64,000 nucleotides of DNA from Chloroflexota bacterium (GTDB lineage: Bacteria > Chloroflexota > Dormibacteria > Dormibacterales > Dormibacteraceae): positions 1 to 64,000 of the forward strand of contig VBEG01000029.1 in assembly GCA_005882115.1 (NCBI GenBank), read 5' to 3'. Shown in pieces: positions 1-64,000 of the stretch. Position 1 is the stretch's first letter. Each line of letters opens with the position of its first letter. The notes beneath the pieces were generated by a model that was not told where the DNA came from, ran no database searches, and was given only the letters and a program-made list of their open reading frames with translations. Position numbers and translations under genes: made by a program.

Positions 1-219
1 CCCGTTGCGGCCTTTGCGTCCCGTTTCGATGGAAAGAATCACGCGCGGATCGCGCTCGATGTTCCGGACCTTGCGGTTTCGGGGAAGCGACGCCAGCACG
101 ATTTCGCCGTCGTCGACGCCGACCCACACACACGACATCTGCGGGCTGCCGTCGGGGTTGAGCGTGACGATGTGGGCAAGCCGGCCTGACCCGAGAACTT
201 CAAATGCAGTGTCGGGAAT
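1..219 (-). CDS. F420/FMN-dependent PPOX-fold protein, partial
   Basis: The reverse strand reads into the left edge of the window as a split-barrel (pyridoxamine 5'-phosphate oxidase-like) protein. Recognisable stretches are GRLAHIVTLNPDGSPQ, CVWVGVDDGEIVLAS and RKVRNIERDPRVILSIE, which are hallmarks of the F420-binding PPOX-class family. Members reduce substrates with F420H2 or bind flavin. Only about 70 N-terminal residues are inside the window. No ATG, GTG or TTG lies in frame just upstream; the frame runs back into a repeat at 233-285, so the start is either a rare ATT near 219 or was displaced by that repeat. Family call is good, start is uncertain. Confidence 0.75.
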   Translation of the reverse strand, partial: MPDTAFEVLGSGRLAHIVTLNPDGSPQMSCVWVGVDDGEIVLASLPRNRKVRNIERDPRVILSIETGRKGRNG

Positions 220-221
220 CC

Positions 222-977
222 TTAACGTTTGCCGCCTCCCGGCGACTTCGCCGCCGACCTCCCCGCTGGGTGGGGACGTGAAGCAACCAGATTCGCGCGA
301 ACGCCGGCCATGCGAGCTTTGCTCAAGTTTGTCTTCATGACCCATGCCACATCTTTATCGGTTGAGCGGATCCACTTCTCGAGGTACGGCTTGGCGTTCG
401 ATGGCGCGCCTGCCGCGGCAACGCTCCAGGCGTAGCCGAGCGCCCGGCGCAGGACCCGAAATCCCTCACCGCGCCGGTCGGTCGTCGACGCCAACGACCT
501 CGTGATCCCATCCAGGATCGCGAGCACGGCGACCGTGTCGGCGTTGTTATTCAGCAGCGCCGGCTCGCACAGTCCCGCTACCGCCGCGCGCTGCACGAAT
601 GCGTCACCGCGCGCCCACACAGTCATCTCCGCCAGCAGCTTCGGCATGTTCTCGCGACCCAGACGCTGCAGCGCCAACGCGACACCTTCGCGCACGCGCC
701 AGCGCGAGTCGGAAGCAAGCTCGCGAAGCCAGGTCATCACCGTCTCCGGCTCGAGCAGCGCGATCCGGCCGAGCCCCGCGGTGCCGCACAGCGCGAGAAA
801 CTCGTCGCTCGAGGCCGAAAACCGCCACAAGCGGTCGGGATCCGCTTCCTCGGCGACCGCAGCGACGAGCTCGAGGTTGGCCCGCGGGCCTGGCAACCCA
901 GAGTGCTTCTTCAGGTAGGGCTCCCACTCTTCGAGTCCCCTCAGTTCCACGCGATAAGCCTCAGACCGGAGAGCCAC
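222..977 (-). CDS. HEAT-repeat protein
   Basis: A 251-residue alpha-helical repeat protein. Residues about 90-215 show HEAT-like units such as DSRWRVREGVALALQRLG and DAFVQRAAVAGLCEP, spaced about 40 residues apart, as in DNA-alkylation-repair/HEAT domain proteins. Such scaffolds bind nucleic acid or proteins; I cannot assign a partner. There is no signal peptide or membrane segment. The last ~20 residues (low-complexity, ending GGGKR) are translated from a hairpin repeat, so the native C terminus may have been replaced. It stops just upstream of the PPOX-type gene in the same orientation, suggesting co-transcription. Confidence 0.7.
   Translation of the reverse strand: MALRSEAYRVELRGLEEWEPYLKKHSGLPGPRANLELVAAVAEEADPDRLWRFSASSDEFLALCGTAGLGRIALLEPETVMTWLRELASDSRWRVREGVALALQRLGRENMPKLLAEMTVWARGDAFVQRAAVAGLCEPALLNNNADTVAVLAILDGITRSLASTTDRRGEGFRVLRRALGYAWSVAAAGAPSNAKPYLEKWIRSTDKDVAWVMKTNLSKARMAGVRANLVASRPHPAGRSAAKSPGGGKR
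233..285. repeat. REP-like double hairpin, copy 1
   Basis: Two adjacent stem-loops: CGGCGA/TCGCCG at 240-253 and CCCC/GGGG at 261-275, joined by CCGCCGACCTCCCC. The same layout and joining sequence recur at 10193-10249. This copy lies inside the 3' end of the HEAT-repeat gene and immediately upstream of the PPOX-type gene, so it is partly translated. Confidence 0.55.
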
Positions 978-1012
978 TGCCGAAGCGATCCTAGCTAACA
1001 GACAATGCTGCC

Positions 1013-1663
1013 GTGGAGATCACGCGCGCAAATGCGCTCAGATTCGGCAAGCAGCTCGAGGTCGCGACCATCGCATGGATGCTGATCGAGGCGGTGATCA
1101 GCATCGGCGCGGGAGTTGCGGCGCGCAGCGTCCTGCTGACCGCTTTCGGTATCGACTCTGTGATCGAGCTGCTGAGCGGGATCGTCGTCTTCCGCCGCCT
1201 GTCGCTCGAGGCGAAGGGCGCCGCCACAGACGAGGTTGAAGATATCGAGACGACGACCACCCGGATCTCAGCGCTGCTGCTGGTGCTGCTCTGCGCCTAT
1301 GTCTTGATTTCATCGCTCGTGGGGCTGGCGTTGCGGCTCACGCCCGAGGGCTCGATCGCCGGCATCGTGATCAGCGCCGTCGCCGTCGCGGCGATGCCGC
1401 TGCTGGCGCACCTCAAGCGCCGCGTCAACCGCGTCCTGGGCAGCCCCTCGCTGCGCGCCGACATCGCGGAGTCGGTCAGCTGCGCGTACCTCGCCGGGGT
1501 GACGCTCGCCGGACTGCTCGTGAGCATGCTGACCGGGTGGTGGTGGGTGCAGTACCTGGCGGCGCTGGGCCTGTTGATCTGGCTCGTCCCCGAGGCTCGG
1601 GAGGCCCTTGCCGAAGGGCAGATAATTGGCCGGTTGAGGGGAAAAGGGGACAAGCATGAGTGA
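1013..1663 (+). CDS. Cation-efflux (CDF)-like membrane protein
   Basis: A 216-residue protein with about five to six hydrophobic segments. It resembles the membrane domain of cation diffusion facilitators: a first helix pair, then FGIDSVIELLSG, where CDF proteins carry a metal-coordinating D/H pair, and SLRADIAESVSC in the position of the second site. It lacks the cytoplasmic C-terminal domain of full-length CDF transporters. The GTG at 1013 is used because the nearby ATG is in another frame. It overlaps the next gene by 8 bases, so it heads a metal-handling operon with the MgtE-N/CBS and Nramp-type genes. Substrate unknown; some metal ligands differ from classic CDFs, so transport is inferred. 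Confidence 0.65.
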   Translation: MEITRANALRFGKQLEVATIAWMLIEAVISIGAGVAARSVLLTAFGIDSVIELLSGIVVFRRLSLEAKGAATDEVEDIETTTTRISALLLVLLCAYVLISSLVGLALRLTPEGSIAGIVISAVAVAAMPLLAHLKRRVNRVLGSPSLRADIAESVSCAYLAGVTLAGLLVSMLTGWWWVQYLAALGLLIWLVPEAREALAEGQIIGRLRGKGDKHE

Positions 1664-2960
1664 TCGAGACGACGACGGCAGCATGGACGCACCGAGGGCG
1701 CATCGCGACAAGCGCCGGGTGATGCTGACGCAGCTACTGCGCAGCCCGGTCCTCAACCCGGCAGGAACGGAGGTCGGCCGGGTCGAAGACTTCATCGTCA
1801 AGCTCTCGGACGGCGCGTATCCGCCGGTGACCGGGCTCAAGGTGCGAGTCGGCGCGCAAGACGTGTTCATCGGCAAAGGCCTGATCGACTCACTCGAGCC
1901 CGGCGGTGTGCGACTCAACACGCACACGATCCGCACCGAGGCCTTCCAGCGCCGTCCCGGTGAGGTCTTGCTTGCCACCGACGTGCTTGGCCGGCATCTC
2001 GTCGATGTGGTCAAAGGCCGGATCGTCCAGGCCCACGACCTGGTCCTGTCGCCGAGCGATGACGGTTGGTACCTCTCCGGAATCGACCGCAGCCCGCAGG
2101 CTATGCTCCGCCGGCTGCTGCCGCGACGCGGACGCCCGGACCTGCGCCGCCACGCCATCCTCGACTGGAAGGACATCCAGCCATTCGTAGGCCAGGTGCC
2201 GACCGCCAAGCTTTTGATGCCGCTCCAGCGCCTGCGCCGGCTGCATCCGGCCCAGATCGCCGACATCATCGAGGGCGCCTCACACGAGGAGGGACAGGAG
2301 ATCATCGAGGCGGTCGAGAGCGACCCCGCGCTCACGGCCGACATCTTCGAAGAGCTGGATGCCGAGCACCAGGTCGAGTTCCTGAACTCGAAATCCAACG
2401 AAGAGGCGGCACGCATCCTCGAGCGGATGGCGCCCGACGACGCCGCGGACCTGCTCGGCGAGCTCGACCAGGAAAGGCGCAAACCGGTCTTCGAGATGAT
2501 GTCGACCAGCCAACAGCTCAAGCTGCGCAAGCTGCTCCAGTACCACCCGACGACCGCGGGCGGAATGATGAGCCCCGATTACGTGTGGGTCGTTCGCGGA
2601 GCTACCGTCGACATGGCCCTCGAAGCCGTACGCACGGACGACAAGACGCCGCACCAGCTGCTGGCGACGGTCTTCATCACCGAGCAGGACGGTAGATACG
2701 TCGGAAGCATCGGCCTCGTCGAGCTCCTTCGCAGCGAGCACACGCGCAAGCTCGACGAGCTCGAGCTCACCCGGGTGTCGGTGCACGGCAACGCGGATTT
2801 CGCCGACGTGGCGCTGATGATGGCCGACTACAACCTCACCGCGCTCGGCGTGGTCGACGCGGCCGGAAACCTGATCGGCGCGATCTCCTCCGACGATGTC
2901 ATTGCGGAGTTGATCCCGGACCAGTGGCGCGACCGCGCCGAAGCAAGCACGGGCGTTTAG
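1656..2960 (+). CDS. PRC-barrel / MgtE-N / CBS domain protein
   Basis: A soluble 434-residue protein with three parts: an N-terminal PRC-barrel-like region (about residues 25-170, containing LNPAGTEVGRVEDF and TDVLGRHLVDVV), an MgtE intracellular N domain (about 195-300, helical repeats such as RMAPDDAADLLGELD), and a CBS pair (about 310-425, ending GAISSDDVIAELIP). In the MgtE channel the N and CBS domains sense cytoplasmic Mg2+ and gate the pore. Here they stand alone, with no MgtE membrane domain, six bases upstream of an Nramp-related transporter. The likely role is to sense Mg2+ or a nucleotide and control that transporter; this is inference from context. Confidence 0.85.
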   Translation: MSDRDDDGSMDAPRAHRDKRRVMLTQLLRSPVLNPAGTEVGRVEDFIVKLSDGAYPPVTGLKVRVGAQDVFIGKGLIDSLEPGGVRLNTHTIRTEAFQRRPGEVLLATDVLGRHLVDVVKGRIVQAHDLVLSPSDDGWYLSGIDRSPQAMLRRLLPRRGRPDLRRHAILDWKDIQPFVGQVPTAKLLMPLQRLRRLHPAQIADIIEGASHEEGQEIIEAVESDPALTADIFEELDAEHQVEFLNSKSNEEAARILERMAPDDAADLLGELDQERRKPVFEMMSTSQQLKLRKLLQYHPTTAGGMMSPDYVWVVRGATVDMALEAVRTDDKTPHQLLATVFITEQDGRYVGSIGLVELLRSEHTRKLDELELTRVSVHGNADFADVALMMADYNLTALGVVDAAGNLIGAISSDDVIAELIPDQWRDRAEASTGV

Positions 2961-2966
2961 ACCCTC

Positions 2967-4613
2967 ATGGGCGAGCGCGAGCCAAACCGCAAGGACTCGC
3001 GCTTGAAACCAACGTCAGCCCTTCTCGACGAGCTGAACCAGGGCGACATCCAGGGCGCGTTCGGCACCATCCGCGTCAGCGACGTCACGCCGCGCCGGAC
3101 CTGGCGGCGCCGCCTCCTCACGCTCGCCGCGATCGTCGGTCCGGGGCTCATCGTCATGGTCGGCGACAACGACGCCGGCGGCGTCTCCACGTACGCCCAG
3201 GCCGGCCAGGACTTCGGCTACTCGCTGCTCTGGACGCTGGTCCTGCTGATTCCGGTTTTGATCGTCAACCAGGAGATGGTCGTCCGGCTGGGCGCGGTGA
3301 CCGGCGTCGGCTACGCGCGGCTCATCAGCGAGCGCTTCGGCCGGTTCTGGGGAGTGTACTCGGTCGCGGGCATATTCCTTCTGAACTTTCTGACCATCAG
3401 CACGGAGTTCATGGGCATCAGCCTCGCCGGCCAGTACTTCGGCCTGCATCCCGTGATCGTCGTCCCGGTCGCGGCCGCGATTCTGATAGGCATCACGATC
3501 AGCGGCAACTTCCGCCGCTGGGAGCGCGCGATGTTCGTCTTCCTGTTTGCCAGCCTTCTCGTCCTGCCGCTGGTCCTTCTCAGCCATCCCGATCCCGGCG
3601 CCGCGCTGAAGGGGTTCGTCATTCCTGGCGTCGACGGTGGTCTCACGTCCAACTCGGCACTGCTGATCGTGGCCGTGATCGGCACGACCGTCGCGCCCTG
3701 GCAGCTCTTCTTCCAGCAGTCGAACGTCATCGACAAGCGCATCACGCCGCGCTGGCTCGAGTACGAGAAAGCGGACACGGTGATCGGCGCCTTCGTCGTC
3801 GTGATCGGCGCGGCGGCGATCATGATGGCGACCGCATCCGCGTTTTCGGGCACGGCCGAGTTCGGTCACTACCAGGACGCCCTGCACGTCGCGCGCGGCC
3901 TGCACATGCACATCTCGCCCGCGGCGGGCGCGATCTTCGCGCTGCTGCTCTTCGACGCATCGATCGTCGGCGCGTCAGCGGTGACGCTGGCGACGTCGTA
4001 TGCATTCGGTGACGTCTTCGGCCTCCGCCACTCGCTGCACCGCGGCGTGCGCGAGGCCAAGCTCTTCTACTCCTCGTACACGGCGATGGTCGCGGTCGCG
4101 GCCGCCATCGTCCTCATCCCGTACGCGCCGTTGGGGCTCATCACCACCGCGGTCCAAGCTCTCGCAGGCATCATGCTTCCGAGTGCAACCGTGTTCGCCG
4201 TCCTGCTGTGCAACGACCGCCAGGTGCTCGGCCCCTGGGTGAACAAGCCCTGGCTGAATACGGTCGCCGGAGTCATCGTCGGGGCGATGCTCGTGCTGTC
4301 ACTGATCCTGGTCGTCTCGACTGTGATTCCGTCAATCGACGTCACCATGCTGCTCATCGTCCTCGGTTCCGCGGCGGCTCTCATCCTGGCGGCGGGGAGC
4401 GCCTGGAGCTGGCTCATCTCGCGTGGCCGGCCCCGCGAGCCCGAGATCTCACGCCGGGAGCGCGAGAACTGGCGCATGCCCGCCCTGGCTCTCCTGGAAC
4501 GTCCGACGTGGTCGCTTGCCCGCCGCGCGGCGATCGGGGCACTGAGCGGTTACCTCGTGCTCTCGATCGTGCTCCTCGCGGTCAAGGCGGTCCAGCTGGC
4601 GGTCCACAGGTAG
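2967..4613 (+). CDS. Nramp-related divalent metal (probably Mg2+) transporter
   Basis: A 548-residue integral membrane protein with an 11-helix Nramp core. The TM1 motif, normally DPGN, reads DAGG at residues 69-72, and the TM6 motif, normally MPH, reads APW at 243-245. Loss of the transition-metal-selective methionine (to Ala) and of the TM1 asparagine (to Gly) is the pattern described for Nramp-related magnesium transporters. The gene directly follows a protein made of MgtE's Mg2+-sensing domains, which supports Mg2+ as substrate. The ATG at 2967 leaves a 6-base gap to the previous stop. Family is secure; substrate is inferred. Confidence 0.85.
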   Translation: MGEREPNRKDSRLKPTSALLDELNQGDIQGAFGTIRVSDVTPRRTWRRRLLTLAAIVGPGLIVMVGDNDAGGVSTYAQAGQDFGYSLLWTLVLLIPVLIVNQEMVVRLGAVTGVGYARLISERFGRFWGVYSVAGIFLLNFLTISTEFMGISLAGQYFGLHPVIVVPVAAAILIGITISGNFRRWERAMFVFLFASLLVLPLVLLSHPDPGAALKGFVIPGVDGGLTSNSALLIVAVIGTTVAPWQLFFQQSNVIDKRITPRWLEYEKADTVIGAFVVVIGAAAIMMATASAFSGTAEFGHYQDALHVARGLHMHISPAAGAIFALLLFDASIVGASAVTLATSYAFGDVFGLRHSLHRGVREAKLFYSSYTAMVAVAAAIVLIPYAPLGLITTAVQALAGIMLPSATVFAVLLCNDRQVLGPWVNKPWLNTVAGVIVGAMLVLSLILVVSTVIPSIDVTMLLIVLGSAAALILAAGSAWSWLISRGRPREPEISRRERENWRMPALALLERPTWSLARRAAIGALSGYLVLSIVLLAVKAVQLAVHR

Positions 4614-4714
4614 GCGAACCTGGCCCCGGCGGGGCGGGCGCACCTGCAAAACTTCAGCACCGTTAACAGCTCGCTTACAAAGGCATACCGCGTCAAGGTC
4701 TAGAATGCTCACCC

Positions 4715-5740
4715 GTGCTCCTTGGCCTCAGACCGGGGCACCGCGTCAGAGCATCTCGCCGGCGGCTTAGCCCACTACGCACCAGCTTCCTTGTCCTGCT
4801 TGCCATCGTGCTTTCGTCGGTGGCGGGTGGCCTCGCCTATTTCCTGCCCGCAGCTCAGCTCGCGCTCGATTCCACGGGCCAGGTGATCCGCGTGCCGACG
4901 CCTTCGCCCACCGACCTGCTCACGTCGCCCGCACCCTCGCAATCGCCCTCGTCCAGCCCGATCACGGGCGCCTTCACGGTGCTGCTGCTCGGCTCCGACG
5001 ACGACTCCAAGTTCATCGGCGACCACGTGCTCACGCAGTCGATGATCCTGGTCCGCGTCGTTCCGTCGACCAAGCAGGTGACGATGCTCTCGATTCCGCG
5101 CGACCTATACGTGCCGCTGTCGACCGGCGGCTTCGGCAAGATCGACGGCGCCTACTCCTATGGCGGCGCCGGCGCCGCGATCGCGACCGTGCAGCAGGAC
5201 TTCGGCGTCCACATCAACGACTACATCTGGGTAGGCCTGCTTGGGCTCGTGAAGTTGATCGACGCCATCGGCGGCATCGACGTGGTCACGAGTCATCCGG
5301 TGATGGACGACTACTACCCCGCGGACATCTACAGCAGCTGGCCGTACGACTACGAGCGAGTCGCCGTACTCGGCGGGCCGCAGCATCTGGATGGCCTCCA
5401 CGCCATGCAGTACGTGCGCTCGCGTCACGGCGACCTGCAGAGCGACTTCGGCCGTTCCCAGAGACAGCAGCAGGTGCTGATGGCGATCCGCCAGAAGGCG
5501 ACCCAGCTCTCGCCCGAGGACCTTCCGGGCCTCACCAAGGCGATCGGCGGCGAGCTCAAGACCAGCATCGGCCTCTCGCGCGTCGCGGCGCTCCTGCCGC
5601 TCGCGGCGAGCTTCGACAACCCCGACCAGATCCGCCAGATCATCCTGCTACCGCCGTACACGCACGGAGACGGTCCTGGCGGCAGCATCAGAGCCAACTG
5701 GGGCCTGATCCTGCCGCTGGTGCACCAGTACTTCCCATGA
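4715..5740 (+). CDS. LytR-CpsA-Psr family protein
   Basis: 341 residues with a short cytoplasmic N terminus, one membrane anchor (about residues 23-45, LVLLAIVLSSVAGGLAYFL), a Pro/Ser-rich linker, then the extracellular LCP domain. Visible hallmarks are LLGSDDD near the start, TMLSIPRDLYV, GKIDGAYSYGGA, IGGIDV and the arginine-rich YVRSRHGDLQSDFGRSQRQQ. LCP enzymes move undecaprenyl-linked glycopolymers onto peptidoglycan at the outer membrane face. GTG start at 4715; a TAGAAT -10-like box lies about 13 bases upstream. It overlaps the next gene by 4 bases (ATGA), forming an envelope operon. Confidence 0.9.
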   Translation: MLLGLRPGHRVRASRRRLSPLRTSFLVLLAIVLSSVAGGLAYFLPAAQLALDSTGQVIRVPTPSPTDLLTSPAPSQSPSSSPITGAFTVLLLGSDDDSKFIGDHVLTQSMILVRVVPSTKQVTMLSIPRDLYVPLSTGGFGKIDGAYSYGGAGAAIATVQQDFGVHINDYIWVGLLGLVKLIDAIGGIDVVTSHPVMDDYYPADIYSSWPYDYERVAVLGGPQHLDGLHAMQYVRSRHGDLQSDFGRSQRQQQVLMAIRQKATQLSPEDLPGLTKAIGGELKTSIGLSRVAALLPLAASFDNPDQIRQIILLPPYTHGDGPGGSIRANWGLILPLVHQYFP

Positions 5741-6852
5741 TCTCGCGCTTCGTCCTTGGCGCTGCGCTTGCCCTGCTGATGCTGGTCTGCGGTCCGCTGA
5801 CCTTCGTCTATCTCGGGACCAAGACATCTAAGATTTCGGTGCCGCCCGCAAAACCGACCTCCGCGTCGCCGCGGGCGCAGGCGCTGACCCTTCCGGGCAC
5901 GCTTTACCTCGCCCAGTCCGGAGCGATCTACAGCCTCGCCGCGGGGCGCTTCCACCAGCTCACGCCCGAGGCGGGGTGGACGCAACCGTCCCTGTCATCG
6001 GACGGCAGCTCGATCATCGCGGTCAAGCAGGCGGCGCTGTACTCGGACGTCTACGTCCTCAACCGGTTCGGCACGGTGGTGCGCAAGGTGACGAGCAACG
6101 CGGCGCCGCCGCGGCTTGCCTACGACACAGGCCAGAACCATTGGTCGTTCTATCCGCGCCTCAGCGCCGACGGCAAGACGCTGTGGATGGCGTACGACAA
6201 GCCGAAGTTCGACTACGACGTGGTGCTGTCGATCTGGGCGATGCCATTCGGGGGCACGATCACGCAGGGCAAGCTGTGGACCAACGCCGCGGACTACACC
6301 GGCGGCGACGTTCAGCCGGTCCCGGTCTCGGGCGGGGTCATCTACACCAAGTACGATTACGGGCCCGACGAGAAGCTGGTCGGCAGGCTGTGGTTTACCA
6401 ACCGCGCCTACGCTCCGGGCAAGGCGCTGACCACTCCGGGGGAAGACTGCCGCAACCCGGCGGTCTCGCCGGATGGAACCCAGATCGCGATGATCTGCAC
6501 TTACGAGAAGCAGCTGTCCTACCTGACCGTGGCCTCGTGGAACGGTTCGACACTGGGCGCCCGCAAGAACATCATCACCAATCAGCTGGTCGCGCAGCCG
6601 ACCTGGGCACCGGACGGATCGGGGATCGCGTACCTCGCGCCGGGTGTGGCCGCGGGGCCGTTTCAGCTGTGGTGGCTGCCCCGAGCGGCCTACGCGCCGG
6701 TTCCGACTCCGGCGCCCACGCCGACCCCGGGCGGCCCGCACAACGGTCCGCTCCCGAGTCCCTCGGCCGCGCCCGCCGTCGTGATCAGACCGATCCAAAT
6801 GACGACAAACAACGGCTTCGACGCGACCTCGCCGCCGGCCTGGCGAGGCTAA
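5737..6852 (+). CDS. Membrane-anchored PD40/TolB-like beta-propeller protein
   Basis: 371 residues. The N-terminal hydrophobic segment (residues 4-27) is a signal peptide or anchor. The rest shows propeller blades with PD40-type motifs: QPSLSSDGSSI, YPRLSADGKTLWMAYD, NPAVSPDGTQIAMIC and QPTWAPDGSGIAYLAPG. A Pro-rich tail of about 30 residues (PTPAPTPTPGG) near residues 325-345 resembles wall-spanning linkers. It is translationally coupled to the LCP gene, so it probably acts outside the cell in wall assembly or signalling. No catalytic residues are recognisable. Confidence 0.75.
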   Translation: MISRFVLGAALALLMLVCGPLTFVYLGTKTSKISVPPAKPTSASPRAQALTLPGTLYLAQSGAIYSLAAGRFHQLTPEAGWTQPSLSSDGSSIIAVKQAALYSDVYVLNRFGTVVRKVTSNAAPPRLAYDTGQNHWSFYPRLSADGKTLWMAYDKPKFDYDVVLSIWAMPFGGTITQGKLWTNAADYTGGDVQPVPVSGGVIYTKYDYGPDEKLVGRLWFTNRAYAPGKALTTPGEDCRNPAVSPDGTQIAMICTYEKQLSYLTVASWNGSTLGARKNIITNQLVAQPTWAPDGSGIAYLAPGVAAGPFQLWWLPRAAYAPVPTPAPTPTPGGPHNGPLPSPSAAPAVVIRPIQMTTNNGFDATSPPAWRG

Positions 6853-6864
6853 GCAAGTCTGGTC

Positions 6865-6920
6865 AGCCCCATCCCCGCCTTCGGCGGGTACTTCCTCATG
6901 AATGAGGAAGAAGAGGGGCT
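6865..6920. terminator. Three-stem bidirectional terminator candidate
   Basis: Between two convergent genes an outer stem AGCCCC (6865-6870) / GGGGCT (6915-6920) encloses two perfect hairpins: CCCGCC-TTC-GGCGGG at 6874-6888 and CTTCCTCAT-GA-ATGAGGAAG at 6891-6910. The outer stem touches the stop codon of the reverse-strand gene. No U-tract is visible, so intrinsic termination is inferred from position and structure. Confidence 0.5.
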
Positions 6921-7645
6921 CAGCAGCCGGGCCCATTCCCGAGCACCGGCTCCGCTCCGGCCGCCTGCGCCTGCGCGGCCGAGATGTAGTGCTCCACCAC
7001 CATCTGCGCCAGCACCTGGGCGCGTCTGGCCCGAGCTGCGTCCGGGTTCACCGTCGGGTCGTAGACCGACGGCGCCTGCGTCACGCCGGCCAGGAGCGCG
7101 TACTGCCCGAGGGTCAATCTTTCTAGAGGCGCGCGAAAGTACGCACACGCCGCCTCGGTGACCCCGTACCGGCCGAACCCGGTCGTGATCTCGCTCAAGT
7201 AGTCGGCCAGGATCTGCCTCTTGTTGAGGATGCGCTCCACTTTCAGCGCCAGGACCAGGTCCTGGATTTTGTTGTAGCCGCGGTCGGAACCCCCGAGGTA
7301 GACGTCCTTGACCAGCTGCTCCGTGATCGTCGAGCCCCCCTGGCATAGACAGAGGTTGCTCACGTCGTAGAGCGCCGCGCGGGCGAGGCCGATGGAATCG
7401 ATCCCGTGGTGCGCGTAGAAGCGCTCGTCCTCGATCGCGACCACGGCTTCGGCAAGCTGACGCGGCACCTGGTTTTCGCCCAGCACGTCCACGCCGTGGG
7501 AGCGGGCCAGGGCCTCGACCCGAGCCTGGACGTCATCTCCGCTCGGGGTCCAGATCCAGAGCGTGGCGGCGCTGGGCGCGAGCAGAGCGACGACCACCGG
7601 GACGGTCAGCGTCAGCCGGCGCAAGGGCGCCGGCACCCTCCTCAT
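6920..7645 (-). CDS. Monofunctional peptidoglycan glycosyltransferase (GT51)
   Basis: 241 residues: an N-terminal membrane anchor (about residues 10-32) followed only by a GT51 transglycosylase domain. GT51 motifs are visible: AIEDERFYAHHGID (motif 1, catalytic Glu), GGSTITEQLVKD (motif 2) and KVERILNKRQILADYLSE (motif 3/4). No transpeptidase domain follows, so this is the size of a monofunctional MtgA-type enzyme rather than a class A PBP. It polymerises lipid II at the outer membrane face. A Cys pair (LCLCQGG) just before motif 2 is unusual. Confidence 0.88.
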   Translation of the reverse strand: MRRVPAPLRRLTLTVPVVVALLAPSAATLWIWTPSGDDVQARVEALARSHGVDVLGENQVPRQLAEAVVAIEDERFYAHHGIDSIGLARAALYDVSNLCLCQGGSTITEQLVKDVYLGGSDRGYNKIQDLVLALKVERILNKRQILADYLSEITTGFGRYGVTEAACAYFRAPLERLTLGQYALLAGVTQAPSVYDPTVNPDAARARRAQVLAQMVVEHYISAAQAQAAGAEPVLGNGPGC

Positions 7646-7739
7646 CCCTCTTCGCCCACGCTGGGTTCGAACGAGCCTCCCAATTCAGCCGTTACGCGGT
7701 TACCGCTTGAGAGCCCGCGATTCCATGTGAGAATTGCGC

Positions 7740-8420
7740 ATGCCCATCAAGTGGAAGGTCGCCCTCGTGGAGGACGACCGGCGCCTCGCGCGGGCGGTCG
7801 CCACCGGGCTCGGTGAGGAAGGCTACACAGTCCGTGCGGTCGAGTCGGCTGGCCGGGGGTTGGAGCTCGTTAGGGAATGGAACCCCGACGTCGTGCTCCT
7901 CGACCTGATGCTCCCCGACAACGACGGTCCAGAGCTGTTCGAGGCCTTCCGGGCCGAGACGGACGCGGCTCTCGTCGGCATCAGCGCCCGCTCGTCGGTC
8001 AGCGACCGGATCGCGGGCCTCAAGCTTGGCGCCGACGACTACGTCTCCAAGCCTTTCGCCCTGGAAGAGCTGATGGCGCGGGTCGAGGCGGTCATCCGCC
8101 GCCACCGGGGCAAGGGGGGCGCGCGGTTGGTCTCGAGTGACGTGGTCGTGGACCTGAGCGACGGCAGAGCAACGCGCGCCGGGCGCCAGCTCGGCCTGAC
8201 CGGCATCGAGTTCCGCATCCTCGCTGCCCTCATGCGCAGCAGCGGCCAGCTGGTCACGTACGCGCAGCTGGCGGAGGCGGTCTGGGCGGTCACGACCGGC
8301 CCGGAGTCAAACTCCCTCGAGGTCCACGTGTCGAGGATCCGGCAGAAGCTCGAGCAAGATGGTGCTTCGAGGTTGATTCACACGGTTCGCGGTCTCGGTT
8401 ACAGATTCAGTCCGGATTAG
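7740..8420 (+). CDS. OmpR-family response regulator
   Basis: 226 residues: a receiver domain (residues 6-120) with acidic pocket ED-D at 11-13, phospho-acceptor Asp55 in VVLLDLMLPD, Lys104 in SKPF, then a winged-helix DNA-binding domain ending VHVSRIRQKLEQDG and IHTVRGLGYRF. The ATG at 7740 is preferred over a TTG two codons upstream. It precedes a small secreted protein gene and a histidine kinase in the same direction with gaps of 14 and 5 bases, so the three form one operon and the kinase is its likely partner. Confidence 0.93.
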   Translation: MPIKWKVALVEDDRRLARAVATGLGEEGYTVRAVESAGRGLELVREWNPDVVLLDLMLPDNDGPELFEAFRAETDAALVGISARSSVSDRIAGLKLGADDYVSKPFALEELMARVEAVIRRHRGKGGARLVSSDVVVDLSDGRATRAGRQLGLTGIEFRILAALMRSSGQLVTYAQLAEAVWAVTTGPESNSLEVHVSRIRQKLEQDGASRLIHTVRGLGYRFSPD

Positions 8421-8434
8421 GGGGCAACAGGAAC

Positions 8435-8818
8435 ATGAAGGCGAGGAGCGTGGTGGGCGGCGTGCTGGCGGCGGGGGTGATGGTGATCGGGGGCGCCGGC
8501 TCGGCCTCGGCCAACATCGCGTGGTGCCTGTATGATCCGCCCGTCCTGGTACAGACTCCGGGCGGCTCAAACCTCACCGTGAACAGCAGCGTCAGCGTGC
8601 CCGCGTCGCAGGCCAGGTACATAAACGCCGTGGAGGTTCAGGCAGGGACAGCGCCCGATGGCAGGGGCGGAACCCTGATCACGATCCAAGTCGCCGTGCC
8701 CTCGAGCATCACCACTGCCAACGTCACCGCCACGGTGAAGAAATTCAAGGTGAGCACCTCGGCCACGGTCGCGGGCGGCGGCGCCACGACTCTCTACCTG
8801 GACGTGCCCACCAGCTGA
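8435..8818 (+). CDS. Small secreted protein between regulator and kinase genes
   Basis: 127 residues with a clear signal peptide: MKARS followed by a hydrophobic core and cleavage near GSASA-NIAW (residue ~25). The mature ~100 residues are Thr/Val/Ser-rich, predicted beta-sandwich-like, with one Cys near the N terminus and no known catalytic motif. The stop is 5 bases before the histidine kinase start. Its position inside a two-component operon suggests a ligand, cofactor or output of that system; this is inference. I do not recognise a named family. Confidence 0.7.
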   Translation: MKARSVVGGVLAAGVMVIGGAGSASANIAWCLYDPPVLVQTPGGSNLTVNSSVSVPASQARYINAVEVQAGTAPDGRGGTLITIQVAVPSSITTANVTATVKKFKVSTSATVAGGGATTLYLDVPTS

Positions 8819-8823
8819 GACCG

Positions 8824-10179
8824 ATGGTCGCCTCCTCTTCGACCTTCGCGAAACCGCTGAAGGCCGCACTGGTCGGCGTGCCTGCTTTGGGCATTGTGCT
8901 GGCGGTCATCGCCGCCGTGGTGGGAGGCTTCAACGTCGCCGCCGGGTGGCGGCTGCTGCTGATCCTCGCGTGCTTCGCCGCTGTGGCACTCGCGGAGCGG
9001 TTCCCGGTGAAGATCGGCCCCCAGCAGAAGATCAATCTCGGCGCGCTGCCCTGCCTGGTTGCCGTCCTCTTGCTGCCCACTGGTCTCGGACCGGCGACGG
9101 CCGCGCTCAGCGTTCTTGCCGGCAACCGCTTCATCCGCCGCAGCTGGGCGGAGAGCGCTTTTAACGCCGGCAACGTGCTGGTGGCCGGAGCGCTGGCGGC
9201 GCTGGTCGGTGCGATTGGTCCGACCGCTGACGTGGCGCGAGACGCGCGCGCCACGCTGGCGGCATTCGTCTACATCGCGGTGAACCTGGGCCTGGGGGTC
9301 CTGCCGCCATCGCTCCACATGCACAGGCCCTACCTGGCGCTCCTGCGATCAGCCGCCCTGGCGACATGGCCGGCGACGGTGACGCTGGCAGCTTGCGCGG
9401 TGACGATGTCGGTGCTGCTCATCGAGGCACCCCTCGCTGCTTTGCTGCCCCTGGTAGTGCTGCCGATGATCTATCGCATGAACCGCGCAATCGAGGCGCA
9501 GGCGAAAGCGAACGAACAGCTCCAAAGCGTGCTGGCTTCGCAGCGACGGTTCCTGACCGACGTCTCCCACCAGGTGGCGACGCCGCTGGCGACGATCATG
9601 ACCAACCTTTCGATCCTCAGCCGGGCCAACCGCGGCAGGCCGGCCGAGGAAGCGGTCGTGGACAGCGTCGCCGAGGCGGAGCGGATGAAGCGCATGCTGG
9701 CGCGCCTACGCTCGCTCGCCCACGCGGATGAGGACGTGCCGCTGCGCCGCGAGCTGGTCGACCTCGCCGAGCTGACGGCCGACGTCGTACGCGCCTACAC
9801 GGCGCAGGCCGCGTCGTCTGGCGTGGACCTGGTCGCCGAGGTCGGCGCGCCGGCCCGCATCAACGCGGACAAAGACCTGCTTCGCGAGGCGGTGGCCAAC
9901 CTCGTCGACAACGCGGTCCGCTTCAGCCCGCGGGGCGCTCAGGTGAGGCTGAGCGTGGAGCGCGGGTCAGGCGGGCCGGTGATCGCCGTCGCCGATCATG
10001 GCCCCGGCATCGAAGAGGAGCGCCTGCCGCGCCTTTTCGAGCGCTTCCAGCGCAGCGATTCGGGCAGCGGCCTTGGGCTTGCGATCGCCCGGCGGGTGGT
10101 GGAGCGCCATGGGGGCACGATCCGGGTCAAGACGGCTCGCGGCGCTGGCAGCACCTTCACGATCGAGCTGCCCGGGTAG
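8824..10179 (+). CDS. Membrane sensor histidine kinase
   Basis: 451 residues. The N-terminal ~215 residues hold six to seven membrane segments, a sensor region without a large extracellular loop. A HisKA domain follows with phospho-acceptor His249 in FLTDVSHQVATPLA, then a HATPase domain with N box (LREAVANLVDNAVRFSP), G1 (VADHGPGIEEE), F (LFERFQRS) and G2 (SGLGLAIARRVVERHGG). It is the probable partner of the OmpR-type regulator two genes upstream. The membrane-embedded sensor suggests it detects a membrane or envelope signal. Confidence 0.92.
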   Translation: MVASSSTFAKPLKAALVGVPALGIVLAVIAAVVGGFNVAAGWRLLLILACFAAVALAERFPVKIGPQQKINLGALPCLVAVLLLPTGLGPATAALSVLAGNRFIRRSWAESAFNAGNVLVAGALAALVGAIGPTADVARDARATLAAFVYIAVNLGLGVLPPSLHMHRPYLALLRSAALATWPATVTLAACAVTMSVLLIEAPLAALLPLVVLPMIYRMNRAIEAQAKANEQLQSVLASQRRFLTDVSHQVATPLATIMTNLSILSRANRGRPAEEAVVDSVAEAERMKRMLARLRSLAHADEDVPLRRELVDLAELTADVVRAYTAQAASSGVDLVAEVGAPARINADKDLLREAVANLVDNAVRFSPRGAQVRLSVERGSGGPVIAVADHGPGIEEERLPRLFERFQRSDSGSGLGLAIARRVVERHGGTIRVKTARGAGSTFTIELPG

Positions 10180-10192
10180 TTCTTCAGGGAGC

Positions 10193-10249
10193 GTCCCCAC
10201 CCGGCGGCTACGCCGCCGACCTCCCCTGCGGGCGGGGAGGTGAATTAAC
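10193..10249. repeat. REP-like double hairpin, copy 2
   Basis: Hairpin CGGCGGC-TAC-GCCGCCG at 10202-10218 followed by CTCCCC/GGGGAG at 10221-10239, sharing CCGCCGACCTCCCC and the two-stem layout with 233-285. It lies between the kinase stop and the gamma-glutamyltransferase start and could also act as a terminator. Confidence 0.6.
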
Positions 10250-10257
10250 TTAGCTCC

Positions 10258-11832
10258 GTGGCGATCATCGTCTGCCCGCAACCGCAGGCGGCCGAGGTCG
10301 GCCTCGACGTCTTGCGGCGAGGAGGCAACGCGGTCGACGCCGCTGTCACGTGCGCGTTCGTGCAGGGCGTCATCGACCCGCAGATGTGCGGGATCGGCGG
10401 CTGCGGCGTGATGCTCGTGCACAGCACCCAGGCGGGGGACTCGCTGCTCGAGTTCTACGGCACGGCCGGGTCGCGAGTGCGCGAGGACCAGTGGGAGTCG
10501 ATCTTCATCCGCGAGGCCGCGGACCGCTACGGCTACGTGCTCGAGGGCTGGGTGAACGATGTGGGTTACCAATCGGTCGCGGTGCCGGGAACCGTCGCCG
10601 GGCTTCACGAGGCGCTGACGCGTTTCGGCACCATCTCGTGGGCCGAGGCGATCGAGCCCGCCATCCCCCTGGCCCGCAACGGATTCCCGGTGACCGGATA
10701 CGTGCATGGGTTCTGGACCACCGATTACGGCCCCGACGTCGTACCGAACGCGCAGCGGATCCAGACCACACCGGAGGCGAAGGCGATCTACACCCGTGAC
10801 GGCGCGCTCTACGCAATCGGCGAGGTGATGGTTCAGACCGACCTGGCACGCACGCTCGAAACGCTGGTCGCCGGCGGCGCCGACGTCTTCTATCACGGCG
10901 AGGTCGCAGACGCAATCGCAGCGGACTTTGCCGCCAACGGCGGATTCATCACCAAGGAAGACCTCGAGAGCTACCAGGTCAACGTGACCGAGCCGATCCG
11001 CGGAACCTATCGCGGGCTGCAGGTCGCGGCCGCGGGACCACCGGCGGGCGGGCTGACGCTGCTGCAGATGCTCAATTTCCTCGAGGGCTATGACCTCGGC
11101 GCCGCCGGGTGGCCGAGCAGCGAGGCGGCGCGGCTGCTCGTCGAGGCGATGGCGTGGGCGGTGGCCGACCGCGAACTGCATGTCGCCGACCCGCGCTTTG
11201 TCGAGATACCAACGGGCGCGCTCACAGACAAGCACTACGCGGCCAAGGCGCGCGGGGTGATTGCGGATCGCGCAGACACCACGCACGTATGCGTGGTCGA
11301 TGACGGCGGCAACGCGGTCTCGCTGACGCATACGCTGGGCTCGTCGAGCGGCGTGGTCACGCCGGGACTTGGCTTTGGCTACAACGACTACATGAACTGC
11401 TTCGATCCGCGGCCCGGGCGGCCCAACTCGCTGCGCCCCGGCAAGACGCGGGTCACGATGATGACGCCGACGATGGTGTTCGACGGCAAGAAGCTGCGTG
11501 TGTGTGTGGGCGCGCCGGGCGGGACGAAGATCGTGACCGGCGTGCTGCAGGTGCTCGTCAACGTGCTCGACCACGAGATGTCGGCGGTCGAGGCCGTCAG
11601 CGCCCCGCGGGTCGACTTCCAGGGCGACGTGGTCCAGGCCGAGGCGCGGATTCCGCACGTGGTCACCGAAGGGTTGGAGCGGTTCGGATACAGCGTCAAC
11701 CGGCGAACGCTCAACTACGACTCCTACTTCTCGCGGCCGCAGGTGATCGTCGCCGACCGTGATGGATTTCTGACCGGTGCCTCCGACCCCCGAAAGGATG
11801 GCGGCACGGCGTTCGACACCGAGACGAAATGA
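10258..11832 (+). CDS. ggt: Gamma-glutamyltransferase family protein
   Basis: 524 residues, an Ntn-hydrolase that would self-cleave into large and small subunits. The nucleophile is Thr341 in DTTHVCVVD, followed by [14 protein letters not shown]. Other family marks are GGNAVDAAV near the N terminus, [24 protein letters not shown], and [12 protein letters not shown] with APGG near the C terminus. It hydrolyses or transfers gamma-glutamyl groups, for example from glutathione. No signal peptide is visible after the GTG start at 10258, unlike the periplasmic E. coli enzyme. The ATGA overlap with the SDR gene indicates coupling. Confidence 0.9.
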
Positions 11833-12566
11833 GGTTTGACGATCGCGTCGTTCTGATCACCGGCGGCGGCCGAGGAATCGGGGCGGCGAGTGCGCAGCGA
11901 TTCGCAAGCGAGGGCGCCCGCGTGGTCGTCTCGGACATGGACCTGGCGCCGGCGGAGGAGGTGGCGAACCCTCTCAAGGGTCTGGCTGTCGCGTGCGACG
12001 TCACCAACCGCGAGCAGGTCGAGGACATGGTGGCGCGGGCGGTGCGCGAGCTCGGCCGGCTCGACGTGCTGGTGTGCTGCGCCGGCATCATCCGCGACAA
12101 CCTGCTGTTCAAGATGTCGGACGACGACTGGGACGCGGTCATCGACACCCACCTCAAGGGCACGTTTCTGTGTGCGAGGGCGGCGCAGAAGCCGATGGTC
12201 GAGCAGAAGTCCGGAAAGATGGTGTTCCTGTCTTCGACCTCGGCGCTCGGCAACCGTGGCCAGACCAACTACTCCGCCGCCAAAGCCGGCCTCCAGGGGA
12301 TGGCGCGCACGCTGGCGATCGAGCTGGGCCCGTTCAACATCAACGTCAACGCCGTCGCGCCGGGATTCGTGGAGACGCGCATGACGCGCGCGACCGCGGA
12401 CCGGATGGGTGTCGACTTCGAGGCGTTCAAGCTGGGCGCCGCGTCGCAGATCCCGCTGCGGAGGGTTGGACAACCCGACGAAATCGCGAGCGTGATCGCA
12501 TTTCTGTGCAGCGACGAGTCCAGCTTTGTATCCGGTCAGACGATTTATGTCCGCGGAGGACCCTGA
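11829..12566 (+). CDS. SDR-family oxidoreductase (FabG-like)
   Basis: 245 residues with the classical short-chain dehydrogenase fold: cofactor motif TGGGRGIG (residues ~11-18), an acidic residue after beta2 (SDMD) suggesting NAD preference, CCAG at ~83, catalytic Ser in FLSSTSA, and YSAAKAG with the Tyr/Lys pair at about 150-154. C-terminal [12 protein letters not shown] is typical of FabG-like members. It overlaps ggt by 4 bases. Substrate cannot be read from the sequence. Confidence 0.9.
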
Positions 12567-12827
12567 TCCCCTTCGGGGGGTGGCAGGCGAAGCCGGCGAC
12601 TAGCCGAGCAAGTACCCGCAATAGCGGACGTTGAACGTCCTCATGAACCGGCTACTCGGCCAGGCCAGGCGGCGTAACGGCGGGCGAACTGTTGTTCGGC
12701 GCCGTAGCCTATGGCGACCCAGCCCTCGAATTCGTCTCGAATTCGGGCGCGAGGAGCAGCTCGCCGCCTCAGGGCTTCCCATAAGTAGCCGTGTGGGGGT
12801 TGACTGCCCCGCCGATTGTCTGTTAGG
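12567..12827 (+). promoter_or_regulatory. Intergenic region upstream of wall hydrolase
   Basis: About 260 bases without a convincing gene. It opens with CCCCTTCGGGG, a small hairpin that may terminate the SDR operon. Toward the right end TTGACT (12800-12805) with TGTTAG about 17 bases later resembles a sigma-70 promoter for the LysM-CHAP gene. Nothing else is recognised. Confidence 0.35.
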
Positions 12828-13847
12828 GTGCCTAGGTCTTCTGGGGATCCACCCGCCGCCAGGGCGGATTCACAATCTACCGGGGGTAGGCAACTGCGGA
12901 TTAATCGTTACCTGACCCATGCCGTCGTACTCGGAATAGCTGTGGCCATGTCGAGCTACGCGGCGATTGATCGTCATTTTCCGACGACGCTGACCGCGCG
13001 CCTGGGTCCGGTAAACGCAGAAGCAGTCATGGTCGGAGGTGGCGGCGACTATGGCGATGTCTCCATGGGCCGCTACGGCACGATCAACAAGCCGCTGTCG
13101 ATTCCGACGGCGGCGCCGGTCAACCACCAGCCCTTTACCTATACAGTCGCCGCCGGCGAGAGTCTGGCCACGATTGCGGCCAAGTACCACGTCACGGTGG
13201 CGGAGATCCGCTGGTCCAACACCGACCTTTATTCGAGCGACTCGGTCGCGACCGGCGACCGCATCTACATCCCGCCGGTGCATGGAGTCGTCGTGCACGC
13301 GAAATCGAGCGACACGCTCTCGAGCTTGGCTACGAAGTACTCGGTCGATCCACAGGTGATTATCGACTTCAACCGGCTGCGCACGACGACGCTGACGTCC
13401 GGGTCGCTGCTCGTCATCCCCGGCGGTGTCGGTGGCGCGTTCCCGCCGCCACCCGCGCTCTTCCAGATCCTTCATGGCTCGACTCAGTCGGCGTTCGCGG
13501 CCAAGGTCATGGGGTGCTGCCTTGGTCCGTACGTGAACAACAAGTTCCCGGTCGGTTGGTGCACCTACTACGTGGCCACGAAGCGCAACGTGACGTGGAA
13601 CGGCGACGCCGGCTACTGGTACCAGAACGCGTCGTACATGGGCTACGCGGTCGGCCCGACGCCGAAGGTCGGCGCGATCATGGTCACGTGGGAGAGCTGG
13701 GCGGGGCACGTCGCGTACGTGGAGGCGGTCAATTCGGACGGCTCGTGGCTGGTGTCGGAGATGAACTGGGTGGCCTTTGACGTGATCGACGAGCGCACAA
13801 TCAAGCCCGGACAGCTGGGCTCGCGGCTGGTCGGGTTTATCTACTAG
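12828..13847 (+). CDS. Secreted LysM-CHAP peptidoglycan hydrolase
   Basis: About 340 residues. A hydrophobic export segment (THAVVLGIAVAMSSYAAI) is followed by two LysM domains, FTYTVAAGESLATIAAKYH...GDRIYIPP and VVVHAKSSDTLSSLATKYS...GSLLVIPG, and a C-terminal CHAP domain with the nucleophile Cys in FPVGWCTYYVATKR, then GAIMVTWESWAGHVAYVEAV holding the catalytic His. LysM binds glycan and CHAP cleaves peptide bonds in the wall. The start is unsure: GTG 12828 is used, but the export segment begins near 12900 and a non-standard or later start is possible, especially if the leader at 12829-12892 is real. Confidence 0.85.
   Translation: MPRSSGDPPAARADSQSTGGRQLRINRYLTHAVVLGIAVAMSSYAAIDRHFPTTLTARLGPVNAEAVMVGGGGDYGDVSMGRYGTINKPLSIPTAAPVNHQPFTYTVAAGESLATIAAKYHVTVAEIRWSNTDLYSSDSVATGDRIYIPPVHGVVVHAKSSDTLSSLATKYSVDPQVIIDFNRLRTTTLTSGSLLVIPGGVGGAFPPPPALFQILHGSTQSAFAAKVMGCCLGPYVNNKFPVGWCTYYVATKRNVTWNGDAGYWYQNASYMGYAVGPTPKVGAIMVTWESWAGHVAYVEAVNSDGSWLVSEMNWVAFDVIDERTIKPGQLGSRLVGFIY
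12829..12892 (+). promoter_or_regulatory. Possible structured leader of LysM-CHAP gene
   Basis: TGCCTA at 12829-12834 can pair with TAGGCA at 12887-12892, enclosing GGGGATCCACCC and an inner CGCC/GGCG hairpin. Pieces such as CTACC...GTAGGC loosely resemble the 3' part of ydaO (c-di-AMP) riboswitches, which often precede wall hydrolase genes. The match is partial, so this is a candidate only. Confidence 0.25.
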
Positions 13848-13850
13848 AAA

Positions 13851-15143
13851 CTAGACCGCGACCGTCTCCGGTTCCCGGCTCGCCCAGGCTTCCTCCATCG
13901 CCTCGGTGTCTCGCTTGACCGTTCTCAGTCCCGTGGCGGCGGCGAGCGCGGCCAGGATCAGGAGCGTCGGCGAGGTGATGAGAAGTGCGGCCTGAAGGTT
14001 GTGTCCCAGGTGGTCGGAGATGACGCCAACGTCGTAGGTCGAGTGCGAGTCGCCGAACACGTGGGCGATGAAGAGGAGCAGCGTCACCGCACTGGCGCGC
14101 AGTCCCGGCGAGACGACGTTTTGCGCCACCGCCGTGAAGGGGCCGGCGTAGAGGTAGAGGCAGATCACGGTCAGCAGGAAGACGGGAACGAAGACGGGGA
14201 TTGGACCGACGTTCAGTGGGCTGAGGATCGCGATCGTGATCAGGACGGCACCGGCGAGGAAGCCGACGATGCCGGTCTCTAGGTGGGCTTTGGGCGATTC
14301 GAGGGCGCGGCGGTCGGAGAGCCAGCCCCCGGCGAGCGTGCCGATGAGACCGCCGACCACGATCACGACCCCTGCCAGGAGGCCGGCTCTGCCTGAGCTC
14401 ATGTCGAACCGCCTCTGGAGGACCGTCGGAAGCCAGAATGCGTTGGAGGCGAGGACGAAGAAAAGGAGGGTCTGGGCGATGATCGTCGCCCTCAGGGTCG
14501 GGATCTTCAGCAGGTCGATGAACTTCTTAAGGCTCGCGTCAGCGGTCTTGGCGAGCGCGGGGCCGGTTTTCTCCACCGCGCCTCGCAGCGGCTCGCGCAT
14601 CTGGAAGGCGAGGATGGCGAGGAGCAATCCAGGCACCGCTGCGAAGAAGAATGCCGCGCGCCAGCCTAGCGTCTCGGCGATGTAGCCGCCGCCGGCAAAG
14701 CCGAGGGCGATGCCGATGGTGCTGCCGGCGCCCCAAACCGACATGACCCGGCCTCGCTGCTCCTTGGGGAAGTAGTCGCTGAGGAGGCTGGTACCGGCGG
14801 GGTAGTAGCTTGCCTCGCCGATACCCACGACCGCCCGGCTGAGGAAGAGCTGCGCGTAGGTGCGCGCGAAGCCGGTGAAGAGGGTGGCGATGCTCCAGAT
14901 CGTGACGCCGACGCCGATCACGGTCTTGCGGACGCCGCGGTCGCCCCAGTAGCCGAAGGGGAGGGCGGCGATGGCGTAGACGAGCAGGAAGGCGGTGCCT
15001 AGGAGGCCGAACTCGGAGTCGGAGATGTGGAGCTCTTTCTCGATCAGGGGGCCGGCGCTGGCGGCGACCCAGCGGTCCATGTAGTTGAGGAGGTTGATGC
15101 CGACCATGAGGGCGAGCACGTAGCGCGCATAGCCTCCGACCAC
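13851..15143 (-). CDS. MFS transporter, Spinster-like
   Basis: 430 residues with twelve predicted membrane helices. Helix 1 carries NLLNYMDRW, and loop 2-3 carries GYWGDRGVRKTVI, the MFS motif A. GEASYYPAGTSLLSDYFPKEQRGR between helices 4 and 5 is characteristic of the Spinster-like branch. Substrate is unknown: relatives move lipids, sugars or organic anions. It converges on the wall hydrolase gene with a 3-base gap and lies beside the tRNA-Tyr gene, so it is the last core gene before the insertion region. Confidence 0.88.
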   Translation of the reverse strand: MVGGYARYVLALMVGINLLNYMDRWVAASAGPLIEKELHISDSEFGLLGTAFLLVYAIAALPFGYWGDRGVRKTVIGVGVTIWSIATLFTGFARTYAQLFLSRAVVGIGEASYYPAGTSLLSDYFPKEQRGRVMSVWGAGSTIGIALGFAGGGYIAETLGWRAAFFFAAVPGLLLAILAFQMREPLRGAVEKTGPALAKTADASLKKFIDLLKIPTLRATIIAQTLLFFVLASNAFWLPTVLQRRFDMSSGRAGLLAGVVIVVGGLIGTLAGGWLSDRRALESPKAHLETGIVGFLAGAVLITIAILSPLNVGPIPVFVPVFLLTVICLYLYAGPFTAVAQNVVSPGLRASAVTLLLFIAHVFGDSHSTYDVGVISDHLGHNLQAALLITSPTLLILAALAAATGLRTVKRDTEAMEEAWASREPETVAV

Positions 15144-15225
15144 TGGGGGAATTATGAGGTTGGCCTACCGGACCGCCATCGACAAAGCCCGGGGAGGTGA
15201 TTTCGTACGATTACTGCTCTTTAGT

Positions 15226-15305
15226 GGGTCGGCTGGGCATTGGCGAGCTCAAGTGGCTGTAAACCACCCGCGAAAGCTGTGGGGGTTCAAATCCCTCCCG
15301 GCCCA
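15226..15305 (+). tRNA. tRNA-Tyr (GTA)
   Basis: An 80-nt cloverleaf can be folded: acceptor GGGTCGG/CCGGCCC with one G-U pair, D stem GGGC/GCTC with GG in the loop, anticodon arm GTGG-CTGTAAA-CCAC with anticodon GTA at 15259-15261, a long class II variable arm as expected for tRNA-Tyr, T arm GGGGG-TTCAAAT-CCCTC, discriminator A at 15305. CCA is not encoded (CTCC follows). Its 3' end is repeated four more times downstream, making it the apparent attachment site of the cassette array. Confidence 0.9.
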
Positions 15306-15309
15306 CTCC
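15293..15309 (+). repeat. tRNA 3' end acting as attachment core (copy 0)
   Basis: CCCTCCCGGCCCACTCC spans the 3' side of the T stem, the acceptor stem and four bases beyond. The same core occurs at 17400, 19190, 19648 and 21600, always preceded by a different, conserved left arm. It is the natural attL-type copy because it alone belongs to a full tRNA. Confidence 0.7.
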
Positions 15310-15417
15310 CCAACATCTGGTGCACGTGGGCTGAAAGAGCCACAGCATCGCTGGTTGAGCTGTCGGGGCCCCAAGCTTTCGGATCGCCACACCGCGAGCA
15401 AAGCAGGGCCAGTCAAC

Positions 15418-15567
15418 CTTCGCCCCTACCTGACACCCAAGTACGTCGGCATGCGGCGCGACCTTGAGCGCTTCCTCCACGACTACAGCTTCGACCGCGC
15501 CCACAACGGCATCCGGACGCTCGGCCGGACACCGGCGGAGACCTTGAAAGCCGCGGTTAGGCTATGA
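15418..15567 (+). pseudogene. Transposase/integrase-core C-terminal fragment
   Basis: The reading frame ending at 15567 contains LERFLHDYSFDRAHNGIRTLGRTPAETL, the C-terminal end of a DDE integrase-core transposase of the IS481/IS3 type (the conserved N-x-x-RPHxG...GRTPAE pattern). The catalytic domain upstream is missing; the frame runs into unrelated sequence and the tRNA. This is a relic just downstream of the tRNA attachment core, in the first cassette. Confidence 0.65.
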
Positions 15568-15589
15568 GCCCGTCACCCCTATGGCGTCG

Positions 15590-15800
15590 CCACATCTCGT
15601 GGACAGGACATCCCAGCCCGCGAAGGGTCCAAGCCGTCGCCGTCATCGCAAATCTCAAATTCAAGTCGGGCGTCTTTCCCGCCAAACGTGCAGTGTCGCC
15701 CGGGATGCCCGCGCATGTTTAGCCAGATTCTGCAACGTTTCGGCGCAGCAGAAGTAGACGACCGCCTCGACATCGTGAGGGTACCGTTCGGCCGCGCACC
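15590..15800 (-). pseudogene. Histidine kinase HATPase fragment, frameshifted
   Basis: Reverse-strand translation gives AERYPHDVEAVVYFCCAETL then QNLAKHARASRATLHVW, and, in another frame, DARLEFEICDDGDGLDPSRAGM. Together these are the N box and G1 box of a NarL-associated sensor kinase ATPase domain. A stop and frame change separate the halves near 15680, and upstream coding is cut by a stop near 15805. The phospho-acceptor region and C terminus are absent. It is a decayed fragment, consistent with repeated insertion beside the tRNA. Confidence 0.6.
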
Positions 15801-15913
15801 GAACTTAGACCGGAAGCGTGAGAGCGTAAGCGCAACTCCTCCCCAGGTCGTGCAACGCGGCGGCGTTTTGATCCACCTGGCGTGATTGATTCATCCAATG
15901 GAGAGGCGAAGGC

Positions 15914-16390
15914 TCACACCGCCTTTGGCATGGCGCGCGGCGCATTCTTGAATTTCAGCCCTTCTACCTGCATTAAACGGAGAACCACCCAGAACATGAA
16001 CGGCAAGTCTCCACGAGCGGGCTTGGTGACAAGAGCCGGGTCCACGAGCTCGTAGACTCGCCCCCTCGTTTCCACCGCGCAGCGGCCGGCCGCGAGGACA
16101 TTCTTGACCCACTCCGTATCCCTCCCGTATGTGAGACCGAACAGAAAGCCATCGCGGATCCTGAATACGTTGACCGGCGTGCGATGCACTTTCCCGGATT
16201 TGCGGCCAACGTGAATGACGTATCCAAACGTAGGCATCTTCAAGCCATTCGCCAGTCGGCCGATCGTGCGGTTCGTCACCACGCGATTGAAGCGCGCGAC
16301 CTGTTTCGGCCAGAGCCGAACTGCAATCACGAGCACAAGGGGCAGAAGCAAGAAGCTTGAGGCGATGCTCAGCCACAGATTCATGATCAA
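15914..16390 (-). CDS. Deazaflavin (F420)-dependent nitroreductase family protein
   Basis: 158 residues: an N-terminal hydrophobic segment (residues 4-25), then a split-barrel Ddn-like domain. Typical motifs are VIHVGRKSGKVHRTPVNVF, FGLTYGRDTEWVKNVLAAG and a conserved Glu/His-rich C-terminal half. Family members use F420H2 to reduce quinones, nitro compounds or other electrophiles; the anchor suggests membrane attachment. The gene overlaps a small membrane protein gene by 4 bases and is divergent from a TetR regulator, so it is likely a regulated detoxification gene. Confidence 0.8.
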   Translation of the reverse strand: MIMNLWLSIASSFLLLPLVLVIAVRLWPKQVARFNRVVTNRTIGRLANGLKMPTFGYVIHVGRKSGKVHRTPVNVFRIRDGFLFGLTYGRDTEWVKNVLAAGRCAVETRGRVYELVDPALVTKPARGDLPFMFWVVLRLMQVEGLKFKNAPRAMPKAV

Positions 16391-16536
16391 GACCTCTCAT
16401 TCAGTGAACCGGTAACGACGGCAGGGCTTGGCGTCTGGAAGCCGTCTGAGATGGCGACCACGAAGCCAACCGCGGTTCCGAGCGCAAGCAACAAGATCGC
16501 GATCTGACCGGCTGCAGATGGGGCCTCTTTTTCCAT
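16387..16536 (-). CDS. Small single-pass membrane protein
   Basis: 49 residues from the ATG at 16536: MEKEAPSAAG, a hydrophobic stretch IAILLLALGTAVGFVVAI, and a short polar tail. Its stop overlaps the start of the nitroreductase-like gene (16387-16390), so the two are co-translated. It faces the TetR gene across a 120-base shared promoter region. No family is recognised; a membrane partner or anchor for the reductase is possible. Confidence 0.5.
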   Translation of the reverse strand: MEKEAPSAAGQIAILLLALGTAVGFVVAISDGFQTPSPAVVTGSLNERS

Positions 16537-16619
16537 CTCGCACGTATCGGACGGCCACACCGAGCACGCAGCGTCGATTTCATCGCTTGTTGAATTATAT
16601 GCCGCCACGGCCTGAGATG

Positions 16620-16633
16620 TCAACGGGCGTTGA
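16620..16633. promoter_or_regulatory. Palindromic operator, TetR-type
   Basis: TCAACG-GG-CGTTGA is a perfect 6+2+6 inverted repeat 23 bases before the TetR start and 84 bases before the divergent operon. Its position fits autorepression plus control of the reductase operon. Confidence 0.5.
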
Positions 16634-16655
16634 AATTTCGGGTAGACTGAGCGGC

Positions 16656-17321
16656 ATGGTCGTCGCGAGAAGTCGCAGGAAGGTCCGTGTGGGGCGAACA
16701 CCAGGTTCGCCGGCGAACCGGGAAGCAATCCTGTCTGCCGCCAAGACTTATTTCGAGCGACACGGCTACGAAGGGAGCACGATCCGTGGCATCGCGGACG
16801 CCGCGGGTGTGGATCCCGCGCTGCTCTACCACTACTTCGGTTCAAAGGATCAGCTCTTGGTGGCTGCCCTCCAGCTACCGGTCAACCCACGCGATGTCGT
16901 GCCGGAGCTGCTGGCGGGGGGCCTGGACGGCATCGGAGAACGATTGCTGAGACGTCTCCTCGGCGTCTGGGGAAGGGATTGGGCTGCGGGTGGGCCGATG
17001 ATTGGATTGATCCGGGCATCGGCCACGCACGACGAGGCGGCTCGCCTGGCTCGGGAATTCTTTTCGAGAGAAGTGATGGGTCGGGTCGCCGAATCGCTTG
17101 ACATGCCGCAACCGCGACTCCGCGCTGCCCTCGTCGGCTCTCAACTCATGGGCCTCGCGATGGCCCGATTCGTCATAAAGCTCGAACCGATCGCAAGCGC
17201 CGATCCAGAGCTGCTGATTGCCTGCTACGCACCGACGATTCAGCGTTATCTGACTGGCCCGCTGCCGAGTGACGATCGCCCTTTGCCCCCAACAAGAATC
17301 GGCAAGGGCGGGCATCAATGA
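16656..17321 (+). CDS. TetR-family transcriptional regulator
   Basis: 221 residues. The N-terminal HTH is clear: NREAILSAAKTYFERHGYEG, STIRGIADAAGVDPALLYHY and FGSKDQLLVAAL (about residues 22-70). The C-terminal ligand domain resembles TetR_C members with PRLRAALVGSQLMGLAMARF. The ATG at 16656 gives a normal TetR length; the frame is open far upstream but that part overlaps the divergent gene. It likely represses the nitroreductase-like operon and itself through the palindrome at 16620. Confidence 0.9.
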   Translation: MVVARSRRKVRVGRTPGSPANREAILSAAKTYFERHGYEGSTIRGIADAAGVDPALLYHYFGSKDQLLVAALQLPVNPRDVVPELLAGGLDGIGERLLRRLLGVWGRDWAAGGPMIGLIRASATHDEAARLAREFFSREVMGRVAESLDMPQPRLRAALVGSQLMGLAMARFVIKLEPIASADPELLIACYAPTIQRYLTGPLPSDDRPLPPTRIGKGGHQ

Positions 17322-17376
17322 GTCGAGCGCAAATCCTCCAGCACGCGCTCAGTCATTGGAAAGGTGACCATGAAGC

Positions 17377-17413
17377 GTTTAGCAACTGTTGGCCGGGAGC
17401 CCTCCCGGCACAC
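17377..17413 (+). repeat. tRNA-derived cassette boundary, copy 1
   Basis: GTTTAGCAACTGTTGGCCGG, then GAGC, then the core CCCTCCCGGCACACC (two core mismatches). GCCGGGAG and CTCCCGGC form a perfect inverted repeat around two bases. It separates the TetR gene from the epoxide hydrolase gene. Confidence 0.65.
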
Positions 17414-17472
17414 CATCCCGAATTTCTCCTCGCTTAAGCGAGGGTTTTCAACCGTCCGCCGAGGATGTCGGG

Positions 17473-18621
17473 TCACCCCAACCTACGAAAGAAAGCACGC
17501 ACGTCGCCGACCAGCGCGTCGGGCCGCTCCATCGCTGCGAAATGTCCGCCTCTATCGAACTCCGACCAGTGCACGATGTTGTTTGACCGTTCGGCAAAGC
17601 GTCGGATGGGAGGCGCGATCTCTCGCGGGAACACCGCCACGCCAGTGGGCACCATGGACGTCTCGACCTTGCCCCAGGAGCTGCCGGAGCGGCCGAACTC
17701 GAAGTAGAGCCGTGCTGACGAGTTGGCGGTGCGCGTGAACCAGTAGACGGAGATGTTGGTCAGCATCTGGTCGCGGTCGATCGGTTGGTCACTCCACTCG
17801 TGGAATTTTTCCGCAATCCAGGCCAGCAGGCCGGCGGGCGAGTCCGTCAGTCCGTAAGACAGCGTCTGGGGCCGACTGCCCTGGATCATGAAGTAACCGG
17901 AGCCCTGCTGGCGGAAGCGGTTTGCCGCCTCGATGTAGCCCTTTTCCTTTTCGGTGAGGAGTTTCATATCCTCGGGATCGCCGGAGGACGGGGTGGCCAG
18001 CGTGTTCAGGTGCAGTCCGATGACGTGCTCCGGCGCGCTCAAGCCAAGCTGCCGAGAGATGGCTGAACCCCAGTCGCCACCCTGAGCTCCGTACCGGTCG
18101 TAGCCGAGGCGCTGCATGAGCTGCGCAAACGCGGCGGCGATGCGCTTGACGTCCCACCCTTTCTCTTTGGTAGGTCCCGAGAACCCGAATCCAGGAATCG
18201 ATGGTGCGACGACATGGAAGGCGTCCGACGGGTCGTCGCCATGGGCACCTGGGTCCACGAGCCGACCGATGATCTTCATGAACTCCACCACCGAACCGGG
18301 CCAGCCGTGCGTCAGCAGTAGCGGAATGGCATTTGGTTCTCTGGATCGGACATGCAGAAAATGGACGTTCTGGCCATCCAAGATGGTGGTGTACTGGGGA
18401 AAGTCGTTCAGTCGGGCCTCGTTCTCACGCCAGTCGTATCCGTCGGCCCAATACGTCACGAGGTCGCGTACAAGGCTCAGAGGGATTCCGTACTCCCAGC
18501 CTGCGCCAGGCAGCTCGTCAGGCCACCTGGTCTTGCGCAACCGCTCGCGAAGGTCATCCACCTCGGACTGCGCAACGTCGATGCGAAAGGGTCTGAGGTC
18601 CGTGAGCGCGTCAGTCTCCAA
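17473..18621 (-). CDS. Epoxide hydrolase (EHN-type alpha/beta hydrolase)
   Basis: 382 residues from a TTG at 18621 that has an AAGGGG ribosome site; an upstream ATG would place the operators inside the gene. The N-terminal EHN domain starts LRPFRIDVAQSEVDDLRERL and includes the WPDELPGAGWEYG region. Catalytic features: oxyanion motif HGWPGS (~105), nucleophile Asp183 in GGDWGS, and C-terminal His near 360 in GGHFAAMERPDAL. It opens epoxides to diols. It is divergent from a MarR-type gene and flanked by tRNA-derived repeats, forming a self-contained module. Confidence 0.9.
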   Translation of the reverse strand: METDALTDLRPFRIDVAQSEVDDLRERLRKTRWPDELPGAGWEYGIPLSLVRDLVTYWADGYDWRENEARLNDFPQYTTILDGQNVHFLHVRSREPNAIPLLLTHGWPGSVVEFMKIIGRLVDPGAHGDDPSDAFHVVAPSIPGFGFSGPTKEKGWDVKRIAAAFAQLMQRLGYDRYGAQGGDWGSAISRQLGLSAPEHVIGLHLNTLATPSSGDPEDMKLLTEKEKGYIEAANRFRQQGSGYFMIQGSRPQTLSYGLTDSPAGLLAWIAEKFHEWSDQPIDRDQMLTNISVYWFTRTANSSARLYFEFGRSGSSWGKVETSMVPTGVAVFPREIAPPIRRFAERSNNIVHWSEFDRGGHFAAMERPDALVGDVRAFFRRLG

Positions 18622-18649
18622 TTCTTGGCCCCCCTTGGTCTCGACGATA

Positions 18650-18697
18650 TGACAGAATATTGTCATAGTTAGGTTAGCAAAACGACAGAATGCTGTC
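18650..18697. promoter_or_regulatory. Tandem MarR-type operators
   Basis: Two related palindromes, TGACAGAATATTGTCA (18650-18665) and GACAGAATGCTGTC (18684-18697), are centred 33 bp apart between the epoxide hydrolase and MarR genes. Shared half-site GACAGAAT supports one regulator binding both. Confidence 0.6.
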
Positions 18698-18739
18698 AAG
18701 TCGGGTCGGCGCTCTCAAGCTGGTGAGATCCTGACGTCG

Positions 18740-19150
18740 ATGATCATCCCCGTGATCCAGCTCGAGGCGCACTTCAGCCGCGCAGGAGAGTCGATCGCGG
18801 CGTCGGGAGGCCAGACTCTGGCCCGCTGGCTCGCGCTGGAGATGGTATTTGACAAGCCGGCCACCGTCGCGCAGATTGCTCGACGGTTGGGCCTCACCCG
18901 GCAGAGCGTCCAGCGGGTGGCTGACCTGCTGGCGCACGATCGCCTGACCGGATACGCATCCAATCCGGCTCACCAGCGATCGAAGCTGGTTCAGATCACA
19001 CCACGAGGCCTAAGGGCCCTCAGGGCGATTCGAAACGCCCAGCGCGTCTGGGCGAACAGCGTGGGCGAAGAGATCGGGGAGGCAAACCTGCGACATGCGA
19101 GTCGCGTGGTCGATCAGCTGACTAGGGTCCTGACGAGGCATCGCACATAG
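18740..19150 (+). CDS. MarR-family transcriptional regulator
   Basis: 136 residues with a winged helix: KPATVAQIARRLGLTRQSVQRVADLLAHDRLT (recognition helix, about residues 40-70), wing NPAHQRSKLVQITPRG, and a helical dimerisation end. It is shorter than usual by a few residues at the N terminus. Divergent from the epoxide hydrolase, with two palindromes between, it probably controls that gene and itself in response to an aromatic or epoxide ligand. Confidence 0.85.
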   Translation: MIIPVIQLEAHFSRAGESIAASGGQTLARWLALEMVFDKPATVAQIARRLGLTRQSVQRVADLLAHDRLTGYASNPAHQRSKLVQITPRGLRALRAIRNAQRVWANSVGEEIGEANLRHASRVVDQLTRVLTRHRT

Positions 19151-19156
19151 GCCGAA

Positions 19157-19207
19157 GCTTGTTAACTGCGGGCCGGGAGCCCTCCCGGCCCACTCCCCAA
19201 GATCTGG
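19157..19207 (+). repeat. tRNA-derived cassette boundary, copy 2
   Basis: CTTGTTAACTGCGGGCCGGG, AGC, then core CCCTCCCGGCCCACTCC identical to the tRNA copy. Homology to the tRNA flank continues beyond the core: CCAA-ATCTGG matches 15310-15319 except for one base (19201). This is the copy most like the tRNA locus. Confidence 0.75.
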
Positions 19208-19335
19208 GGCTCAGGCTGCATCGCAGCGCGAAATATAGCGGCGCTGATTGCCCCTTTGGTCGAAACCACAAAGATCGCACTCGGACCATCGACCACATCG
19301 GAACACTAAGGGCGCCAGTTGACGTTGTGTGAGCT

Positions 19336-19554
19336 GTGAACCGCAGGTCGGCTGGATTCTGGGTTTGGCCTGTCGGCGCCACGCTCGGCGTGGCTGGTGC
19401 AGTCGGACTGGAAATCACGTTTGTCGCATCCGGTGATTTGCCGGCTGTTCCAGCCCTCCTCGTCACGTTTGGGCTTCCGGGCGTTGGCGGTCTCGCCCTC
19501 GGTGTAAGCAACGGCTGTGCACGAAGGACCTACCTCCTGCTTATGCAAAGATGA
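19336..19554 (+). CDS. Small two-helix membrane protein
   Basis: 72 residues from a GTG: two hydrophobic stretches (FWVWPVGATLGVAGAVGLEI and LPAVPALLVTFGLPGVGGLAL) with a short loop, then a Cys/Arg tail. It is the only possible gene in the 465-base module between boundary copies 2 and 3. No family recognised; GC and codon use look ordinary, but the evidence for expression is weak. Confidence 0.4.
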   Translation: MNRRSAGFWVWPVGATLGVAGAVGLEITFVASGDLPAVPALLVTFGLPGVGGLALGVSNGCARRTYLLLMQR

Positions 19555-19624
19555 CACCATGCGTGCTGTATGGCTGTCGGGTTCGGGCGCACCCCCGAAA
19601 TGCGGGTCGGTGGACGCCGCGAAC

Positions 19625-19661
19625 CTTTAGTAACTGTTGGCCGGGAGCCCTCCCGCCCCAC
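19625..19661 (+). repeat. tRNA-derived cassette boundary, copy 3
   Basis: CTTTAGTAACTGTTGGCCGG, GAGC, then core CCTCCCGCCCCACC (one internal mismatch and a shortened end). The left arm is almost identical to copies 1 and 4. Confidence 0.7.
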
Positions 19662-19837
19662 CAGTTTCCTGACTCAAGACATCGTGGACACCCGGCTTCG
19701 GCAATGGGCGGAGTCGGCTCAGGTACGGACCAGAAGCGAATGTCGCGGCAGCGCTGTACGAATGAGTCAACCGCTTGGGTGCAAAAGAGCCGCGCCCTGT
19801 TTGGACGCGGCTCCAACGCCACAGTGGGCAGCGTCTG

Positions 19838-21298
19838 TTAAATCGTCGTTGCGAATACGTCGGTGCGGTTGGCCGGGTTGCCGGTATTCGTCTGAACGTA
19901 GAACGGCAAGAAGGTGTTGAAGTCGCTCCCTACTGAAGTCAACCCCTCGTAATCGCCCAGAAAGTAACCTCGCGAGATCGGGGCAGTCTCTATATCAAAG
20001 CTGCCAGCCACATGGGTCTCCGACCAATCGGCGGTGTTGGTGCACGCGCTGGCGGACTTGCAGCGGATTATCCAGTAATCGGTCGGCACTCCCGCGGCCG
20101 GCGTGTTGTTCCGAAAGTCGTAGTAGGCCACGCCAACGGTGCTGTTAGCTGCCACGTACACCGATGGGGTGAATGCTGCCGCGTTGTTTGTCGTTTGATT
20201 GATCTTTATCGGTGCCGACCAGGTAAGCCCGCCATCAGTCGACCGGGAGAGGGCGACATCATCGTGGGCGCCGTTGCTGAAGCGGCCATCGGCCCAAACC
20301 ACGTACAGGGTGCCAGTGCTGCGGTCGACAGCAATGTCGGGAAGGCCCGCGCCGGTGCGAACCGGAGCTCCGGTGTCCGGATCAGTGACCGCCACCGACA
20401 TGTCCTTGGAGATGATGATGGGATCTGACCAGGTCAGGCCCTTGTCCGTCGAGCGGATCACCGCCTCGAAGTACTGATCGGAAGGCTGGATTCCAGATCC
20501 TTTGCCGAGATTGAAGACATCCACTAGGGTGCCGTTGGGCAGGACCACGATCTGGTTTCCAATCGCAAACTGGTTGCTGTTACGCGCGAAGAGGTTGCGA
20601 GGTGCTTCCCAACTGGTGCCACCGTTTGTCGTCCTGGTGAAGTAGATATCTCCCCGGAACGCAAACGAATGCAGGGCATTGAAATCCGCGTTCTCACTGG
20701 GGAAGCGACTGCGATCCCATACGGCGTAAACATTGGAGGCATTGGTCGGATCGGCGGTAATCGTTTCTTTATCGTTGAAGTGGAAAACTGACGAATCACG
20801 AATCAGCGTTGTCGGCTCGCCCCAGGTGTCGCCCCCATCCGTCGATTTGCTCACAAGGATCCCGGAGGTCACCAAATCCGCGCTGGCCGAGAGGCTGATT
20901 TGGTAGACGTCTCCATTGGATGCGAACGACACCCAGGGGTCAGAGGCTCGATCGTAGTTGCCGCCGTTGCCGGCAGTCCCTCCCGAGCAGGTGCTGAAAT
21001 GCGCCCAGTTCTCTCTCCAGGTTGCTCCGCCATCGTGCGAGACGCCGGCGATCAGGCCGTGCGCTCCGCCATTCGACCAGCGATCCTGCTGGAAGACACC
21101 GACGATGTTGTGTGCGTTTGTTGGATTGACTGCGACTCGGGGCTCGACCTCAGCATTGACGTAAACAGTGCCGGGCCCACCTATAGCGCAACCCGCGAAC
21201 GAGCTTGGCCCGGAGACCAACGTCGTCGACGCACTCGCAGACTGGTTGAGCCCGAGCGTCAAGGCTCCCGCGACAGCAACAACAGATATGACCTTCAT
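19838..21298 (-). CDS. Secreted Asp-box (BNR/sialidase-like) propeller protein
   Basis: 486 residues from an ATG at 21298 with a GAGGAGG ribosome site. A signal peptide (cleaved near SASAS, residue ~25) is followed by a six-bladed propeller with at least five Asp-box motifs: SHDGGATW, STDGGDTW, TTNGGTSW, STDKGLTW and STDGGLTW. The fold is that of exo-alpha-sialidases and photosystem-assembly-type propellers; the sialidase Arg triad and FRIP motif are not evident, so glycosidase activity is unproven. It fills the fourth module of the tRNA-linked array, and its GC content is visibly lower than its neighbours. Confidence 0.8.
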   Translation of the reverse strand: MKVISVVAVAGALTLGLNQSASASTTLVSGPSSFAGCAIGGPGTVYVNAEVEPRVAVNPTNAHNIVGVFQQDRWSNGGAHGLIAGVSHDGGATWRENWAHFSTCSGGTAGNGGNYDRASDPWVSFASNGDVYQISLSASADLVTSGILVSKSTDGGDTWGEPTTLIRDSSVFHFNDKETITADPTNASNVYAVWDRSRFPSENADFNALHSFAFRGDIYFTRTTNGGTSWEAPRNLFARNSNQFAIGNQIVVLPNGTLVDVFNLGKGSGIQPSDQYFEAVIRSTDKGLTWSDPIIISKDMSVAVTDPDTGAPVRTGAGLPDIAVDRSTGTLYVVWADGRFSNGAHDDVALSRSTDGGLTWSAPIKINQTTNNAAAFTPSVYVAANSTVGVAYYDFRNNTPAAGVPTDYWIIRCKSASACTNTADWSETHVAGSFDIETAPISRGYFLGDYEGLTSVGSDFNTFLPFYVQTNTGNPANRTDVFATTI

Positions 21299-21576
21299 GC
21301 ATGCCTCCTCATCGAGAACACCGGGGGGAGCGACAGAGCCACAACCCGCGTGAGACCACCCCACTCCGCAAGGCCCTCCGTGCGGCCGGTGCAGTCGCCA
21401 ACTAAAGCAGTACTACTGAACGGAATGATTGTCAAATGATCCCGCGTGCGGATACTCGGCGCCATTTGCAGATCACGGTGCGATCCAGACCTCACCGCAT
21501 CTTTCTTCTTCGCCCGGCGCCGTGGCTAGGCCTCGGTCTCCTGAAATGGCTACGGGCGCGGTGCCGGCTCAGGACG

Positions 21577-21616
21577 GTTTAGTAACTGTTGGCCGGGACC
21601 CCTCCCGGCCCACTCC
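21577..21616 (+). repeat. tRNA-derived cassette boundary, copy 4
   Basis: GGTTTAGTAACTGTTGGCCG, GGACC, then core CCTCCCGGCCCACTCC. One base in the inverted repeat differs from the other copies (GGGACC for GGGAGC). It lies in the 320-base gap between the propeller gene and a flavin oxidase, in which nothing else is recognised, and is the last copy in the window. Confidence 0.72.
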
Positions 21617-21685
21617 TCGTCAACGTCTGACCCGCCGCCATCGTCGAAGTCGTTCTCTTGTCGCCAGGCCCCGACAGATCGCGTC

Positions 21686-23083
21686 CTATTCCAACAGGGC
21701 TTCCGGCCGGATGTTCTGGTTCAGGTGGAACGTGTTGTCAGGATCGTAAAGGCGCTTGAGGTCGGTCAGCCTCGTGAGCTTGCGCGCGGAATAGGCACGG
21801 CGCACGCCGTCCTGGCCTTCGTCGCCCAGTGCGTTGACGTAGACCCCACTTGCGAACGGCTCGAGCGCCGCTGCGTAGGCCCGCGCAGCGGACACCCGGT
21901 CGCCATCCTCTTTCGGATCCACCCAGTTCGTCCCGCAGCCAAACTCCACGAGCGTTTGGCGGTGGCTAAACGCCGCATCGTCGTCCCCGACATCGCCGAT
22001 CGCGCCGCCGTATGCCTGGAAGCCGCCGTTCGGGATGCGTGACCAGTCGGGGTCGGCCCCGCTCGCCGGTAGGCCGCGCGCCAGGAAGGCGTCGATCGCG
22101 GCGTCGCTGAGCTCGGTCAGGTAGTGACCTTTGGAATAGCGGCGGCGGCCATGGCCGTTCGGGTCGTCGCTCATGCACTGGAGCCCGACGTATGACATCT
22201 CCTGGACGCGCTCGGTTGCGGGCCTGCCGAGCTCGCGAATCGTCGAGAGAAAGCGGAGCCCTTCATTGAGATCGCCCACCCAGACGTAGCCGACGGTGAC
22301 GATGGGTCGGTTCCGCAGACCGGGCGGCGTCGATGGTAGATCTGCGGCCGTCGTGGCGCTTGCCGTGAGGGTTGCCGCCCGGGGTGCGTCGGGCAACAGG
22401 TCACGCCAGCCGCGAAGCGCGTCGCGAGCTTCGGCGGCATCGAAGACGAGGTCCACCACGAGTGCGCGGCCGCCGACTGGGTGGAGGCGAAACTCGAACT
22501 CGGTAACAATGCCGAAGTTCCCCCCTCCTCCACGGAGGCCCCAGAACAGATCGGCGTTCTCCGATTCAGACGCGTGCACGATGCGTCGATCGGCAGTCAC
22601 AACGGTATACGCCTCGACGTTGTCGCAGGACAGACCGAACTGTCGCGCAAGCCACCCCATTCCGCCGCCAAGGGTCAGCCCGCCGACGCCTGTGTGCGAG
22701 ACGTTTCCAGCCGTCGTTGCAAGGCCGTGCTCCTGCGCGGCCTCGTCCAGGTTTCGAAGCAGCGAGCCACCACCGACCCAGGCCTTGCGTCGGACCGGGT
22801 CGATGCGAACCGCGCTCATGGGGGTCAGGTCGATCATGACTCCGCCGTTCGGCACGGAAAGGCCGAGCACGCTGTGGCCGCCGCACTTCACAGCGATCTC
22901 GAGGCCGGCTTCACGGCCGAAACGCACGCCTGAAACCACGTCCTCAGGGGACGCGCAGCGAAGGATGGCGGCCGGGCGCCGGTCGACCATGCCATTCCAC
23001 ACTGCCCGGCTCCGGTCGTATGTCTGGTCGCCAGGCAAGATCAACTCGCCGCCGAACTCGCCGATCCTCGTCGCGGTCCCCAT
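21686..23083 (-). CDS. FAD-linked oxidase, berberine-bridge-enzyme type
   Basis: 465 residues from the ATG at 23083, which has an AGGAGG site. A PCMH-type FAD domain contains CGGHSVLG (His ~70, the usual 8-alpha-histidyl FAD link), GVMIDLTPM and GVGGLTLGGGMGWL. The second covalent site, usually Cys, reads GNVSHTGVGG and lacks it. The BBE tail reads RLYDPDNTFHLNQNI. These enzymes oxidise alcohols, sugars or alkaloids with O2. No signal peptide. Substrate unknown. Confidence 0.88.
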   Translation of the reverse strand: MGTATRIGEFGGELILPGDQTYDRSRAVWNGMVDRRPAAILRCASPEDVVSGVRFGREAGLEIAVKCGGHSVLGLSVPNGGVMIDLTPMSAVRIDPVRRKAWVGGGSLLRNLDEAAQEHGLATTAGNVSHTGVGGLTLGGGMGWLARQFGLSCDNVEAYTVVTADRRIVHASESENADLFWGLRGGGGNFGIVTEFEFRLHPVGGRALVVDLVFDAAEARDALRGWRDLLPDAPRAATLTASATTAADLPSTPPGLRNRPIVTVGYVWVGDLNEGLRFLSTIRELGRPATERVQEMSYVGLQCMSDDPNGHGRRRYSKGHYLTELSDAAIDAFLARGLPASGADPDWSRIPNGGFQAYGGAIGDVGDDDAAFSHRQTLVEFGCGTNWVDPKEDGDRVSAARAYAAALEPFASGVYVNALGDEGQDGVRRAYSARKLTRLTDLKRLYDPDNTFHLNQNIRPEALLE

Positions 23084-23257
23084 CTCCCGCCTCCTTGCTT
23101 CGAAACTCCACCCGCTCATGGATGCGCCACAACTAGTGACTGGGGAGGAGCCCTTGACTAATCGATCGGAAATGCCGCGATAGTCCCGACGACCCGCAAA
23201 GATGCCCGGGTCTTTGGAGTTTCATGTCCTTGCCCGGCCTGGCTTACGATGCGGCCC

Positions 23258-23767
23258 ATGGCAAATATCTTCTTGGGCCGATATGCCGCAGATATCCAGG
23301 GATCCTTCGTCGTCTTTCTGATCGGCATGCGGATCAACCGGTTATGGAGAGTGCCGGACTGGTGGTCGGTGGCGGTTGCAATGGCGCCCATGCTGCGGGA
23401 GCTCTATAAGCACCCCGAGAAAGGATTTCTGGGCGCCGAGCTGTTCTTTTCCTTCTCCAACCGGGCGCCGATGATCGTCCAATACTGGAAAACCTTTGAC
23501 GACCTGGATCGCTTTGCCCGGAATCAAGACGACCCTCATCTTCCGGCGTGGCGCGATTTCAACCGGAAGGCGGCACGGACCGGCAGCGTCGGGATCTGGC
23601 ATGAGACCTATCTGGTCGCAGCAGGCCGCTACGAAGCGGTCTACGGCAACATGCCGCGCTTTGGATTGGCCAAGGCGGCAGGTCACGTGACCGCCACCAG
23701 CCGCGGGGAGACCGCGCGCACTCGCCTGGGAGGCGAAAGCAAGCCCGCGGTCGAAATCACTTACTGA
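23258..23767 (+). CDS. DUF4188-type protein
   Basis: 169 residues from ATG 23258 (an ATG three codons earlier is also possible). The sequence GRYAADIQGSFVVFLIGMRI near the start and FFSFSNRAPMIVQYWKTFDD, HLPAWRDFNRKA, GIWHETYLV with VYGNMPRFGLAKA near the end match the DUF4188 family, a dimeric ferredoxin-like fold related to heme or monooxygenase-like barrels. Function is not established. It is followed after 4 bases by an alcohol dehydrogenase-type gene, suggesting an operon. Confidence 0.75.
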   Translation: MANIFLGRYAADIQGSFVVFLIGMRINRLWRVPDWWSVAVAMAPMLRELYKHPEKGFLGAELFFSFSNRAPMIVQYWKTFDDLDRFARNQDDPHLPAWRDFNRKAARTGSVGIWHETYLVAAGRYEAVYGNMPRFGLAKAAGHVTATSRGETARTRLGGESKPAVEITY

Positions 23768-23771
23768 CCGT

Positions 23772-24839
23772 TTGCTCGGTGGAGTAGGGGCTGCGGTGCC
23801 CGCCGGGAGTGCGAAGGTGGCGGTCCTTACAGGGCCTCGACAGGTCGAGGTTCATCAGGTCACCGTGCCTGCCCCAGGACCGCATGAGGTTCAGATCGAG
23901 ACGTTGTTCTCAGGCATCAGCGCAGGCACGGAGATGAATGTCTACCGCGGGCGCGCCCCTCAGTGGCAATTGCGACTCGATCCCTCGACCCGACTCTTCT
24001 CGCATTCAGAGAAACCTGACTGGAGCTACCCGCTCACATACGGTTATGCGAACGTGGGGCGGGTCGTCGAGACTGGAGAAGGCGTCACGTCACCGTCGAT
24101 TGGCGACGTGGTTTTTACCTATTCGCCGCACCAGAGCTTGGTGGTGACGACCGCAAACACAGCAGTTCCACTGCCGGATCGCATCGACCCCCGTCTAGGC
24201 GTGCTGAACGCCAATCTGAACACTGCCCTGAATGGCGTGCTGGATGCGCGGCCGTCGCTGGGCGACGTCGTTGTCGTGTCAGGGCTTGGCGTGATCGGTC
24301 TGCTGGTAACACAGCTCGTGCGCCGGGCCGGGGCCGGTCTTGTAATTGGCGTCGACCGCATAACCTTCCGTCGAGAGCTGGCCAGACGACAGGGAGCAAA
24401 CGTCGTCGTCGATCCAGGCGAGGGCGGCGTGGCCGAGAAAGTCAGAACGCTTACCCAGAACCGTGGAGCCGATGTCGTCATCGAGGTTTCGGGTGCGCCA
24501 CCTGCTTTGAATGAGGCGATTCGGGCGGTGGGCTTAGGCGGGCGAGTGATTGCTTTGAGCTGGTATGGCGGCACCTTCGAAAGCCTGAATCTCGCCGGAG
24601 AGTTCCATCACAACCGGCCGCGAATCATCTCGTCACAAGTCGGCTCGCTGAATCCAGATCTCGGGCCCCTTTGGGATACCGGCCGGCGCCAGGAGCTGGT
24701 GACTCAACTGCTGACGCAACTCGACCTTGCACCGCTGTTCACCCACGAGTTTCCGATCAGCCGAGCTCCGGAGGCTTACGCGCTGGTCGACCAGGGTGCC
24801 GAAGGACTCGTGCATTGCGTCCTGACGTATGGCGAATGA
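23772..24839 (+). CDS. MDR-family (zinc-type) dehydrogenase
   Basis: 355 residues with the medium-chain dehydrogenase layout: a GroES-like N-terminal half and a Rossmann half with VVVSGLGVIGLLVTQLVRRAG (about residues 165-187). The catalytic-zinc Cys/His of alcohol dehydrogenases are replaced (FSGISAGTE instead of GVCGTD), as in the zinc-lacking group near bacteriochlorophyllide/sugar dehydrogenases. The first codons are doubtful: TTG 23772 is the farthest start, and GTG 23796 is equally plausible. A sugar-isomerase-like gene follows at once, hinting at polyol or sugar metabolism. Confidence 0.8.
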   Translation: MLGGVGAAVPAGSAKVAVLTGPRQVEVHQVTVPAPGPHEVQIETLFSGISAGTEMNVYRGRAPQWQLRLDPSTRLFSHSEKPDWSYPLTYGYANVGRVVETGEGVTSPSIGDVVFTYSPHQSLVVTTANTAVPLPDRIDPRLGVLNANLNTALNGVLDARPSLGDVVVVSGLGVIGLLVTQLVRRAGAGLVIGVDRITFRRELARRQGANVVVDPGEGGVAEKVRTLTQNRGADVVIEVSGAPPALNEAIRAVGLGGRVIALSWYGGTFESLNLAGEFHHNRPRIISSQVGSLNPDLGPLWDTGRRQELVTQLLTQLDLAPLFTHEFPISRAPEAYALVDQGAEGLVHCVLTYGE

Positions 24840-24857
24840 GGCGGTGACTGGAACGCC

Positions 24858-25629
24858 CTGACCCTGATTCTTTCACCATGCATCGAGTGGCTTTTCGCCG
24901 ATGGTGGCCGTCCGTTTCCGGATCGAGTGCGCTCAGCGGCTGCCGCGGGCTTCACTCAAGTGGAATTCTGGACTACGACCGACAAGGACCTCGAAGAGGT
25001 CGAGAGAGCGCTACGCGAGACCGGAATCACTGTCACCGACTTTGTTTCCGAGCCCACAGGGCGGCTGGTCGACCCGGCGACTCACACCGAGTTTCTTGAG
25101 GGAGTTGAGCGCTCCGCCCGCGTGGCGACTCGACTCAACGCACGCAACGTGATCGTGCTTTCAGGCGACACCATTCCGAATGCAGACAGAAGACGACAGC
25201 TCGAGGCGATCACGCAAGCTCTGAGCCGGGCGGCACCGATCGCGTCAAAGGCTGACGTCGGGCTCCTGCTCGAGCCGCTCAACACCCTTGCAGATCACCC
25301 TGGCTACTTCCTCGATTCGACGGTAGAAGCCCTGGATGTCATCCGGAATGTGAATCAGCCTGCGGTCCGTCTGCTCTACGACATGTACCACTCGATCGTG
25401 ATGGGTGAAGAGCCGGCGGAGGTCCTGGCCGGTTCTGGCCACCTTGTCGGCCACGTGCACGTCGCCGACCTGCCTGGTCGCCATGAGCCAAGGTACCGGA
25501 AAGGTCGACTGGGCGCAGCAATTGGCGGCGCTGCGCGCGGCGGGCTATGCCGGGCCCATCGGGCTGGAGTACATGCCAAGCCGGGATACGCTGTCGAGCC
25601 TCGAGTTCATTCAGGGGTTGGAAGCTTGA
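24858..25629 (+). pseudogene. Hydroxypyruvate-isomerase-like gene, frameshifted
   Basis: A sugar phosphate isomerase/epimerase (TIM barrel, Hyi-like): CIEWLFADGG near the start, AAAAGFTQVEFWTT, LLLEPLNTLADHPGYFL, LLYDMYHSIVMGEEP, GHVHVADLPGRHEP. Then the frame changes after an apparent extra A at about 25491, and the normal ending GTGKVDWAQQLAALRAAGYA, then GPIGLEYMPS, is read in another frame to 25629. No ATG/GTG/TTG starts the first part in frame. Either the gene is broken at both ends or the sequence has an error at the shift. Coupling with the dehydrogenase upstream suggests a former two-gene pathway. Confidence 0.75.
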
Positions 25630-25674
25630 TGCCTGTCGTGCAGGAATTGGAGCCCGAACCGCTGAGGCGAGGGG

Positions 25675-26298
25675 GTGCAAAATCTGACCAATATGGGCAT
25701 CGGTTGGCCGGCTCGAGCTGCTACGCCTGCGTGGTTTTTCGCGACCGCTGCATTTGGCCTGTGCTCCGTGGCGTGTGATACGGCCCCAACGCAGCCAACG
25801 CAGGCTGCGACGACACCTAAGCTGCAAGACCTGTATTCTCGCGAGCTTGAGCTGCCAACCGTGGCCCCCGGCGCCGAGTGCCCAGTGACGCCCACCCAGA
25901 CCGTCGAGTCAGGGTCGACCTCCAAGCAAGACGAGATCCCGACCTATGGATATGGCACGTGGCCGGTCTTCTTGTCAGGGCAGGACAGGTGGTTCGCCGG
26001 AGAAGCCGCCCTTCTGCTGATCAGTCCCGAATACGACGGCCCGCTCATCGTCCGAGGGCACCAGCTCGACGGGTCCGGCGGGATGCCGCTGCAGTCCACG
26101 TCCGACGCACACTCATCGCCCGTCGGGGCGCACGGAGTCGAATTCAGCCCGCCGCACTCGGCCACAAGATGGCGCGAGTGGGATGGCCAGATCACGCCAG
26201 GGATTGCACCCGGCTGCTACGGCCTTCAGGCTGACGGCTTCACCTTCACGACCCTGATCGTCTTTGCGATCCAGCCGGGGCCACCACCACCGAGCTGA
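25675..26298 (+). CDS. Exported protein of unknown function
   Basis: About 207 residues. Near the N terminus AWFFATAAFGLCSVACDTA resembles a signal peptide, possibly a lipoprotein with Cys34, though the lipobox (SVAC) is not canonical. The mature part is Pro/Thr-rich at first, then holds a beta-rich region with LLLISPEYDGPLIVRGHQLD and APGCYGLQADGFTFTTLIVF, like small extracytoplasmic beta-sandwich proteins. GTG 25675 or ATG 25693 may start it. No family is recognised. Confidence 0.6.
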   Translation: MQNLTNMGIGWPARAATPAWFFATAAFGLCSVACDTAPTQPTQAATTPKLQDLYSRELELPTVAPGAECPVTPTQTVESGSTSKQDEIPTYGYGTWPVFLSGQDRWFAGEAALLLISPEYDGPLIVRGHQLDGSGGMPLQSTSDAHSSPVGAHGVEFSPPHSATRWREWDGQITPGIAPGCYGLQADGFTFTTLIVFAIQPGPPPPS

Positions 26299-26444
26299 TC
26301 GATGCGCACTTCAGGCCGGCCCGCTCGGTCGTTACGCGGTGGGCGTCAACTTTCCGGCGGCGGCATCGCGCTCGAGCCTCCTGCGACCGGATCGCGCAGC
26401 GTGGCCAGGGCGTCCTTTATGTGTGCCAGGCGGGCCGCCCGCCT

Positions 26445-26768
26445 CTACCAGCCGTCCCGCGGGACCGTTCGGAGCTTCTTCCGGGCCACATCGGCCCTGG
26501 GCTGGTTGCGCAGGACGACGACGCGGATGTGCCGGCACGCATCTTCGGAGCGCAGGGCCTGGATGAAGCTCATGCTTCCCGCTTCACCTGAGACGAGGTG
26601 GATGAAGATCACATTGGGTGCCGTTTGCTTTGCCCGAGCCAACCCATCGTTCTGGTCTCGAGCCAGGGCGACCATGTAGCCATCCCCCTCTAGCCGGTGC
26701 TGATTGGCCTGCTGCGAGTCGGGATCGTCATCAACCAGCAGAGCGGCGGCGACGCGGTTAGCGTCCAC
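26445..26768 (-). CDS. Stand-alone receiver-like protein lacking the phospho-Asp
   Basis: 107 residues with the receiver fold: LLVDDDPDSQQANQHRLEGD (acidic pocket at 13-15), a helix, then PNVIFIHLVSGEAGSMSFIQ, where the phospho-acceptor Asp is His57. The switch Thr and Lys are also not in their usual context (VVVLRNQP). There is no output domain. It is probably a pseudo-receiver that acts by protein contact, or a decaying single-domain regulator. It is in the same orientation as, and downstream of, the RNA helicase gene. Confidence 0.65.
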   Translation of the reverse strand: MDANRVAAALLVDDDPDSQQANQHRLEGDGYMVALARDQNDGLARAKQTAPNVIFIHLVSGEAGSMSFIQALRSEDACRHIRVVVLRNQPRADVARKKLRTVPRDGW

Positions 26769-26870
26769 GGCGGACCTCCCATGTCCTTCTCGGCTAAGCG
26801 ATCGGCAGGTTCGCGGGAGGAAACGCCAGCCTGTCGGGTGTGGCTCCAGTCTAGTCCTTGGCTCCCCAGG

Positions 26871-28094
26871 TCAAGCTCGAATAGAGCCCCGGGTCCCAGG
26901 CCGGCGGCGTCCGGGCCGGGGCCGCCGGCGGTCGCGACCAAGCGCCGGAGGCGCGGCCGCGTGTGCCACTTCCTCGAGGTAGAGCCAATCCCCGCTGCGC
27001 GCATAGGCCGACGCGTCCACCGGCCGCAGGGCGGGGGCGCCCTGGCGGCGCAGCTTTGCCCACTTGTCGTGGTCGTCGGCGGTGATGAACGTGAGAGCGC
27101 GCCCGGTATTTCCGTTGCGCGCCGTGCGGCCGATACGGTGGGTCAGGGCGTCGGCGGTGTCGGGCAGCTCGTAGTTGATGACCAGGCCGACGTGGCTGAG
27201 GTCCAGGCCCCGTGCCGCGACGTTTGTTGCCACCAGCACGTCGGCGCGCTGGTTGCGGAAGGACTCCATCACATGGTCGCGCGCGTTCTGGGCCATGTTG
27301 CCCTGCAGCTCGACCGATTTGTGGCCCAGGCGCTGCAGGTCGCGGTTCAACCTGCGCACACCGTGCTTGGTACGGCCGAAAACGATAGCGCTTCGACCTT
27401 GATGAAGGATCTCGCTGAGCACCCGGAGCTTCAGTCCGGAGTTGGTGTGGACCAGGCCGTGCTCCAGGAGCGACGGTCCCTCGGTGACGACTTTGACCCG
27501 CAGTGGGTCACGCAGGTGCTTGGCGATCATCCGCGAGACCCAGTCCGGCATCGTGGCCGAGGCGAGCACGGTCTGCGGCTGGTAGGTCAGGCCAAGGATC
27601 CGTTCGACGTCAGGGGCAAAGCCGGCGTCCAGCATCTGGTCCGCTTCGTCGAGGACCAGGTACTCCACACGGCTCATCGAGAAGAGCTTCCTCTGGAACA
27701 TGTCCAGGATGCGCCCGGGCGTGCCGATCACGATATCGACGCCTCGCCTCAAGGTCTGGATCTGCTGGTGGTAACCGACGCCTCCGTAGAGCAGGGCGCT
27801 CACCAGTCCCGAATCCAGCGACTCGAAGACGCTCTGGACCTGGATCGCCAGCTCACGCGTCGGTGCGACCACAAGGCCGCGTGGGCCGGGCTTGCCAGGC
27901 TCAAACCGCTCGATGAGCGGGATCAGGAAGGCGAAGGTTTTGCCGCTTCCAGTCGGCGATTGAATGACCACGTCACGACCGTCCAGAAGGGCGGGGATCG
28001 ATTCCAGCTGTACCCGGTTAGGGGTGTTGATTTCTTGCCGTGTAAGCGCTGCCAGAACGCGCGCGCTCACGCCGGCTTCGGCGAATGTCTCCAA
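26871..28094 (-). CDS. DEAD-box RNA helicase
   Basis: 407 residues with all core motifs: Q motif (TPNRVQLESIPALL), I SPTGSGKT, Ia APTRELAIQV, Ib TPGR, II LVLDEADQML, III SATMP, IV AIVFGRTKHG, V VATNVAARGLDL, VI HRIGRTARNG. A basic, Arg/Pro-rich tail of about 30 residues follows, typical for RNA-binding tails of RhlE/CsdA-type helicases. It unwinds RNA with ATP, probably in cold adaptation or ribosome assembly. It diverges from a fatty-acid desaturase gene, another cold-response type of gene, across a 258-base region. Confidence 0.93.
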   Translation of the reverse strand: METFAEAGVSARVLAALTRQEINTPNRVQLESIPALLDGRDVVIQSPTGSGKTFAFLIPLIERFEPGKPGPRGLVVAPTRELAIQVQSVFESLDSGLVSALLYGGVGYHQQIQTLRRGVDIVIGTPGRILDMFQRKLFSMSRVEYLVLDEADQMLDAGFAPDVERILGLTYQPQTVLASATMPDWVSRMIAKHLRDPLRVKVVTEGPSLLEHGLVHTNSGLKLRVLSEILHQGRSAIVFGRTKHGVRRLNRDLQRLGHKSVELQGNMAQNARDHVMESFRNQRADVLVATNVAARGLDLSHVGLVINYELPDTADALTHRIGRTARNGNTGRALTFITADDHDKWAKLRRQGAPALRPVDASAYARSGDWLYLEEVAHAAAPPALGRDRRRPRPGRRRPGTRGSIRA

Positions 28095-28352
28095 CGAAGC
28101 TCCAGGGTGCCTCTCTCTTTCTTCTTATTTGCCGTGAGCTACAGGACTCTGTGTTGTGACAGGAAGAGAGGACCCGAGCGGGCGACGCAACCGGTGCGTC
28201 TTGGCCAGTGTACCGGATCGTACGAATGAAGCCGTAGAAATGCCGTGGCGCAGTATCATGCGGCCAACGCCGTTCCCTCCGGCGTTACTGGCGACGGGTG
28301 CATCTCGAACGCGCCTCTCGCGAGAAAGCCAGTTCGAGTCCAAGGAGCCACG

Positions 28353-29393
28353 ATGTCGGCGATTGCCGTCTCCAAACCTGCGCCCCCAGCCCAGATCTCA
28401 TCGGCCTATGCGGAGCTGAAGCGGCGGGTCGAAGCCGCCGGACTGATGCAAAAGCGCCCCGGTTACTACGCCCTGATGCTCGTCACGAACGCACTCTTCT
28501 TCGGAGTGTGCTTTTGGGTGCTGGCGCTCGTTCACAGCTGGTGGGCGACCGCGCTGGTTGCCGCCGTGCTCGGCTTTGCTTCCGGCCAGCTCGGCTTTCA
28601 GCTCCACGACTCAGGGCACAAGCAGATGTTTCCCAGCCGGCGTCTCAACACCCTGATCGGGGTGCTGACCGGTAACGGGCTGCTTGGCATGAGTCATGGC
28701 TGGTGGGTGGACAAGCACAACCGCCACCACGGCAATCCGAACCACCAGGACCTCGATCCGGACATCGGCGTCGGCGTGATCGCCTATTCCGAGGAGCAGG
28801 CCCTGGCCAAGACCGGGCCTGCCCGCTGGATCGTGCGCCACCAGGCAGGCCTCTTTTTCCCGCTGCTCTTCGGGCTCGGGTGGGCCATGCACGTCGCGAG
28901 CGTCAAGTTCCTGGTCCGCCAACCCAGCCGGCTTCGCTGGATCGAGGTCGGCTTGCTTTGTCTGCATGCGATCGCCTACATCGCGCTGCTGGTGGCGATC
29001 GTGGGTCCCTGGCGTGCGGTGTTGGTGATCGTCGTCCAGAAGTGCGTCGGCGGGTTCTACCTGGCCTCGGTCTTCGCCCCCAACCACAAGGGCATGCCCC
29101 AGATCGAACCGGGGCAGGAGCTCGATTTCCTCCGCTCCCAGGTGTTGACCGCGCGGAATGTGAAGTCCCACCCTCTGACGGACCTGCTCTACGGCTCGCT
29201 CAACTACCAGATCGAGCATCACCTCTTCCCGACCATGCCCCGCTGCAATATCCGCCGCGCCCATGCGATCGTGCGCGCGTACTGCGCCGAGGTCAGCGTT
29301 CCCTACCATGAGACTTCGATCTACCGTTCGTACCGCGAGATCCTGAGCTACCTACACGAGGTGGGCGCGCCGCTTAGGACCTCACCTGCCTGA
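28353..29393 (+). CDS. Membrane fatty-acid desaturase
   Basis: 346 residues from ATG 28353 with AAGGAG site. The three His boxes are HDSGH, HNRHH (preceded by WWVDK) and QIEHHLFP, coordinating the di-iron centre, with four hydrophobic segments between. The arrangement matches the DesA/linoleoyl-CoA desaturase (acyl-lipid, front-end-like) group. It introduces a double bond into membrane acyl chains using O2 and electrons from ferredoxin or cytochrome b5. No cytochrome b5 domain is fused. It is followed by a second di-iron protein gene (R2lox). Confidence 0.9.
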   Translation: MSAIAVSKPAPPAQISSAYAELKRRVEAAGLMQKRPGYYALMLVTNALFFGVCFWVLALVHSWWATALVAAVLGFASGQLGFQLHDSGHKQMFPSRRLNTLIGVLTGNGLLGMSHGWWVDKHNRHHGNPNHQDLDPDIGVGVIAYSEEQALAKTGPARWIVRHQAGLFFPLLFGLGWAMHVASVKFLVRQPSRLRWIEVGLLCLHAIAYIALLVAIVGPWRAVLVIVVQKCVGGFYLASVFAPNHKGMPQIEPGQELDFLRSQVLTARNVKSHPLTDLLYGSLNYQIEHHLFPTMPRCNIRRAHAIVRAYCAEVSVPYHETSIYRSYREILSYLHEVGAPLRTSPA

Positions 29394-29540
29394 AGCGAAG
29401 TCGTCGTCTTCCCGACGCGTAGGTCGTGCTGTTGGGTGCCCTCGACTGTTCCTTTGATCGCCGCGAGGCCGTGGATCAGTCAGGCGAGGGCTGCGTGCTG
29501 GCGTCCGGACTACACTGGGCGGACTTTGACCGCCGCCTTC

Positions 29541-30476
29541 GTGCGCGATCGGTACGCGACCATTTCCGGTCGCGGCCTGGACTGGGAATCGGTGCCGATG
29601 CGCCTCTTCCAGAAAGCAAAAAAGCTCGGTACCTGGGACCCGCAGGCGCTGGACTTTTCGCGCGATAGCGCCGAGTGGGTGGGATTTGATGACACCGAGC
29701 GAGACTTCCTCCTCCGCACTCTGACCCTCTTCCAGGCCGGCGAGGAAGGCGTCACCAGCGATTTGCTGCCCCTCATCATGGCCATCGCCGGCGAAGGCAG
29801 GCTCGAGGAGGAGATCTACCTCACCTCATTCCTGTGGGAGGAGGCCAAGCACGTCGAGTTTTTCCGGCGCTGGCTCGACGAGGTCGCGGTTGCACGTGGA
29901 GACCTGGAGCGCTACCTGACCCCGAGCTACAAGCAGCTCTTCCTGGTCGACCTGCCGACCTCCCTCAACGCGCTCAAGACCGATCAATCCGTCGAAGCGC
30001 AGATCCGGGCGTCGGTGACCTACAACATGGTGATCGAGGGCGTTCTCGCCGAGACCGGCTATCACGGGTTCCGCCAGTCGCTCGAGGCCAATGGCAAGCT
30101 GCCGGGGTTGCTCGACGGAATCCGCCTGCTTGCGCGGGATGAGAGCCGGCACATTCGGTACGGCGTCTTTCTGCTCGACCGTCTCATCAACGCATCGCCC
30201 GATGGTTGGGAGGTCATGAACCAGCGCATGAACGAGCTGCTCCGCCCCGCGTTGGGTGTGGTGAGTGAGTTCTGGGAAAACTACGATGACGATCACGGCC
30301 CGTTCGGGCAGCGCATGGAAACGTACCTCGACTACGCGAGCACCCAGTTCGACAAGCGGATGAAGGTCCTCGAACGCGACCGGGGCAAGAGCATCGATGA
30401 GATCGTCAAGGCACAGATCGTTGATCTGTCGGAAGACGAGATGACAACTCAACTTGTCCACGCTGAGACGGCCTAG
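29541..30476 (+). CDS. R2-like ligand-binding oxidase (R2lox)
   Basis: About 311 residues, a ferritin-like four-helix protein. From the GTG at 29541 the Mn/Fe ligands are Glu68, Glu101 and His104 (EEAKH), Glu166, Glu201 and His204 (DESRH), each one residue off the standard R2lox numbering. Val71 and Tyr161, the pair that forms the Tyr-Val ether crosslink in characterised R2lox, are both present, which separates this protein from ribonucleotide reductase R2. It binds a fatty-acid-like ligand and does two-electron oxidation of unknown substrate. TTG 29526 is another possible start. The preceding desaturase gene hints at a lipid role. Confidence 0.88.
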   Translation: MRDRYATISGRGLDWESVPMRLFQKAKKLGTWDPQALDFSRDSAEWVGFDDTERDFLLRTLTLFQAGEEGVTSDLLPLIMAIAGEGRLEEEIYLTSFLWEEAKHVEFFRRWLDEVAVARGDLERYLTPSYKQLFLVDLPTSLNALKTDQSVEAQIRASVTYNMVIEGVLAETGYHGFRQSLEANGKLPGLLDGIRLLARDESRHIRYGVFLLDRLINASPDGWEVMNQRMNELLRPALGVVSEFWENYDDDHGPFGQRMETYLDYASTQFDKRMKVLERDRGKSIDEIVKAQIVDLSEDEMTTQLVHAETA

Positions 30477-30738
30477 CGCGCTGGTCCCGCCGGCGATGTC
30501 GCTGGTGGCGCTCGTCATCGTTCTCGGGCATATCGCATTTTTCGGCACGGCGCGCGAAGCGGACGAAGGCACGGCTGCGCATCTCTGGCAGCTCCTGATG
30601 GCGGGCCAGGTTCCAGTCATGGCCTTTTTCGCGATCACGTGGCTGCCAAGAGCGCCGAGACAAGCAATGCTTGTCCTTGCTCTGCAGGCCATCGCCATGT
30701 TCGCCGCGGCAGCGCCAGTCTTCTTGCTCCAACTGTAG
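30454..30738 (+). CDS. Small three-helix membrane protein
   Basis: 94 residues, with three hydrophobic stretches (LVALVIVLGHIAFFG, LLMAGQVPVMAFFAITWL, AMLVLALQAIAMFAAAAPVF). The TTG at 30454 overlaps the R2lox end by 23 bases; a later ATG (30496) would shorten it. No family recognised. The next gene (DNA glycosylase) starts 7 bases after its stop. Confidence 0.55.
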   Translation: MSTLRRPSALVPPAMSLVALVIVLGHIAFFGTAREADEGTAAHLWQLLMAGQVPVMAFFAITWLPRAPRQAMLVLALQAIAMFAAAAPVFLLQL

Positions 30739-30744
30739 AGTCGC

Positions 30745-31497
30745 GTGCCGGAAGGCGACACCATCTGGCGAACCGCCGAGACCCTGCGAGACGGCCTCGA
30801 GGGCAAGCAAGTCCGGGTCGCTCGTCCAGACCGTTTGAAGCGCCTCGCCGGATGCACCGTCACCGAGGTCAAGCCGGTGGGAAAGCACCTTGTGATCCGT
30901 TTCGACAACGGCCTCGCCATCCACTCCCACATGCGCATGAACGGCGCCTGGCACGTCTACAAGCGCGGCGAGCGGTGGCGTCGTCCGGCCTGGCAGGTGA
31001 GGGCGCTGCTCGAGACCGATGACGTGGTCGCCGTGTGCTTCGCAGCTCCTGTCGTCGACCTGATCCGCGACGAGGTGCCCAAGGTCGGACATCTCGGTCC
31101 GGACATCCTCTCCGACGGCTGGGCGGTGGCCGACGTGATCGAGCGCGCCCGCTCGCTCGGCCCGACACCGATCGGCGAGCTGCTCCTTGACCAGCGTGTC
31201 ACCGCCGGGATCGGCAACGTGTATCGCTGCGAGGCATTGTGGATGCGGCGAATCAATCCGTGGAAAAGCGCGGCCGAGATCAGCGACCAGGAGCTGGCTG
31301 CGCTTTTCGAGGCGGCACGTCAGGCGATGCGGGCCAACCTCGACGGCGGGCCGCGCCGACGCTTCCCGGGCTATGGAAGAGGCGCCGTCCACGGGCGTGG
31401 CGGCAGGCCATGCCCCCGCTGCGGGGCTCGAATCCAGGTGCGTGCGCAGGGAGAGCAGGCGAGGCTGGCGTACTGGTGTCCTGCGTGCCAACCCTGA
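30745..31497 (+). CDS. nei2: Nei-family (endonuclease VIII-like) DNA glycosylase
   Basis: 250 residues. The N terminus PEGDTIWRTAETL supplies the catalytic Pro1 (after Met removal) and Glu2. HSHMRMNG and LLDQRVTAGIGNVYRCEALW (helix-two-turn-helix) are diagnostic, and a C-terminal zinc finger reads CPRCGARI...YWCPACQ. It removes oxidised bases and nicks the strand by beta-elimination. The PEGDT start is typical of actinobacterial Nei2/Nei1 rather than Fpg (PELPE). GTG start. Confidence 0.9.
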   Translation: MPEGDTIWRTAETLRDGLEGKQVRVARPDRLKRLAGCTVTEVKPVGKHLVIRFDNGLAIHSHMRMNGAWHVYKRGERWRRPAWQVRALLETDDVVAVCFAAPVVDLIRDEVPKVGHLGPDILSDGWAVADVIERARSLGPTPIGELLLDQRVTAGIGNVYRCEALWMRRINPWKSAAEISDQELAALFEAARQAMRANLDGGPRRRFPGYGRGAVHGRGGRPCPRCGARIQVRAQGEQARLAYWCPACQP

Positions 31498-31523
31498 TCC
31501 AAGCGTTCCCCTAGCGCAACCGG

Positions 31524-32378
31524 ATGGCGAGCGCTCATCACGTCGCGAGGCGGGCAAGATCGGTAACCAAGAGGGGCGCCTCCAACCCCTGGCTGGAGTT
31601 CCTCGAACGGGCCGGCTACGTGATCCGCGGCGTGCTGTACGCGGCCATGGGCACGTTCGCCCTCGGCCTTGCGCTCGGACTTGGAGGCACAGCCACCGAT
31701 CAATCCGGCAGCCTGGTGATCCTCACGGGTGGGCCGGCGGGCAGGGTCATGCTCCTCGCCGTAGCGATCGGCCTCGGCGCCTATTCGATCTGGGGATTCG
31801 TGCGCGCGATCTTCGATCCCCTGAAACGTGGTGATGACGCGGTGGGAATCGCTGAGCGCCTCGGGTTCGTCTGGAGCGGCATCGCGTACTCCTCGATCGT
31901 GTTGTTTGCCCTGCGACTGCTGATCAGCAGCGGCCCGGCCCGCTCGCGCGACGGGACCCAGGCGGCGATCGCGACGATCCTTTCCTACCCGGCAGGTCAT
32001 CTCGCCACCATCGCGATCGGCGTCGTCGCCATCGGTGTGGGGTTGGGACAGTTCGCCGATGCGTATCGAGCCGTCTTCAAAAAGGACCTCAAACGCATGG
32101 AGATGAACAAGGCCGAGAAGAAGATCGTCGACACCCTCGGCCGGCTCGGCATGGTTTCGCGTGGCGTGACCTTCACGCTGGTCGGCTGGTTTGTCCTCCA
32201 GGGCGGCCTGCATCGCGATCCGTCACGCGTCCACGGATTCGGCGGTGCATTCATGTTTCTCCTCGACGAACCGTTCGGTCGCGTCATGCTCGGCGCGGTC
32301 GCTGCGGGCTTCATCGCCCTCGGCCTGCATTCATTTGCGTGCTCACGATGGGTTCGCCTTCTTGGAAGCCCGCATTGA
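31524..32378 (+). CDS. DUF1206 membrane protein
   Basis: 284 residues with about six membrane segments arranged as three repeats of two helices, each starting with a glycine/arginine signature: ERAGYVIRGVLYAAMGTFAL, ERLGFVWSGIAYSSIVLFAL and GRLGMVSRGVTFTLVGWFVL. This triplicate pattern defines DUF1206. Function unknown. It is coupled to the following lipid-kinase-like gene by a TTGA overlap. Confidence 0.85.
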   Translation: MASAHHVARRARSVTKRGASNPWLEFLERAGYVIRGVLYAAMGTFALGLALGLGGTATDQSGSLVILTGGPAGRVMLLAVAIGLGAYSIWGFVRAIFDPLKRGDDAVGIAERLGFVWSGIAYSSIVLFALRLLISSGPARSRDGTQAAIATILSYPAGHLATIAIGVVAIGVGLGQFADAYRAVFKKDLKRMEMNKAEKKIVDTLGRLGMVSRGVTFTLVGWFVLQGGLHRDPSRVHGFGGAFMFLLDEPFGRVMLGAVAAGFIALGLHSFACSRWVRLLGSPH

Positions 32379-33214
32379 CCGCCACGCGTCTGCTGGTCCT
32401 CAGCCGTGGAGCGGGCGGCATGACCGAGGAGGTCGAAGCCAAGCTACGGAAGGCATTTGCCGATCACCTGATCGTCGACTTCGATCCCGACCAGGACCTG
32501 GAGGCGCTGATCTCTCCGCGCGGCCGCATCGTCGTCGCGGGGGGCGACGGCACCGTCGAGTTCATCGTCCGCAAATTCGCCGACACGCAACATCCCATCG
32601 GCGTCATCTCGCTTGGAACGTTCAACAACCTCGCCCGCGCGCTTGGCTTGCCGACCGGGATCGATCAGGCGATGGAGATCGCGAAGGACGGGCACCAGCG
32701 CGCGATCACCCTGGGACGGGTCAACGGCCGCGTCTTCGTCGAGGCCTGCGCGATCGGTTTGTTCGGCGAGACGATCGCGCTTGGCGAGTCGGCCAAGGAC
32801 ATGGAGTTCGGCAAGCTCGCCGGCAAGCTGAAGGATGTGATCGCGGCGAAGAGGTTTCAGTTCGAGCTGAGCGGTGACATCCAGGGCAGCGGAGCCGCGA
32901 TGTCGCTCGTCTTTAGCAACACCGCCTCGATCGGCAGCCAGCTGCCGATCGGCAACGCGACGCCGATGAATCCCTACCTGGAGTTTTCTGTGCACGCGGG
33001 TCGAACCCGGACTGACATCGTCGGCCGCGCGGTCAAGTCCGCTCTGCTGTTCCAGCACTCCGAAGACGGAGCCGGCCAGGTGTTCAAGTTCAGCAAGCTC
33101 GAGGTGAAGACCAGGCCGCGCGTCCGCGTCTACGCGGACAACTTCCTGGTGGGGCGCACACCGGCGACTATCGCCGCCGAGGCGAGCGCGCTGAAGATGC
33201 TGTTGCCCAAATGA
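32375..33214 (+). CDS. Diacylglycerol/sphingosine kinase-like protein
   Basis: 279 residues from a TTG at 32375 overlapping the previous stop. The catalytic domain motif VVAGGDGTVEFIV (nucleotide binding) and IGVISLGTFNNLARALGLP are characteristic of the DAGK/LCB kinase family; the C-terminal beta-sandwich ends ALKMLLPK. It phosphorylates a lipid or, in some relatives, a small alcohol. The GTFNNLARAL reading (GTxNDxAR in classic DgkB) suggests a divergent member. A PAP2 phosphatase gene overlaps its end by 4 bases, so kinase and phosphatase are co-made. Confidence 0.85.
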   Translation: MTATRLLVLSRGAGGMTEEVEAKLRKAFADHLIVDFDPDQDLEALISPRGRIVVAGGDGTVEFIVRKFADTQHPIGVISLGTFNNLARALGLPTGIDQAMEIAKDGHQRAITLGRVNGRVFVEACAIGLFGETIALGESAKDMEFGKLAGKLKDVIAAKRFQFELSGDIQGSGAAMSLVFSNTASIGSQLPIGNATPMNPYLEFSVHAGRTRTDIVGRAVKSALLFQHSEDGAGQVFKFSKLEVKTRPRVRVYADNFLVGRTPATIAAEASALKMLLPK

Positions 33215-33933
33215 GCAAGCCTGAGCCGGTCGAGAAGGCGGCCAGCGAAGTTCTCGCGGGTGATCCGCGAGCAAGCGCCCGCGCCTGGTTGTGGCCCCTG
33301 GTTGTGGCCGTCGCCATCGTCTTTGCCCTGGACACGTACCTGGTCGCGACCCGGCCACTGCTGCCATTCGATGTCCCGGTTGCAGTCTTCGTGCAGTCGT
33401 TTCCGTGGGGACCGGTGACATACGTCTTCGATGTCATCAACTTCACTGCCGGTTACCTGCAGGTCGCCGTCGGCGCGGCGGCCATCATCGTGCTTTTCAT
33501 CTGGGAGAGGCGTGCCGGCTACCTGATGGCGATCGGCAGCGTCTCCAGCTTGCTCGACAACCTGATCAAGCTGGCGATGGCGCGCCAGCGTCCCAGCGCG
33601 GATCTGGTCCACATCCTCACCCCGGCGCCCGGTTACAGCTATCCGAGCGGGCACGCGGTCTTCTTCACCTGGCTGAGCTTCATGGTTGCGTTCTCGCTCG
33701 CGCCTCACGTCAAGCCGCGGAACCGGTGGATCCTGTGGGTCGCCGCGGCGCTCGTTATCCTGCTGGCGTGTCTCGCCCGCGTGTGGGCGGGCGACCACTG
33801 GCCGAGCGACGTCGCCGGCGGCTTTCTCCTCGGCCTGGGCTGGTCCGCGTTCGTGGTCTGGCTGCCTGAGCGCTGGTTGCCATCGCCGACTTGGAGGTGG
33901 TTCAGAGGCGGGCGCCGGCGCGCGACGACCTAG
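33211..33933 (+). CDS. PAP2 phosphatase, first copy
   Basis: 240 residues with about six helices. The tripartite PAP2 active site is complete: KLAMARQRPS (C1), SYPSGHA (C2), RVWAGDHWPSDV (C3). Such enzymes dephosphorylate phosphatidic acid, PGP or undecaprenyl pyrophosphate at the outer membrane face. It is coupled to the lipid-kinase-like gene and overlaps the 3' end of the convergent NlpC/P60-like gene. Confidence 0.9.
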   Translation: MSKPEPVEKAASEVLAGDPRASARAWLWPLVVAVAIVFALDTYLVATRPLLPFDVPVAVFVQSFPWGPVTYVFDVINFTAGYLQVAVGAAAIIVLFIWERRAGYLMAIGSVSSLLDNLIKLAMARQRPSADLVHILTPAPGYSYPSGHAVFFTWLSFMVAFSLAPHVKPRNRWILWVAAALVILLACLARVWAGDHWPSDVAGGFLLGLGWSAFVVWLPERWLPSPTWRWFRGGRRRATT

Positions 33934-34469
33934 CGCGAGGCGCGGACGTCGAAGCGCTTGGCGAGGTCGGCGGGCAGCGTGAGCGCCGGGTCGAGCTCAT
34001 TCAGCAGTCCGCCCTCCTGGAGAGCCCGCACAACCAGGCTCGAGCAGATCTCGTGGTGGCGCCGCGCCCAGCGCACTGGCCGGCCGAAGAGCAGGTAGAG
34101 CGAGGCACCGATCATGTCCAGGTAACCGAAAGCCTGTCCGAGCTGCCTGGTCGCGTAGACCACGACGCGCTCGCGCGCTCCCGTGTCGAGCTCATCGCCG
34201 AGGCGCACGAGGTGGTACTCGTCCTCGCGATACTTCGAGATCGGGCTGCGCACGATCCCCCTGATCTCGGCCTCGATCACCGAGTCCCCGCTCGCGACGA
34301 CCGCGGAATGACTCCAGTGCGCAAACACCGCATCGCGGCCGCGGAAGCGCCGCTTCTGCGCCAAGCTGATCAGGCCGGCGAGGAAGTGATGGCGATGGGC
34401 GAGCATGAAATCACCGGGTTTAAGCTCGCGAGCCTCTTCGCCTGGACCGTATCGCTCGATCCGCGCCAT
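33930..34469 (-). CDS. Permuted NlpC/P60 (YiiX-like) cysteine hydrolase
   Basis: 179 residues, a circularly permuted papain-fold protein. KPGDFMLAHRHH and FAHWSHSAVVASGDSVIEAE supply the His, and HHEICSSLVVRAL the nucleophile Cys near residue 140, followed by a hydrophobic helix. This order (His before Cys) is that of the YiiX/YebB-like, LRAT-related group, which acts on lipids or peptides. No signal peptide. It sits between two PAP2 genes, consistent with a lipid-related role. Confidence 0.75.
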   Translation of the reverse strand: MARIERYGPGEEARELKPGDFMLAHRHHFLAGLISLAQKRRFRGRDAVFAHWSHSAVVASGDSVIEAEIRGIVRSPISKYREDEYHLVRLGDELDTGARERVVVYATRQLGQAFGYLDMIGASLYLLFGRPVRWARRHHEICSSLVVRALQEGGLLNELDPALTLPADLAKRFDVRASR

Positions 34470-34492
34470 TCCGATGGTGTAACGCCCGGAGC

Positions 34493-35143
34493 ATGAATCG
34501 GCCCTTGTTGGCGCTGGCGGCGTTGACCGGATTGGCCGCGGCCGCGGTGTCGGCTTATGTCGCGCTCCATCCGTTCATACCTCAGGACGCCGCCGTCGAG
34601 CGCGACGTCCAGGCGACGAACTGGGGGCCTGCTGCGCTGACGTTTCCGATCTTCAGCTGGATCGGCGACGCCAAGGGATTTGTGCTCGAGGTGATCATCT
34701 TCGCGGGCGTTCTCATCTTCAACCGCCGAGCCTGGATCGTTGCGGCGGGGGCGGCGCTCTCTGCCGGTTGGTACGCGCTGTTGAGCCACCTGATCGTTCG
34801 GCCCCGACCTACGACAGCTCAGGTGCTTCAGGTCACGGAGCATCCAGGCGCGTCGAGCTATCCCAGCGGCCATACCATCTTCATCGTCACGGTGATGGTT
34901 GTGCTGATGCTGTGCTTCGGCTACCGATTCCTACCCCGGGGGGCGCGGGTCATTGGCTGGATCCTGGTCGTGCTGGTCATCGCCGCGAACGCCATCGGCC
35001 GCGTCTACACCGGCGCACACTGGCCGACCGATGTGCTGGGCGCGATCTTGATAGCGGCCGCATGGTTCAGCTTTCTGCTTTCGATCCGCTGGGTTTCGGA
35101 GCGGGTGCTTCCGTCGCGCCGGACCCAAGCGGGTCAGGCCTGA
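34493..35143 (+). CDS. PAP2 phosphatase, second copy
   Basis: 216 residues with five to six helices and the PAP2 triad: HLIVRPRPT (C1, where the leading Lys is His-Leu), SYPSGHT (C2) and RVYTGAHWPTDV (C3). The N-terminal loop is longer than in the first copy. It diverges from the NlpC/P60-like gene by 23 bases. Together with the kinase and the first PAP2 it forms a lipid-phosphate module. Confidence 0.88.
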   Translation: MNRPLLALAALTGLAAAAVSAYVALHPFIPQDAAVERDVQATNWGPAALTFPIFSWIGDAKGFVLEVIIFAGVLIFNRRAWIVAAGAALSAGWYALLSHLIVRPRPTTAQVLQVTEHPGASSYPSGHTIFIVTVMVVLMLCFGYRFLPRGARVIGWILVVLVIAANAIGRVYTGAHWPTDVLGAILIAAAWFSFLLSIRWVSERVLPSRRTQAGQA

Positions 35144-35229
35144 ACGCGAACCTCGAACGCACCTTATCCTGAGCCTTAGGCACGGGGCGATCACAGGGGC
35201 GGCTCAGTTCTCGGTGTTTGGAGGCTGTC

Positions 35230-35676
35230 ATGACTGAGCAGGAACGGAACAAACAGGTCGCGAGGCGGGCGCTGGACGAGGTGTTCGCCAAAGGAAATTT
35301 TGCCGTCGTGGATGAGCTCTTTCATCTGGACTTCGTCAACCACGAGGCCGGCCCCAACACGCCGCCTGGACCAGATGGGCTCAAGATGACGGTCGGGTGG
35401 CTGCGCGACTCCTTCAGCGATCTCCATTACGACATCAAGGATCAGATCGCGGAGGGCGACAAGCTGGCGGTGCGCGTCATCTCGAGCGGCCGGCACACGG
35501 GAAACTTCATCGGTTTCGAGCCGACCGGTAAGAAGTTCGAGGTCCAGCAGATCCACATCTACCGTTTCCGCGACGGCAAGATCATCGAGCACTGGTCGAG
35601 CCGAGACGATCTCGGCCAGGGGATGCAGCTTGGCTTGATTCCGGGAGGCGCTGCGGCCGCCAGCCGCGGCGGTTGA
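35230..35676 (+). CDS. SnoaL-like ester cyclase/NTF2-fold protein
   Basis: 148 residues from ATG 35230. KQVARRALDEVFAKGNFAVVDELFHLDFVNHE at the N terminus and HTGNFIGFEPTGKKFEVQQIHIYRFRDGKIIEHWSSRDDLG at the C terminus are the two signatures of the SnoaL-like family, a cone-shaped alpha+beta barrel. Members cyclise polyketides or hydrolyse small ligands; here the role is unknown. Monocistronic, upstream of cydA. Confidence 0.85.
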   Translation: MTEQERNKQVARRALDEVFAKGNFAVVDELFHLDFVNHEAGPNTPPGPDGLKMTVGWLRDSFSDLHYDIKDQIAEGDKLAVRVISSGRHTGNFIGFEPTGKKFEVQQIHIYRFRDGKIIEHWSSRDDLGQGMQLGLIPGGAAAASRGG

Positions 35677-35717
35677 GGCCACAGACATCACTTCTTTGAC
35701 GCCACGACGCCGATGAG

Positions 35718-37124
35718 ATGACATCGGCGTTGTGGCTCGCGAGCGAGCCGGCCCTTTTGCCCAGCCGGATCCAGATGGCGTTCACGCTCGCGTCGCATGT
35801 GCTGCTTGTCCCGCTCGGCGTTGCCCTGCCTTCGCTAACCCTGTTGATGGAAGGCATCGGCCTGGCCAGCAAGGACCCCGTCGCGCTGAAGATCGCGCGT
35901 CGCTGGTCGGTGGTGATGGCGGTCCAGTTCGCTGTGGGAGCGGTGACTGGCACCATCCTCTCCTTCGAGTTCGGAATCCTGTGGCCGCGGATGCTCGGCC
36001 AGTTCGGCGGCGCGTTCGGTCTGGGCTTCGCCATCGAGGCTTGGGCATTCTTCCTCGAGGCGATATTCATCGGCATCTACCTCTACGGCTGGGAGCGGCT
36101 GCGCCCCAGAACGCACCTCCTGTTTGGGCTGGTCCTACCGCCGGCGGGCTTGCTCGGCGCGTTCGGCGTGCTCGCCTCGAATTCGTGGATGAACACCCCG
36201 GCCGGCACGACCCTGAAAGCGGGAAAGGTGGTCGACGTCGACGTCATGGCCGCCCTGTTCACCCGTGCCCTGGGCTATGAGTTCTGGCACTTTCTGATCG
36301 CCATCTACATGACGGCGGGCTTTGTCGTCGCGTCGGTCTACGCGGTGGCCTGGCTGCGCGGACGGCGCGACCACTACCAGCGCCTCGCGTTCGCCGTTCC
36401 TTTCACCGTCGCTGCAGTCCTCGCCCCGATTCAGCTTGTCGTCGGCGACCTCTCGGCCCGGGCACTCGTTGCTGACCAGCCGTCCAAGTTCGCGGCCATG
36501 GAGATCACGTGGACGACAAGGGATCACAACCCGGAAGTCATCGGCGGCTTGATCGACGCCAACGGCGACATCCATTTCGGGATCTCGGTGCCCAGCCTCG
36601 ACTCGCTGCTTGTGGGCTACTCGCCGAATGCCGTCGTCCCGGGACTGACGAGCGTCGCCGCCAACGCCAGACCGACCATCGTCGAGGCGAACATCACGCA
36701 TCTCGCCTTTGACCTCATGGTCGGGCTCGGCAGCGTCGGCGCCGCGCTCGCCGTCTGGCACTTGTGGGTCCTGTGGCGCCGGCGCCGCCCGCCAGAGTCG
36801 ATCTGGTTCTATCGCCTCGCCGCTCTCGCCGGAATCGGCGCCTACATCGCCGTCGAGACCGGCTGGATCACGACCGAGGTGGGGCGCCAGCCATGGATCG
36901 TCTTCGGGGTGATGCGCGTCGCCGACGCCGTCACGACGGCGCCCGCGTCCTTCGTCTGGACGATGCTCACGGCGCTGGTTGTGATCTACGCGCTGATCGC
37001 GTACTTCTTTGTGACCCTGCTGCTCCGGCTATCCGCCCGCTGGAGACGCGAAGACCTGAACCAGCCCTCCGAACCGGAGGTGGGTGCGCCTTACGGGCCA
37101 CGCCCGCGAACCTTCACAGCCTGA
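35718..37124 (+). CDS. cydA: Cytochrome bd oxidase subunit I
   Basis: 468 residues with about nine helices. Heme ligands: His27 (heme at the b595/d site), His191 and Met399 (b558). GRQPW is at 389-393, and the acidic pair Glu108/Glu114 lies in the proton channel helix. The Q loop (QPSKFAAME region, ~254-300) is short, as in Gram-positive-type enzymes. It oxidises quinol and reduces O2 with high affinity in the membrane. The stop overlaps the cydB start by one base (TGATG). Confidence 0.93.
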   Translation: MTSALWLASEPALLPSRIQMAFTLASHVLLVPLGVALPSLTLLMEGIGLASKDPVALKIARRWSVVMAVQFAVGAVTGTILSFEFGILWPRMLGQFGGAFGLGFAIEAWAFFLEAIFIGIYLYGWERLRPRTHLLFGLVLPPAGLLGAFGVLASNSWMNTPAGTTLKAGKVVDVDVMAALFTRALGYEFWHFLIAIYMTAGFVVASVYAVAWLRGRRDHYQRLAFAVPFTVAAVLAPIQLVVGDLSARALVADQPSKFAAMEITWTTRDHNPEVIGGLIDANGDIHFGISVPSLDSLLVGYSPNAVVPGLTSVAANARPTIVEANITHLAFDLMVGLGSVGAALAVWHLWVLWRRRRPPESIWFYRLAALAGIGAYIAVETGWITTEVGRQPWIVFGVMRVADAVTTAPASFVWTMLTALVVIYALIAYFFVTLLLRLSARWRREDLNQPSEPEVGAPYGPRPRTFTA

Positions 37125-38098
37125 TGCCGGACCTGATCGCGTTCACGCTGCTGCTCGCCATCACGGCTTACAGCACCGCCGGCGGCGTGGATTTTGGCGC
37201 CGGCATCTGGGACTTGCTGGCGGGCGGCAGCCGGCGCGGGCGTGAGGCACGTGCCCTCATCGACCATTCGATGGCGCCGGTGTGGGAAGTCAACAACGTG
37301 TGGCTGGTGCTCGCGATCGTGTTGTGCTGGACAGGATTTCCGCTGCTGTTCCAGACTGTTTTCGCCAGGCTCTATCCTCTGTTCGCCCTTGCCCTCGTGG
37401 GGCTGATCCTGCGGGGCGCCTTTTTCGCGTTTCGCCACATCGCGGAGGACCCGCGCGCTCACCGCATCGCGGACCTCGTCTTCGGCCTCTCCTCGCTGCT
37501 CACGCCGTTCTTCTTCGCGGCCAGCCTGGGCGCGATCGCATCCGGCCGTCTCGAATCCTTCAGCCTCATGTCGATCGCGTTCGGCCTCGTCTCGCTCGCT
37601 GCCACGGCGTTCAGCGGCGCGTCCTTTCTGGTCGGAGACGCGCGGCGTTATGGCGCGATCGAGCTGGTCGGATACTTCCGCCGCAGGGCCGTGATCGCGG
37701 CCCTGGCGTTGATTGCGGTCGGCTCCGCCGCTCTGATCACGATCGGGTTCGAAGCCCCGGACCTCTTCCGTCCGATGCTGGCCGGCAAGGGCTTGCCCTT
37801 CGCGCTGGTCACGATGGTTCTGACTCCGGTGGTGGGGTTCCTTCTCTGGCGGGGCGTCCTCCGCTGGTATCGCGTCCTCACCGTCGCCGCGGTGGGCTCG
37901 ATGGTTTTCGCGTGGGCCTTCGCGCAGTCGCCGTATCTCGTGCCCGGACAGCTCACGATCGCTCAGGCCGTCGCGCCCTTTTCGACGCAGGTCTTGCTCC
38001 TGGTTGTCGCGGCTGTTGTGCTGCTTGTGATCGGCCCGGCGATGGGCGTGCTCTACTACCTCGACCAGCGCAGCGCACTGGAGTCCCCCGAAACGTGA
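37124..38098 (+). CDS. cydB: Cytochrome bd oxidase subunit II
   Basis: 324 residues from ATG 37124. The start MPDLIAFTLLLAITAYSTAG then GVDFGAGIWDLLAGG and APVWEVNNVWLVLAIVLCWTGFP match CydB, with eight helices. It forms the heterodimer with CydA and carries the pseudosymmetric partner fold. No cydC/cydD assembly transporter genes follow; the next 540 bases hold only gene remnants. Confidence 0.92.
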   Translation: MPDLIAFTLLLAITAYSTAGGVDFGAGIWDLLAGGSRRGREARALIDHSMAPVWEVNNVWLVLAIVLCWTGFPLLFQTVFARLYPLFALALVGLILRGAFFAFRHIAEDPRAHRIADLVFGLSSLLTPFFFAASLGAIASGRLESFSLMSIAFGLVSLAATAFSGASFLVGDARRYGAIELVGYFRRRAVIAALALIAVGSAALITIGFEAPDLFRPMLAGKGLPFALVTMVLTPVVGFLLWRGVLRWYRVLTVAAVGSMVFAWAFAQSPYLVPGQLTIAQAVAPFSTQVLLLVVAAVVLLVIGPAMGVLYYLDQRSALESPET

Positions 38099-38149
38099 GG
38101 GCTCCGTTAACCGCCGCCCTCGAGGGAAAAGCGCAATCACCGGTTCGGC

Positions 38150-38300
38150 CAGCAGCGCTTGCTGCTCTTGCCCGGAAGCGGGCGAAGTAGTCGCTCGCCA
38201 TGTGCCGGGCGAACGACGCCTCGGTTGCGAAGCGCTCGATGAGAAACCACGTCTGTGGGTCCGCAGTCGATTGATGAAGCTCCGGGCGCTGCCGAGGATG
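38150..38300 (-). pseudogene. Antibiotic-biosynthesis-monooxygenase fragment
   Basis: Reverse-strand translation of about 38156-38282 gives LHQSTADPQTWFLIERFATE followed by ASFARHMASDYFARF, the C-terminal half of an ABM-fold (ferredoxin-like dimer) monooxygenase. The N-terminal half cannot be read in any frame without stops or nonsense. I interpret this as a decayed fragment. Confidence 0.5.
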
Positions 38301-38377
38301 TCGTGGTGGGCCTGCTGGGACGTTGGCTGGAGCTTCCCCGCGTGTGCGGAACGCGGACCGGATCGCGGCCTTTCTCG

Positions 38378-38632
38378 CCACCAGCTCCGCCGGCATGGCC
38401 GAGATGGGAGCGTGGTACCGCTCGCTCGGCTCCGGCCTCGTCGATCCCGGGGCTCCGTTGTCGGAGCGAAGACGTCTCAGCCGACGGAGTCGGTGAGGCC
38501 ATCGGTCCCAATGCGACCGGCTACACGATGGTGCAGGCGGAGTCGTTGGAGGCCGCCACCACGCTTGCGCGGGGGTGCCGGCTCTTGAAGCACGGTCGCA
38601 TGGTGACGGTCATCGGAACGCTACCGATGTAA
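38378..38632 (+). pseudogene. YCII-family gene, frameshifted remnant
   Basis: One frame reads GMAEMGAWYRSLGSGLVDPG then APLSER to a stop near 38490. A second, continuing from about 38466, reads VSADGVGEAIGPNATGYTMV then QAESLEAATTLARGCRLLKHG and ends at TLPM. Joined, they make most of a YCII-related small enzyme-like protein, which usually ends in xLPM. The frame change and missing N terminus indicate a pseudogene, next to another remnant of similar fold. Confidence 0.6.
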
Positions 38633-38638
38633 CAGAGC

Positions 38639-38992
38639 TCAGTGAGAAGGGGGCACGAAAGGCCTCGCATCGAAGTACGCGCGCAGGCTTGTAATCTTGC
38701 CGCCGCCGACGGTGTACCACTCGGCCACCGGAGCTTTCGCGACCGGCGTGTCGAGGATGTAGAAGACGGCCACCTCGGCACCTTCGGCGACCGTCGCCTG
38801 GTGGTCCACGCCCCTGGCCATGCCGTAAAGCCGAGTGATCGCGGTCACGTAGTCGTCGGCCTTTTCGAAATGGTCGATGGGGCCCTGGAAGCGGAGATCG
38901 TCCGCGAGGTAGCCGCGAGCGGCGGCGAAATCTTTCGCCCCGAGGGCATGGTTGTAACGGTCGACGACCTCTTTTGCGCTCATTTGTGCCAT
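38639..38992 (-). CDS. SnoaL/NTF2-like protein
   Basis: 117 residues from ATG 38992. MSAKEVVDRYNHALGAKDFAAARGYLADDLRFQGPID is the N-terminal helix pair of the SnoaL_2/NTF2-like fold, and VAEWYTVGGGKITSLRAYFDARPF its closing beta strands. Ligand and reaction unknown. The frame is open further upstream, but no start codon with a ribosome site supports it. Confidence 0.8.
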   Translation of the reverse strand: MAQMSAKEVVDRYNHALGAKDFAAARGYLADDLRFQGPIDHFEKADDYVTAITRLYGMARGVDHQATVAEGAEVAVFYILDTPVAKAPVAEWYTVGGGKITSLRAYFDARPFVPPSH

Positions 38993-39140
38993 GGACCCGA
39001 AGCTAGCCGCGACGCGCTGCAACCAACAGGTCTCCGGCGCCACAATCCTTAGCTGCCGCGCTTGCATGGCGTCCTGGCAAAATGCTGCGGCGAATCGGCT
39101 AACTGCGCAGGCGCGAATCGGCGCCTAAGATCACCTCACC

Positions 39141-39572
39141 TTGCACGAGCACAGGCAGCCGTCACCGCCGAGAGAGCTCTCCGGTTACCTCGACGCCATG
39201 GCCCGGGTCATGTTCCAGACCGGGATCAGCTGGCGCGTCGTCGAGGCGAAATGGCCGGGCATCCGCGAGGCGTTTGGAGGCTTCGATCCCAAGCGCGTGT
39301 CCAGGCTGACGTCGAAGGACATCGAAGGGCTGATGGGCGACTCGCGGGTTATCCGCAACCGCAAGAAGCTCGAAGCCATCTCCTCCAACGCCGGCCGCAT
39401 GCTCGAGCTCGACGTGGAGTACAAGGGATTCCGGCGCTACCTCGACTCCCTGGGCGACTTCAACTCCACCAAGGAGGCGCTGCACAAGGAGTTCGCTTAC
39501 ATGGGCGACTCGGGGACGTGGTTCTTCCTCTGGATGGTCGGCCGCAAGGTGCCCGCGCACGATCAGATGTGA
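39141..39572 (+). CDS. 3-methyladenine DNA glycosylase I-like protein
   Basis: 143 residues. MARVMFQTGISWRVVEAKWP, IREAFGGFDPKRVSRLT and VIRNRKKLEAISSNA match the Tag (m3A glycosylase I) helix-hairpin-helix region. However, it lacks the N-terminal CxW part and the C-terminal zinc-binding His/Cys of E. coli Tag, and is about 45 residues shorter, so activity is doubtful. It overlaps the AraC-type gene start (TGATG), so it may be an output of, or co-regulated with, that regulator. Start at TTG 39141 is tentative. Confidence 0.65.
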   Translation: MHEHRQPSPPRELSGYLDAMARVMFQTGISWRVVEAKWPGIREAFGGFDPKRVSRLTSKDIEGLMGDSRVIRNRKKLEAISSNAGRMLELDVEYKGFRRYLDSLGDFNSTKEALHKEFAYMGDSGTWFFLWMVGRKVPAHDQM

Positions 39573-40540
39573 TGCGGCGACTGGGTGAGTTTCCGGATCC
39601 GGACGGGCTCAGCGAGCTGCTCCTCCGGCTGACCGTCAACAGCACGGTCTACTGCTTCTTCATGACCTCCCCGTGGGGGTTCAAGGTTCCGGCTCGCCCG
39701 GTGCCGGCCTTCCACATCCTCACCGCGGGAGGCGGGTGGCTCGAGGTCGACGGACAGCCGGAGCCAATCCGCCTTTCGGCCGGCGACATCGCCATCCTTC
39801 CGCGCGGCGAGGGCCATGTGGTCCGCGACTCGCCGAAGACCTCGTCGCTGCCCTGGCTCGACCGCGTCCTCGCTGACGCGAGTCTGCTGGATGGCCGGCT
39901 GGCGCTCGGTGGCGGGGGTCGTCGGAGCGAGTTGCTGTGTGGTGGGTTTGCGATCGATCCCATGGCCGGTAGGTTGCTCCTGAACGCGCTACCGACTGTC
40001 GTCCACCTTCGCGGCAGCGAAGGCCTCGCTCCGGAGTGGCTGGTCGGTCTGATCCGGATGATCGCGACGGAGATGGCATCCAGCGGGCCCGGGTCGCAGG
40101 CTGTGGTGACGCGGCTGACCGACGCTCTCATCTCTCAGGCCCTGCGTCAGTGCCTGGTCGACATCGACTCGTCGCTGGACAAGGCCGCGGCGTTCACCGA
40201 TCCACAGATCGCGCGAGCCCTCCGAATGATGCGGGATCACCCCGACCATCAATGGAGGGTGCCTGAGATCGCCGCCTCGGTGTCGATGTCGCGCTCGGCC
40301 TTCGCCGAGCGGTTCCGAGCGGTGATGGGAGAGACCCCGATGCAGCACCTGACCCGCTACCGAATGGCCAGGGCGGCGGAGTACTTGCGGCACAGCAATG
40401 CCGGCATCCGGGAGATCGCGCGTCTGACGGGTTATGACTCCGAGGTCTCGGTCTCCAAGGCCTTCCGCAGGCAGTTCGGGGTCACTCCCGGCGCGTACCG
40501 CAAGACCAGGGTCACCGAGCCGGTCTCGAGGGCGGACTAG
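39572..40540 (+). CDS. AraC-family regulator with cupin domain
   Basis: 322 residues. The N-terminal half is a cupin_6 domain (PAFHILTAGGGWLEVDGQPE, LSAGDIAILPRGEGHVV). The C-terminal AraC domain has two HTHs: VPEIAASVSMSRSAFAERFR and IREIARLTGYDSEVSVSKAF, ending RRQFGVTPGAYRK. Such regulators often control a nearby oxidoreductase; the next gene is a membrane protein. It is translationally coupled to the Tag-like gene. Confidence 0.92.
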   Translation: MRRLGEFPDPDGLSELLLRLTVNSTVYCFFMTSPWGFKVPARPVPAFHILTAGGGWLEVDGQPEPIRLSAGDIAILPRGEGHVVRDSPKTSSLPWLDRVLADASLLDGRLALGGGGRRSELLCGGFAIDPMAGRLLLNALPTVVHLRGSEGLAPEWLVGLIRMIATEMASSGPGSQAVVTRLTDALISQALRQCLVDIDSSLDKAAAFTDPQIARALRMMRDHPDHQWRVPEIAASVSMSRSAFAERFRAVMGETPMQHLTRYRMARAAEYLRHSNAGIREIARLTGYDSEVSVSKAFRRQFGVTPGAYRKTRVTEPVSRAD

Positions 40541-40548
40541 ACGCCGGC

Positions 40549-41058
40549 ATGTACGACCTTTCCCCCTGGCACGACTACTTCGTCATGGTGGGCGCGGGCG
40601 CGGCCGCCCTGACAGGGCTCGTCTTTGTGGCGATGACGCTGCACCTGGAGGACATAGTCCATCACCCTGTGCACCGGCACAGAGCCAGGACCATCCTGAC
40701 CGGCCTGACCGCAGTTTTCATTCGCTGCGGCCTGGTTCTGATGGGCAACCAACCGCGACAGGCCGTCGCAATCGAGCTCTTCGCAGTGCTGATCGTGGTC
40801 GAGGTGGTCCTCTACCGGAGCACTCGTGACGCGTTCCGAGCCGCTGACATGAGCGTGCTGCTGCGCGCAGTCGGCAGCTTTGTGTGTCTGGTCACGGAGC
40901 AGCTCGGGGCGCTACTTCTCTTTGCGGGCGCCGCGTGGGGACTCTACGTCGTTGGCGTCGGCATGATGGCGTCGTTCCTGTTCATGGTCACCGGCGCCTG
41001 GCTGCTACTCGTGGGGGTTGAGTCGGCGCAGCCGCAAGGCGTGGTGCGCGAGCCCTAG
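40549..41058 (+). CDS. Four-helix membrane protein of unknown function
   Basis: 169 residues with four to five membrane segments. It begins MYDLSPWHDYFVMVGAGAAA then LTGLVFVAMTLHLE; this start resembles an uncharacterised family of short actinobacterial membrane proteins. A His-rich loop (HHPVHRHRAR) follows the first two helices. Eight bases downstream of the AraC-type gene, so possibly its target or operon partner. Confidence 0.65.
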   Translation: MYDLSPWHDYFVMVGAGAAALTGLVFVAMTLHLEDIVHHPVHRHRARTILTGLTAVFIRCGLVLMGNQPRQAVAIELFAVLIVVEVVLYRSTRDAFRAADMSVLLRAVGSFVCLVTEQLGALLLFAGAAWGLYVVGVGMMASFLFMVTGAWLLLVGVESAQPQGVVREP

Positions 41059-41087
41059 AAAGCGACCCACCCGCGGCGTTGACCCGC

Positions 41088-41660
41088 TCAGGACTTCTTG
41101 GACGCCCCTGCCTCTCGTTTGACCTCGGACTCGGACTCGGCCGCCTCGACGATCTCGCCCTCGATGTTGATGTTGACCTCGTTGCTGACCACGAACTTGC
41201 CGTCAAGCATCGCGTCGAAGTTCATGCCGAACTCCTTGCGGTTGATCCTGGTCTCAGCCGCGTAGCCGATGCGGTGACCCATCATCGGGTCGTTGAACTC
41301 GCCGTACTTCACGACGTTGAGCGTGACCGGCTTGGTAGTGCCCTTGATCGTGAGGTCGCCAGTGACCTTGTAGCGATCGCTACCGACGTGCTCGATCTTC
41401 GTGCTCTTGAAGGTCATCGTCGGGAACTTGTCGATCTCGAGGAAGTTGGACGACCTCAGGTCCTTGTCGCGCTGCTCGTTGTGCGTGCGAATGCTCGCGG
41501 TGTTGATCGTCGCCTCGACTTTGGTGCGCGTTGGGTCGTCGGGGTGGATCTCGCCGGTCGCCGTCACCTCGTTGAAGTGCCCGCGCACGGTCATCATGCC
41601 GAGGTGCTTGGCCGAGAACTCGACCTGTGTATGAAAAGGATCGAACTTCCAGGTTCCCAT
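41088..41660 (-). CDS. YceI-family lipid-binding protein
   Basis: 190 residues, a lipocalin-like barrel. The signature starts GTWKFDPFHTQVEFSAKHLG, continues MTVRGHFNEVTATGEI, with DLRSSNFLEIDKFPTMTFKS in the middle and VTGDLTIKGTTKPVTLNV near 110. It has no signal peptide, unlike E. coli YceI, so it is probably cytosolic. Family members bind polyisoprenoids. It diverges from a MarR-type gene with a palindrome between. Confidence 0.92.
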   Translation of the reverse strand: MGTWKFDPFHTQVEFSAKHLGMMTVRGHFNEVTATGEIHPDDPTRTKVEATINTASIRTHNEQRDKDLRSSNFLEIDKFPTMTFKSTKIEHVGSDRYKVTGDLTIKGTTKPVTLNVVKYGEFNDPMMGHRIGYAAETRINRKEFGMNFDAMLDGKFVVSNEVNINIEGEIVEAAESESEVKREAGASKKS

Positions 41661-41686
41661 GTGATTTACCTCCGGCGGGCTTGTAA

Positions 41687-41723
41687 TTCGGTTACCTCAG
41701 CCATCAATTGTTGAGTAACTGAA
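41687..41723. promoter_or_regulatory. Inverted repeat between YceI and MarR genes
   Basis: TTCGGTTAC at 41687-41695 and GTAACTGAA at 41715-41723 are inverted with one mismatch, centred between the two divergent genes. Placement suits a MarR-type operator controlling both. Confidence 0.45.
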
Positions 41724-41773
41724 TGGAGCTCCCATTTATTTCACCACGAACCAATCGGGCTAAACTCCCGGCG

Positions 41774-42238
41774 ATGGCAGACCAGTTCGTCCCCGGCCTT
41801 CGCTACCGGTCCAGCGCCCAGGAGCTGTGGGCGCTCTTGATCGAGGCGTTTGCCGGTTGGGAAGAGCGGATCAACGAGGCGGCGGCGGCGGCCGGGCTTT
41901 CGCCGGTCTCGGCGTGGGTCCTGGTCCAGCTCGATCCCGAGCACGCGATCTCCCAGAAGAAGCTCGCGGCCCGCCTCCGCTGCAATCCTTCGACAGTGGT
42001 CGATCCGACCGATCGCCTGGAGGAAAACGGGCTGGTCATCCGCCGCCCCCAGCCGACCGACCGGCGGATCAACATCCTGACCGTCACCCGGAAGGGCCGC
42101 CAGGTCAGGCAGACGCTCGTCCGGCGCCTCTTCGAGCCGCCCGAGGCTTTCCGGCGTCTACCCGCCGCGGACCAGGACCGATTCCGCGACGCGATGCTCA
42201 CCGCGGTCGGACGGGTCAAGACGCGGCCGAAAAGCTAG
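41774..42238 (+). CDS. MarR-family transcriptional regulator
   Basis: 154 residues from ATG 41774. The winged helix contains SQKKLAARLRCNPSTVVDPTDRLEENGLV and the wing RRPQPTDRRINILTVTRKG, the classic MarR DxRxxxxxLT motif. Dimerisation helices flank it. Divergent from yceI; the palindrome at 41687 is its likely binding site. The following molybdoenzyme gene starts 9 bases after its stop and may share the transcript. Confidence 0.9.
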   Translation: MADQFVPGLRYRSSAQELWALLIEAFAGWEERINEAAAAAGLSPVSAWVLVQLDPEHAISQKKLAARLRCNPSTVVDPTDRLEENGLVIRRPQPTDRRINILTVTRKGRQVRQTLVRRLFEPPEAFRRLPAADQDRFRDAMLTAVGRVKTRPKS

Positions 42239-42247
42239 TCTGGGTCG

Positions 42248-43255
42248 ATGGCACCGGCGATCCGCCTCGGGGCCCGAACCAATCTCGCACTCCTCGGCCT
42301 GATGGCCATCGCCTTCGTGACTGGTTGGGTCGCATTTGCCTTCGGCAGCGGGCCGTCCCGCTGGTCGCTCATGCTTCACGCCACCGGCGGCGTCGCCATC
42401 ATCCTTCTCCTGCCCTGGAAGTCGATGATCGCCCGACGCGGAGTTGGCCGACCGCGCCCGCGACGCTGGCTTTCGATGGTCTTCAGTGCGCTAGTCCTGG
42501 TTTCACTGGCGGCGGGGTTCGCGCACTCGACCGGAATTTTCGTCTACGCGGGACCGCTCAGCGCGATGGAAGTCCACGTCGGGGCCGCCCTGGTGGCGGT
42601 GCCACTCGCGATCTGGCACGTAGTGGCGCGCCGGATCCGACTGCGCCCGACCGATCTCTCGCGCCGAGCGATTCTGCGCGGTGTGCTGGTGGTCGGCGGC
42701 GCCGCGGCGGCCTACGGCTCGAGCGAGCTCGTCGTCCGGGCTGCCGGCCTGCCCGGCCGCGAACGGCGCTTTACTGGAAGCTACGAAGCAGGTTCGTTCG
42801 ACCCGGCCTCCATGCCTGTGAGCTCGTGGATGTTCGACGCGATCCCCGAGGTCGACGCGAATGCCTGGAAGCTGCACGTGGGCGAGCGCGAGATCTCTTA
42901 CGACGAGCTCCTGGCGTTCGACGACCGGGTCACGTGCACTCTCGACTGCACTGGTGGTTTCTACTCGACGCAGGAGTGGTCGGGAGTCCGGCTCGATCGC
43001 ATGATCGGTACATCGAGTCGCCCGACGGTCCGGGTCATCTCACACACCGGGTACGACAGGCGATTTCCAATCGGCGAAGCCGGCAAGTTGCTTCTCGCCA
43101 CCCGTTTCGGCGGCCAGACGCTCGACGCGGGCCATGGATTCCCCGCGCGGCTGGTGGCGCCTGACCGGCGAGGTTTCTGGTGGGTGAAGTGGGTGGTCGC
43201 CATTCAGGTCGAAGACTTCCCATACTGGTGGCAGAGTCCGTATCCCCTGCAGTAG
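42248..43255 (+). CDS. Molybdopterin oxidoreductase fused to membrane domain
   Basis: 335 residues. The first ~130 hold four membrane helices with His44, His93, His110 and His124, a pattern fitting a diheme cytochrome b-like module. Then LSRRAILRGVLVVGG, a twin-arginine-like signal, precedes a SUOX-fold molybdopterin domain with the cofactor-ligating Cys in CTLDCTGGFYS and a C-terminal GFWWVKWVVAIQVED. This resembles YedY/YedZ (MsrP/MsrQ) merged into one chain. The likely role is reduction or oxidation of an extracytoplasmic substrate with electrons from the quinone pool; substrate unknown. Confidence 0.78.
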   Translation: MAPAIRLGARTNLALLGLMAIAFVTGWVAFAFGSGPSRWSLMLHATGGVAIILLLPWKSMIARRGVGRPRPRRWLSMVFSALVLVSLAAGFAHSTGIFVYAGPLSAMEVHVGAALVAVPLAIWHVVARRIRLRPTDLSRRAILRGVLVVGGAAAAYGSSELVVRAAGLPGRERRFTGSYEAGSFDPASMPVSSWMFDAIPEVDANAWKLHVGEREISYDELLAFDDRVTCTLDCTGGFYSTQEWSGVRLDRMIGTSSRPTVRVISHTGYDRRFPIGEAGKLLLATRFGGQTLDAGHGFPARLVAPDRRGFWWVKWVVAIQVEDFPYWWQSPYPLQ

Positions 43256-43264
43256 AGGTGTGAG

Positions 43265-44044
43265 ATGGCTGTCTCTTTGAATTACTTGTTGGTCAAGGAC
43301 GCGCCTCCGGCGGTGACCATCACGCTCAACAGGCCGGAGCAGCTGAACGCGCTTTCGACGGGACTGATGGAGGAACTGACCGCGGAGCTCGAGCGCCAGG
43401 CCGCGCGCCCCGAGGTTCGCGCCATCGTCCTCAAAGGCGCGGGGCGGGCGTTTTCCGCCGGCCACGACTTGAAGGAGATGCTGCAAGGCAACCTCGACGA
43501 CGAGCGTGCCATCTTCGCCGTGTGCAACGCGCTCATGGCCACGGTGCAGTCGGTGCCCGTGCCTGTGATCGCAGCGCCGCATGGCATCGCCACGGCCGCG
43601 GGCTGCCAGCTCGTTGCAACATGCGACCTCGCGATCGCGAGCGACGATTGCCGCTTTGCCACCTCCGGCGTCAAGTACGGATTGTTCTGCTCCACGCCAG
43701 GTGTTGCTGTCGGCCGGAACGTCAGCCGCAAGCACGCGCTCGAGATGCTGCTGACCGGGCGCTTCATCGACGCAGCGACCGCGGAGCGATGGGGGCTGAT
43801 CAACCGGGCGGTTCCTCGCGAGCGGCTCGACGAGGAAATCAGCGCACTTGTGACAGAGCTGTCGCAGCTCAGCCGCTACGCCCTGCAGATCGGCAAGGAA
43901 GGCTTCTACAAGCAGATCGAGTCGACGCAGGCGGACGCCTACACAATGATGGCCGAGGCGATCTCGTGTAACGCCGTCGCACCGGACGGGCGCGAAGGCA
44001 TGGCCGCGTTCGTGGAGAAGCGCAAACCAGTCTGGACGAGCTAG
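43265..44044 (+). CDS. Enoyl-CoA hydratase/isomerase family protein
   Basis: 259 residues with crotonase motifs: ITLNRPEQLNALS, GAGRAFSAGHDLKEM (CoA-binding oxyanion hole) and IAAPHGIATAAGCQLVATCDLAIAS. The catalytic Glu pair of ECH1 is not obvious: the second oxyanion segment reads AAGCQL rather than GGGCEL, so it may be an isomerase or hydrolase. It acts on acyl-CoA in the cytosol. C-terminal AFVEKRKPVW is typical. Follows the molybdoenzyme gene by 9 bases. Confidence 0.88.
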   Translation: MAVSLNYLLVKDAPPAVTITLNRPEQLNALSTGLMEELTAELERQAARPEVRAIVLKGAGRAFSAGHDLKEMLQGNLDDERAIFAVCNALMATVQSVPVPVIAAPHGIATAAGCQLVATCDLAIASDDCRFATSGVKYGLFCSTPGVAVGRNVSRKHALEMLLTGRFIDAATAERWGLINRAVPRERLDEEISALVTELSQLSRYALQIGKEGFYKQIESTQADAYTMMAEAISCNAVAPDGREGMAAFVEKRKPVWTS

Positions 44045-44080
44045 ACGACCCGGCGCGCGGTCCAGTAGAAGGCGGAGCCC

Positions 44081-44143
44081 CGGATAGTCCGGACTATCCG
44101 AGTTTTGCCTCGGGCTTCAGGCCGCTTCGTCCGGACTAACTGG
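44081..44143. repeat. Twin TCCGGA palindrome element, copy A
   Basis: CGGATAGTCCGGACTATCCG (44081-44100, perfect 20-bp palindrome) and TTCGTCCGGACTAACTGGG (44126-44143). Centres are 44090.5 and 44132.5, 42 bp apart. The second half lies inside the 3' coding end of the DUF559 gene. Confidence 0.75.
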
Positions 44144-45058
44144 GTACCTCGCCAAGACTGAGCGCGCACGCCGCACCTGAGTGACTACTGATCCTGGCGT
44201 TCGAAGGTCGGCAGCGGTGAAGCGGAGGAGGTGGTACCCGGCGTTGACGAGGGCATTCTGCCGGCGGAGGTCAGCAACGAGCCGATCTTTGTGGTTCTCC
44301 CCGTCGTACTCGATGACCAACCTGCGATCCGGGTGGTAGAGATCCGAGCGCCCGATGAAATTACCGGTTGCGTCGCGAAGTGCAGCCTGAACTGAGGGCC
44401 GTGGAAGCCTCGCTGTGATCAGCTCCAACCGCATGCGCGTCTCCATCGGAGATTCGGATCGGGGATCGGCCAGGCGAACCGCCCGTCGCAATCTCTTGAT
44501 TCCCTTTTCCCCCGGATGAGCGTGTACGTGCCGTTCGAGCTTCGTCAGCTCGACCAGGCGCGCGCGAAGGGCCATGTCGACTGCAACTACGGACTCAACA
44601 GCGTCCCTGCGGCTTCCCAAATCGCAGACAGTCCGCATGGCGGAAGTCATCCGAAACCCCCGCTGCCTTATCACGTCCGACTCAGCCAGGGCTGCTCTTC
44701 TGAGTGTTACGCCAGCTCGAGCTCGAACCGGCACGTTGCGTGCGATGGTGACTTCGATCGGCTCGGACCACGAGACGTCCAAGCCGAGAAGCCACGCGGC
44801 AGTGAGACCTGAGAACGCGTATCCGGCAGGAAGGCGCTGTGCCACCGCCACGAGCTTCAGCCCGGCATCTTGCGGTAGGCCGACCCAGGCATATTGGCCG
44901 CGACTCATGCGCGTCCAGGTTTTGGTCTGCAGGTGGTCCCAACCCATGCCGGCTCGCCTGGCGTCTGCGACGGAGAATGGGCGGCGTCGCAGTGAGGCTT
45001 GAGCTACCGACCTTATGGCCATGGGGCTTAGCATCGAGCCCTCGGCGCGTGGCGACAA
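44117..45058 (-). CDS. DUF559 (endonuclease-like) protein
   Basis: 313 residues. The N-terminal ~75 residues resemble an AbiEi-type helix-turn-helix (SLRRRPFSVADARRAGMGWD, SRGQYAWVG). The C-terminal domain is DUF559, a Vsr/PD-(D/E)XK-like fold: ESPMETRMRLELI, GRSDLYHPDRRLVIEYDGENH and NALVNAGYHLLRFTAAD supply the E, D and E-Y-D residues. A DNA-related or toxin-antitoxin-like role is plausible but unproven. Its last residues are translated from a twin palindrome element, and another such element lies just beyond its start. Confidence 0.75.
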   Translation of the reverse strand: MSPRAEGSMLSPMAIRSVAQASLRRRPFSVADARRAGMGWDHLQTKTWTRMSRGQYAWVGLPQDAGLKLVAVAQRLPAGYAFSGLTAAWLLGLDVSWSEPIEVTIARNVPVRARAGVTLRRAALAESDVIRQRGFRMTSAMRTVCDLGSRRDAVESVVAVDMALRARLVELTKLERHVHAHPGEKGIKRLRRAVRLADPRSESPMETRMRLELITARLPRPSVQAALRDATGNFIGRSDLYHPDRRLVIEYDGENHKDRLVADLRRQNALVNAGYHLLRFTAADLRTPGSVVTQVRRARSVLARYPVSPDEAA

Positions 45059-45089
45059 TGGAACCTGTTAAGCGGTGCCGATCAACGCA

Positions 45090-45148
45090 TAGTCCGGACT
45101 AACCGGGCTGAACTTGGAAGCGAACCCCGGATAGTCCGGACTATCGGG
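45090..45148. repeat. Twin TCCGGA palindrome element, copy B
   Basis: TAGTCCGGACTAACCGGG (45090-45107) and CCGGATAGTCCGGAC then TATCGGG (45127-45148). Centres 45095.5 and 45137.5, again 42 bp apart. It fills the gap between the DUF559 start and the 3' end of the FAD oxidoreductase gene. Confidence 0.75.
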
Positions 45149-45181
45149 ATTAGCCGAAGCCACTGAGAGCTACGAGCCCGC

Positions 45182-46318
45182 TCAGCCTTTCTTCGTGGCC
45201 ACCATCCATTCGGTGGCGGCGTCCTTCGGCCGCCATGGATTGAGCGCCGCGATATCCAGCGACGGGTCGGGGTGGCCCGCAATGGTCTTGGCGAGCAGCT
45301 CCGCAACCGGCGGCCCATGCATTGCTCCATGGCCGCCGAAACCCGCCACCATCCACAAACCGTCGTCGACCGATCCGACGTAAGGATGCCCATCTCCCCC
45401 GACGTCCACGTTGCCGACCACATGCCTTGCGATGCGCAGATCGGCAAGCGATGGTGCGCGGACCCGCGCGAGCTCGGCGAACTCCTCGAGCATCCGAGCG
45501 TGCCCGTATCCCGGCGGGTTGTCCTCGTAAAGGATCGCGATTACGAGACCGTCCGCCTCGCGCTCGATCAACAGGCCTGTATCGAGATCGATCGTGAGCG
45601 GGACCCGCTGCCCCGCGAGCGCGGGACCGCTGATCGCAGAGTAGAGCGGCATCGGGCGGACCGTCAGCTCGAGCCCGAACGGACGCAAGAACTCGCTGCT
45701 CCAGTACCCGGTGCAAGCCACCACACGCTCCGCCTCGATGAGAGCGGGCCCGTTGAGGCGCCACCCTGAGCCCGCGCGCTCGAGCGATCTCACCTCCCAC
45801 TGCTCGCGAAAGCGGACTCCGCGGGACCTTGCCGCTTTGACCAGCGCGGCCACACCCTCGGTCGGGGTCACCCTGCCGTCGTTGGGCGTATGCGTTGCGC
45901 CCAGCAAGCCGTCGGTGGCGACCCAGGGCACGACCTCGCGTATCTGTTCCGCATCAAGAACGTGCACGTCGGTGAGTCCCATCTCGCGCTGCAGCGCCGC
46001 GGCCTCGGCGAGCTTGGCCATGATTTCCGGCTGTCCGGTCATGAACAGGTAGCCGTTGGCGTGCCACGTGACGGGGGCGTCGAAGACGCGCTCAGCAGAG
46101 CGCCAGAACTCGAGCCCTCGCCGCGACAGCTCGATCTCCAGGGGTGTGCTGAACTGCTGGCGGACACCGCCGAACGAGCCGCCGGTGGAACCGCTGCCCA
46201 GCTCGCCGGCCTCGACAAGGAGGATGTCGGTTTCACCTTCGGCAGCCAGGTAGTAGGCGACGGCGCAGCCGGCGATGCCACCGCCGATGATCGCCGTCCC
46301 CACTCGCTCTGCCTTCAT
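45182..46318 (-). CDS. FAD-dependent oxidoreductase (DAO/sarcosine oxidase-like)
   Basis: 378 residues. The N-terminal FAD motif IIGGGIAGCAVAYYLAAEGE, then GGSFGGVRQQFSTP and a C-terminal VSGDG-like stretch GGDGHPYVGSVDDGLWMVAG, then GFGGHGAMHGPPVAELLA, place it with glycine/sarcosine/D-amino acid oxidases (DAO fold). It oxidises a secondary or primary amine. No covalent-flavin Cys near the C terminus is obvious. It is divergent from an SDR gene and bounded by a twin palindrome at its 3' end. Confidence 0.88.
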   Translation of the reverse strand: MKAERVGTAIIGGGIAGCAVAYYLAAEGETDILLVEAGELGSGSTGGSFGGVRQQFSTPLEIELSRRGLEFWRSAERVFDAPVTWHANGYLFMTGQPEIMAKLAEAAALQREMGLTDVHVLDAEQIREVVPWVATDGLLGATHTPNDGRVTPTEGVAALVKAARSRGVRFREQWEVRSLERAGSGWRLNGPALIEAERVVACTGYWSSEFLRPFGLELTVRPMPLYSAISGPALAGQRVPLTIDLDTGLLIEREADGLVIAILYEDNPPGYGHARMLEEFAELARVRAPSLADLRIARHVVGNVDVGGDGHPYVGSVDDGLWMVAGFGGHGAMHGPPVAELLAKTIAGHPDPSLDIAALNPWRPKDAATEWMVATKKG

Positions 46319-46377
46319 TCGGATCTCCGCGAGGTCCCTACGATAAGCGGATTCTCGAAGCGAAGGGAGGGCGCGCG

Positions 46378-47205
46378 ATGTTCTCTTTCGACGGCAAGAA
46401 GGCCCTGGTCACCGGCGGCGGTCGCGGCATCGGTCGCGCCATCGCGCTCGCTTTCGCGAGACAAGGTGCCGATGTCGCCCTGGCCGCTCGCGGCCGTGCT
46501 GAGCTCGAAAAAGTCGCCGAAGAGATCCGAGCCCTCGGCCGCAAGGCATTCATTCACGTGCTGGATCTCGCAAACACCGACCACGCCGTGAACATGGTGA
46601 ACGCCGCCGCGGACGGGCTCGGATCGCTCGACATCCTCGTCAACAACGCGGGCGGGATCACCGAGGTGCCCGGGTCGATCGGGCCACTGGCCCACGCCAC
46701 GCTCGACGCGTTCGACGCCATGTATGCACTCAACGTCCGCACTCCTCTTTTCGCGGCCGTCGCCGCGTGCCGGGTGATGTCTCGCCAGAGCACCGGCGGC
46801 GCCATCCTGAACATCGTGTCGATCGATGCCGTCTTCCCGGCTCCGACTGAAGGCATCTATGGATCGGCCAAGGCGGCGGTGGTCAACCTGACCAAGGTCC
46901 TCGCGTACGAGGCGGGCACGGACCGGATCAGGGTCAACGCAATTGCGCCGGGCGTGATCGACACGCGCCTCACGGAACCGTGGCTGCGGACCGACGACCA
47001 GAGGGCGGATCGGGCGTCCTTCTATCCCCTGAATCGGGTCGGGGTGCCGGACGACATCGCCGGCGCCGCAGTGTATCTGTGCTCCGATGAGGCCGCCTGG
47101 GTATCGGGCAACGTGCTCTACGTGACCGGCGGCCAGCTCGCGACGAGTGATGTGTTTCGTTGGGTGCGGGCACACAACCCGGTTCCGGACTCGTCGAAGA
47201 TCTGA
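46378..47205 (+). CDS. SDR-family oxidoreductase
   Basis: 275 residues: [16 protein letters not shown] (cofactor site, residues ~12-27), NNAGG at about 90, Ser in ILNIVSIDAVF, and YGSAKAAV with catalytic Tyr/Lys near 160-164. The end WVSGNVLYVTGGQLA is followed by a 25-residue tail not usual in FabG. Substrate unknown; divergent from an amine-oxidase-type gene and followed by an MFS exporter. Confidence 0.88.
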   Translation: MFSFDGKKALVTGGGRGIGRAIALAFARQGADVALAARGRAELEKVAEEIRALGRKAFIHVLDLANTDHAVNMVNAAADGLGSLDILVNNAGGITEVPGSIGPLAHATLDAFDAMYALNVRTPLFAAVAACRVMSRQSTGGAILNIVSIDAVFPAPTEGIYGSAKAAVVNLTKVLAYEAGTDRIRVNAIAPGVIDTRLTEPWLRTDDQRADRASFYPLNRVGVPDDIAGAAVYLCSDEAAWVSGNVLYVTGGQLATSDVFRWVRAHNPVPDSSKI

Positions 47206-47223
47206 CAAGTAGCATGGTGGTCC

Positions 47224-48384
47224 TTGCGCCGGACCGTCATCTCCCTCGGCCTCGTCTGGCTTACGGCTTTCAACCTGCGCGTGATCCTGTTCGCGATTCC
47301 GCCTTCGCTGCCGGCTATTCGCTCTGACCTCGGGCTCAGCTTCTCCGCCACTGGCTCGATCACCGCGGTGGCCGTGCTCATGATGGGCGCGGCGTCGATC
47401 CCTGGCGCTCTGCTCGCGACACGATACGGTGCGAGGCGGCTGGTCGCGCTGTGCTGCGCCGGGCTGGCCATCTTCACCATCACCATCACGCTACCGCCGG
47501 GAGTGTTCTGGGTCTTCGCCGGCAGCGCCCTGCTCACGCTCTCGATCGCCCTGGCGCAGCCCCCGCTCGCGGTTTTGATCCGGCGGTGGTTTCCCACGGC
47601 GATCACGCGAGCCAGCAACCTGTACGGCAACGGACTGCTGATGGGCAACGTCCTCGGTGCATCGCTCTCGCCGTACATCTCGCGGGCCATCGGCTGGCGC
47701 GCCATGTTCATCGTGTGGGCGGCAGTCGCGGCGGTCGGCGCTTTGCTATGGATTCGTTTCACGCCGCGCGACCGGACGGCTGCACCGCCGGCACATATCG
47801 GGGCGGTATTGCGCGACCCGAGGGTCTGGCAGGTGGCCGCCCTTTTCACGTTCCAGAACCTCGTCTACTACACAGTTGCCACCTGGGTTCCATTCCTGCT
47901 CATAGGACGAAGCGCCGGATACGTCGCCACGACCTTCCTCTTCCTGAACTTCTTCCCCATCGTCCCCCTGTTTGCCCTGTCCTTCGTCCGCTGGCCCTAC
48001 GCACTCTCCACCCCGTTTTATGTGGTCGCCGGCACCCTTGCGACCACGGGCTCGCTCGGGTTACTCCTCGGTCTGACCGACTTCGTGCAGCCGCTTGTCT
48101 TCATGGTCGGTCTCGGGACGGCGGCGGCGTTCGTGGCGTCGATCGCGCTGCCGCCACTGATCGCACGCGATGAAAGCGAGGCCTCCACGTATTCGGCGGT
48201 CATGTACACGGCCGGCTACCTGCTTGCCTTCGTGGGCCCGCTTTCGGCCGGGATGCTGGTGGATGCCACGGGCAGTGTCGAACTCGCCTTCTGGCCGCCC
48301 GTGGCGGGCGCGATCCTGATGGCGGTGGTCGGTTCCCTCGCGCCGCGGCTCCTGACAAGATCGCGGGTCGCGGTCGCCAGATGA
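47224..48384 (+). CDS. MFS transporter, CynX/NimT-like
   Basis: 386 residues, twelve helices. LTAFNLRVILFAIPPSLPAI and the loop LATRYGARRLVAL are typical of the CynX/NimT-like branch, which includes cyanate and 2-nitroimidazole transporters. TTG start at 47224 is the best available; no strong ribosome site. It overlaps the next gene (a BBE-type flavin oxidase) by 4 bases, suggesting uptake or efflux linked to that enzyme's substrate. Confidence 0.85.
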   Translation: MRRTVISLGLVWLTAFNLRVILFAIPPSLPAIRSDLGLSFSATGSITAVAVLMMGAASIPGALLATRYGARRLVALCCAGLAIFTITITLPPGVFWVFAGSALLTLSIALAQPPLAVLIRRWFPTAITRASNLYGNGLLMGNVLGASLSPYISRAIGWRAMFIVWAAVAAVGALLWIRFTPRDRTAAPPAHIGAVLRDPRVWQVAALFTFQNLVYYTVATWVPFLLIGRSAGYVATTFLFLNFFPIVPLFALSFVRWPYALSTPFYVVAGTLATTGSLGLLLGLTDFVQPLVFMVGLGTAAAFVASIALPPLIARDESEASTYSAVMYTAGYLLAFVGPLSAGMLVDATGSVELAFWPPVAGAILMAVVGSLAPRLLTRSRVAVAR

Positions 48385-49739
48385 CCGCGATCGATGCCGA
48401 CGCCGCGAACCGTCTGGCGCGCGAGATCGCCGGCTCGGTGGTGGGGCCTGGCGATGATGCGTATGACCAGGCGCGACGCGTGTTCAACGGCATGATCGAC
48501 CGGCGCCCGCGATTGATCGCGCGCTGCGTAAACGAGGCTGACGTGGCGACGGCGATCGCGTTCGCACGCGACCATGCGCTTGCGGTCGCCGTCCGGGGCG
48601 GCGGTCACAACGTCGCCGGAAACGCGGTCGTCGACGGTGGCCTGGTGATCGACCTGACCCGCATGCGGCGTGTCGAGGTCGATCCCGCACGGCGGCGTGC
48701 CCGCGTCCAGGGAGGCGCGTGCTGGGGCGATCTCGACGCGGCCACACAAGCGCACGGCCTGGCAACCCCGGGCGGGATCGTCTCCAGCACGGGAGTCGCC
48801 GGCCTTACCCTCGGCGGAGGAATCGGGGTCTTGCGGGGATTACATGGGCTCACCTGTGACAACCTCGCCGGAGCCGAGCTGGTCACCGCGTCCGGCGACT
48901 TCGTCGCGGCATCACCGGACGAGAACGCCGATCTGTTGTGGGGGCTACGAGGAGGCGGCGGCAACTTCGGCGTCGTGACGACGTTCGAGTTCGCGCTCCA
49001 CCCACTGAGCGGCGTGGTGTCGGGACCGCTCGACTATCGCTACTCGCGCGAATTCCTGGGCTTCTACGACGAGTTCGTCGACACGATCCCGGACGAGTTC
49101 TCGTGCGACCTTGTCCTGCGCCGATCCCAGGAAGGTGAACCCCTCGCCACGTTGCTGACGTGCTACTGCGGCGAGGCCGGCTCCGCGGTCAGGGTCTATG
49201 ACCTCCTCCGCACGCGTTTCTCGCCACTGCGGGACGAAGCTGCTCCACGAAGTTATGTCGACGCTCAGCGCCTTTACGACCAGATCTCGCCCTGGGGCTG
49301 GCGGAACTACTGGAAGACGAACGCGATGGGCGGCCTCGGCCATTCGGCGATCACGGCCGTGGACGAAATCTTCGCGGCAGCCGCCTCGCCGCTCAGCCAG
49401 GTCCAGCTCGAGCACCTCCACGGCGCGCTGCATCGGAGCGCTCCCGGCAGCAGCGCGTTGAACTTTGCGGGTGCCAAGTACAACCTGCTCGTCAACGCCA
49501 AATGGACCGACCCAGCGCGAGACGGCGACAACGTTAGGTGGGCGCGAGACGGCTTTGCCCGCATGCAGCCGCACCTGTCAGGCGGCGCCTATCCCAACTA
49601 CCTGTTCCAGGAGACGCGGGAACGCGTCCGCCAGGCCTACGGCGACGAGACCTATGACCGCCTCGTCGCGCTCAAGGATCGTTACGACCCCGCGAACTTC
49701 TTTCGGCTGAACCAGAACATCCCGCCGTCGGGCAGCTAG
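48381..49739 (+). CDS. FAD-linked oxidase, berberine-bridge-enzyme type, second copy
   Basis: 452 residues. VRGGGHNVAGNAVVDGGLVI carries the flavin-binding His; the second covalent position reads GGIVSSTGVAGLTLGGGIG with Ser/Ser-Thr instead of Cys. BBE C-terminus: LKDRYDPANFFRLNQNIPP. It shares domain order with the oxidase at 21686-23083 but is only distantly similar. O2-dependent oxidation of an unknown alcohol or sugar is likely. Coupled to the MFS gene. Confidence 0.88.
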   Translation: MTAIDADAANRLAREIAGSVVGPGDDAYDQARRVFNGMIDRRPRLIARCVNEADVATAIAFARDHALAVAVRGGGHNVAGNAVVDGGLVIDLTRMRRVEVDPARRRARVQGGACWGDLDAATQAHGLATPGGIVSSTGVAGLTLGGGIGVLRGLHGLTCDNLAGAELVTASGDFVAASPDENADLLWGLRGGGGNFGVVTTFEFALHPLSGVVSGPLDYRYSREFLGFYDEFVDTIPDEFSCDLVLRRSQEGEPLATLLTCYCGEAGSAVRVYDLLRTRFSPLRDEAAPRSYVDAQRLYDQISPWGWRNYWKTNAMGGLGHSAITAVDEIFAAAASPLSQVQLEHLHGALHRSAPGSSALNFAGAKYNLLVNAKWTDPARDGDNVRWARDGFARMQPHLSGGAYPNYLFQETRERVRQAYGDETYDRLVALKDRYDPANFFRLNQNIPPSGS

Positions 49740-49747
49740 CAGCCGCT

Positions 49748-49810
49748 CGGATCGTCCGGACTATCTGGGGTTCTCGCAAGGCCAGAGTTCGGTCAGTCCG
49801 GACTATCGGG
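49748..49810. repeat. Twin TCCGGA palindrome element, copy C
   Basis: CGGATCGTCCGGACTATCTG (49748-49767) and CAGTCCGGACTATCGGG (49794-49810). Centres 49757.5 and 49799.5, 42 bp apart. Located between two convergent genes, where it could also work as a bidirectional terminator. Confidence 0.75.
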
Positions 49811-49815
49811 TACGG

Positions 49816-50751
49816 TTAGAGGTGATCCTGCGGTCGCTTCCAGTCCGAGGTGTCGATCTTGGCTGCACTCGCCGGCTCGAGCACGCGGGGCGTCTGCTTC
49901 GCGAACTTCGGCAGCGCATCTTTGGCCGCCCACTCGAGCATGTCGAGCTGATCATCGCGCGGCTGGTCGAAGATGAACTGGTTGACGCCGGCCTCGATGT
50001 ACGGCTCGATCACACCGTAGAACGCTTCCCTGGAAACCCACGGGTCTTCGTCCGCCTTCGGCACCCAGTAGTACAGCGAGCGGTCCAGGGTGTCGGGATC
50101 GCGGCCCATCTCGCGGCAGTAGTCATCGAGCATCTGGTTTCGCTCGCGCATCTCGGTCGGCGTACCGAATGCGTTCCATGTGTCACCAAACTTGGCGACG
50201 ATCTTGAGCATGCGCGGCCCGAACGCGCCGAGGACAAGAGGTGGTCGCGGCTTCTGGACGCTCGCCGGGCGCGAGCGCGCGTCCTTCAGCTGGTAGTAGG
50301 TACCGTCGAAGGAGCTCGTGTCCTCGCGCGTCATGAGGTCGACCACTTGAACGGCCTCACGGAAACGTGCGACCAACTCTTTGGTCTCGGGAAAATCGAT
50401 TCCAAACATCGTGTGCTCCGGCTCGTACCAACCCGCTCCCAGCCCGATCTCCAGTCTGCCGTTCGAGATGTGATCGACGGTCACGGCCATCTTGGCCACG
50501 ACCTGCGGGTAGCGAAACGTGTTCGACGTCACAAGAATGCCCACCCTGATCTTGTTGGTCCGTGCGGCCAGCCCGGCGAGCAGCGACCAGGCTTCGAAGT
50601 AAGGTCCCTCCGGCCGGCTTGGTTGGACAAGGTGATCGCACAGCCAGGCGCTCTCATAGCCCAGCCGCTCGAAGAGCTGCCAGCGCTCGACCGTCTTTTC
50701 CCAGGTCATGTTCTGGTCGGTGCAGATACCGAAACGGAATCGCCGGGTCAT
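49816..50751 (-). CDS. LLM-class F420-dependent oxidoreductase
   Basis: 311 residues from ATG 50751 with an AAGGAGGAG site. TIM-barrel luciferase-like features: FGICTDQNMTWEKTVERWQL, ERLGYESAWLCDHLV, VTSNTFRYPQVVAKMAVTVD, SNGRLEIGLGAGWYEPEH (the F420-subgroup glycine loop) and LVLGAFGPRMLKIVAKFGDTWN. It uses F420 rather than FMN by family position. Substrate unknown. Confidence 0.88.
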   Translation of the reverse strand: MTRRFRFGICTDQNMTWEKTVERWQLFERLGYESAWLCDHLVQPSRPEGPYFEAWSLLAGLAARTNKIRVGILVTSNTFRYPQVVAKMAVTVDHISNGRLEIGLGAGWYEPEHTMFGIDFPETKELVARFREAVQVVDLMTREDTSSFDGTYYQLKDARSRPASVQKPRPPLVLGAFGPRMLKIVAKFGDTWNAFGTPTEMRERNQMLDDYCREMGRDPDTLDRSLYYWVPKADEDPWVSREAFYGVIEPYIEAGVNQFIFDQPRDDQLDMLEWAAKDALPKFAKQTPRVLEPASAAKIDTSDWKRPQDHL

Positions 50752-50845
50752 TCGACTCCTCCTTGCATGAGCACGCTCGCCGTCTCCGAATCGTAAAGCA
50801 GCCGCGCGAGCAGCCCGCATCACCGACGCCCACTAGAATCCAGCG

Positions 50846-52066
50846 ATGGGCCTGACCACACTCAAGATGCCGCAGCTCGGCGAATCGGTCACCGAGGGTA
50901 CCGTCGACCGTTGGCTCAAGCAAGAAGGCGAGATGGTGCGGCGCGACGAGCCGATCGTCGAAGTCGTCACCGACAAGGTGAATGCCGAGATCCCATCCCC
51001 TGTCGAAGGTCGGCTCGTGCGCATCAAGGTCTCTCCGGGACAGACCGTGCCAATCGGGGCGGCCCTCGCCGAGCTGGAGGTCGAGGGTGCGACGCCTGCC
51101 ACCGAGGACAAGCCCCCGGCGCCGGCCGAGATCCCGTCGCGGCCCCAGCCGGCGCCGGCTCCGGCTGACTCGGGCAGGATCAGCCCGGGGCTCCGCAAGC
51201 TGATCGAGGAGAACGGTCTCGAGCTTTCGCAGATCCGGGGCACAGGCCCGGGCGGCCGAGTCAGGCGCGAGGACGTGCTGTCCTATCTCTCCGATCAGCG
51301 CGCCGCGGCGCCTGCGCAACAGCCGCCCTCACCACCGAGCGCATCTCCCATTCGTGCACCTTCGGAGCGAGGGGACGAGGTCGTGCGCATTTCCGCGGTG
51401 CGTCGCCAGATCGCGGAGCACATGGTGCGCAGCGTGAGCACGTCGCCTCATGCATGGGCGCTGCGAGAGGTTGACGTGACCCGGTTGCTCGAATACAGGG
51501 AGGCGGAGAAAGATGCCTTCCGCGAGCGTCATGGCTTCCCTCTCTCGTACGTCCCATTCTTCGTCCAGATCGTCTGCGAGGCGCTCCTCAAGAACCCGTA
51601 CTTGAACTCCAGCTGGACGGACGAAGGCATCGTGCTCAAGCACTACGTGAACATGGGCATCGCGGTCGCGCTCCCCGACACGCTGATCGTGCCCGTCGTC
51701 AAGGACGCGGACCTGATGGGCTTCATGGACCTGGCGCAAGCGATCAACGATCTCGCCGTTCGAGCGCGGGGCAAGTCCCTCCGCCCGGAGGACGTGCGAG
51801 GCGGCACATTCACCCTCAACAACACCGGCGCCCTCGGTTCGGTCGCGGGGCAATCCATCATCAACCAGCCCCAGGCCGCGATCCTGAGCACGGAGTCGAT
51901 CCGCCGGCGGCCGTGGGTCGTCGGGGACACGATCGCGATTCGTCCGCTCATGAACCTGACGATGTCGTTCGACCATCGCATCATCGACGGCCTGGCGGCT
52001 TCGCGGTTTCTGAATGATGTGCAGGCCGGCATCGAGGAGTGGACGCCGGACAAGATCAGCCTCTAG
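50846..52066 (+). CDS. 2-oxoacid dehydrogenase E2 (branched-chain type)
   Basis: 406 residues: lipoyl domain (residues 1-78, lipoyl Lys in EVVTDKVNAEIPSP), Pro/Ala-rich linker, E3/E1-binding domain (ISPGLRKLIEENGLEL, GTGPGGRVRREDVLSYL, ~115-155), another linker, and the catalytic acyltransferase domain from ~175 with FTLNNTGALGS and the active-site His in TMSFDHRIIDGLAAS. It forms the core of a 2-oxoacid dehydrogenase complex. The E1 genes lie about 7 kb downstream on the other strand (58713-60780), an unusual split. Its 3' end overlaps the convergent aminotransferase gene by 11 bases. Confidence 0.92.
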   Translation: MGLTTLKMPQLGESVTEGTVDRWLKQEGEMVRRDEPIVEVVTDKVNAEIPSPVEGRLVRIKVSPGQTVPIGAALAELEVEGATPATEDKPPAPAEIPSRPQPAPAPADSGRISPGLRKLIEENGLELSQIRGTGPGGRVRREDVLSYLSDQRAAAPAQQPPSPPSASPIRAPSERGDEVVRISAVRRQIAEHMVRSVSTSPHAWALREVDVTRLLEYREAEKDAFRERHGFPLSYVPFFVQIVCEALLKNPYLNSSWTDEGIVLKHYVNMGIAVALPDTLIVPVVKDADLMGFMDLAQAINDLAVRARGKSLRPEDVRGGTFTLNNTGALGSVAGQSIINQPQAAILSTESIRRRPWVVGDTIAIRPLMNLTMSFDHRIIDGLAASRFLNDVQAGIEEWTPDKISL

Positions 52067-53162
52067 CGCGACCCAGCCCGTGTCCGTCGACGTAGTCCGC
52101 GGTGGCGCGCAGGTATCTGTCGATGGCTTCGGGCTCCGCGGCGCGGCCCATGTGGCCGATCCGGAAGATCTTGCCTGAAAGCTCGCCCAGTCCTCCACCG
52201 ATGCGGATCCGGTGCTCGCGCAGGAGCCACGCCATGTAATCGGCGACCTGCATGCCGGGCACGCCGTACGCCGCCGTCGTCACAGGGGACGCTGTGGTGA
52301 TCGGGGACAGCATCTGGAAACCCATCTCCTCCAGCCCCTCGCGGACGCGGTCTCGCGCCGCGGCCAGCCGCCTCCAGCGGTGTTCGACCCCCTCCTCGAG
52401 CAGACCGGTCAGTGCCACGTCGAAGGCCTCGACGACGTTGGTCGGCATCGTCGTCGGGTGTGGGTGCCAACCGCTCCAGGCTTCCGCGAAACGTCGCCAG
52501 GTCGCCAGGTTGAGGTACCAGCCCGCTGCTTTGGGCCTGCCGTCGGCCAGGGCCTCGAGGGCTCGCGGGCCGGCGGCCACCGGTGCCACCCCGATGGGTC
52601 CGCCGATGCACTTGTTGGCGACGGTCACGCACAGGTCCGCCCCCCACGCGTCCATCTCGAAGGGGACTCCGCCGACCGCGGAGATTCCGTCGATGACTGT
52701 CAAAGCGCCGTGCTCGCGGGCGACTTTGCAGATTCCCTCGACGTCGTTCAGAACGCCAACCGAAGTCTCGTGATGCACGGCGCAGACCGCCCGCACCTGG
52801 GGATGGGCGGCGAGCGCATCGCGGACGTGCCCCGCGGTGATCGCCTCGGCAACGCCTGGACGAACGGTGTGCACGTGCAGACCGTTCGCGGTCGCGACCT
52901 CGGCCATCCTGTCGCCGAACAGCCCGTTGGTGGCCACCAACACCTGGTCGCCGCGACTCAGCACGCTGGCGACGCACATCTCGACGCCTGCCATGCCGGA
53001 TCCGAAGACCAAGTGCACCTCGCCGGTGGTCTTGAACACCTCGCGCATGCCGGCCACCGCGCGCTTGTAGAGGTGCGTCCAGGCGTCGCCGTAGTGGGCG
53101 CGCACGGGCCGAGCCAGAGCTTCCAGGACGCGGTCTTCGACGCTTACCGGTCCGGGGATCAT
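52056..53162 (-). CDS. PLP-dependent alanine-glyoxylate/serine aminotransferase-like
   Basis: 368 residues from ATG 53162. It begins MIPGPVSVEDRVLEALARPV, which matches the class V AGXT group, followed by GSGMAGVEMCVASVLSRGD, AVHHETSVGVLNDVEGI, VIDGISAVGGVPFEMDAWGAD and the PLP Lys in VTVANKCIGGPIGVAP (instead of the usual GSQKALM). It moves an amino group to glyoxylate or a related 2-oxoacid. The changed Lys context suggests an altered substrate. Part of the reverse-strand amine-metabolism gene run. Confidence 0.85.
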   Translation of the reverse strand: MIPGPVSVEDRVLEALARPVRAHYGDAWTHLYKRAVAGMREVFKTTGEVHLVFGSGMAGVEMCVASVLSRGDQVLVATNGLFGDRMAEVATANGLHVHTVRPGVAEAITAGHVRDALAAHPQVRAVCAVHHETSVGVLNDVEGICKVAREHGALTVIDGISAVGGVPFEMDAWGADLCVTVANKCIGGPIGVAPVAAGPRALEALADGRPKAAGWYLNLATWRRFAEAWSGWHPHPTTMPTNVVEAFDVALTGLLEEGVEHRWRRLAAARDRVREGLEEMGFQMLSPITTASPVTTAAYGVPGMQVADYMAWLLREHRIRIGGGLGELSGKIFRIGHMGRAAEPEAIDRYLRATADYVDGHGLGRARG

Positions 53163-53190
53163 CAAGAACTCTCGGTCGTCGATGGCGCGC

Positions 53191-53370
53191 CTACTCCTCG
53201 ACCTTCGCGGGCGAAGCGGTTCCGGCGGCGATTCCAGAACCACCCCACACGCCTTCGGGCTCCACGCCGCCACGCTCGAAGCGGTCCAGGCGGTAGATCC
53301 CCAACTGCTCCTCGGTGCCGACCCGGATGGTGGGGCCAGCGCAGTGGCAACTCTGCAACCCCGCGCTCAC
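53191..53370 (-). CDS. Small CxC protein coupled to amine oxidase gene
   Basis: 59 residues from a GTG whose bases overlap the TGA of the amine oxidase gene (GTGA, 53367-53370). It reads VSAGLQSCHCAGPTIRVGTE, EQLGIYRLDRFERGGVEPEG and a short Ala/Gly-rich end. The Cys-x-Cys and the charged, non-random middle look like a real coding sequence, and the ATGA-type overlap supports translation. Stop 29 bases before the aminotransferase start. Family unknown. Confidence 0.5.
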   Translation of the reverse strand: MSAGLQSCHCAGPTIRVGTEEQLGIYRLDRFERGGVEPEGVWGGSGIAAGTASPAKVEE

Positions 53371-54599
53371 GCCCGCGCCAACACTTCGCGCGCCACCCGA
53401 TAGCCCGATTTGATGGCGCCCTCCATCCCACCGGGGCCGACCCGGTTGTCGGTGTGCTCACCGGCAAAGAAGACCCGGCCGTCGAGGGGCGCCGCAATGA
53501 CGGGAAGGACCGAGTCTCGCTGGTCGCCTATCGGCGCCCTGACGACTGCACGCGTCCAGGGGTCGTGCGTCCAGCTCTTGACGACTCCGAAGAGCCGCTT
53601 GATCGGACGACCCACGACGGAGCTCATCGTGGCGTCGACGCTGTCGAGGATCTGCTTGTCAGTGAGGCCCGATGGTTCGACGTCACCCGCCGCCAGGCCC
53701 GCCACGATGATGGGCCCACCGCCTTGATGGACCGTCTGCTCCATGATGAAACCCGGCATCCGGTCTGTGAAGCAACCCGATCCGATGGCCTGCTTGACCA
53801 GCTCGCGTTCCGCGTACTGGACCACCAGACGTGTCGCGTTGCCGTAGCGCAGCTGGAGCAGCGCGCGCACCTTGTCCGCCGGCAGCGCCGGCTCGAATCC
53901 GAGCTCGGACACGAGAGGACCCGGCACCGTGACCACGACACGGTCCGCATGGAATGTTTCCTGGTCCGATTCGACGGTCGCGCCGTTTGTCCCCCAGCTC
54001 ACGACGCGCACCGGTCGGTTGAGCCGGACGTCGACCTTTCGCGCCATCGTGCGCGGCAGCGTGTCGTTGCCGCCCTTGATCTTGCGGTAAGCCTCGCCCC
54101 ACGACAGCTCCACATTGAGCTCCTGCGCGTCGGCGATGCGAAGGGGGGCGGCCGGAGTCGATTGAGCGATCGCGGCGAGCAGCAGCTCGGCCGGTACGGA
54201 CACATGAGCTCGCCGCAGCCACTGCGCGACGGTTTCGTAGTGGCTCGGCCGGGTGCGCTTGATCGCCTCGCGAAGCTCGTTGACGATCTCGCCAGCAGCG
54301 GCGCGGTCGAGGCGCTCGCCGGCGAAGATCAGGTCGGGGACGTCGGTGCCGAGGCTGAATTCCTCGCTCAGCTCGATGCCATGCCTGGCGCAGAGGTCAG
54401 CGATGTTCTGCTGTCCGTGGTAGATGATCTCCGCCCCGATGTCGGCGAACTGACCGCCGGCGAATCCCTCCCGGAGCGTGAACACCCGTCCGCCAACGCG
54501 GTCCCGCGCCTCCCACACCACCACGTCGTGGCCCGCGGCCTGGATCTCAGTCGCGGCGACTAGACCGGACAGGCCCGCTCCGACGACCAGAACCTTCAT
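53367..54599 (-). CDS. FAD-dependent amine oxidase, first copy
   Basis: 410 residues from ATG 54599. Flavin-binding VLVVGAGLSGLVAATEIQAA with GRVFTLREGF, middle FAD-binding region RVVVTVPGPLVSELGF, and C-terminal VFFAGEHTDNRVGPGGMEGA (monoamine oxidase-type GG-motif). No covalent-FAD Cys. It oxidises a primary or polyamine. It lies 7 bases after the SDR gene on the same strand, so it is the middle of a multi-gene run. Confidence 0.88.
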   Translation of the reverse strand: MKVLVVGAGLSGLVAATEIQAAGHDVVVWEARDRVGGRVFTLREGFAGGQFADIGAEIIYHGQQNIADLCARHGIELSEEFSLGTDVPDLIFAGERLDRAAAGEIVNELREAIKRTRPSHYETVAQWLRRAHVSVPAELLLAAIAQSTPAAPLRIADAQELNVELSWGEAYRKIKGGNDTLPRTMARKVDVRLNRPVRVVSWGTNGATVESDQETFHADRVVVTVPGPLVSELGFEPALPADKVRALLQLRYGNATRLVVQYAERELVKQAIGSGCFTDRMPGFIMEQTVHQGGGPIIVAGLAAGDVEPSGLTDKQILDSVDATMSSVVGRPIKRLFGVVKSWTHDPWTRAVVRAPIGDQRDSVLPVIAAPLDGRVFFAGEHTDNRVGPGGMEGAIKSGYRVAREVLARA

Positions 54600-54606
54600 A
54601 GCCCCA

Positions 54607-55338
54607 TCACATGATCCGACCGCCGTCGAGCAGGACGACGATTCCCGATGCGTCCGGCCACGAGCTGATGTCAAGGCCCGCGCGAGCGATGTCTTCCGGT
54701 TGTGCGATGCGCTTCAGCGGCATCTCTCGCTCCATCACCTGCTGCTGCACCGCGGGATCGATCGCGAACCACATCTCGGTCGCCACCGGGCCGGGGGCGA
54801 TCGCGTTGCAGCGAACGTGAGGAGCCAGCTCGCGGGCCAAGGTCTTGGTCAGCCCGATGAGACCGGCCTTGGTCGCTCCGTACGCAGCCCCATGCAGAGA
54901 GCCCGCCACACCACCGTCGCTGCTGACGTTGAGGATCGCGCCCCGCCGTGCCACGAGGTCTGCCTTGAACTCCTTGGCCAGGAAAGTGGGCGCGGTCAGG
55001 TTGATCGCGACGGACCGCTCCCACGCCTCGCGTGTGAGCTCCTCGAGCGTGAACTCCTCGCCGATGCCGGCATTGTTCACGAGCAGGCTCACCTCTCCTT
55101 TGGCATGCGCAACCGAGGCCAGCGTGTGCACACCCTCGAGGTTCTCGAGGTCGGCGCACACGCTGTTGGCTTGTCCGCCCAGCGCCGCCGCGAGCTCGAC
55201 GGTTTTGGCCGCATCGGCCTCGCGGCTGCGGTAGCTGAAGACGACGTCGTAGCCGCGCTGCGCCGCCTCGAGGACGAAAGCGCGCCCGATCCCACGCGAG
55301 CCGCCGGTGATGACGGCGAGCCGCCGCGGCTCAGCCAT
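54607..55338 (-). CDS. SDR-family oxidoreductase
   Basis: 243 residues: TGGSRGIGRAFVLEAA, NNAGIGEEFTLEEL, catalytic Ser in ILNVSSDGGVAG and YGATKAGLIGLTK with Tyr/Lys near 153-157. The cofactor-specificity loop FSYRSREADAAK (Arg after beta2) favours NADP. Lies between the M24-like and amine oxidase genes. Confidence 0.88.
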   Translation of the reverse strand: MAEPRRLAVITGGSRGIGRAFVLEAAQRGYDVVFSYRSREADAAKTVELAAALGGQANSVCADLENLEGVHTLASVAHAKGEVSLLVNNAGIGEEFTLEELTREAWERSVAINLTAPTFLAKEFKADLVARRGAILNVSSDGGVAGSLHGAAYGATKAGLIGLTKTLARELAPHVRCNAIAPGPVATEMWFAIDPAVQQQVMEREMPLKRIAQPEDIARAGLDISSWPDASGIVVLLDGGRIM

Positions 55339-55344
55339 GACTCT

Positions 55345-56517
55345 TCATTCTTTGACGAAGAGCTGACGCGGGAAGTCGGCCAATACCTCATGGCCGGTCT
55401 CAGTGACCCGGAATGTGTCGCTGAGCTCGAAGCCCCAGCCTTCCATCCACATGCCGAGCATGAGGTGGAAGGTCATGTTCGGCTCCAATACGGTCGTGTC
55501 GTTCTGCCGGAGGCTTGCGGTGTGGTCCGCCCAGTTGGGGGGATAGTTCAGGCCGATCGAGTAGCCGATCCGCGACGGCTTGGAGAAGCCCGCCCGGTTG
55601 ATGGTCTGGCGCCAGGCCGCCTCGACGTCCTGGCACAGCGCGCCGGGTTTGACCGTGGCAAGCGCCGCGGCCATGCCTTCCGCGGTAGCGGCTGCCACCC
55701 GCCGCATATCGTCGGGCGGTTTGCCGAGGTACACCGTCCGCGACATCGCGGTGTGATAGCGCTGGCGGCAGCCGCTGAGCTCGAGGCACGTGGCGGTGTC
55801 GCGCCGGAAAGGATTGTCCGACCACGATGCGTGTGGGGTCGCGGCGTTCTCGGCGCTCAGTATCGAGGGCGGATTCGCCGGGGCGTCGCCGCCGAACTGC
55901 TCGGTGCCGCGGATCTGCGCCGCTGAGATCTGCGCCGCCGCGTCGCACTGGCGCACGCCTACCGCAACTGCGTCGATCGCCACGCGCATCACGTTCTCCA
56001 CGATGCGGGCAGCCTGTCGCATCACCTCGATCTCGCGCGGCGACTTCACGGTGCGGACCCAGTTCACGAGGAGGTCGACGTCCTCAAACCGTGCGTTCGG
56101 CATTGCGCGCGTAAGCACCTGGAGGTTGCGGGCGGTGAAGAAGTAGGCGCTGCCCTCGTAGCCGATGCGGCCGCCGGAGAACCCACCGTCCGCGAGCACG
56201 GATGCAACATGCTCCATCGGATGCTTGACGGGCGACTCGACGTAGTCGTCCGCATAGCTGAGGATGTTTTCCCGTGGAAGCGTGGTCGTGAGGATCGCGC
56301 TCTGCGCGTCCATCCCTCGCCCGACCCACAGCGGCGGCTCTTGCGTTATCGGCACGATCACCGCCTGCGGTACGTAGAAGGACCACGCATCGTAGCCGGT
56401 GAGGTAATTCATGTTGGCCGGGTCGGTGACCAGAAGCACGTCGACTCCCGCCTCGCCCATCCTCAACCGTGTTCTGGCGAGCCGCTCCTCGTACTCGTCG
56501 TCTGGAAACGCTGCCAC
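55345..56517 (-). CDS. M24-fold ectoine-hydrolase-like protein (EutD/DoeA type)
   Basis: 390 residues from a GTG at 56517 with an AAGGAGGGG site. The N-terminal creatinase domain has ANMNYLTGYDAWSFYVPQAV, and the catalytic pita-bread domain has CLELSGCRQRYHTAMSRTVY, PSRIGYSIGLNYPP and HLMLGMWMEGWGFELSDTF. The Asp ligands that hold two metals in M24 peptidases are absent, which is typical of the ectoine hydrolase EutD/DoeA subgroup (reported to use a covalent Glu intermediate without metal). It would open a cyclic amidine such as ectoine. Neighbouring M20 and cyclodeaminase-type genes fit, but the substrate is inferred. Confidence 0.8.
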   Translation of the reverse strand: MAAFPDDEYEERLARTRLRMGEAGVDVLLVTDPANMNYLTGYDAWSFYVPQAVIVPITQEPPLWVGRGMDAQSAILTTTLPRENILSYADDYVESPVKHPMEHVASVLADGGFSGGRIGYEGSAYFFTARNLQVLTRAMPNARFEDVDLLVNWVRTVKSPREIEVMRQAARIVENVMRVAIDAVAVGVRQCDAAAQISAAQIRGTEQFGGDAPANPPSILSAENAATPHASWSDNPFRRDTATCLELSGCRQRYHTAMSRTVYLGKPPDDMRRVAAATAEGMAAALATVKPGALCQDVEAAWRQTINRAGFSKPSRIGYSIGLNYPPNWADHTASLRQNDTTVLEPNMTFHLMLGMWMEGWGFELSDTFRVTETGHEVLADFPRQLFVKE

Positions 56518-56536
56518 GTGCCCCCTCCTTGGCCGG

Positions 56537-57661
56537 CTACCGGCTGAGCAAAAGATGCTCGAACACGCGCTGAGCCGTGTCGAGGTCATCGAGGTCGATC
56601 CACTCGTCCGGCCGGTGCGCGGCTTGCTCGATGTCGCCCGGTCCGAACAAAACGCATGGTATCCCCGCGCCGTGGACGAGGAAGCCGGCGTCGCTCGCTG
56701 CCCGCCAGGCCGAGATGTGGCGCGGAACGCCCGCTTCGGCCATCGCCGAAGACATCGACCGCACCAGGTCATGGTTCTTCGGTATCTCGAATGCCAGGTA
56801 GTCGGGGCCTGCCACGACCTCGGCTTCGAGCCAGGGCAGGCGCCGCCTGGCGGTGGCGATAGCCGTCTCCAGCTCAACCACCACCTGCTCCGCCGTCTCG
56901 CCCGGGTTGATTCGCCGGTCGACCTCGATCTCGCAGCGGTCTGGCACGACGTATGGGCGCGTGCCGCCGTGGATCGTGCCCACGGTCAGGCTGGGCGGCC
57001 CGAACGCTGGGTGACGTCGACGCCCGAGCTCCTCGCCAATCAACTCGAGCTCGAGCGCGATCCGCGCGGCCGCCGTGACCGCGTTGCGTCCAAGCGCCGG
57101 CGATGAGGCATGGGCGGAGACGCCCTTGACTATGACGCGGAAGTTCAGCAGCCCGCGGTTGCTGACGACGAGCCGCATCGCCGTCGGCTCCGCGAGCACG
57201 GCGCGGTCCGCGTGAATCCCGCGCGCCACTAGCGCCCGCGTCCCGGCCGAGTCCTCCTCCTCCCCGACGACCGCGGCCAGCGTCACGTCACCCGCCGGTT
57301 CTTCCTCACGCCGGCGTAGGTCGAGGAGAGCTCCGATCATCGCGGCCAACCCGCCTTTCATATCGCAGGCTCCGCGGCCGTACAGCCGTCCATCGCCGAC
57401 CTCCGCCCCAAACGGGTCGCGAGTCCAACCCTCTCCGACCGGGACGGTGTCGAGGTGACCGGTGAGCAGAAGATGCGGACCTCTGCCGACCTTCCATCGG
57501 GCGAGGACGTTGGGCCGGCCGGATGCGACCTCCTCCAGGACTACATCGAGGCCGGCGTCCGAGCACAAGCTCGCGCAGGCCTCGGCAACCGCCTGCTCCC
57601 CGCCGGTCGGCGAGGGGATCCGGACCAGGCGCTCGAGAATCGAGCGCGCGGAGCGCTGCAT
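56537..57661 (-). CDS. M20-family zinc deacylase (ArgE/DapE-like)
   Basis: About 375 residues. Metal ligands and catalytic residues of M20: GHLDTVPVGEGW (His + Asp), GRGACDMKGG (Asp), GEEEDSAGT (catalytic Glu and Glu ligand), LAEPTAM and GPGDIEQAAHRPDEWIDLDD (last His). The dimerisation domain spans about 170-280. ArgE/DapE-type enzymes cleave N-acyl amino acids. Here it directly follows the ectoine-hydrolase-like gene and could remove an acetyl group from its product, although ectoine degraders normally use an M14-like enzyme (EutE/DoeB). Confidence 0.88.
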   Translation of the reverse strand: MQRSARSILERLVRIPSPTGGEQAVAEACASLCSDAGLDVVLEEVASGRPNVLARWKVGRGPHLLLTGHLDTVPVGEGWTRDPFGAEVGDGRLYGRGACDMKGGLAAMIGALLDLRRREEEPAGDVTLAAVVGEEEDSAGTRALVARGIHADRAVLAEPTAMRLVVSNRGLLNFRVIVKGVSAHASSPALGRNAVTAAARIALELELIGEELGRRRHPAFGPPSLTVGTIHGGTRPYVVPDRCEIEVDRRINPGETAEQVVVELETAIATARRRLPWLEAEVVAGPDYLAFEIPKNHDLVRSMSSAMAEAGVPRHISAWRAASDAGFLVHGAGIPCVLFGPGDIEQAAHRPDEWIDLDDLDTAQRVFEHLLLSR

Positions 57662-57757
57662 AGATCCCGAGCGTCCCACAACCCGCGAGCTCCGGTCGGC
57701 GCGGCCTGACGTTCGCTACGATCCGGGCGGCGCGTCAGCGCGACTGGAGGACCGCAC

Positions 57758-58708
57758 TTGAAAGTTCTGATCTTGAGCCAGGCCGACGTGACAGGACTCC
57801 TTGACCTCGACGGTCTCCTCGACGCGCTTGAAGATGGATTTCGGGCCCTCAGCGCCGGTCGCGTCGAGGTCCCCGCGCGATCCGCCGTCAACGCCGAGCG
57901 CGAAGGGTGGCTCGCCACGATGCCGGGATATGGGTCGGGCCTTGGCCTCGGCGTGAAGCTTGTTTCGGTCTTTCCTCACAACCATGAGCTCGCTGTGCCG
58001 TCGCATCAGGCTCTGATCGCGCTGTTCGACCCCGCGACCGGCTCGCCGGTCGCGGTGATGGACGGCACGCGCATCACCGCGATTCGCACGGCGGGCGCGG
58101 CCGCTGTTTCCACCCGGCACCTCGCTCGCCAGGATGCGAGGGTGCTTGCCATTCTGGGCGCAGGCGTGCAGGGGCACGCCCACCTCGAGATCCTGCCCCG
58201 GGTGCGCGACTTCGAGGAGATCAGGGTGGCGTCGCGGACGCCCGACAGCGCAAGGCGGCTGGCAAAGCTCGATCCCAGGGCTCGCGCGGTCGAAAGGTTC
58301 GAGGACGCAGTGCGCGGCGCCGACGTCATCGCGCTGTGCACACACTCCGGCGCGCCCGTAATCCGGCGCGAGTGGGTTTCCCAGGGCTCCCACGTCTCCT
58401 CAGTGGGATTCGCGCCGCCCTCCGGCGAGCTCGATCGCGAGCTGGCCGAGGCGGCCCGTCTCTTCGTGGAGTCGCGCGCGGCGGCGTTCCTTCCTCCGCC
58501 CGCGGGCTGCATGGAGCTGGCGGGGATGGACCCGGACATCGCCACCGAGCTGGGTGAGGTGCTTCTCGGCACCCGGCCCGGCCGGCGATCGCGAGAAGAA
58601 ATCACGGTCTACAAGTCGATGGGCCATGCCGTCGAGGACCTGGCCGCCGCGAGTCTCGTCTACCGCGCAGCCGTAGCGAGGAACGTTGGGTCCGCCGTCG
58701 AGCTTTGA
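57758..58708 (+). CDS. Ornithine cyclodeaminase/mu-crystallin family protein
   Basis: 316 residues from TTG 57758. LGAGVQGHAHLEILPRVRDF (NAD-binding, residues ~130-150), GTRITAIRTAGAAAVSTRHL and GSHVSSVGFAPPSGELDREL match this family, which covers ornithine cyclodeaminase, alanine dehydrogenase and the ectoine-operon protein EutC. It is divergent from the M20 gene across a 96-base region and convergent with the E1-beta gene. It likely performs an NAD-linked deamination or imine reduction. Confidence 0.88.
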   Translation: MKVLILSQADVTGLLDLDGLLDALEDGFRALSAGRVEVPARSAVNAEREGWLATMPGYGSGLGLGVKLVSVFPHNHELAVPSHQALIALFDPATGSPVAVMDGTRITAIRTAGAAAVSTRHLARQDARVLAILGAGVQGHAHLEILPRVRDFEEIRVASRTPDSARRLAKLDPRARAVERFEDAVRGADVIALCTHSGAPVIRREWVSQGSHVSSVGFAPPSGELDRELAEAARLFVESRAAAFLPPPAGCMELAGMDPDIATELGEVLLGTRPGRRSREEITVYKSMGHAVEDLAAASLVYRAAVARNVGSAVEL

Positions 58709-58712
58709 GACC

Positions 58713-59690
58713 TCAGCTCTGCATGGTGCGGCGCACGGCCGCGAGCACTCGCTTCAGCGACGGCAGGTAGTGGTCCTCTAGGGACGCCGCTGGAAACGGC
58801 ACGTCGAATGCGCCTACGCGCGCCACCGGCGCGTCCAGGTCGTAGAAGACCTCCTCCATCAGAGTCGCTGAGATCTCCGCCCCGAAGCCTGCCGAGAGCG
58901 GCGCCTCGTGCACGATCACGCAGCGTCCTGTCTTCACCACCTCCCCGCAGAGCGTCTCCACGTCGAGCGGAACCAGGGTGCGGAGGTCGAGCACGGTCGC
59001 CGACACACCCTCGTCCGCAAGCTGTTCGGCCGCGCGCAGACAGAGCTCGACGGCGGCGCTCCAGGCCACCAGGGTGACGTCCTTTCCTTGCCGCACAACT
59101 GCCGCCTTCCCGAACGGCACGGTGTAGGCGCCGTCAGGAACTTCCGAGCGGCCCGCCCGATAGAGGCGGTCAGGCTCGCAGTAGAGAACCGGGTCGGGGT
59201 CCCGGATCGCTTCCATGAGCAAACCCTTGGCGTCGTACGGGTTGGAAGGCATCACGATCTTGATCCCCGGAGATTGGACGAACTGCGCTTCGATGGCATC
59301 GGAGTGGAACTCCGGGCTGCGGATGCCGCCTCCGAAGGGCGCCCGGATGGTGACCTGGCAGTGGTAGCGGCCGCGCGAACGCTGGCGGTACTTGCCCAGC
59401 TGCGGTCCCAGCTGGTGAAAGCCCTGAGCCGTGAAGCCCAGAAACTGGATCTCCGCCACGGGCACCATGCCGGCCAGCGCAAGGCCGAGCGAGGCGCCGA
59501 TGATGCTCGCCTCGGCGAGCGGCGTATCGACAACCCGGTCGACGCCGAAGCGCTGCACCAGGCCGCTCGTGGTCCGGAAGACACCGCCCAGCTTGCCAAC
59601 GTCCAGCCCGAGCACCATGACCCGCGGATCGCTCTCCATCTCCTCCGCGAGCGCGTTGTTGATCGCCTCGACGACGTTTCGCTGCGTCAT
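58713..59690 (-). CDS. 2-oxoacid dehydrogenase E1 component, beta subunit
   Basis: 325 residues: VMVLGLDVGKLGGVFRTTSG, DTPLAEASIIGASLGLALAG (TPP pyrimidine region), GIRSPEFHSDAIEAQFVQSPG, PGIKIVMPSNPYDAKGLL and the transketolase C-terminal domain with SAAVELCLRAAEQL, RTLVPLDVETL. It pairs with the alpha gene one base away. Sequence features fit the branched-chain (BCKDH) or acetoin-type class. Confidence 0.92.
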   Translation of the reverse strand: MTQRNVVEAINNALAEEMESDPRVMVLGLDVGKLGGVFRTTSGLVQRFGVDRVVDTPLAEASIIGASLGLALAGMVPVAEIQFLGFTAQGFHQLGPQLGKYRQRSRGRYHCQVTIRAPFGGGIRSPEFHSDAIEAQFVQSPGIKIVMPSNPYDAKGLLMEAIRDPDPVLYCEPDRLYRAGRSEVPDGAYTVPFGKAAVVRQGKDVTLVAWSAAVELCLRAAEQLADEGVSATVLDLRTLVPLDVETLCGEVVKTGRCVIVHEAPLSAGFGAEISATLMEEVFYDLDAPVARVGAFDVPFPAASLEDHYLPSLKRVLAAVRRTMQS

Positions 59691-59691
59691 C

Positions 59692-60780
59692 TCAGCCTCC
59701 GCCGCCGTCGACCAGTTCGGCCCGCTGCCGCAGCACGCGCGGCGGCGGTTCCTGGTAGACGTTCGCGAAGACGTCCTCCGGCTGAGGCGCTGCAGCGCCC
59801 ATCGCGTGCTCGAGCGCCCGCTCGTTCTCCTCGCGGATCTCCTCGATCCAGGCCGCCTCGCGTTTGGGATCCCACAGACCGAACGTCGCCAGGTACTTCT
59901 GGACGCGTTCGATGGGATCGCGGGTGCGAGCCTCCTCGAACTCCTTTGGATCCTGGTAGCGCGATGGGTTGTCGGTCGTGTTGTGGAAGCTCATGCGGTA
60001 GGTCACCGCTTCGATCAGGCTTGGGCCGCCACCCGACCGAGCGCGTTCCACCGCGTCGCAGGCGGCATCGTAGACCGCCATCACGTCGTTCCCGTCGACC
60101 TCGACACCTTCGAATCCATAGCCGGCCGCCCGCAGCGCAAAGCTCTTGGTCGCGGACTGAACGCGCCGCGAGGTCGAGATCGCCCACTGGTTGTTCTGCA
60201 GGAAGAAGACAATCGGCGCCTTAACCACGCCGGCGAGATTGAGGGCCTCGTGGAAATCGCCCTCTGAAGAACCGCCGTCACCTATGTAAGTGATCACCAC
60301 GGAGTCCTGACCTCGAAGTCGAAGCCCCCACGCCAGCCCGGTCGCCTGCGGCAGCTGCGCCGCGATAGACACCTGGGTCGGGAGAACCCGCACGCCGTCC
60401 GGGATGCGCCCGGGGGCGATCTTGCCCAGATACTGGGCGGTGATCACCTCCAGCGGCAGGCCGTGGTGGACCGTCGCCATCAGCTCGCGGTACTGGGGGA
60501 CCATCCAGTCCCGGGCGGGATCGACGGCCATCGCGGATCCGATGATCGATGCCTCCTGGCCCATGCCCGGGGAGAAGACGCCGAACTGGCCCTGCCTCTG
60601 CAGCGCGATGACACGCTGGTCGTAAAGACGCGACTTCATCATCCAGCGCAGGGCATCGAGCAGCAGCTCCTCCTCCATGCGCGACTTTGCCCCGGCGGCG
60701 ATGGTCCCGTCGGCGCGCAGCACCGAGCGCCGTTCCTGCACCGGCCCATTCTTGCTCAGCGCGGCGCGACCGCGGGCCAT
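59692..60780 (-). CDS. 2-oxoacid dehydrogenase E1 component, alpha subunit
   Basis: 362 residues from ATG 60780. The ThDP motif is GDGGSSEGDFHEALNLAGVV, then KAPIVFFLQNNQWAIS; RYHNTT-like SFHNTTDNPSRYQDP is the phosphorylation-loop region of branched-chain E1-alpha, and MVPQYRELMATVHHG marks the substrate side. With E1-beta it decarboxylates branched-chain or similar 2-oxoacids and passes the acyl group to the E2 encoded at 50846-52066. It directly follows a second amine oxidase gene. Confidence 0.92.
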   Translation of the reverse strand: MARGRAALSKNGPVQERRSVLRADGTIAAGAKSRMEEELLLDALRWMMKSRLYDQRVIALQRQGQFGVFSPGMGQEASIIGSAMAVDPARDWMVPQYRELMATVHHGLPLEVITAQYLGKIAPGRIPDGVRVLPTQVSIAAQLPQATGLAWGLRLRGQDSVVITYIGDGGSSEGDFHEALNLAGVVKAPIVFFLQNNQWAISTSRRVQSATKSFALRAAGYGFEGVEVDGNDVMAVYDAACDAVERARSGGGPSLIEAVTYRMSFHNTTDNPSRYQDPKEFEEARTRDPIERVQKYLATFGLWDPKREAAWIEEIREENERALEHAMGAAAPQPEDVFANVYQEPPPRVLRQRAELVDGGGG

Positions 60781-60787
60781 GGCTCGC

Positions 60788-62065
60788 TCAGGCAGGCGCC
60801 CGCTGCGCCTGCAGGGCGGCGCGCTCTCCGCTGAGTGCCGCGCCCTCCATGTTGGAGGCCCAGCTGTAGTCACCGCAGAAATGGATTCCGCCGACGGGCT
60901 CGGCCAGCTGGTCGAAGGTTTTCATGCGGCCGACGCTGTACAGGGGCATGCCGTGAGGCCAGCGCTGAACCTCGACCCTGACAACTCGATCGCGGTATTC
61001 CGGGTGCTGGCGAAACAGCTCGCGGAGCGTGCCCGTCTTGATCGTGTGGTCCGGGTCGTCCCAGATCACGCGTGCGGTGGGGTCTCCGACGATGTTGTGA
61101 AAGCAACCGCCACTCTCATCGAAATTTCCCGGCGTTTTGATGATGAACGCATCGAGGTTGTACGCGACGTCGGCTCGAGCCGCCGTGAGCGGATAGTGGC
61201 TCGGCCGCGCGTCCCTGGGACTCACCACGATGTTCGTTGTCATGAATCGGCCGTAGCGCACCGCACGCAGGGCGGCGCTCTTCCACCCCGGGAGCTCCGC
61301 GATGACGTCTGCGGCCACCGGGGCCGGCAGCGCCGAGACGACCCGCCGTGCCCAGACGTGCCGTATCCCCTCGTCCTCGTCCACCTCGATCGCGTAGCCG
61401 CCGTCCCTCGGACGGACCGACTCGACACGTGACCTCAGCGAGACGCGCCCTCCAATTCCGCGAGCAAGCGCCTTAGTAAACTCGTTCGTGCCACCGTCGA
61501 ACACGCAATCGCCCCGGTCGTGCCGCGGTACGGGCTGGTCGCTCCAGGGTGTGCTGCGCTGGTCTCCCCACAGCCAGAGGGCGCCATAGAGCGAAATCTC
61601 GACCGACGAGCCCGAGTTCATGATCTGGCACCAGCGGTCGAAGAAGCGATGCGTGTCGGGCGAAACGTCTCCGAGCCACTGGTCGAACGCCAGGTCGTCC
61701 AGCTCGGGGAGAGTAGGGGGCCTGCGATCCATTTGCTCGGCAGTGATTCGTTCGATGCAGCTCTCGATCTCTGAGCGGGAATCGGGATCGCGCGGATACA
61801 GACCTCGCCAGTACTCCTCCAGGTTGTCGTCGCGTAAAAGCCGTGCGCCAACCTTGTCTGCCAGCTCCACGACCTTCACGCGGTCCGTTGACACGTATTG
61901 CGCACCCGTGTTCAGCCAGATGCCGTCGCTCTGTTGGAGGGACCTTGTACGGCCGCCGACGTGGCCGGCGGAGTCGAACACCTCGAGGTCCTGGTCGCGC
62001 AGGAGATAAGCCGCGGTGAGCCCGGCGACTCCTCCCCCCAGAACGGCGAGATCGAGCCGCTCCAT
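60788..62065 (-). CDS. FAD-dependent amine oxidase, second copy
   Basis: 425 residues from ATG 62065. N-terminal LAVLGGGVAGLTAAYLLRDQ and VGGRTRSLQQSDGIWLNTGA for FAD; C-terminal GGIHFCGDYSWASNMEGAAL with SGERAALQA typical of flavin amine oxidases/protoporphyrinogen oxidase-like enzymes. It is divergent from the first copy in sequence. It begins a reverse-strand operon followed by the E1 genes and is divergent from the LivH transporter gene. Confidence 0.87.
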   Translation of the reverse strand: MERLDLAVLGGGVAGLTAAYLLRDQDLEVFDSAGHVGGRTRSLQQSDGIWLNTGAQYVSTDRVKVVELADKVGARLLRDDNLEEYWRGLYPRDPDSRSEIESCIERITAEQMDRRPPTLPELDDLAFDQWLGDVSPDTHRFFDRWCQIMNSGSSVEISLYGALWLWGDQRSTPWSDQPVPRHDRGDCVFDGGTNEFTKALARGIGGRVSLRSRVESVRPRDGGYAIEVDEDEGIRHVWARRVVSALPAPVAADVIAELPGWKSAALRAVRYGRFMTTNIVVSPRDARPSHYPLTAARADVAYNLDAFIIKTPGNFDESGGCFHNIVGDPTARVIWDDPDHTIKTGTLRELFRQHPEYRDRVVRVEVQRWPHGMPLYSVGRMKTFDQLAEPVGGIHFCGDYSWASNMEGAALSGERAALQAQRAPA

Positions 62066-62211
62066 GTCCTTACTTCCCTCCGTGTGCGGCGCCTGGGTCG
62101 GAAACTTTGCGGTCGCAGAAGCCACCTGTACGATACCCGCTACCGAAGCTACCTCGAAGCCAAGGGGAAGCAGACAGTCGGATACCTGTCATCAGGGAGG
62201 TGGTGCTGGGT

Positions 62212-63114
62212 ATGGGGGACTTTCTCCAGTACACGGTCATCGGTCTCACGGTGGGATCGTTTTACGCCCTCGTGGCCCTCGGTTACACCATCGTGTACGG
62301 GATCATCCGGCTCATCAACTTCGCCCAGGGAGACCTCTCCATGGTGGGCGCGTTCCTCGGCTGGACCCTGCTTGTGTCCTTCGGATTCGAGCACCTTCCC
62401 GTCTACCTGGCACTCGTCATCGCCTTTGTGGTCCCGATGATCGGCACGGCGATCGTGAACCTCGGCATCCTTCAATTCGCGTACAAGCCGCTGCTCCGGC
62501 GATCGCTGCTTGCGATCCTGATCACCGCACTCGGCATGTCTCTCCTGCTTCAGAACGCAGCCGAGCTCATATGGGGTGCGGCCATCGAGGCCTACCCGCC
62601 GAACCTCCTTCCCTTGAGCGGCTTCTTTGTCGGTCCGGTTCATGTGACCTACGTTCAGATCGCGCTGGTCGTGGCGAGCCTTCTCCTGATGGGCGGCCTC
62701 GTCGCGTTCATCCAGGGCACGACGATCGGCACCGCCATGAGAGCCCTGGCCGTGGACCATGACGCTGCCAGGCTCATGGGCATCAATGTGGATGCGGTCA
62801 TCCGGATCGCGTTCGTGCTCGGCGCGATGCTAGCCGCCGCGTCGGGCGTGATGCTCGGGATCTACTACGTCCAGATCCATTTCACCATGGGCTTTCTGCT
62901 CGGGCTTCGAGCGTTCACGGCCGCGGTGCTCGGTGGTATCGGCAACATCCCCGGCGCGATGGCGGGCGGCATGCTGATCGGGCTGCTGGAGGCTTACACC
63001 ACTGGATATCTCTCGGGCACATGGGAAGACGTGGTCGTGTTCGGCGTCCTGATCACCGTGCTGATCGTCAAGCCCACGGGCCTGTTCGGTGAGCGCGTGG
63101 CGGAACGGATGTGA
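62212..63114 (+). CDS. livH: Branched-chain amino acid ABC permease LivH-type
   Basis: 300 residues from ATG 62212 with AGGGAGG site. About eight helices; the LivH signature is GSFYALVALGYTIVYGIIRL, INFAQGDLSMVGAFLGW, with the EAA-like loop MRALAVDHDAARLMGINVDA and AFTAAVLGGIGNIPGAMAGG. It forms the membrane channel with LivM. GTGA overlap with the next gene (4 bases). The location beside E1/E2 and amine oxidases suggests import of amino acids or related compounds for that pathway. Confidence 0.92.
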   Translation: MGDFLQYTVIGLTVGSFYALVALGYTIVYGIIRLINFAQGDLSMVGAFLGWTLLVSFGFEHLPVYLALVIAFVVPMIGTAIVNLGILQFAYKPLLRRSLLAILITALGMSLLLQNAAELIWGAAIEAYPPNLLPLSGFFVGPVHVTYVQIALVVASLLLMGGLVAFIQGTTIGTAMRALAVDHDAARLMGINVDAVIRIAFVLGAMLAAASGVMLGIYYVQIHFTMGFLLGLRAFTAAVLGGIGNIPGAMAGGMLIGLLEAYTTGYLSGTWEDVVVFGVLITVLIVKPTGLFGERVAERM

Positions 63115-64000
63115 TCGCGCGACTCTCAGACCGGCAGGTGGGACGCGCCTACGCGACAGTGCGTGACCGTCTCGGCCGGACCCCCTATTGGTCGCGAGTC
63201 GTCGTCGCCCTGGCAGCGATCGGCGCCGCGGTGATTTCCTGGAATGACGACTACGTCACCGCCGTCGCGGTCTCGGTGGCGACCTACGCCATGCTCGGGC
63301 TCGGCCTGAACATCGTGGTCGGGTACGCCGGCTTGCTCGACCTCGGCTACGCGGCCTTCTTTGCGATCGGCGCCTACACCAGCGCCCTGCTGATGACCCA
63401 GGCTCATTGGAATTTCTTCACGACGCTGCCCTTTGCGGTGCTCTTTACCGGCACGGCTGGAGCGATCCTCGGCTATCCGACCCTGCGGCTCCGCAGCGAC
63501 TACCTCGCCATCGTGACCCTCGGTTTCGGCGAGATGACGCGTATCACGTTCAACAACTGGGAGTACGCGGGGGGGCCGAACGGAGTTCTCGGCATCCCCT
63601 GGCCCAACTTTTTCGGATATGAGCTCAACACGCAAGGGGACTTCTTCATCGTCGGCCTTTTCCTGCTTGCCATCGCGATGATCTTCGCCGAGCACCTGGA
63701 CCACTCCAGGCTCGGCCGGGGATGGGTGGCCATCAGGGAGGACGAGTTTGCCGCAGAATCCGTCGGCGTTCCGTCACTGCGCTTGAAGCTCTTCGCCTAC
63801 GTGATGGGCGGCATGTGGGGCGGTCTCGCCGGAGCTTTCTTCGCCACCCGGATCGGAGCCATCGACCCGACAAGCTTCACCTTCCAGCTCTCGGTCTTGA
63901 TCCTGATCGTGATAGTCCTGGGCGGGACCGGCAGCCTGCCGGGCGTGCTTGTGGGCGCGCTTGTCGTCGTCGCACTGCCCGAGCTGCTGCGCGAGCTGTC
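63111..64000 (+). CDS. livM: Branched-chain amino acid ABC permease LivM-type, partial
   Basis: Reads open from GTG 63111 to the right window edge, about 296 residues, no stop. The LivM signature is YAMLGLGLNIVVGYAGLLDL, GYAAFFAIGAYTSALL, LRSDYLAIVTLGFGEMTRI, GRGWVAIREDEFAAESVGV and LVLGGTGSLPGVLVGA-like VIVLGGTGSLPGVLVGALVV. It is the second membrane subunit of the LivHMGF importer. The remaining C terminus and the ATPase/binding-protein genes lie outside the window. Confidence 0.92.
   Translation, partial: MIARLSDRQVGRAYATVRDRLGRTPYWSRVVVALAAIGAAVISWNDDYVTAVAVSVATYAMLGLGLNIVVGYAGLLDLGYAAFFAIGAYTSALLMTQAHWNFFTTLPFAVLFTGTAGAILGYPTLRLRSDYLAIVTLGFGEMTRITFNNWEYAGGPNGVLGIPWPNFFGYELNTQGDFFIVGLFLLAIAMIFAEHLDHSRLGRGWVAIREDEFAAESVGVPSLRLKLFAYVMGGMWGGLAGAFFATRIGAIDPTSFTFQLSVLILIVIVLGGTGSLPGVLVGALVVVALPELLREL

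Follow-up and report, generated by a model that had tools for sequence, protein, structure and literature searches.

The DNA directly behind the tRNA-Tyr gene of this Chloroflexota genome is, in all likelihood, a series of small integrase-less islands accreted in tandem, each of which would have integrated site-specifically at the 3' end of the tRNA. The window (the whole stretch of DNA that was analysed, 64,000 nucleotides) is part of contig C119, 75 kb long, in assembly G000, which comprises 3.36 Mb in 147 contigs, is 96.5% complete and is evidently a metagenome assembly (MAG). The host is a soil member of the Chloroflexota, from a largely uncultured group.

Repeats of the tRNA-Tyr 3' end

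The putative integration target, tRNA-Tyr (GTA), was placed by ARAGORN at 15,226–15,306 on the forward strand, as are all repeat copies described here, and an identical tRNA-Tyr is found at the LysM-MFS locus of most congeners. Sequence comparison places an attL at 15,293–15,327, made up of the core CCCTCCCGGCCCACTCC, which is the 3' end of the tRNA, and a right arm, CCAACATCTGGTGC, that resembles the arm after the 19,180 core at 16 of 18 positions. The original prediction that this tRNA end recurs four times downstream was confirmed with ARAGORN and a core search, the copies lying at 17,400, 19,180, 19,648 and 21,600. Arm and core searches delimit the first attR copy as TTTAGCAACTGTTGGCCGGGAG + CCCTCCCGGCACACCA (17,378–17,416), the third as TTTAGTAACTGTTGGCCGGGAG + CCCTCCCGCCCCACCA (19,626–19,664) and the fourth and outermost as TTTAGTAACTGTTGGCCGGGAC + CCCTCCCGGCCCACTCC (21,578–21,616), while the second, CTTGTTAACTGCGGGCCGGGAG + CCCTCCCGGCCCACTCC (19,158–19,196), has an arm identical to that of an attR in the related genome G006. 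The 17-bp core is exact at 15,293, 19,180 and 21,600, and the cores at 17,400 and 19,648 keep 12 of 13 bases and diverge beyond these.

The same left arm had been expected at each copy and not in the tRNA. It is indeed absent from tRNA-Tyr itself, and TTTAGTAACTGTTGGCCGGG occurs at 17,378 (with one mismatch), 19,626 and 21,578, but the copy at 19,163 carries a variant arm, GTTAACTGCGGGCCGGGAG; the arm thus takes the form TTTAGYAACTGTTGGCCGGGAG/C at three copies and CTTGTTAACTGCGGGCCGGGAG at 19,158. None of 100 shuffles reached the observed number of left-arm copies. Rather than being scattered away from the array, the repeat was found nowhere else when the 3.36 Mb of the assembly were searched, and an exact scan of ~85,000 species genomes returned the motif from only three, all of the same family as the window genome, which argues for integration at this site. 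The exact motif was not found in the viral collection. The geometry that had been proposed, one attL at the tRNA and serial attR copies of related elements, is therefore supported.

Arm and core together form an inverted repeat of up to GGCCGGGAG-CC-CTCCCGGCC, and in DNA folding three attR copies gave z values of -2.6 to -3.6, the copy at 19,626 gave -2.0 and the tRNA end gave +1.0. So strong an inverted repeat lends some weight to the view that the copies belong to a family of palindromic repeats or terminators and have nothing to do with integration, yet such an origin is very improbable, given that the right half of the palindrome is the tRNA-Tyr tail, that the copies found all fall within the array, that there is no T-run, and that an identical copy terminates an integrase-bearing element. 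The palindromic arm and core may instead be an end derived from attP, with a pair of sites at which the recombinase would bind.

Judging from the alignments, the crossover would have to fall inside the 14–17 bp common to the tRNA and the copies, because the arm differs from the tRNA upstream of that stretch. A crossover at the anticodon loop was considered, since at the tRNA islands of G104 and G045 the identity block begins there and extends over 59 and 47 bp, and was rejected for Tyr, where the attR copies match only the final 14–17 bp of the tRNA and where a different sublocation is used. The shortness of this block counts against serial integration, as do the different sublocation in G104 and G045 and the lack of a steady rise in core mutations with distance from the tRNA.

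If the array did arise by serial integration, a tyrosine recombinase of the G006 family would recombine the att site of an element (left arm, 14–17 bp of tRNA tail and right arm) with the tRNA. The tail would be supplied by the element, so that the tRNA would stay intact at attL, and the displaced tail would be joined to the left arm of the element to give attR. Each newcomer would enter at the tRNA and push earlier ones outward, with one attR left per event.

Contents of the modules

The copies are spaced at 2.1, 1.78, 0.47 and 1.95 kb, in agreement with the module sizes first given. Module 1 (15,310–17,399; 2.1 kb, G+C 0.61 vs 0.655) pairs an F420H2-dependent quinone reductase/deazaflavin nitroreductase family protein on the reverse strand (15,914–16,390; PF04075 and TIGR00026 above cut-off) with a divergent TetR-family regulator on the forward strand (16,656–17,321; PF00440, PF17920). 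Pfam matches give a similar arrangement in module 2 (17,413–19,179; 1.8 kb), which holds an epoxide hydrolase with EHN and alpha/beta hydrolase domains (17,473–18,699, reverse strand; PF06441, PF00561) and a divergent MarR-family regulator (18,740–19,150, forward strand; PF12802). Module 3 (19,197–19,647; 0.47 kb) contains, from the ORF list, one possible 72-aa ORF (19,336–19,554), for which profile searches returned no family match. Module 4 (19,662–21,599; 1.95 kb, G+C 0.60) encodes a BNR/Asp-box repeat protein (19,838–21,364, reverse strand; PF13088) that is probably secreted, judging by eye from its N-terminus. The right flank carries a FAD-linked oxidase (21,686–23,119, reverse strand), a gene that is also found behind tRNA-Tyr in G003, G007, G008 and G009. 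Within module 1, the translation of 15,400–15,567 resembles a transposase C-terminus by eye, with no match in Pfam.

The modules are lower in G+C (0.60–0.62) than the window mean of 0.655, and modules 1 and 3 have both arm types in common, with similarity confined to their ends and unrelated interiors; both observations support separate integration events. The modules yielded neither an integrase ORF nor a remnant of one, whether among the ORFs, in a remnant search or with Pfam profiles, as had been predicted. The blocks now consist of cargo and att ends, the cargo being one or two genes and, in two blocks, an enzyme paired with a divergent regulator; they would have originated through loss of integration genes. 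With only these parts, they would need an integrase supplied in trans, or would have to excise together with a neighbour, as CIMEs do. The module 2 gene pair has a counterpart with ~70% identical DNA in G005 (G005:C15), with no tRNA within the fetched locus, and the module cargo therefore appears to resemble ordinary chromosomal genes. Other tRNA-linked sites were considered for the cargo and rejected, as these relatives of the module 2 pair are chromosomal.

It is also possible, though unlikely, that the modules never had an integrase and are dedicated non-autonomous cassettes, assembled, excised and integrated in trans by a G006-type integrase, which would act on short palindromic att sites and stack minimal, self-regulated cassettes of one or two genes in a gene-collecting system anchored on tRNA-Tyr in this Chloroflexota family. 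The shared ends and unrelated interiors of modules 1 and 3 fit this reading, as do the compactness of the modules, with their genes within the att borders and two enzyme/regulator pairs, and the finding of integrase traces in none of the four. A decayed full island, however, would look alike, and the 5-kb insert of G008, with its G006-like attL, has the appearance of a deletion derivative. Searches turned up neither module genes at other att sites nor, in the assemblies that hold the array, a matching integrase. Integron cassette arrays are likewise serial small gene units between short palindromic sites, and if the cassette reading were true, the system would be comparable to the integron in outcome while being unrelated in origin. 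The array itself, in contrast to an integron, has no intI or attI, its target is a tRNA tail, and the integrase in the relative is Xer-like.

The integrase-bearing relative

The suggested search for a recombinase with a matching site succeeded in a relative, G006. On a 6.8-kb contig (G006:C212), a complete gene for a tyrosine recombinase (228–1307) starts 118 bp beyond tRNA-Tyr (24–109), further genes come after it, and an attR-type copy with the same arm lies at 6210–6247, 6.1 kb from the tRNA, its 38 bp identical to positions 19,156–19,193 of the window. This combination of tRNA-Tyr, integrase and identical copy supports serial accretion at the tRNA, and the G006 element is the probable autonomous partner of the array, with its site. 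The integrase, of 360 aa, matches PF00589, and when five relatives are aligned it retains the catalytic residues R-K-H-R-H-Y. It is Xer-like, scoring 65.6 bits against the integron integrase model TIGR02249, for which the cut-off is 265 bits, and together with the lack of an integrase in the array this upholds the claim that the system is not integron-like. No relaxase or conjugation gene was recognised among those ORFs of the element that were scanned. Beside the integrase, the region 1369–3110 (L039) matches the PADLOC models RmrT and RmrA and is a candidate anti-phage system.

Integrases 59–63% identical to that of G006 lie directly behind tRNA-Ser, tRNA-SeC and tRNA-Leu, which further supports integration at the tRNA. 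Behind tRNA-Tyr in G042 there is a C-terminally incomplete relative, another in G047 comes after a masked tRNA tail that matches SeC, and tRNA-Ser in G104 has a more distant relative behind it, with an attR. No attR was found for the SeC, Ser(CGA) and one Leu element, which counts against the accretion reading. These comparisons identify the G006 integrase and its relatives as a putative tRNA-targeting integrase family with a predicted Tyr-specific att end; no relatives were found in the viral collection. The tRNA-Ser islands L139 (G104) and L140 (G020) carry integrases of this family, and that of G020 comes after an incomplete tRNA-Ser, as at a tandem junction.

An integrase close to that of G006 was not found in G000 or G003, the assemblies holding the array, and the present-day mobility of the array is therefore doubtful; it may be fossil, or may rely on a helper that arrives from elsewhere. 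Six PF00589 matches are present in G000, the nearest of which, on G000:C18, was rejected as the matching integrase, since it is only 37–40% identical and is closely similar, at its catalytic end, to the integrase of the G045 tRNA-Pro island.

The locus in congeners and known tandem islands

Almost every congener locus examined retains the LysM-MFS-tRNA-Tyr side, while the DNA behind the tRNA varies, a contrast that argues for insertion at the tRNA. The distance from the tRNA to the FAD oxidase is 0.75 kb in G007, 1.5 kb in G009, 5.0 kb in G008 and 6.3 kb in the window, with differing contents. In G008, tRNA-Tyr is followed by a G006-like attL right arm (alignment score 57, null maximum 35), and a 5-kb insert with this attL and an attR-like copy precedes the same FAD oxidase as in the window. 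Of its two larger ORFs, one encodes a LuxR-type ATPase and the other a protein that fits no family; neither is an integrase, and this integrase-less insert also supports the accretion of such islands. The intervening DNA of G009 holds, as read from translations, an SDR-like gene with a MarR-like gene divergent to it; no attR was detected between tRNA and FAD oxidase in G007 or G009. An exact empty site, with tRNA-Tyr joined directly to the FAD flank, was not found among the genomes examined, a point against serial integration.

Several other features were observed behind congener tRNA-Tyr genes. Arm-like sequences without the tRNA-Tyr core lie just behind the tRNA in L100 (G020:C48, ~15107–15130) and L032 (G004), and are possible decayed att remnants. 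Similar IS-like sequences (TGTCTCA-GACAT) lie directly behind it in L019 (G016) and L025 (G000:C123), and a dense array of ~19 tRNA genes, resembling mobile or phage tRNA arrays, lies 5 kb behind it in L034 (G005:C44:27001-47000, 6467–8548).

The array could in principle descend from one or two larger islands, later fragmented by deletions or IS activity, with att sites duplicated by homologous recombination. The ~55-bp strip without an attR between the last copy and the G008-type flank would fit, as would the arm-like remnant without a core in G004, but the arms are unlike between copies (TTTAGYAACTGTT and GTTAACTGCGG) and different DNA follows each copy, as expected of separate insertions. 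This makes fragmentation improbable compared with serial integration.

Variation among strains had also been anticipated, and holds for the distant congeners that differ behind the tRNA. It does not hold for G003, where the array has the same gene order and 99.7% DNA identity to that of the window, with SNPs and a 72-bp length difference; at this identity G003 is uninformative as an independent strain comparison and was rejected as one. A second, orthologous LysM-MFS-tRNA-Tyr locus is present in G000 (G000:C123, near 66.2 kb), its DNA ~73–80% identical to parts of that of G003. As the bin holds two orthologous tRNA-Tyr loci and C119 is 99.7% identical to G003, this contig probably belongs to the G003 species and was binned with G000 by mistake. 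A MAG in which some contigs are probably mis-binned does raise the question of an assembly artefact, but with the array also present in a second assembly, with SNPs and a length difference, this is extremely improbable.

Tycheposons, tRNA-targeted tyrosine-recombinase elements with small cargo, are comparable in this description. It had been stated that no named system of exactly this design was known. This did not stand, as tandem integrase-less islands flanked by att sites have been described (PMC7563491, PMC5704250, PMC3146451). In Dehalococcoides, of the same phylum, ssrA islands lie in tandem behind an RNA gene, with 20-bp repeats of the 3' end of that gene as their boundaries; an integration module is absent from 15 islands, which are proposed to be cis-mobilizable, and present in 16 (PMC3146451). 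As in the window, integrase-less islands are thus stacked at the 3' end of an RNA gene, but the ssrA islands use the serine recombinase DsiB and target tmRNA, with rdhA abundant in the integrase-less ones (PMC3146451), whereas the window target is tRNA-Tyr and the integrase of the relative matches PF00589.

Streptococcal CIMEs are att-flanked, integrase-less tandem units of 1.2–13 kb, with gene-free microCIMEs of 130–220 bp, and the most decayed units lie farthest from the target (PMC7563491, PMC5704250). The window modules are CIME-like in keeping attL and attR and lacking integrase and transfer genes. According to the papers citing Pavlovic 2004 (PMC7563491, PMC5704250), CIMEs derive from conjugative or mobilizable elements, and they are counted beside an ICE or IME; the window array has no known ancestor of that kind and none of its four units contains an integrase, so the array is likened to CIMEs and not assigned to them, ICE/IME ancestry being a CIME feature. 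Islander tRNA islands have the tRNA regenerated at one end, the displaced fragment at the other and a tyrosine integrase; Islander requires each member of a tandem to have an integrase gene, and it lists only 4 tandems with at least three members (PMC4383910). The window array has the intact tRNA and the 3' end fragments in direct orientation, but no integrase inside.

With the ssrA islands and CIMEs described, the accretion design is already known. What the window array adds is a case at tRNA-Tyr of the tyrosine-recombinase type, whose four members are all very small and devoid of an integrase; four in series without an integrase, sizes of 0.47–2.1 kb, regulator/enzyme pairs and a palindromic attR are unusual. 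Tandem island accretion would thereby be documented in a largely uncultured soil group, together with a probable autonomous partner and its site, and with very small regulated enzyme modules at a tRNA-Tyr accretion site. Finders that demand an integrase per member would miss such arrays, and their frequency may therefore be underestimated.
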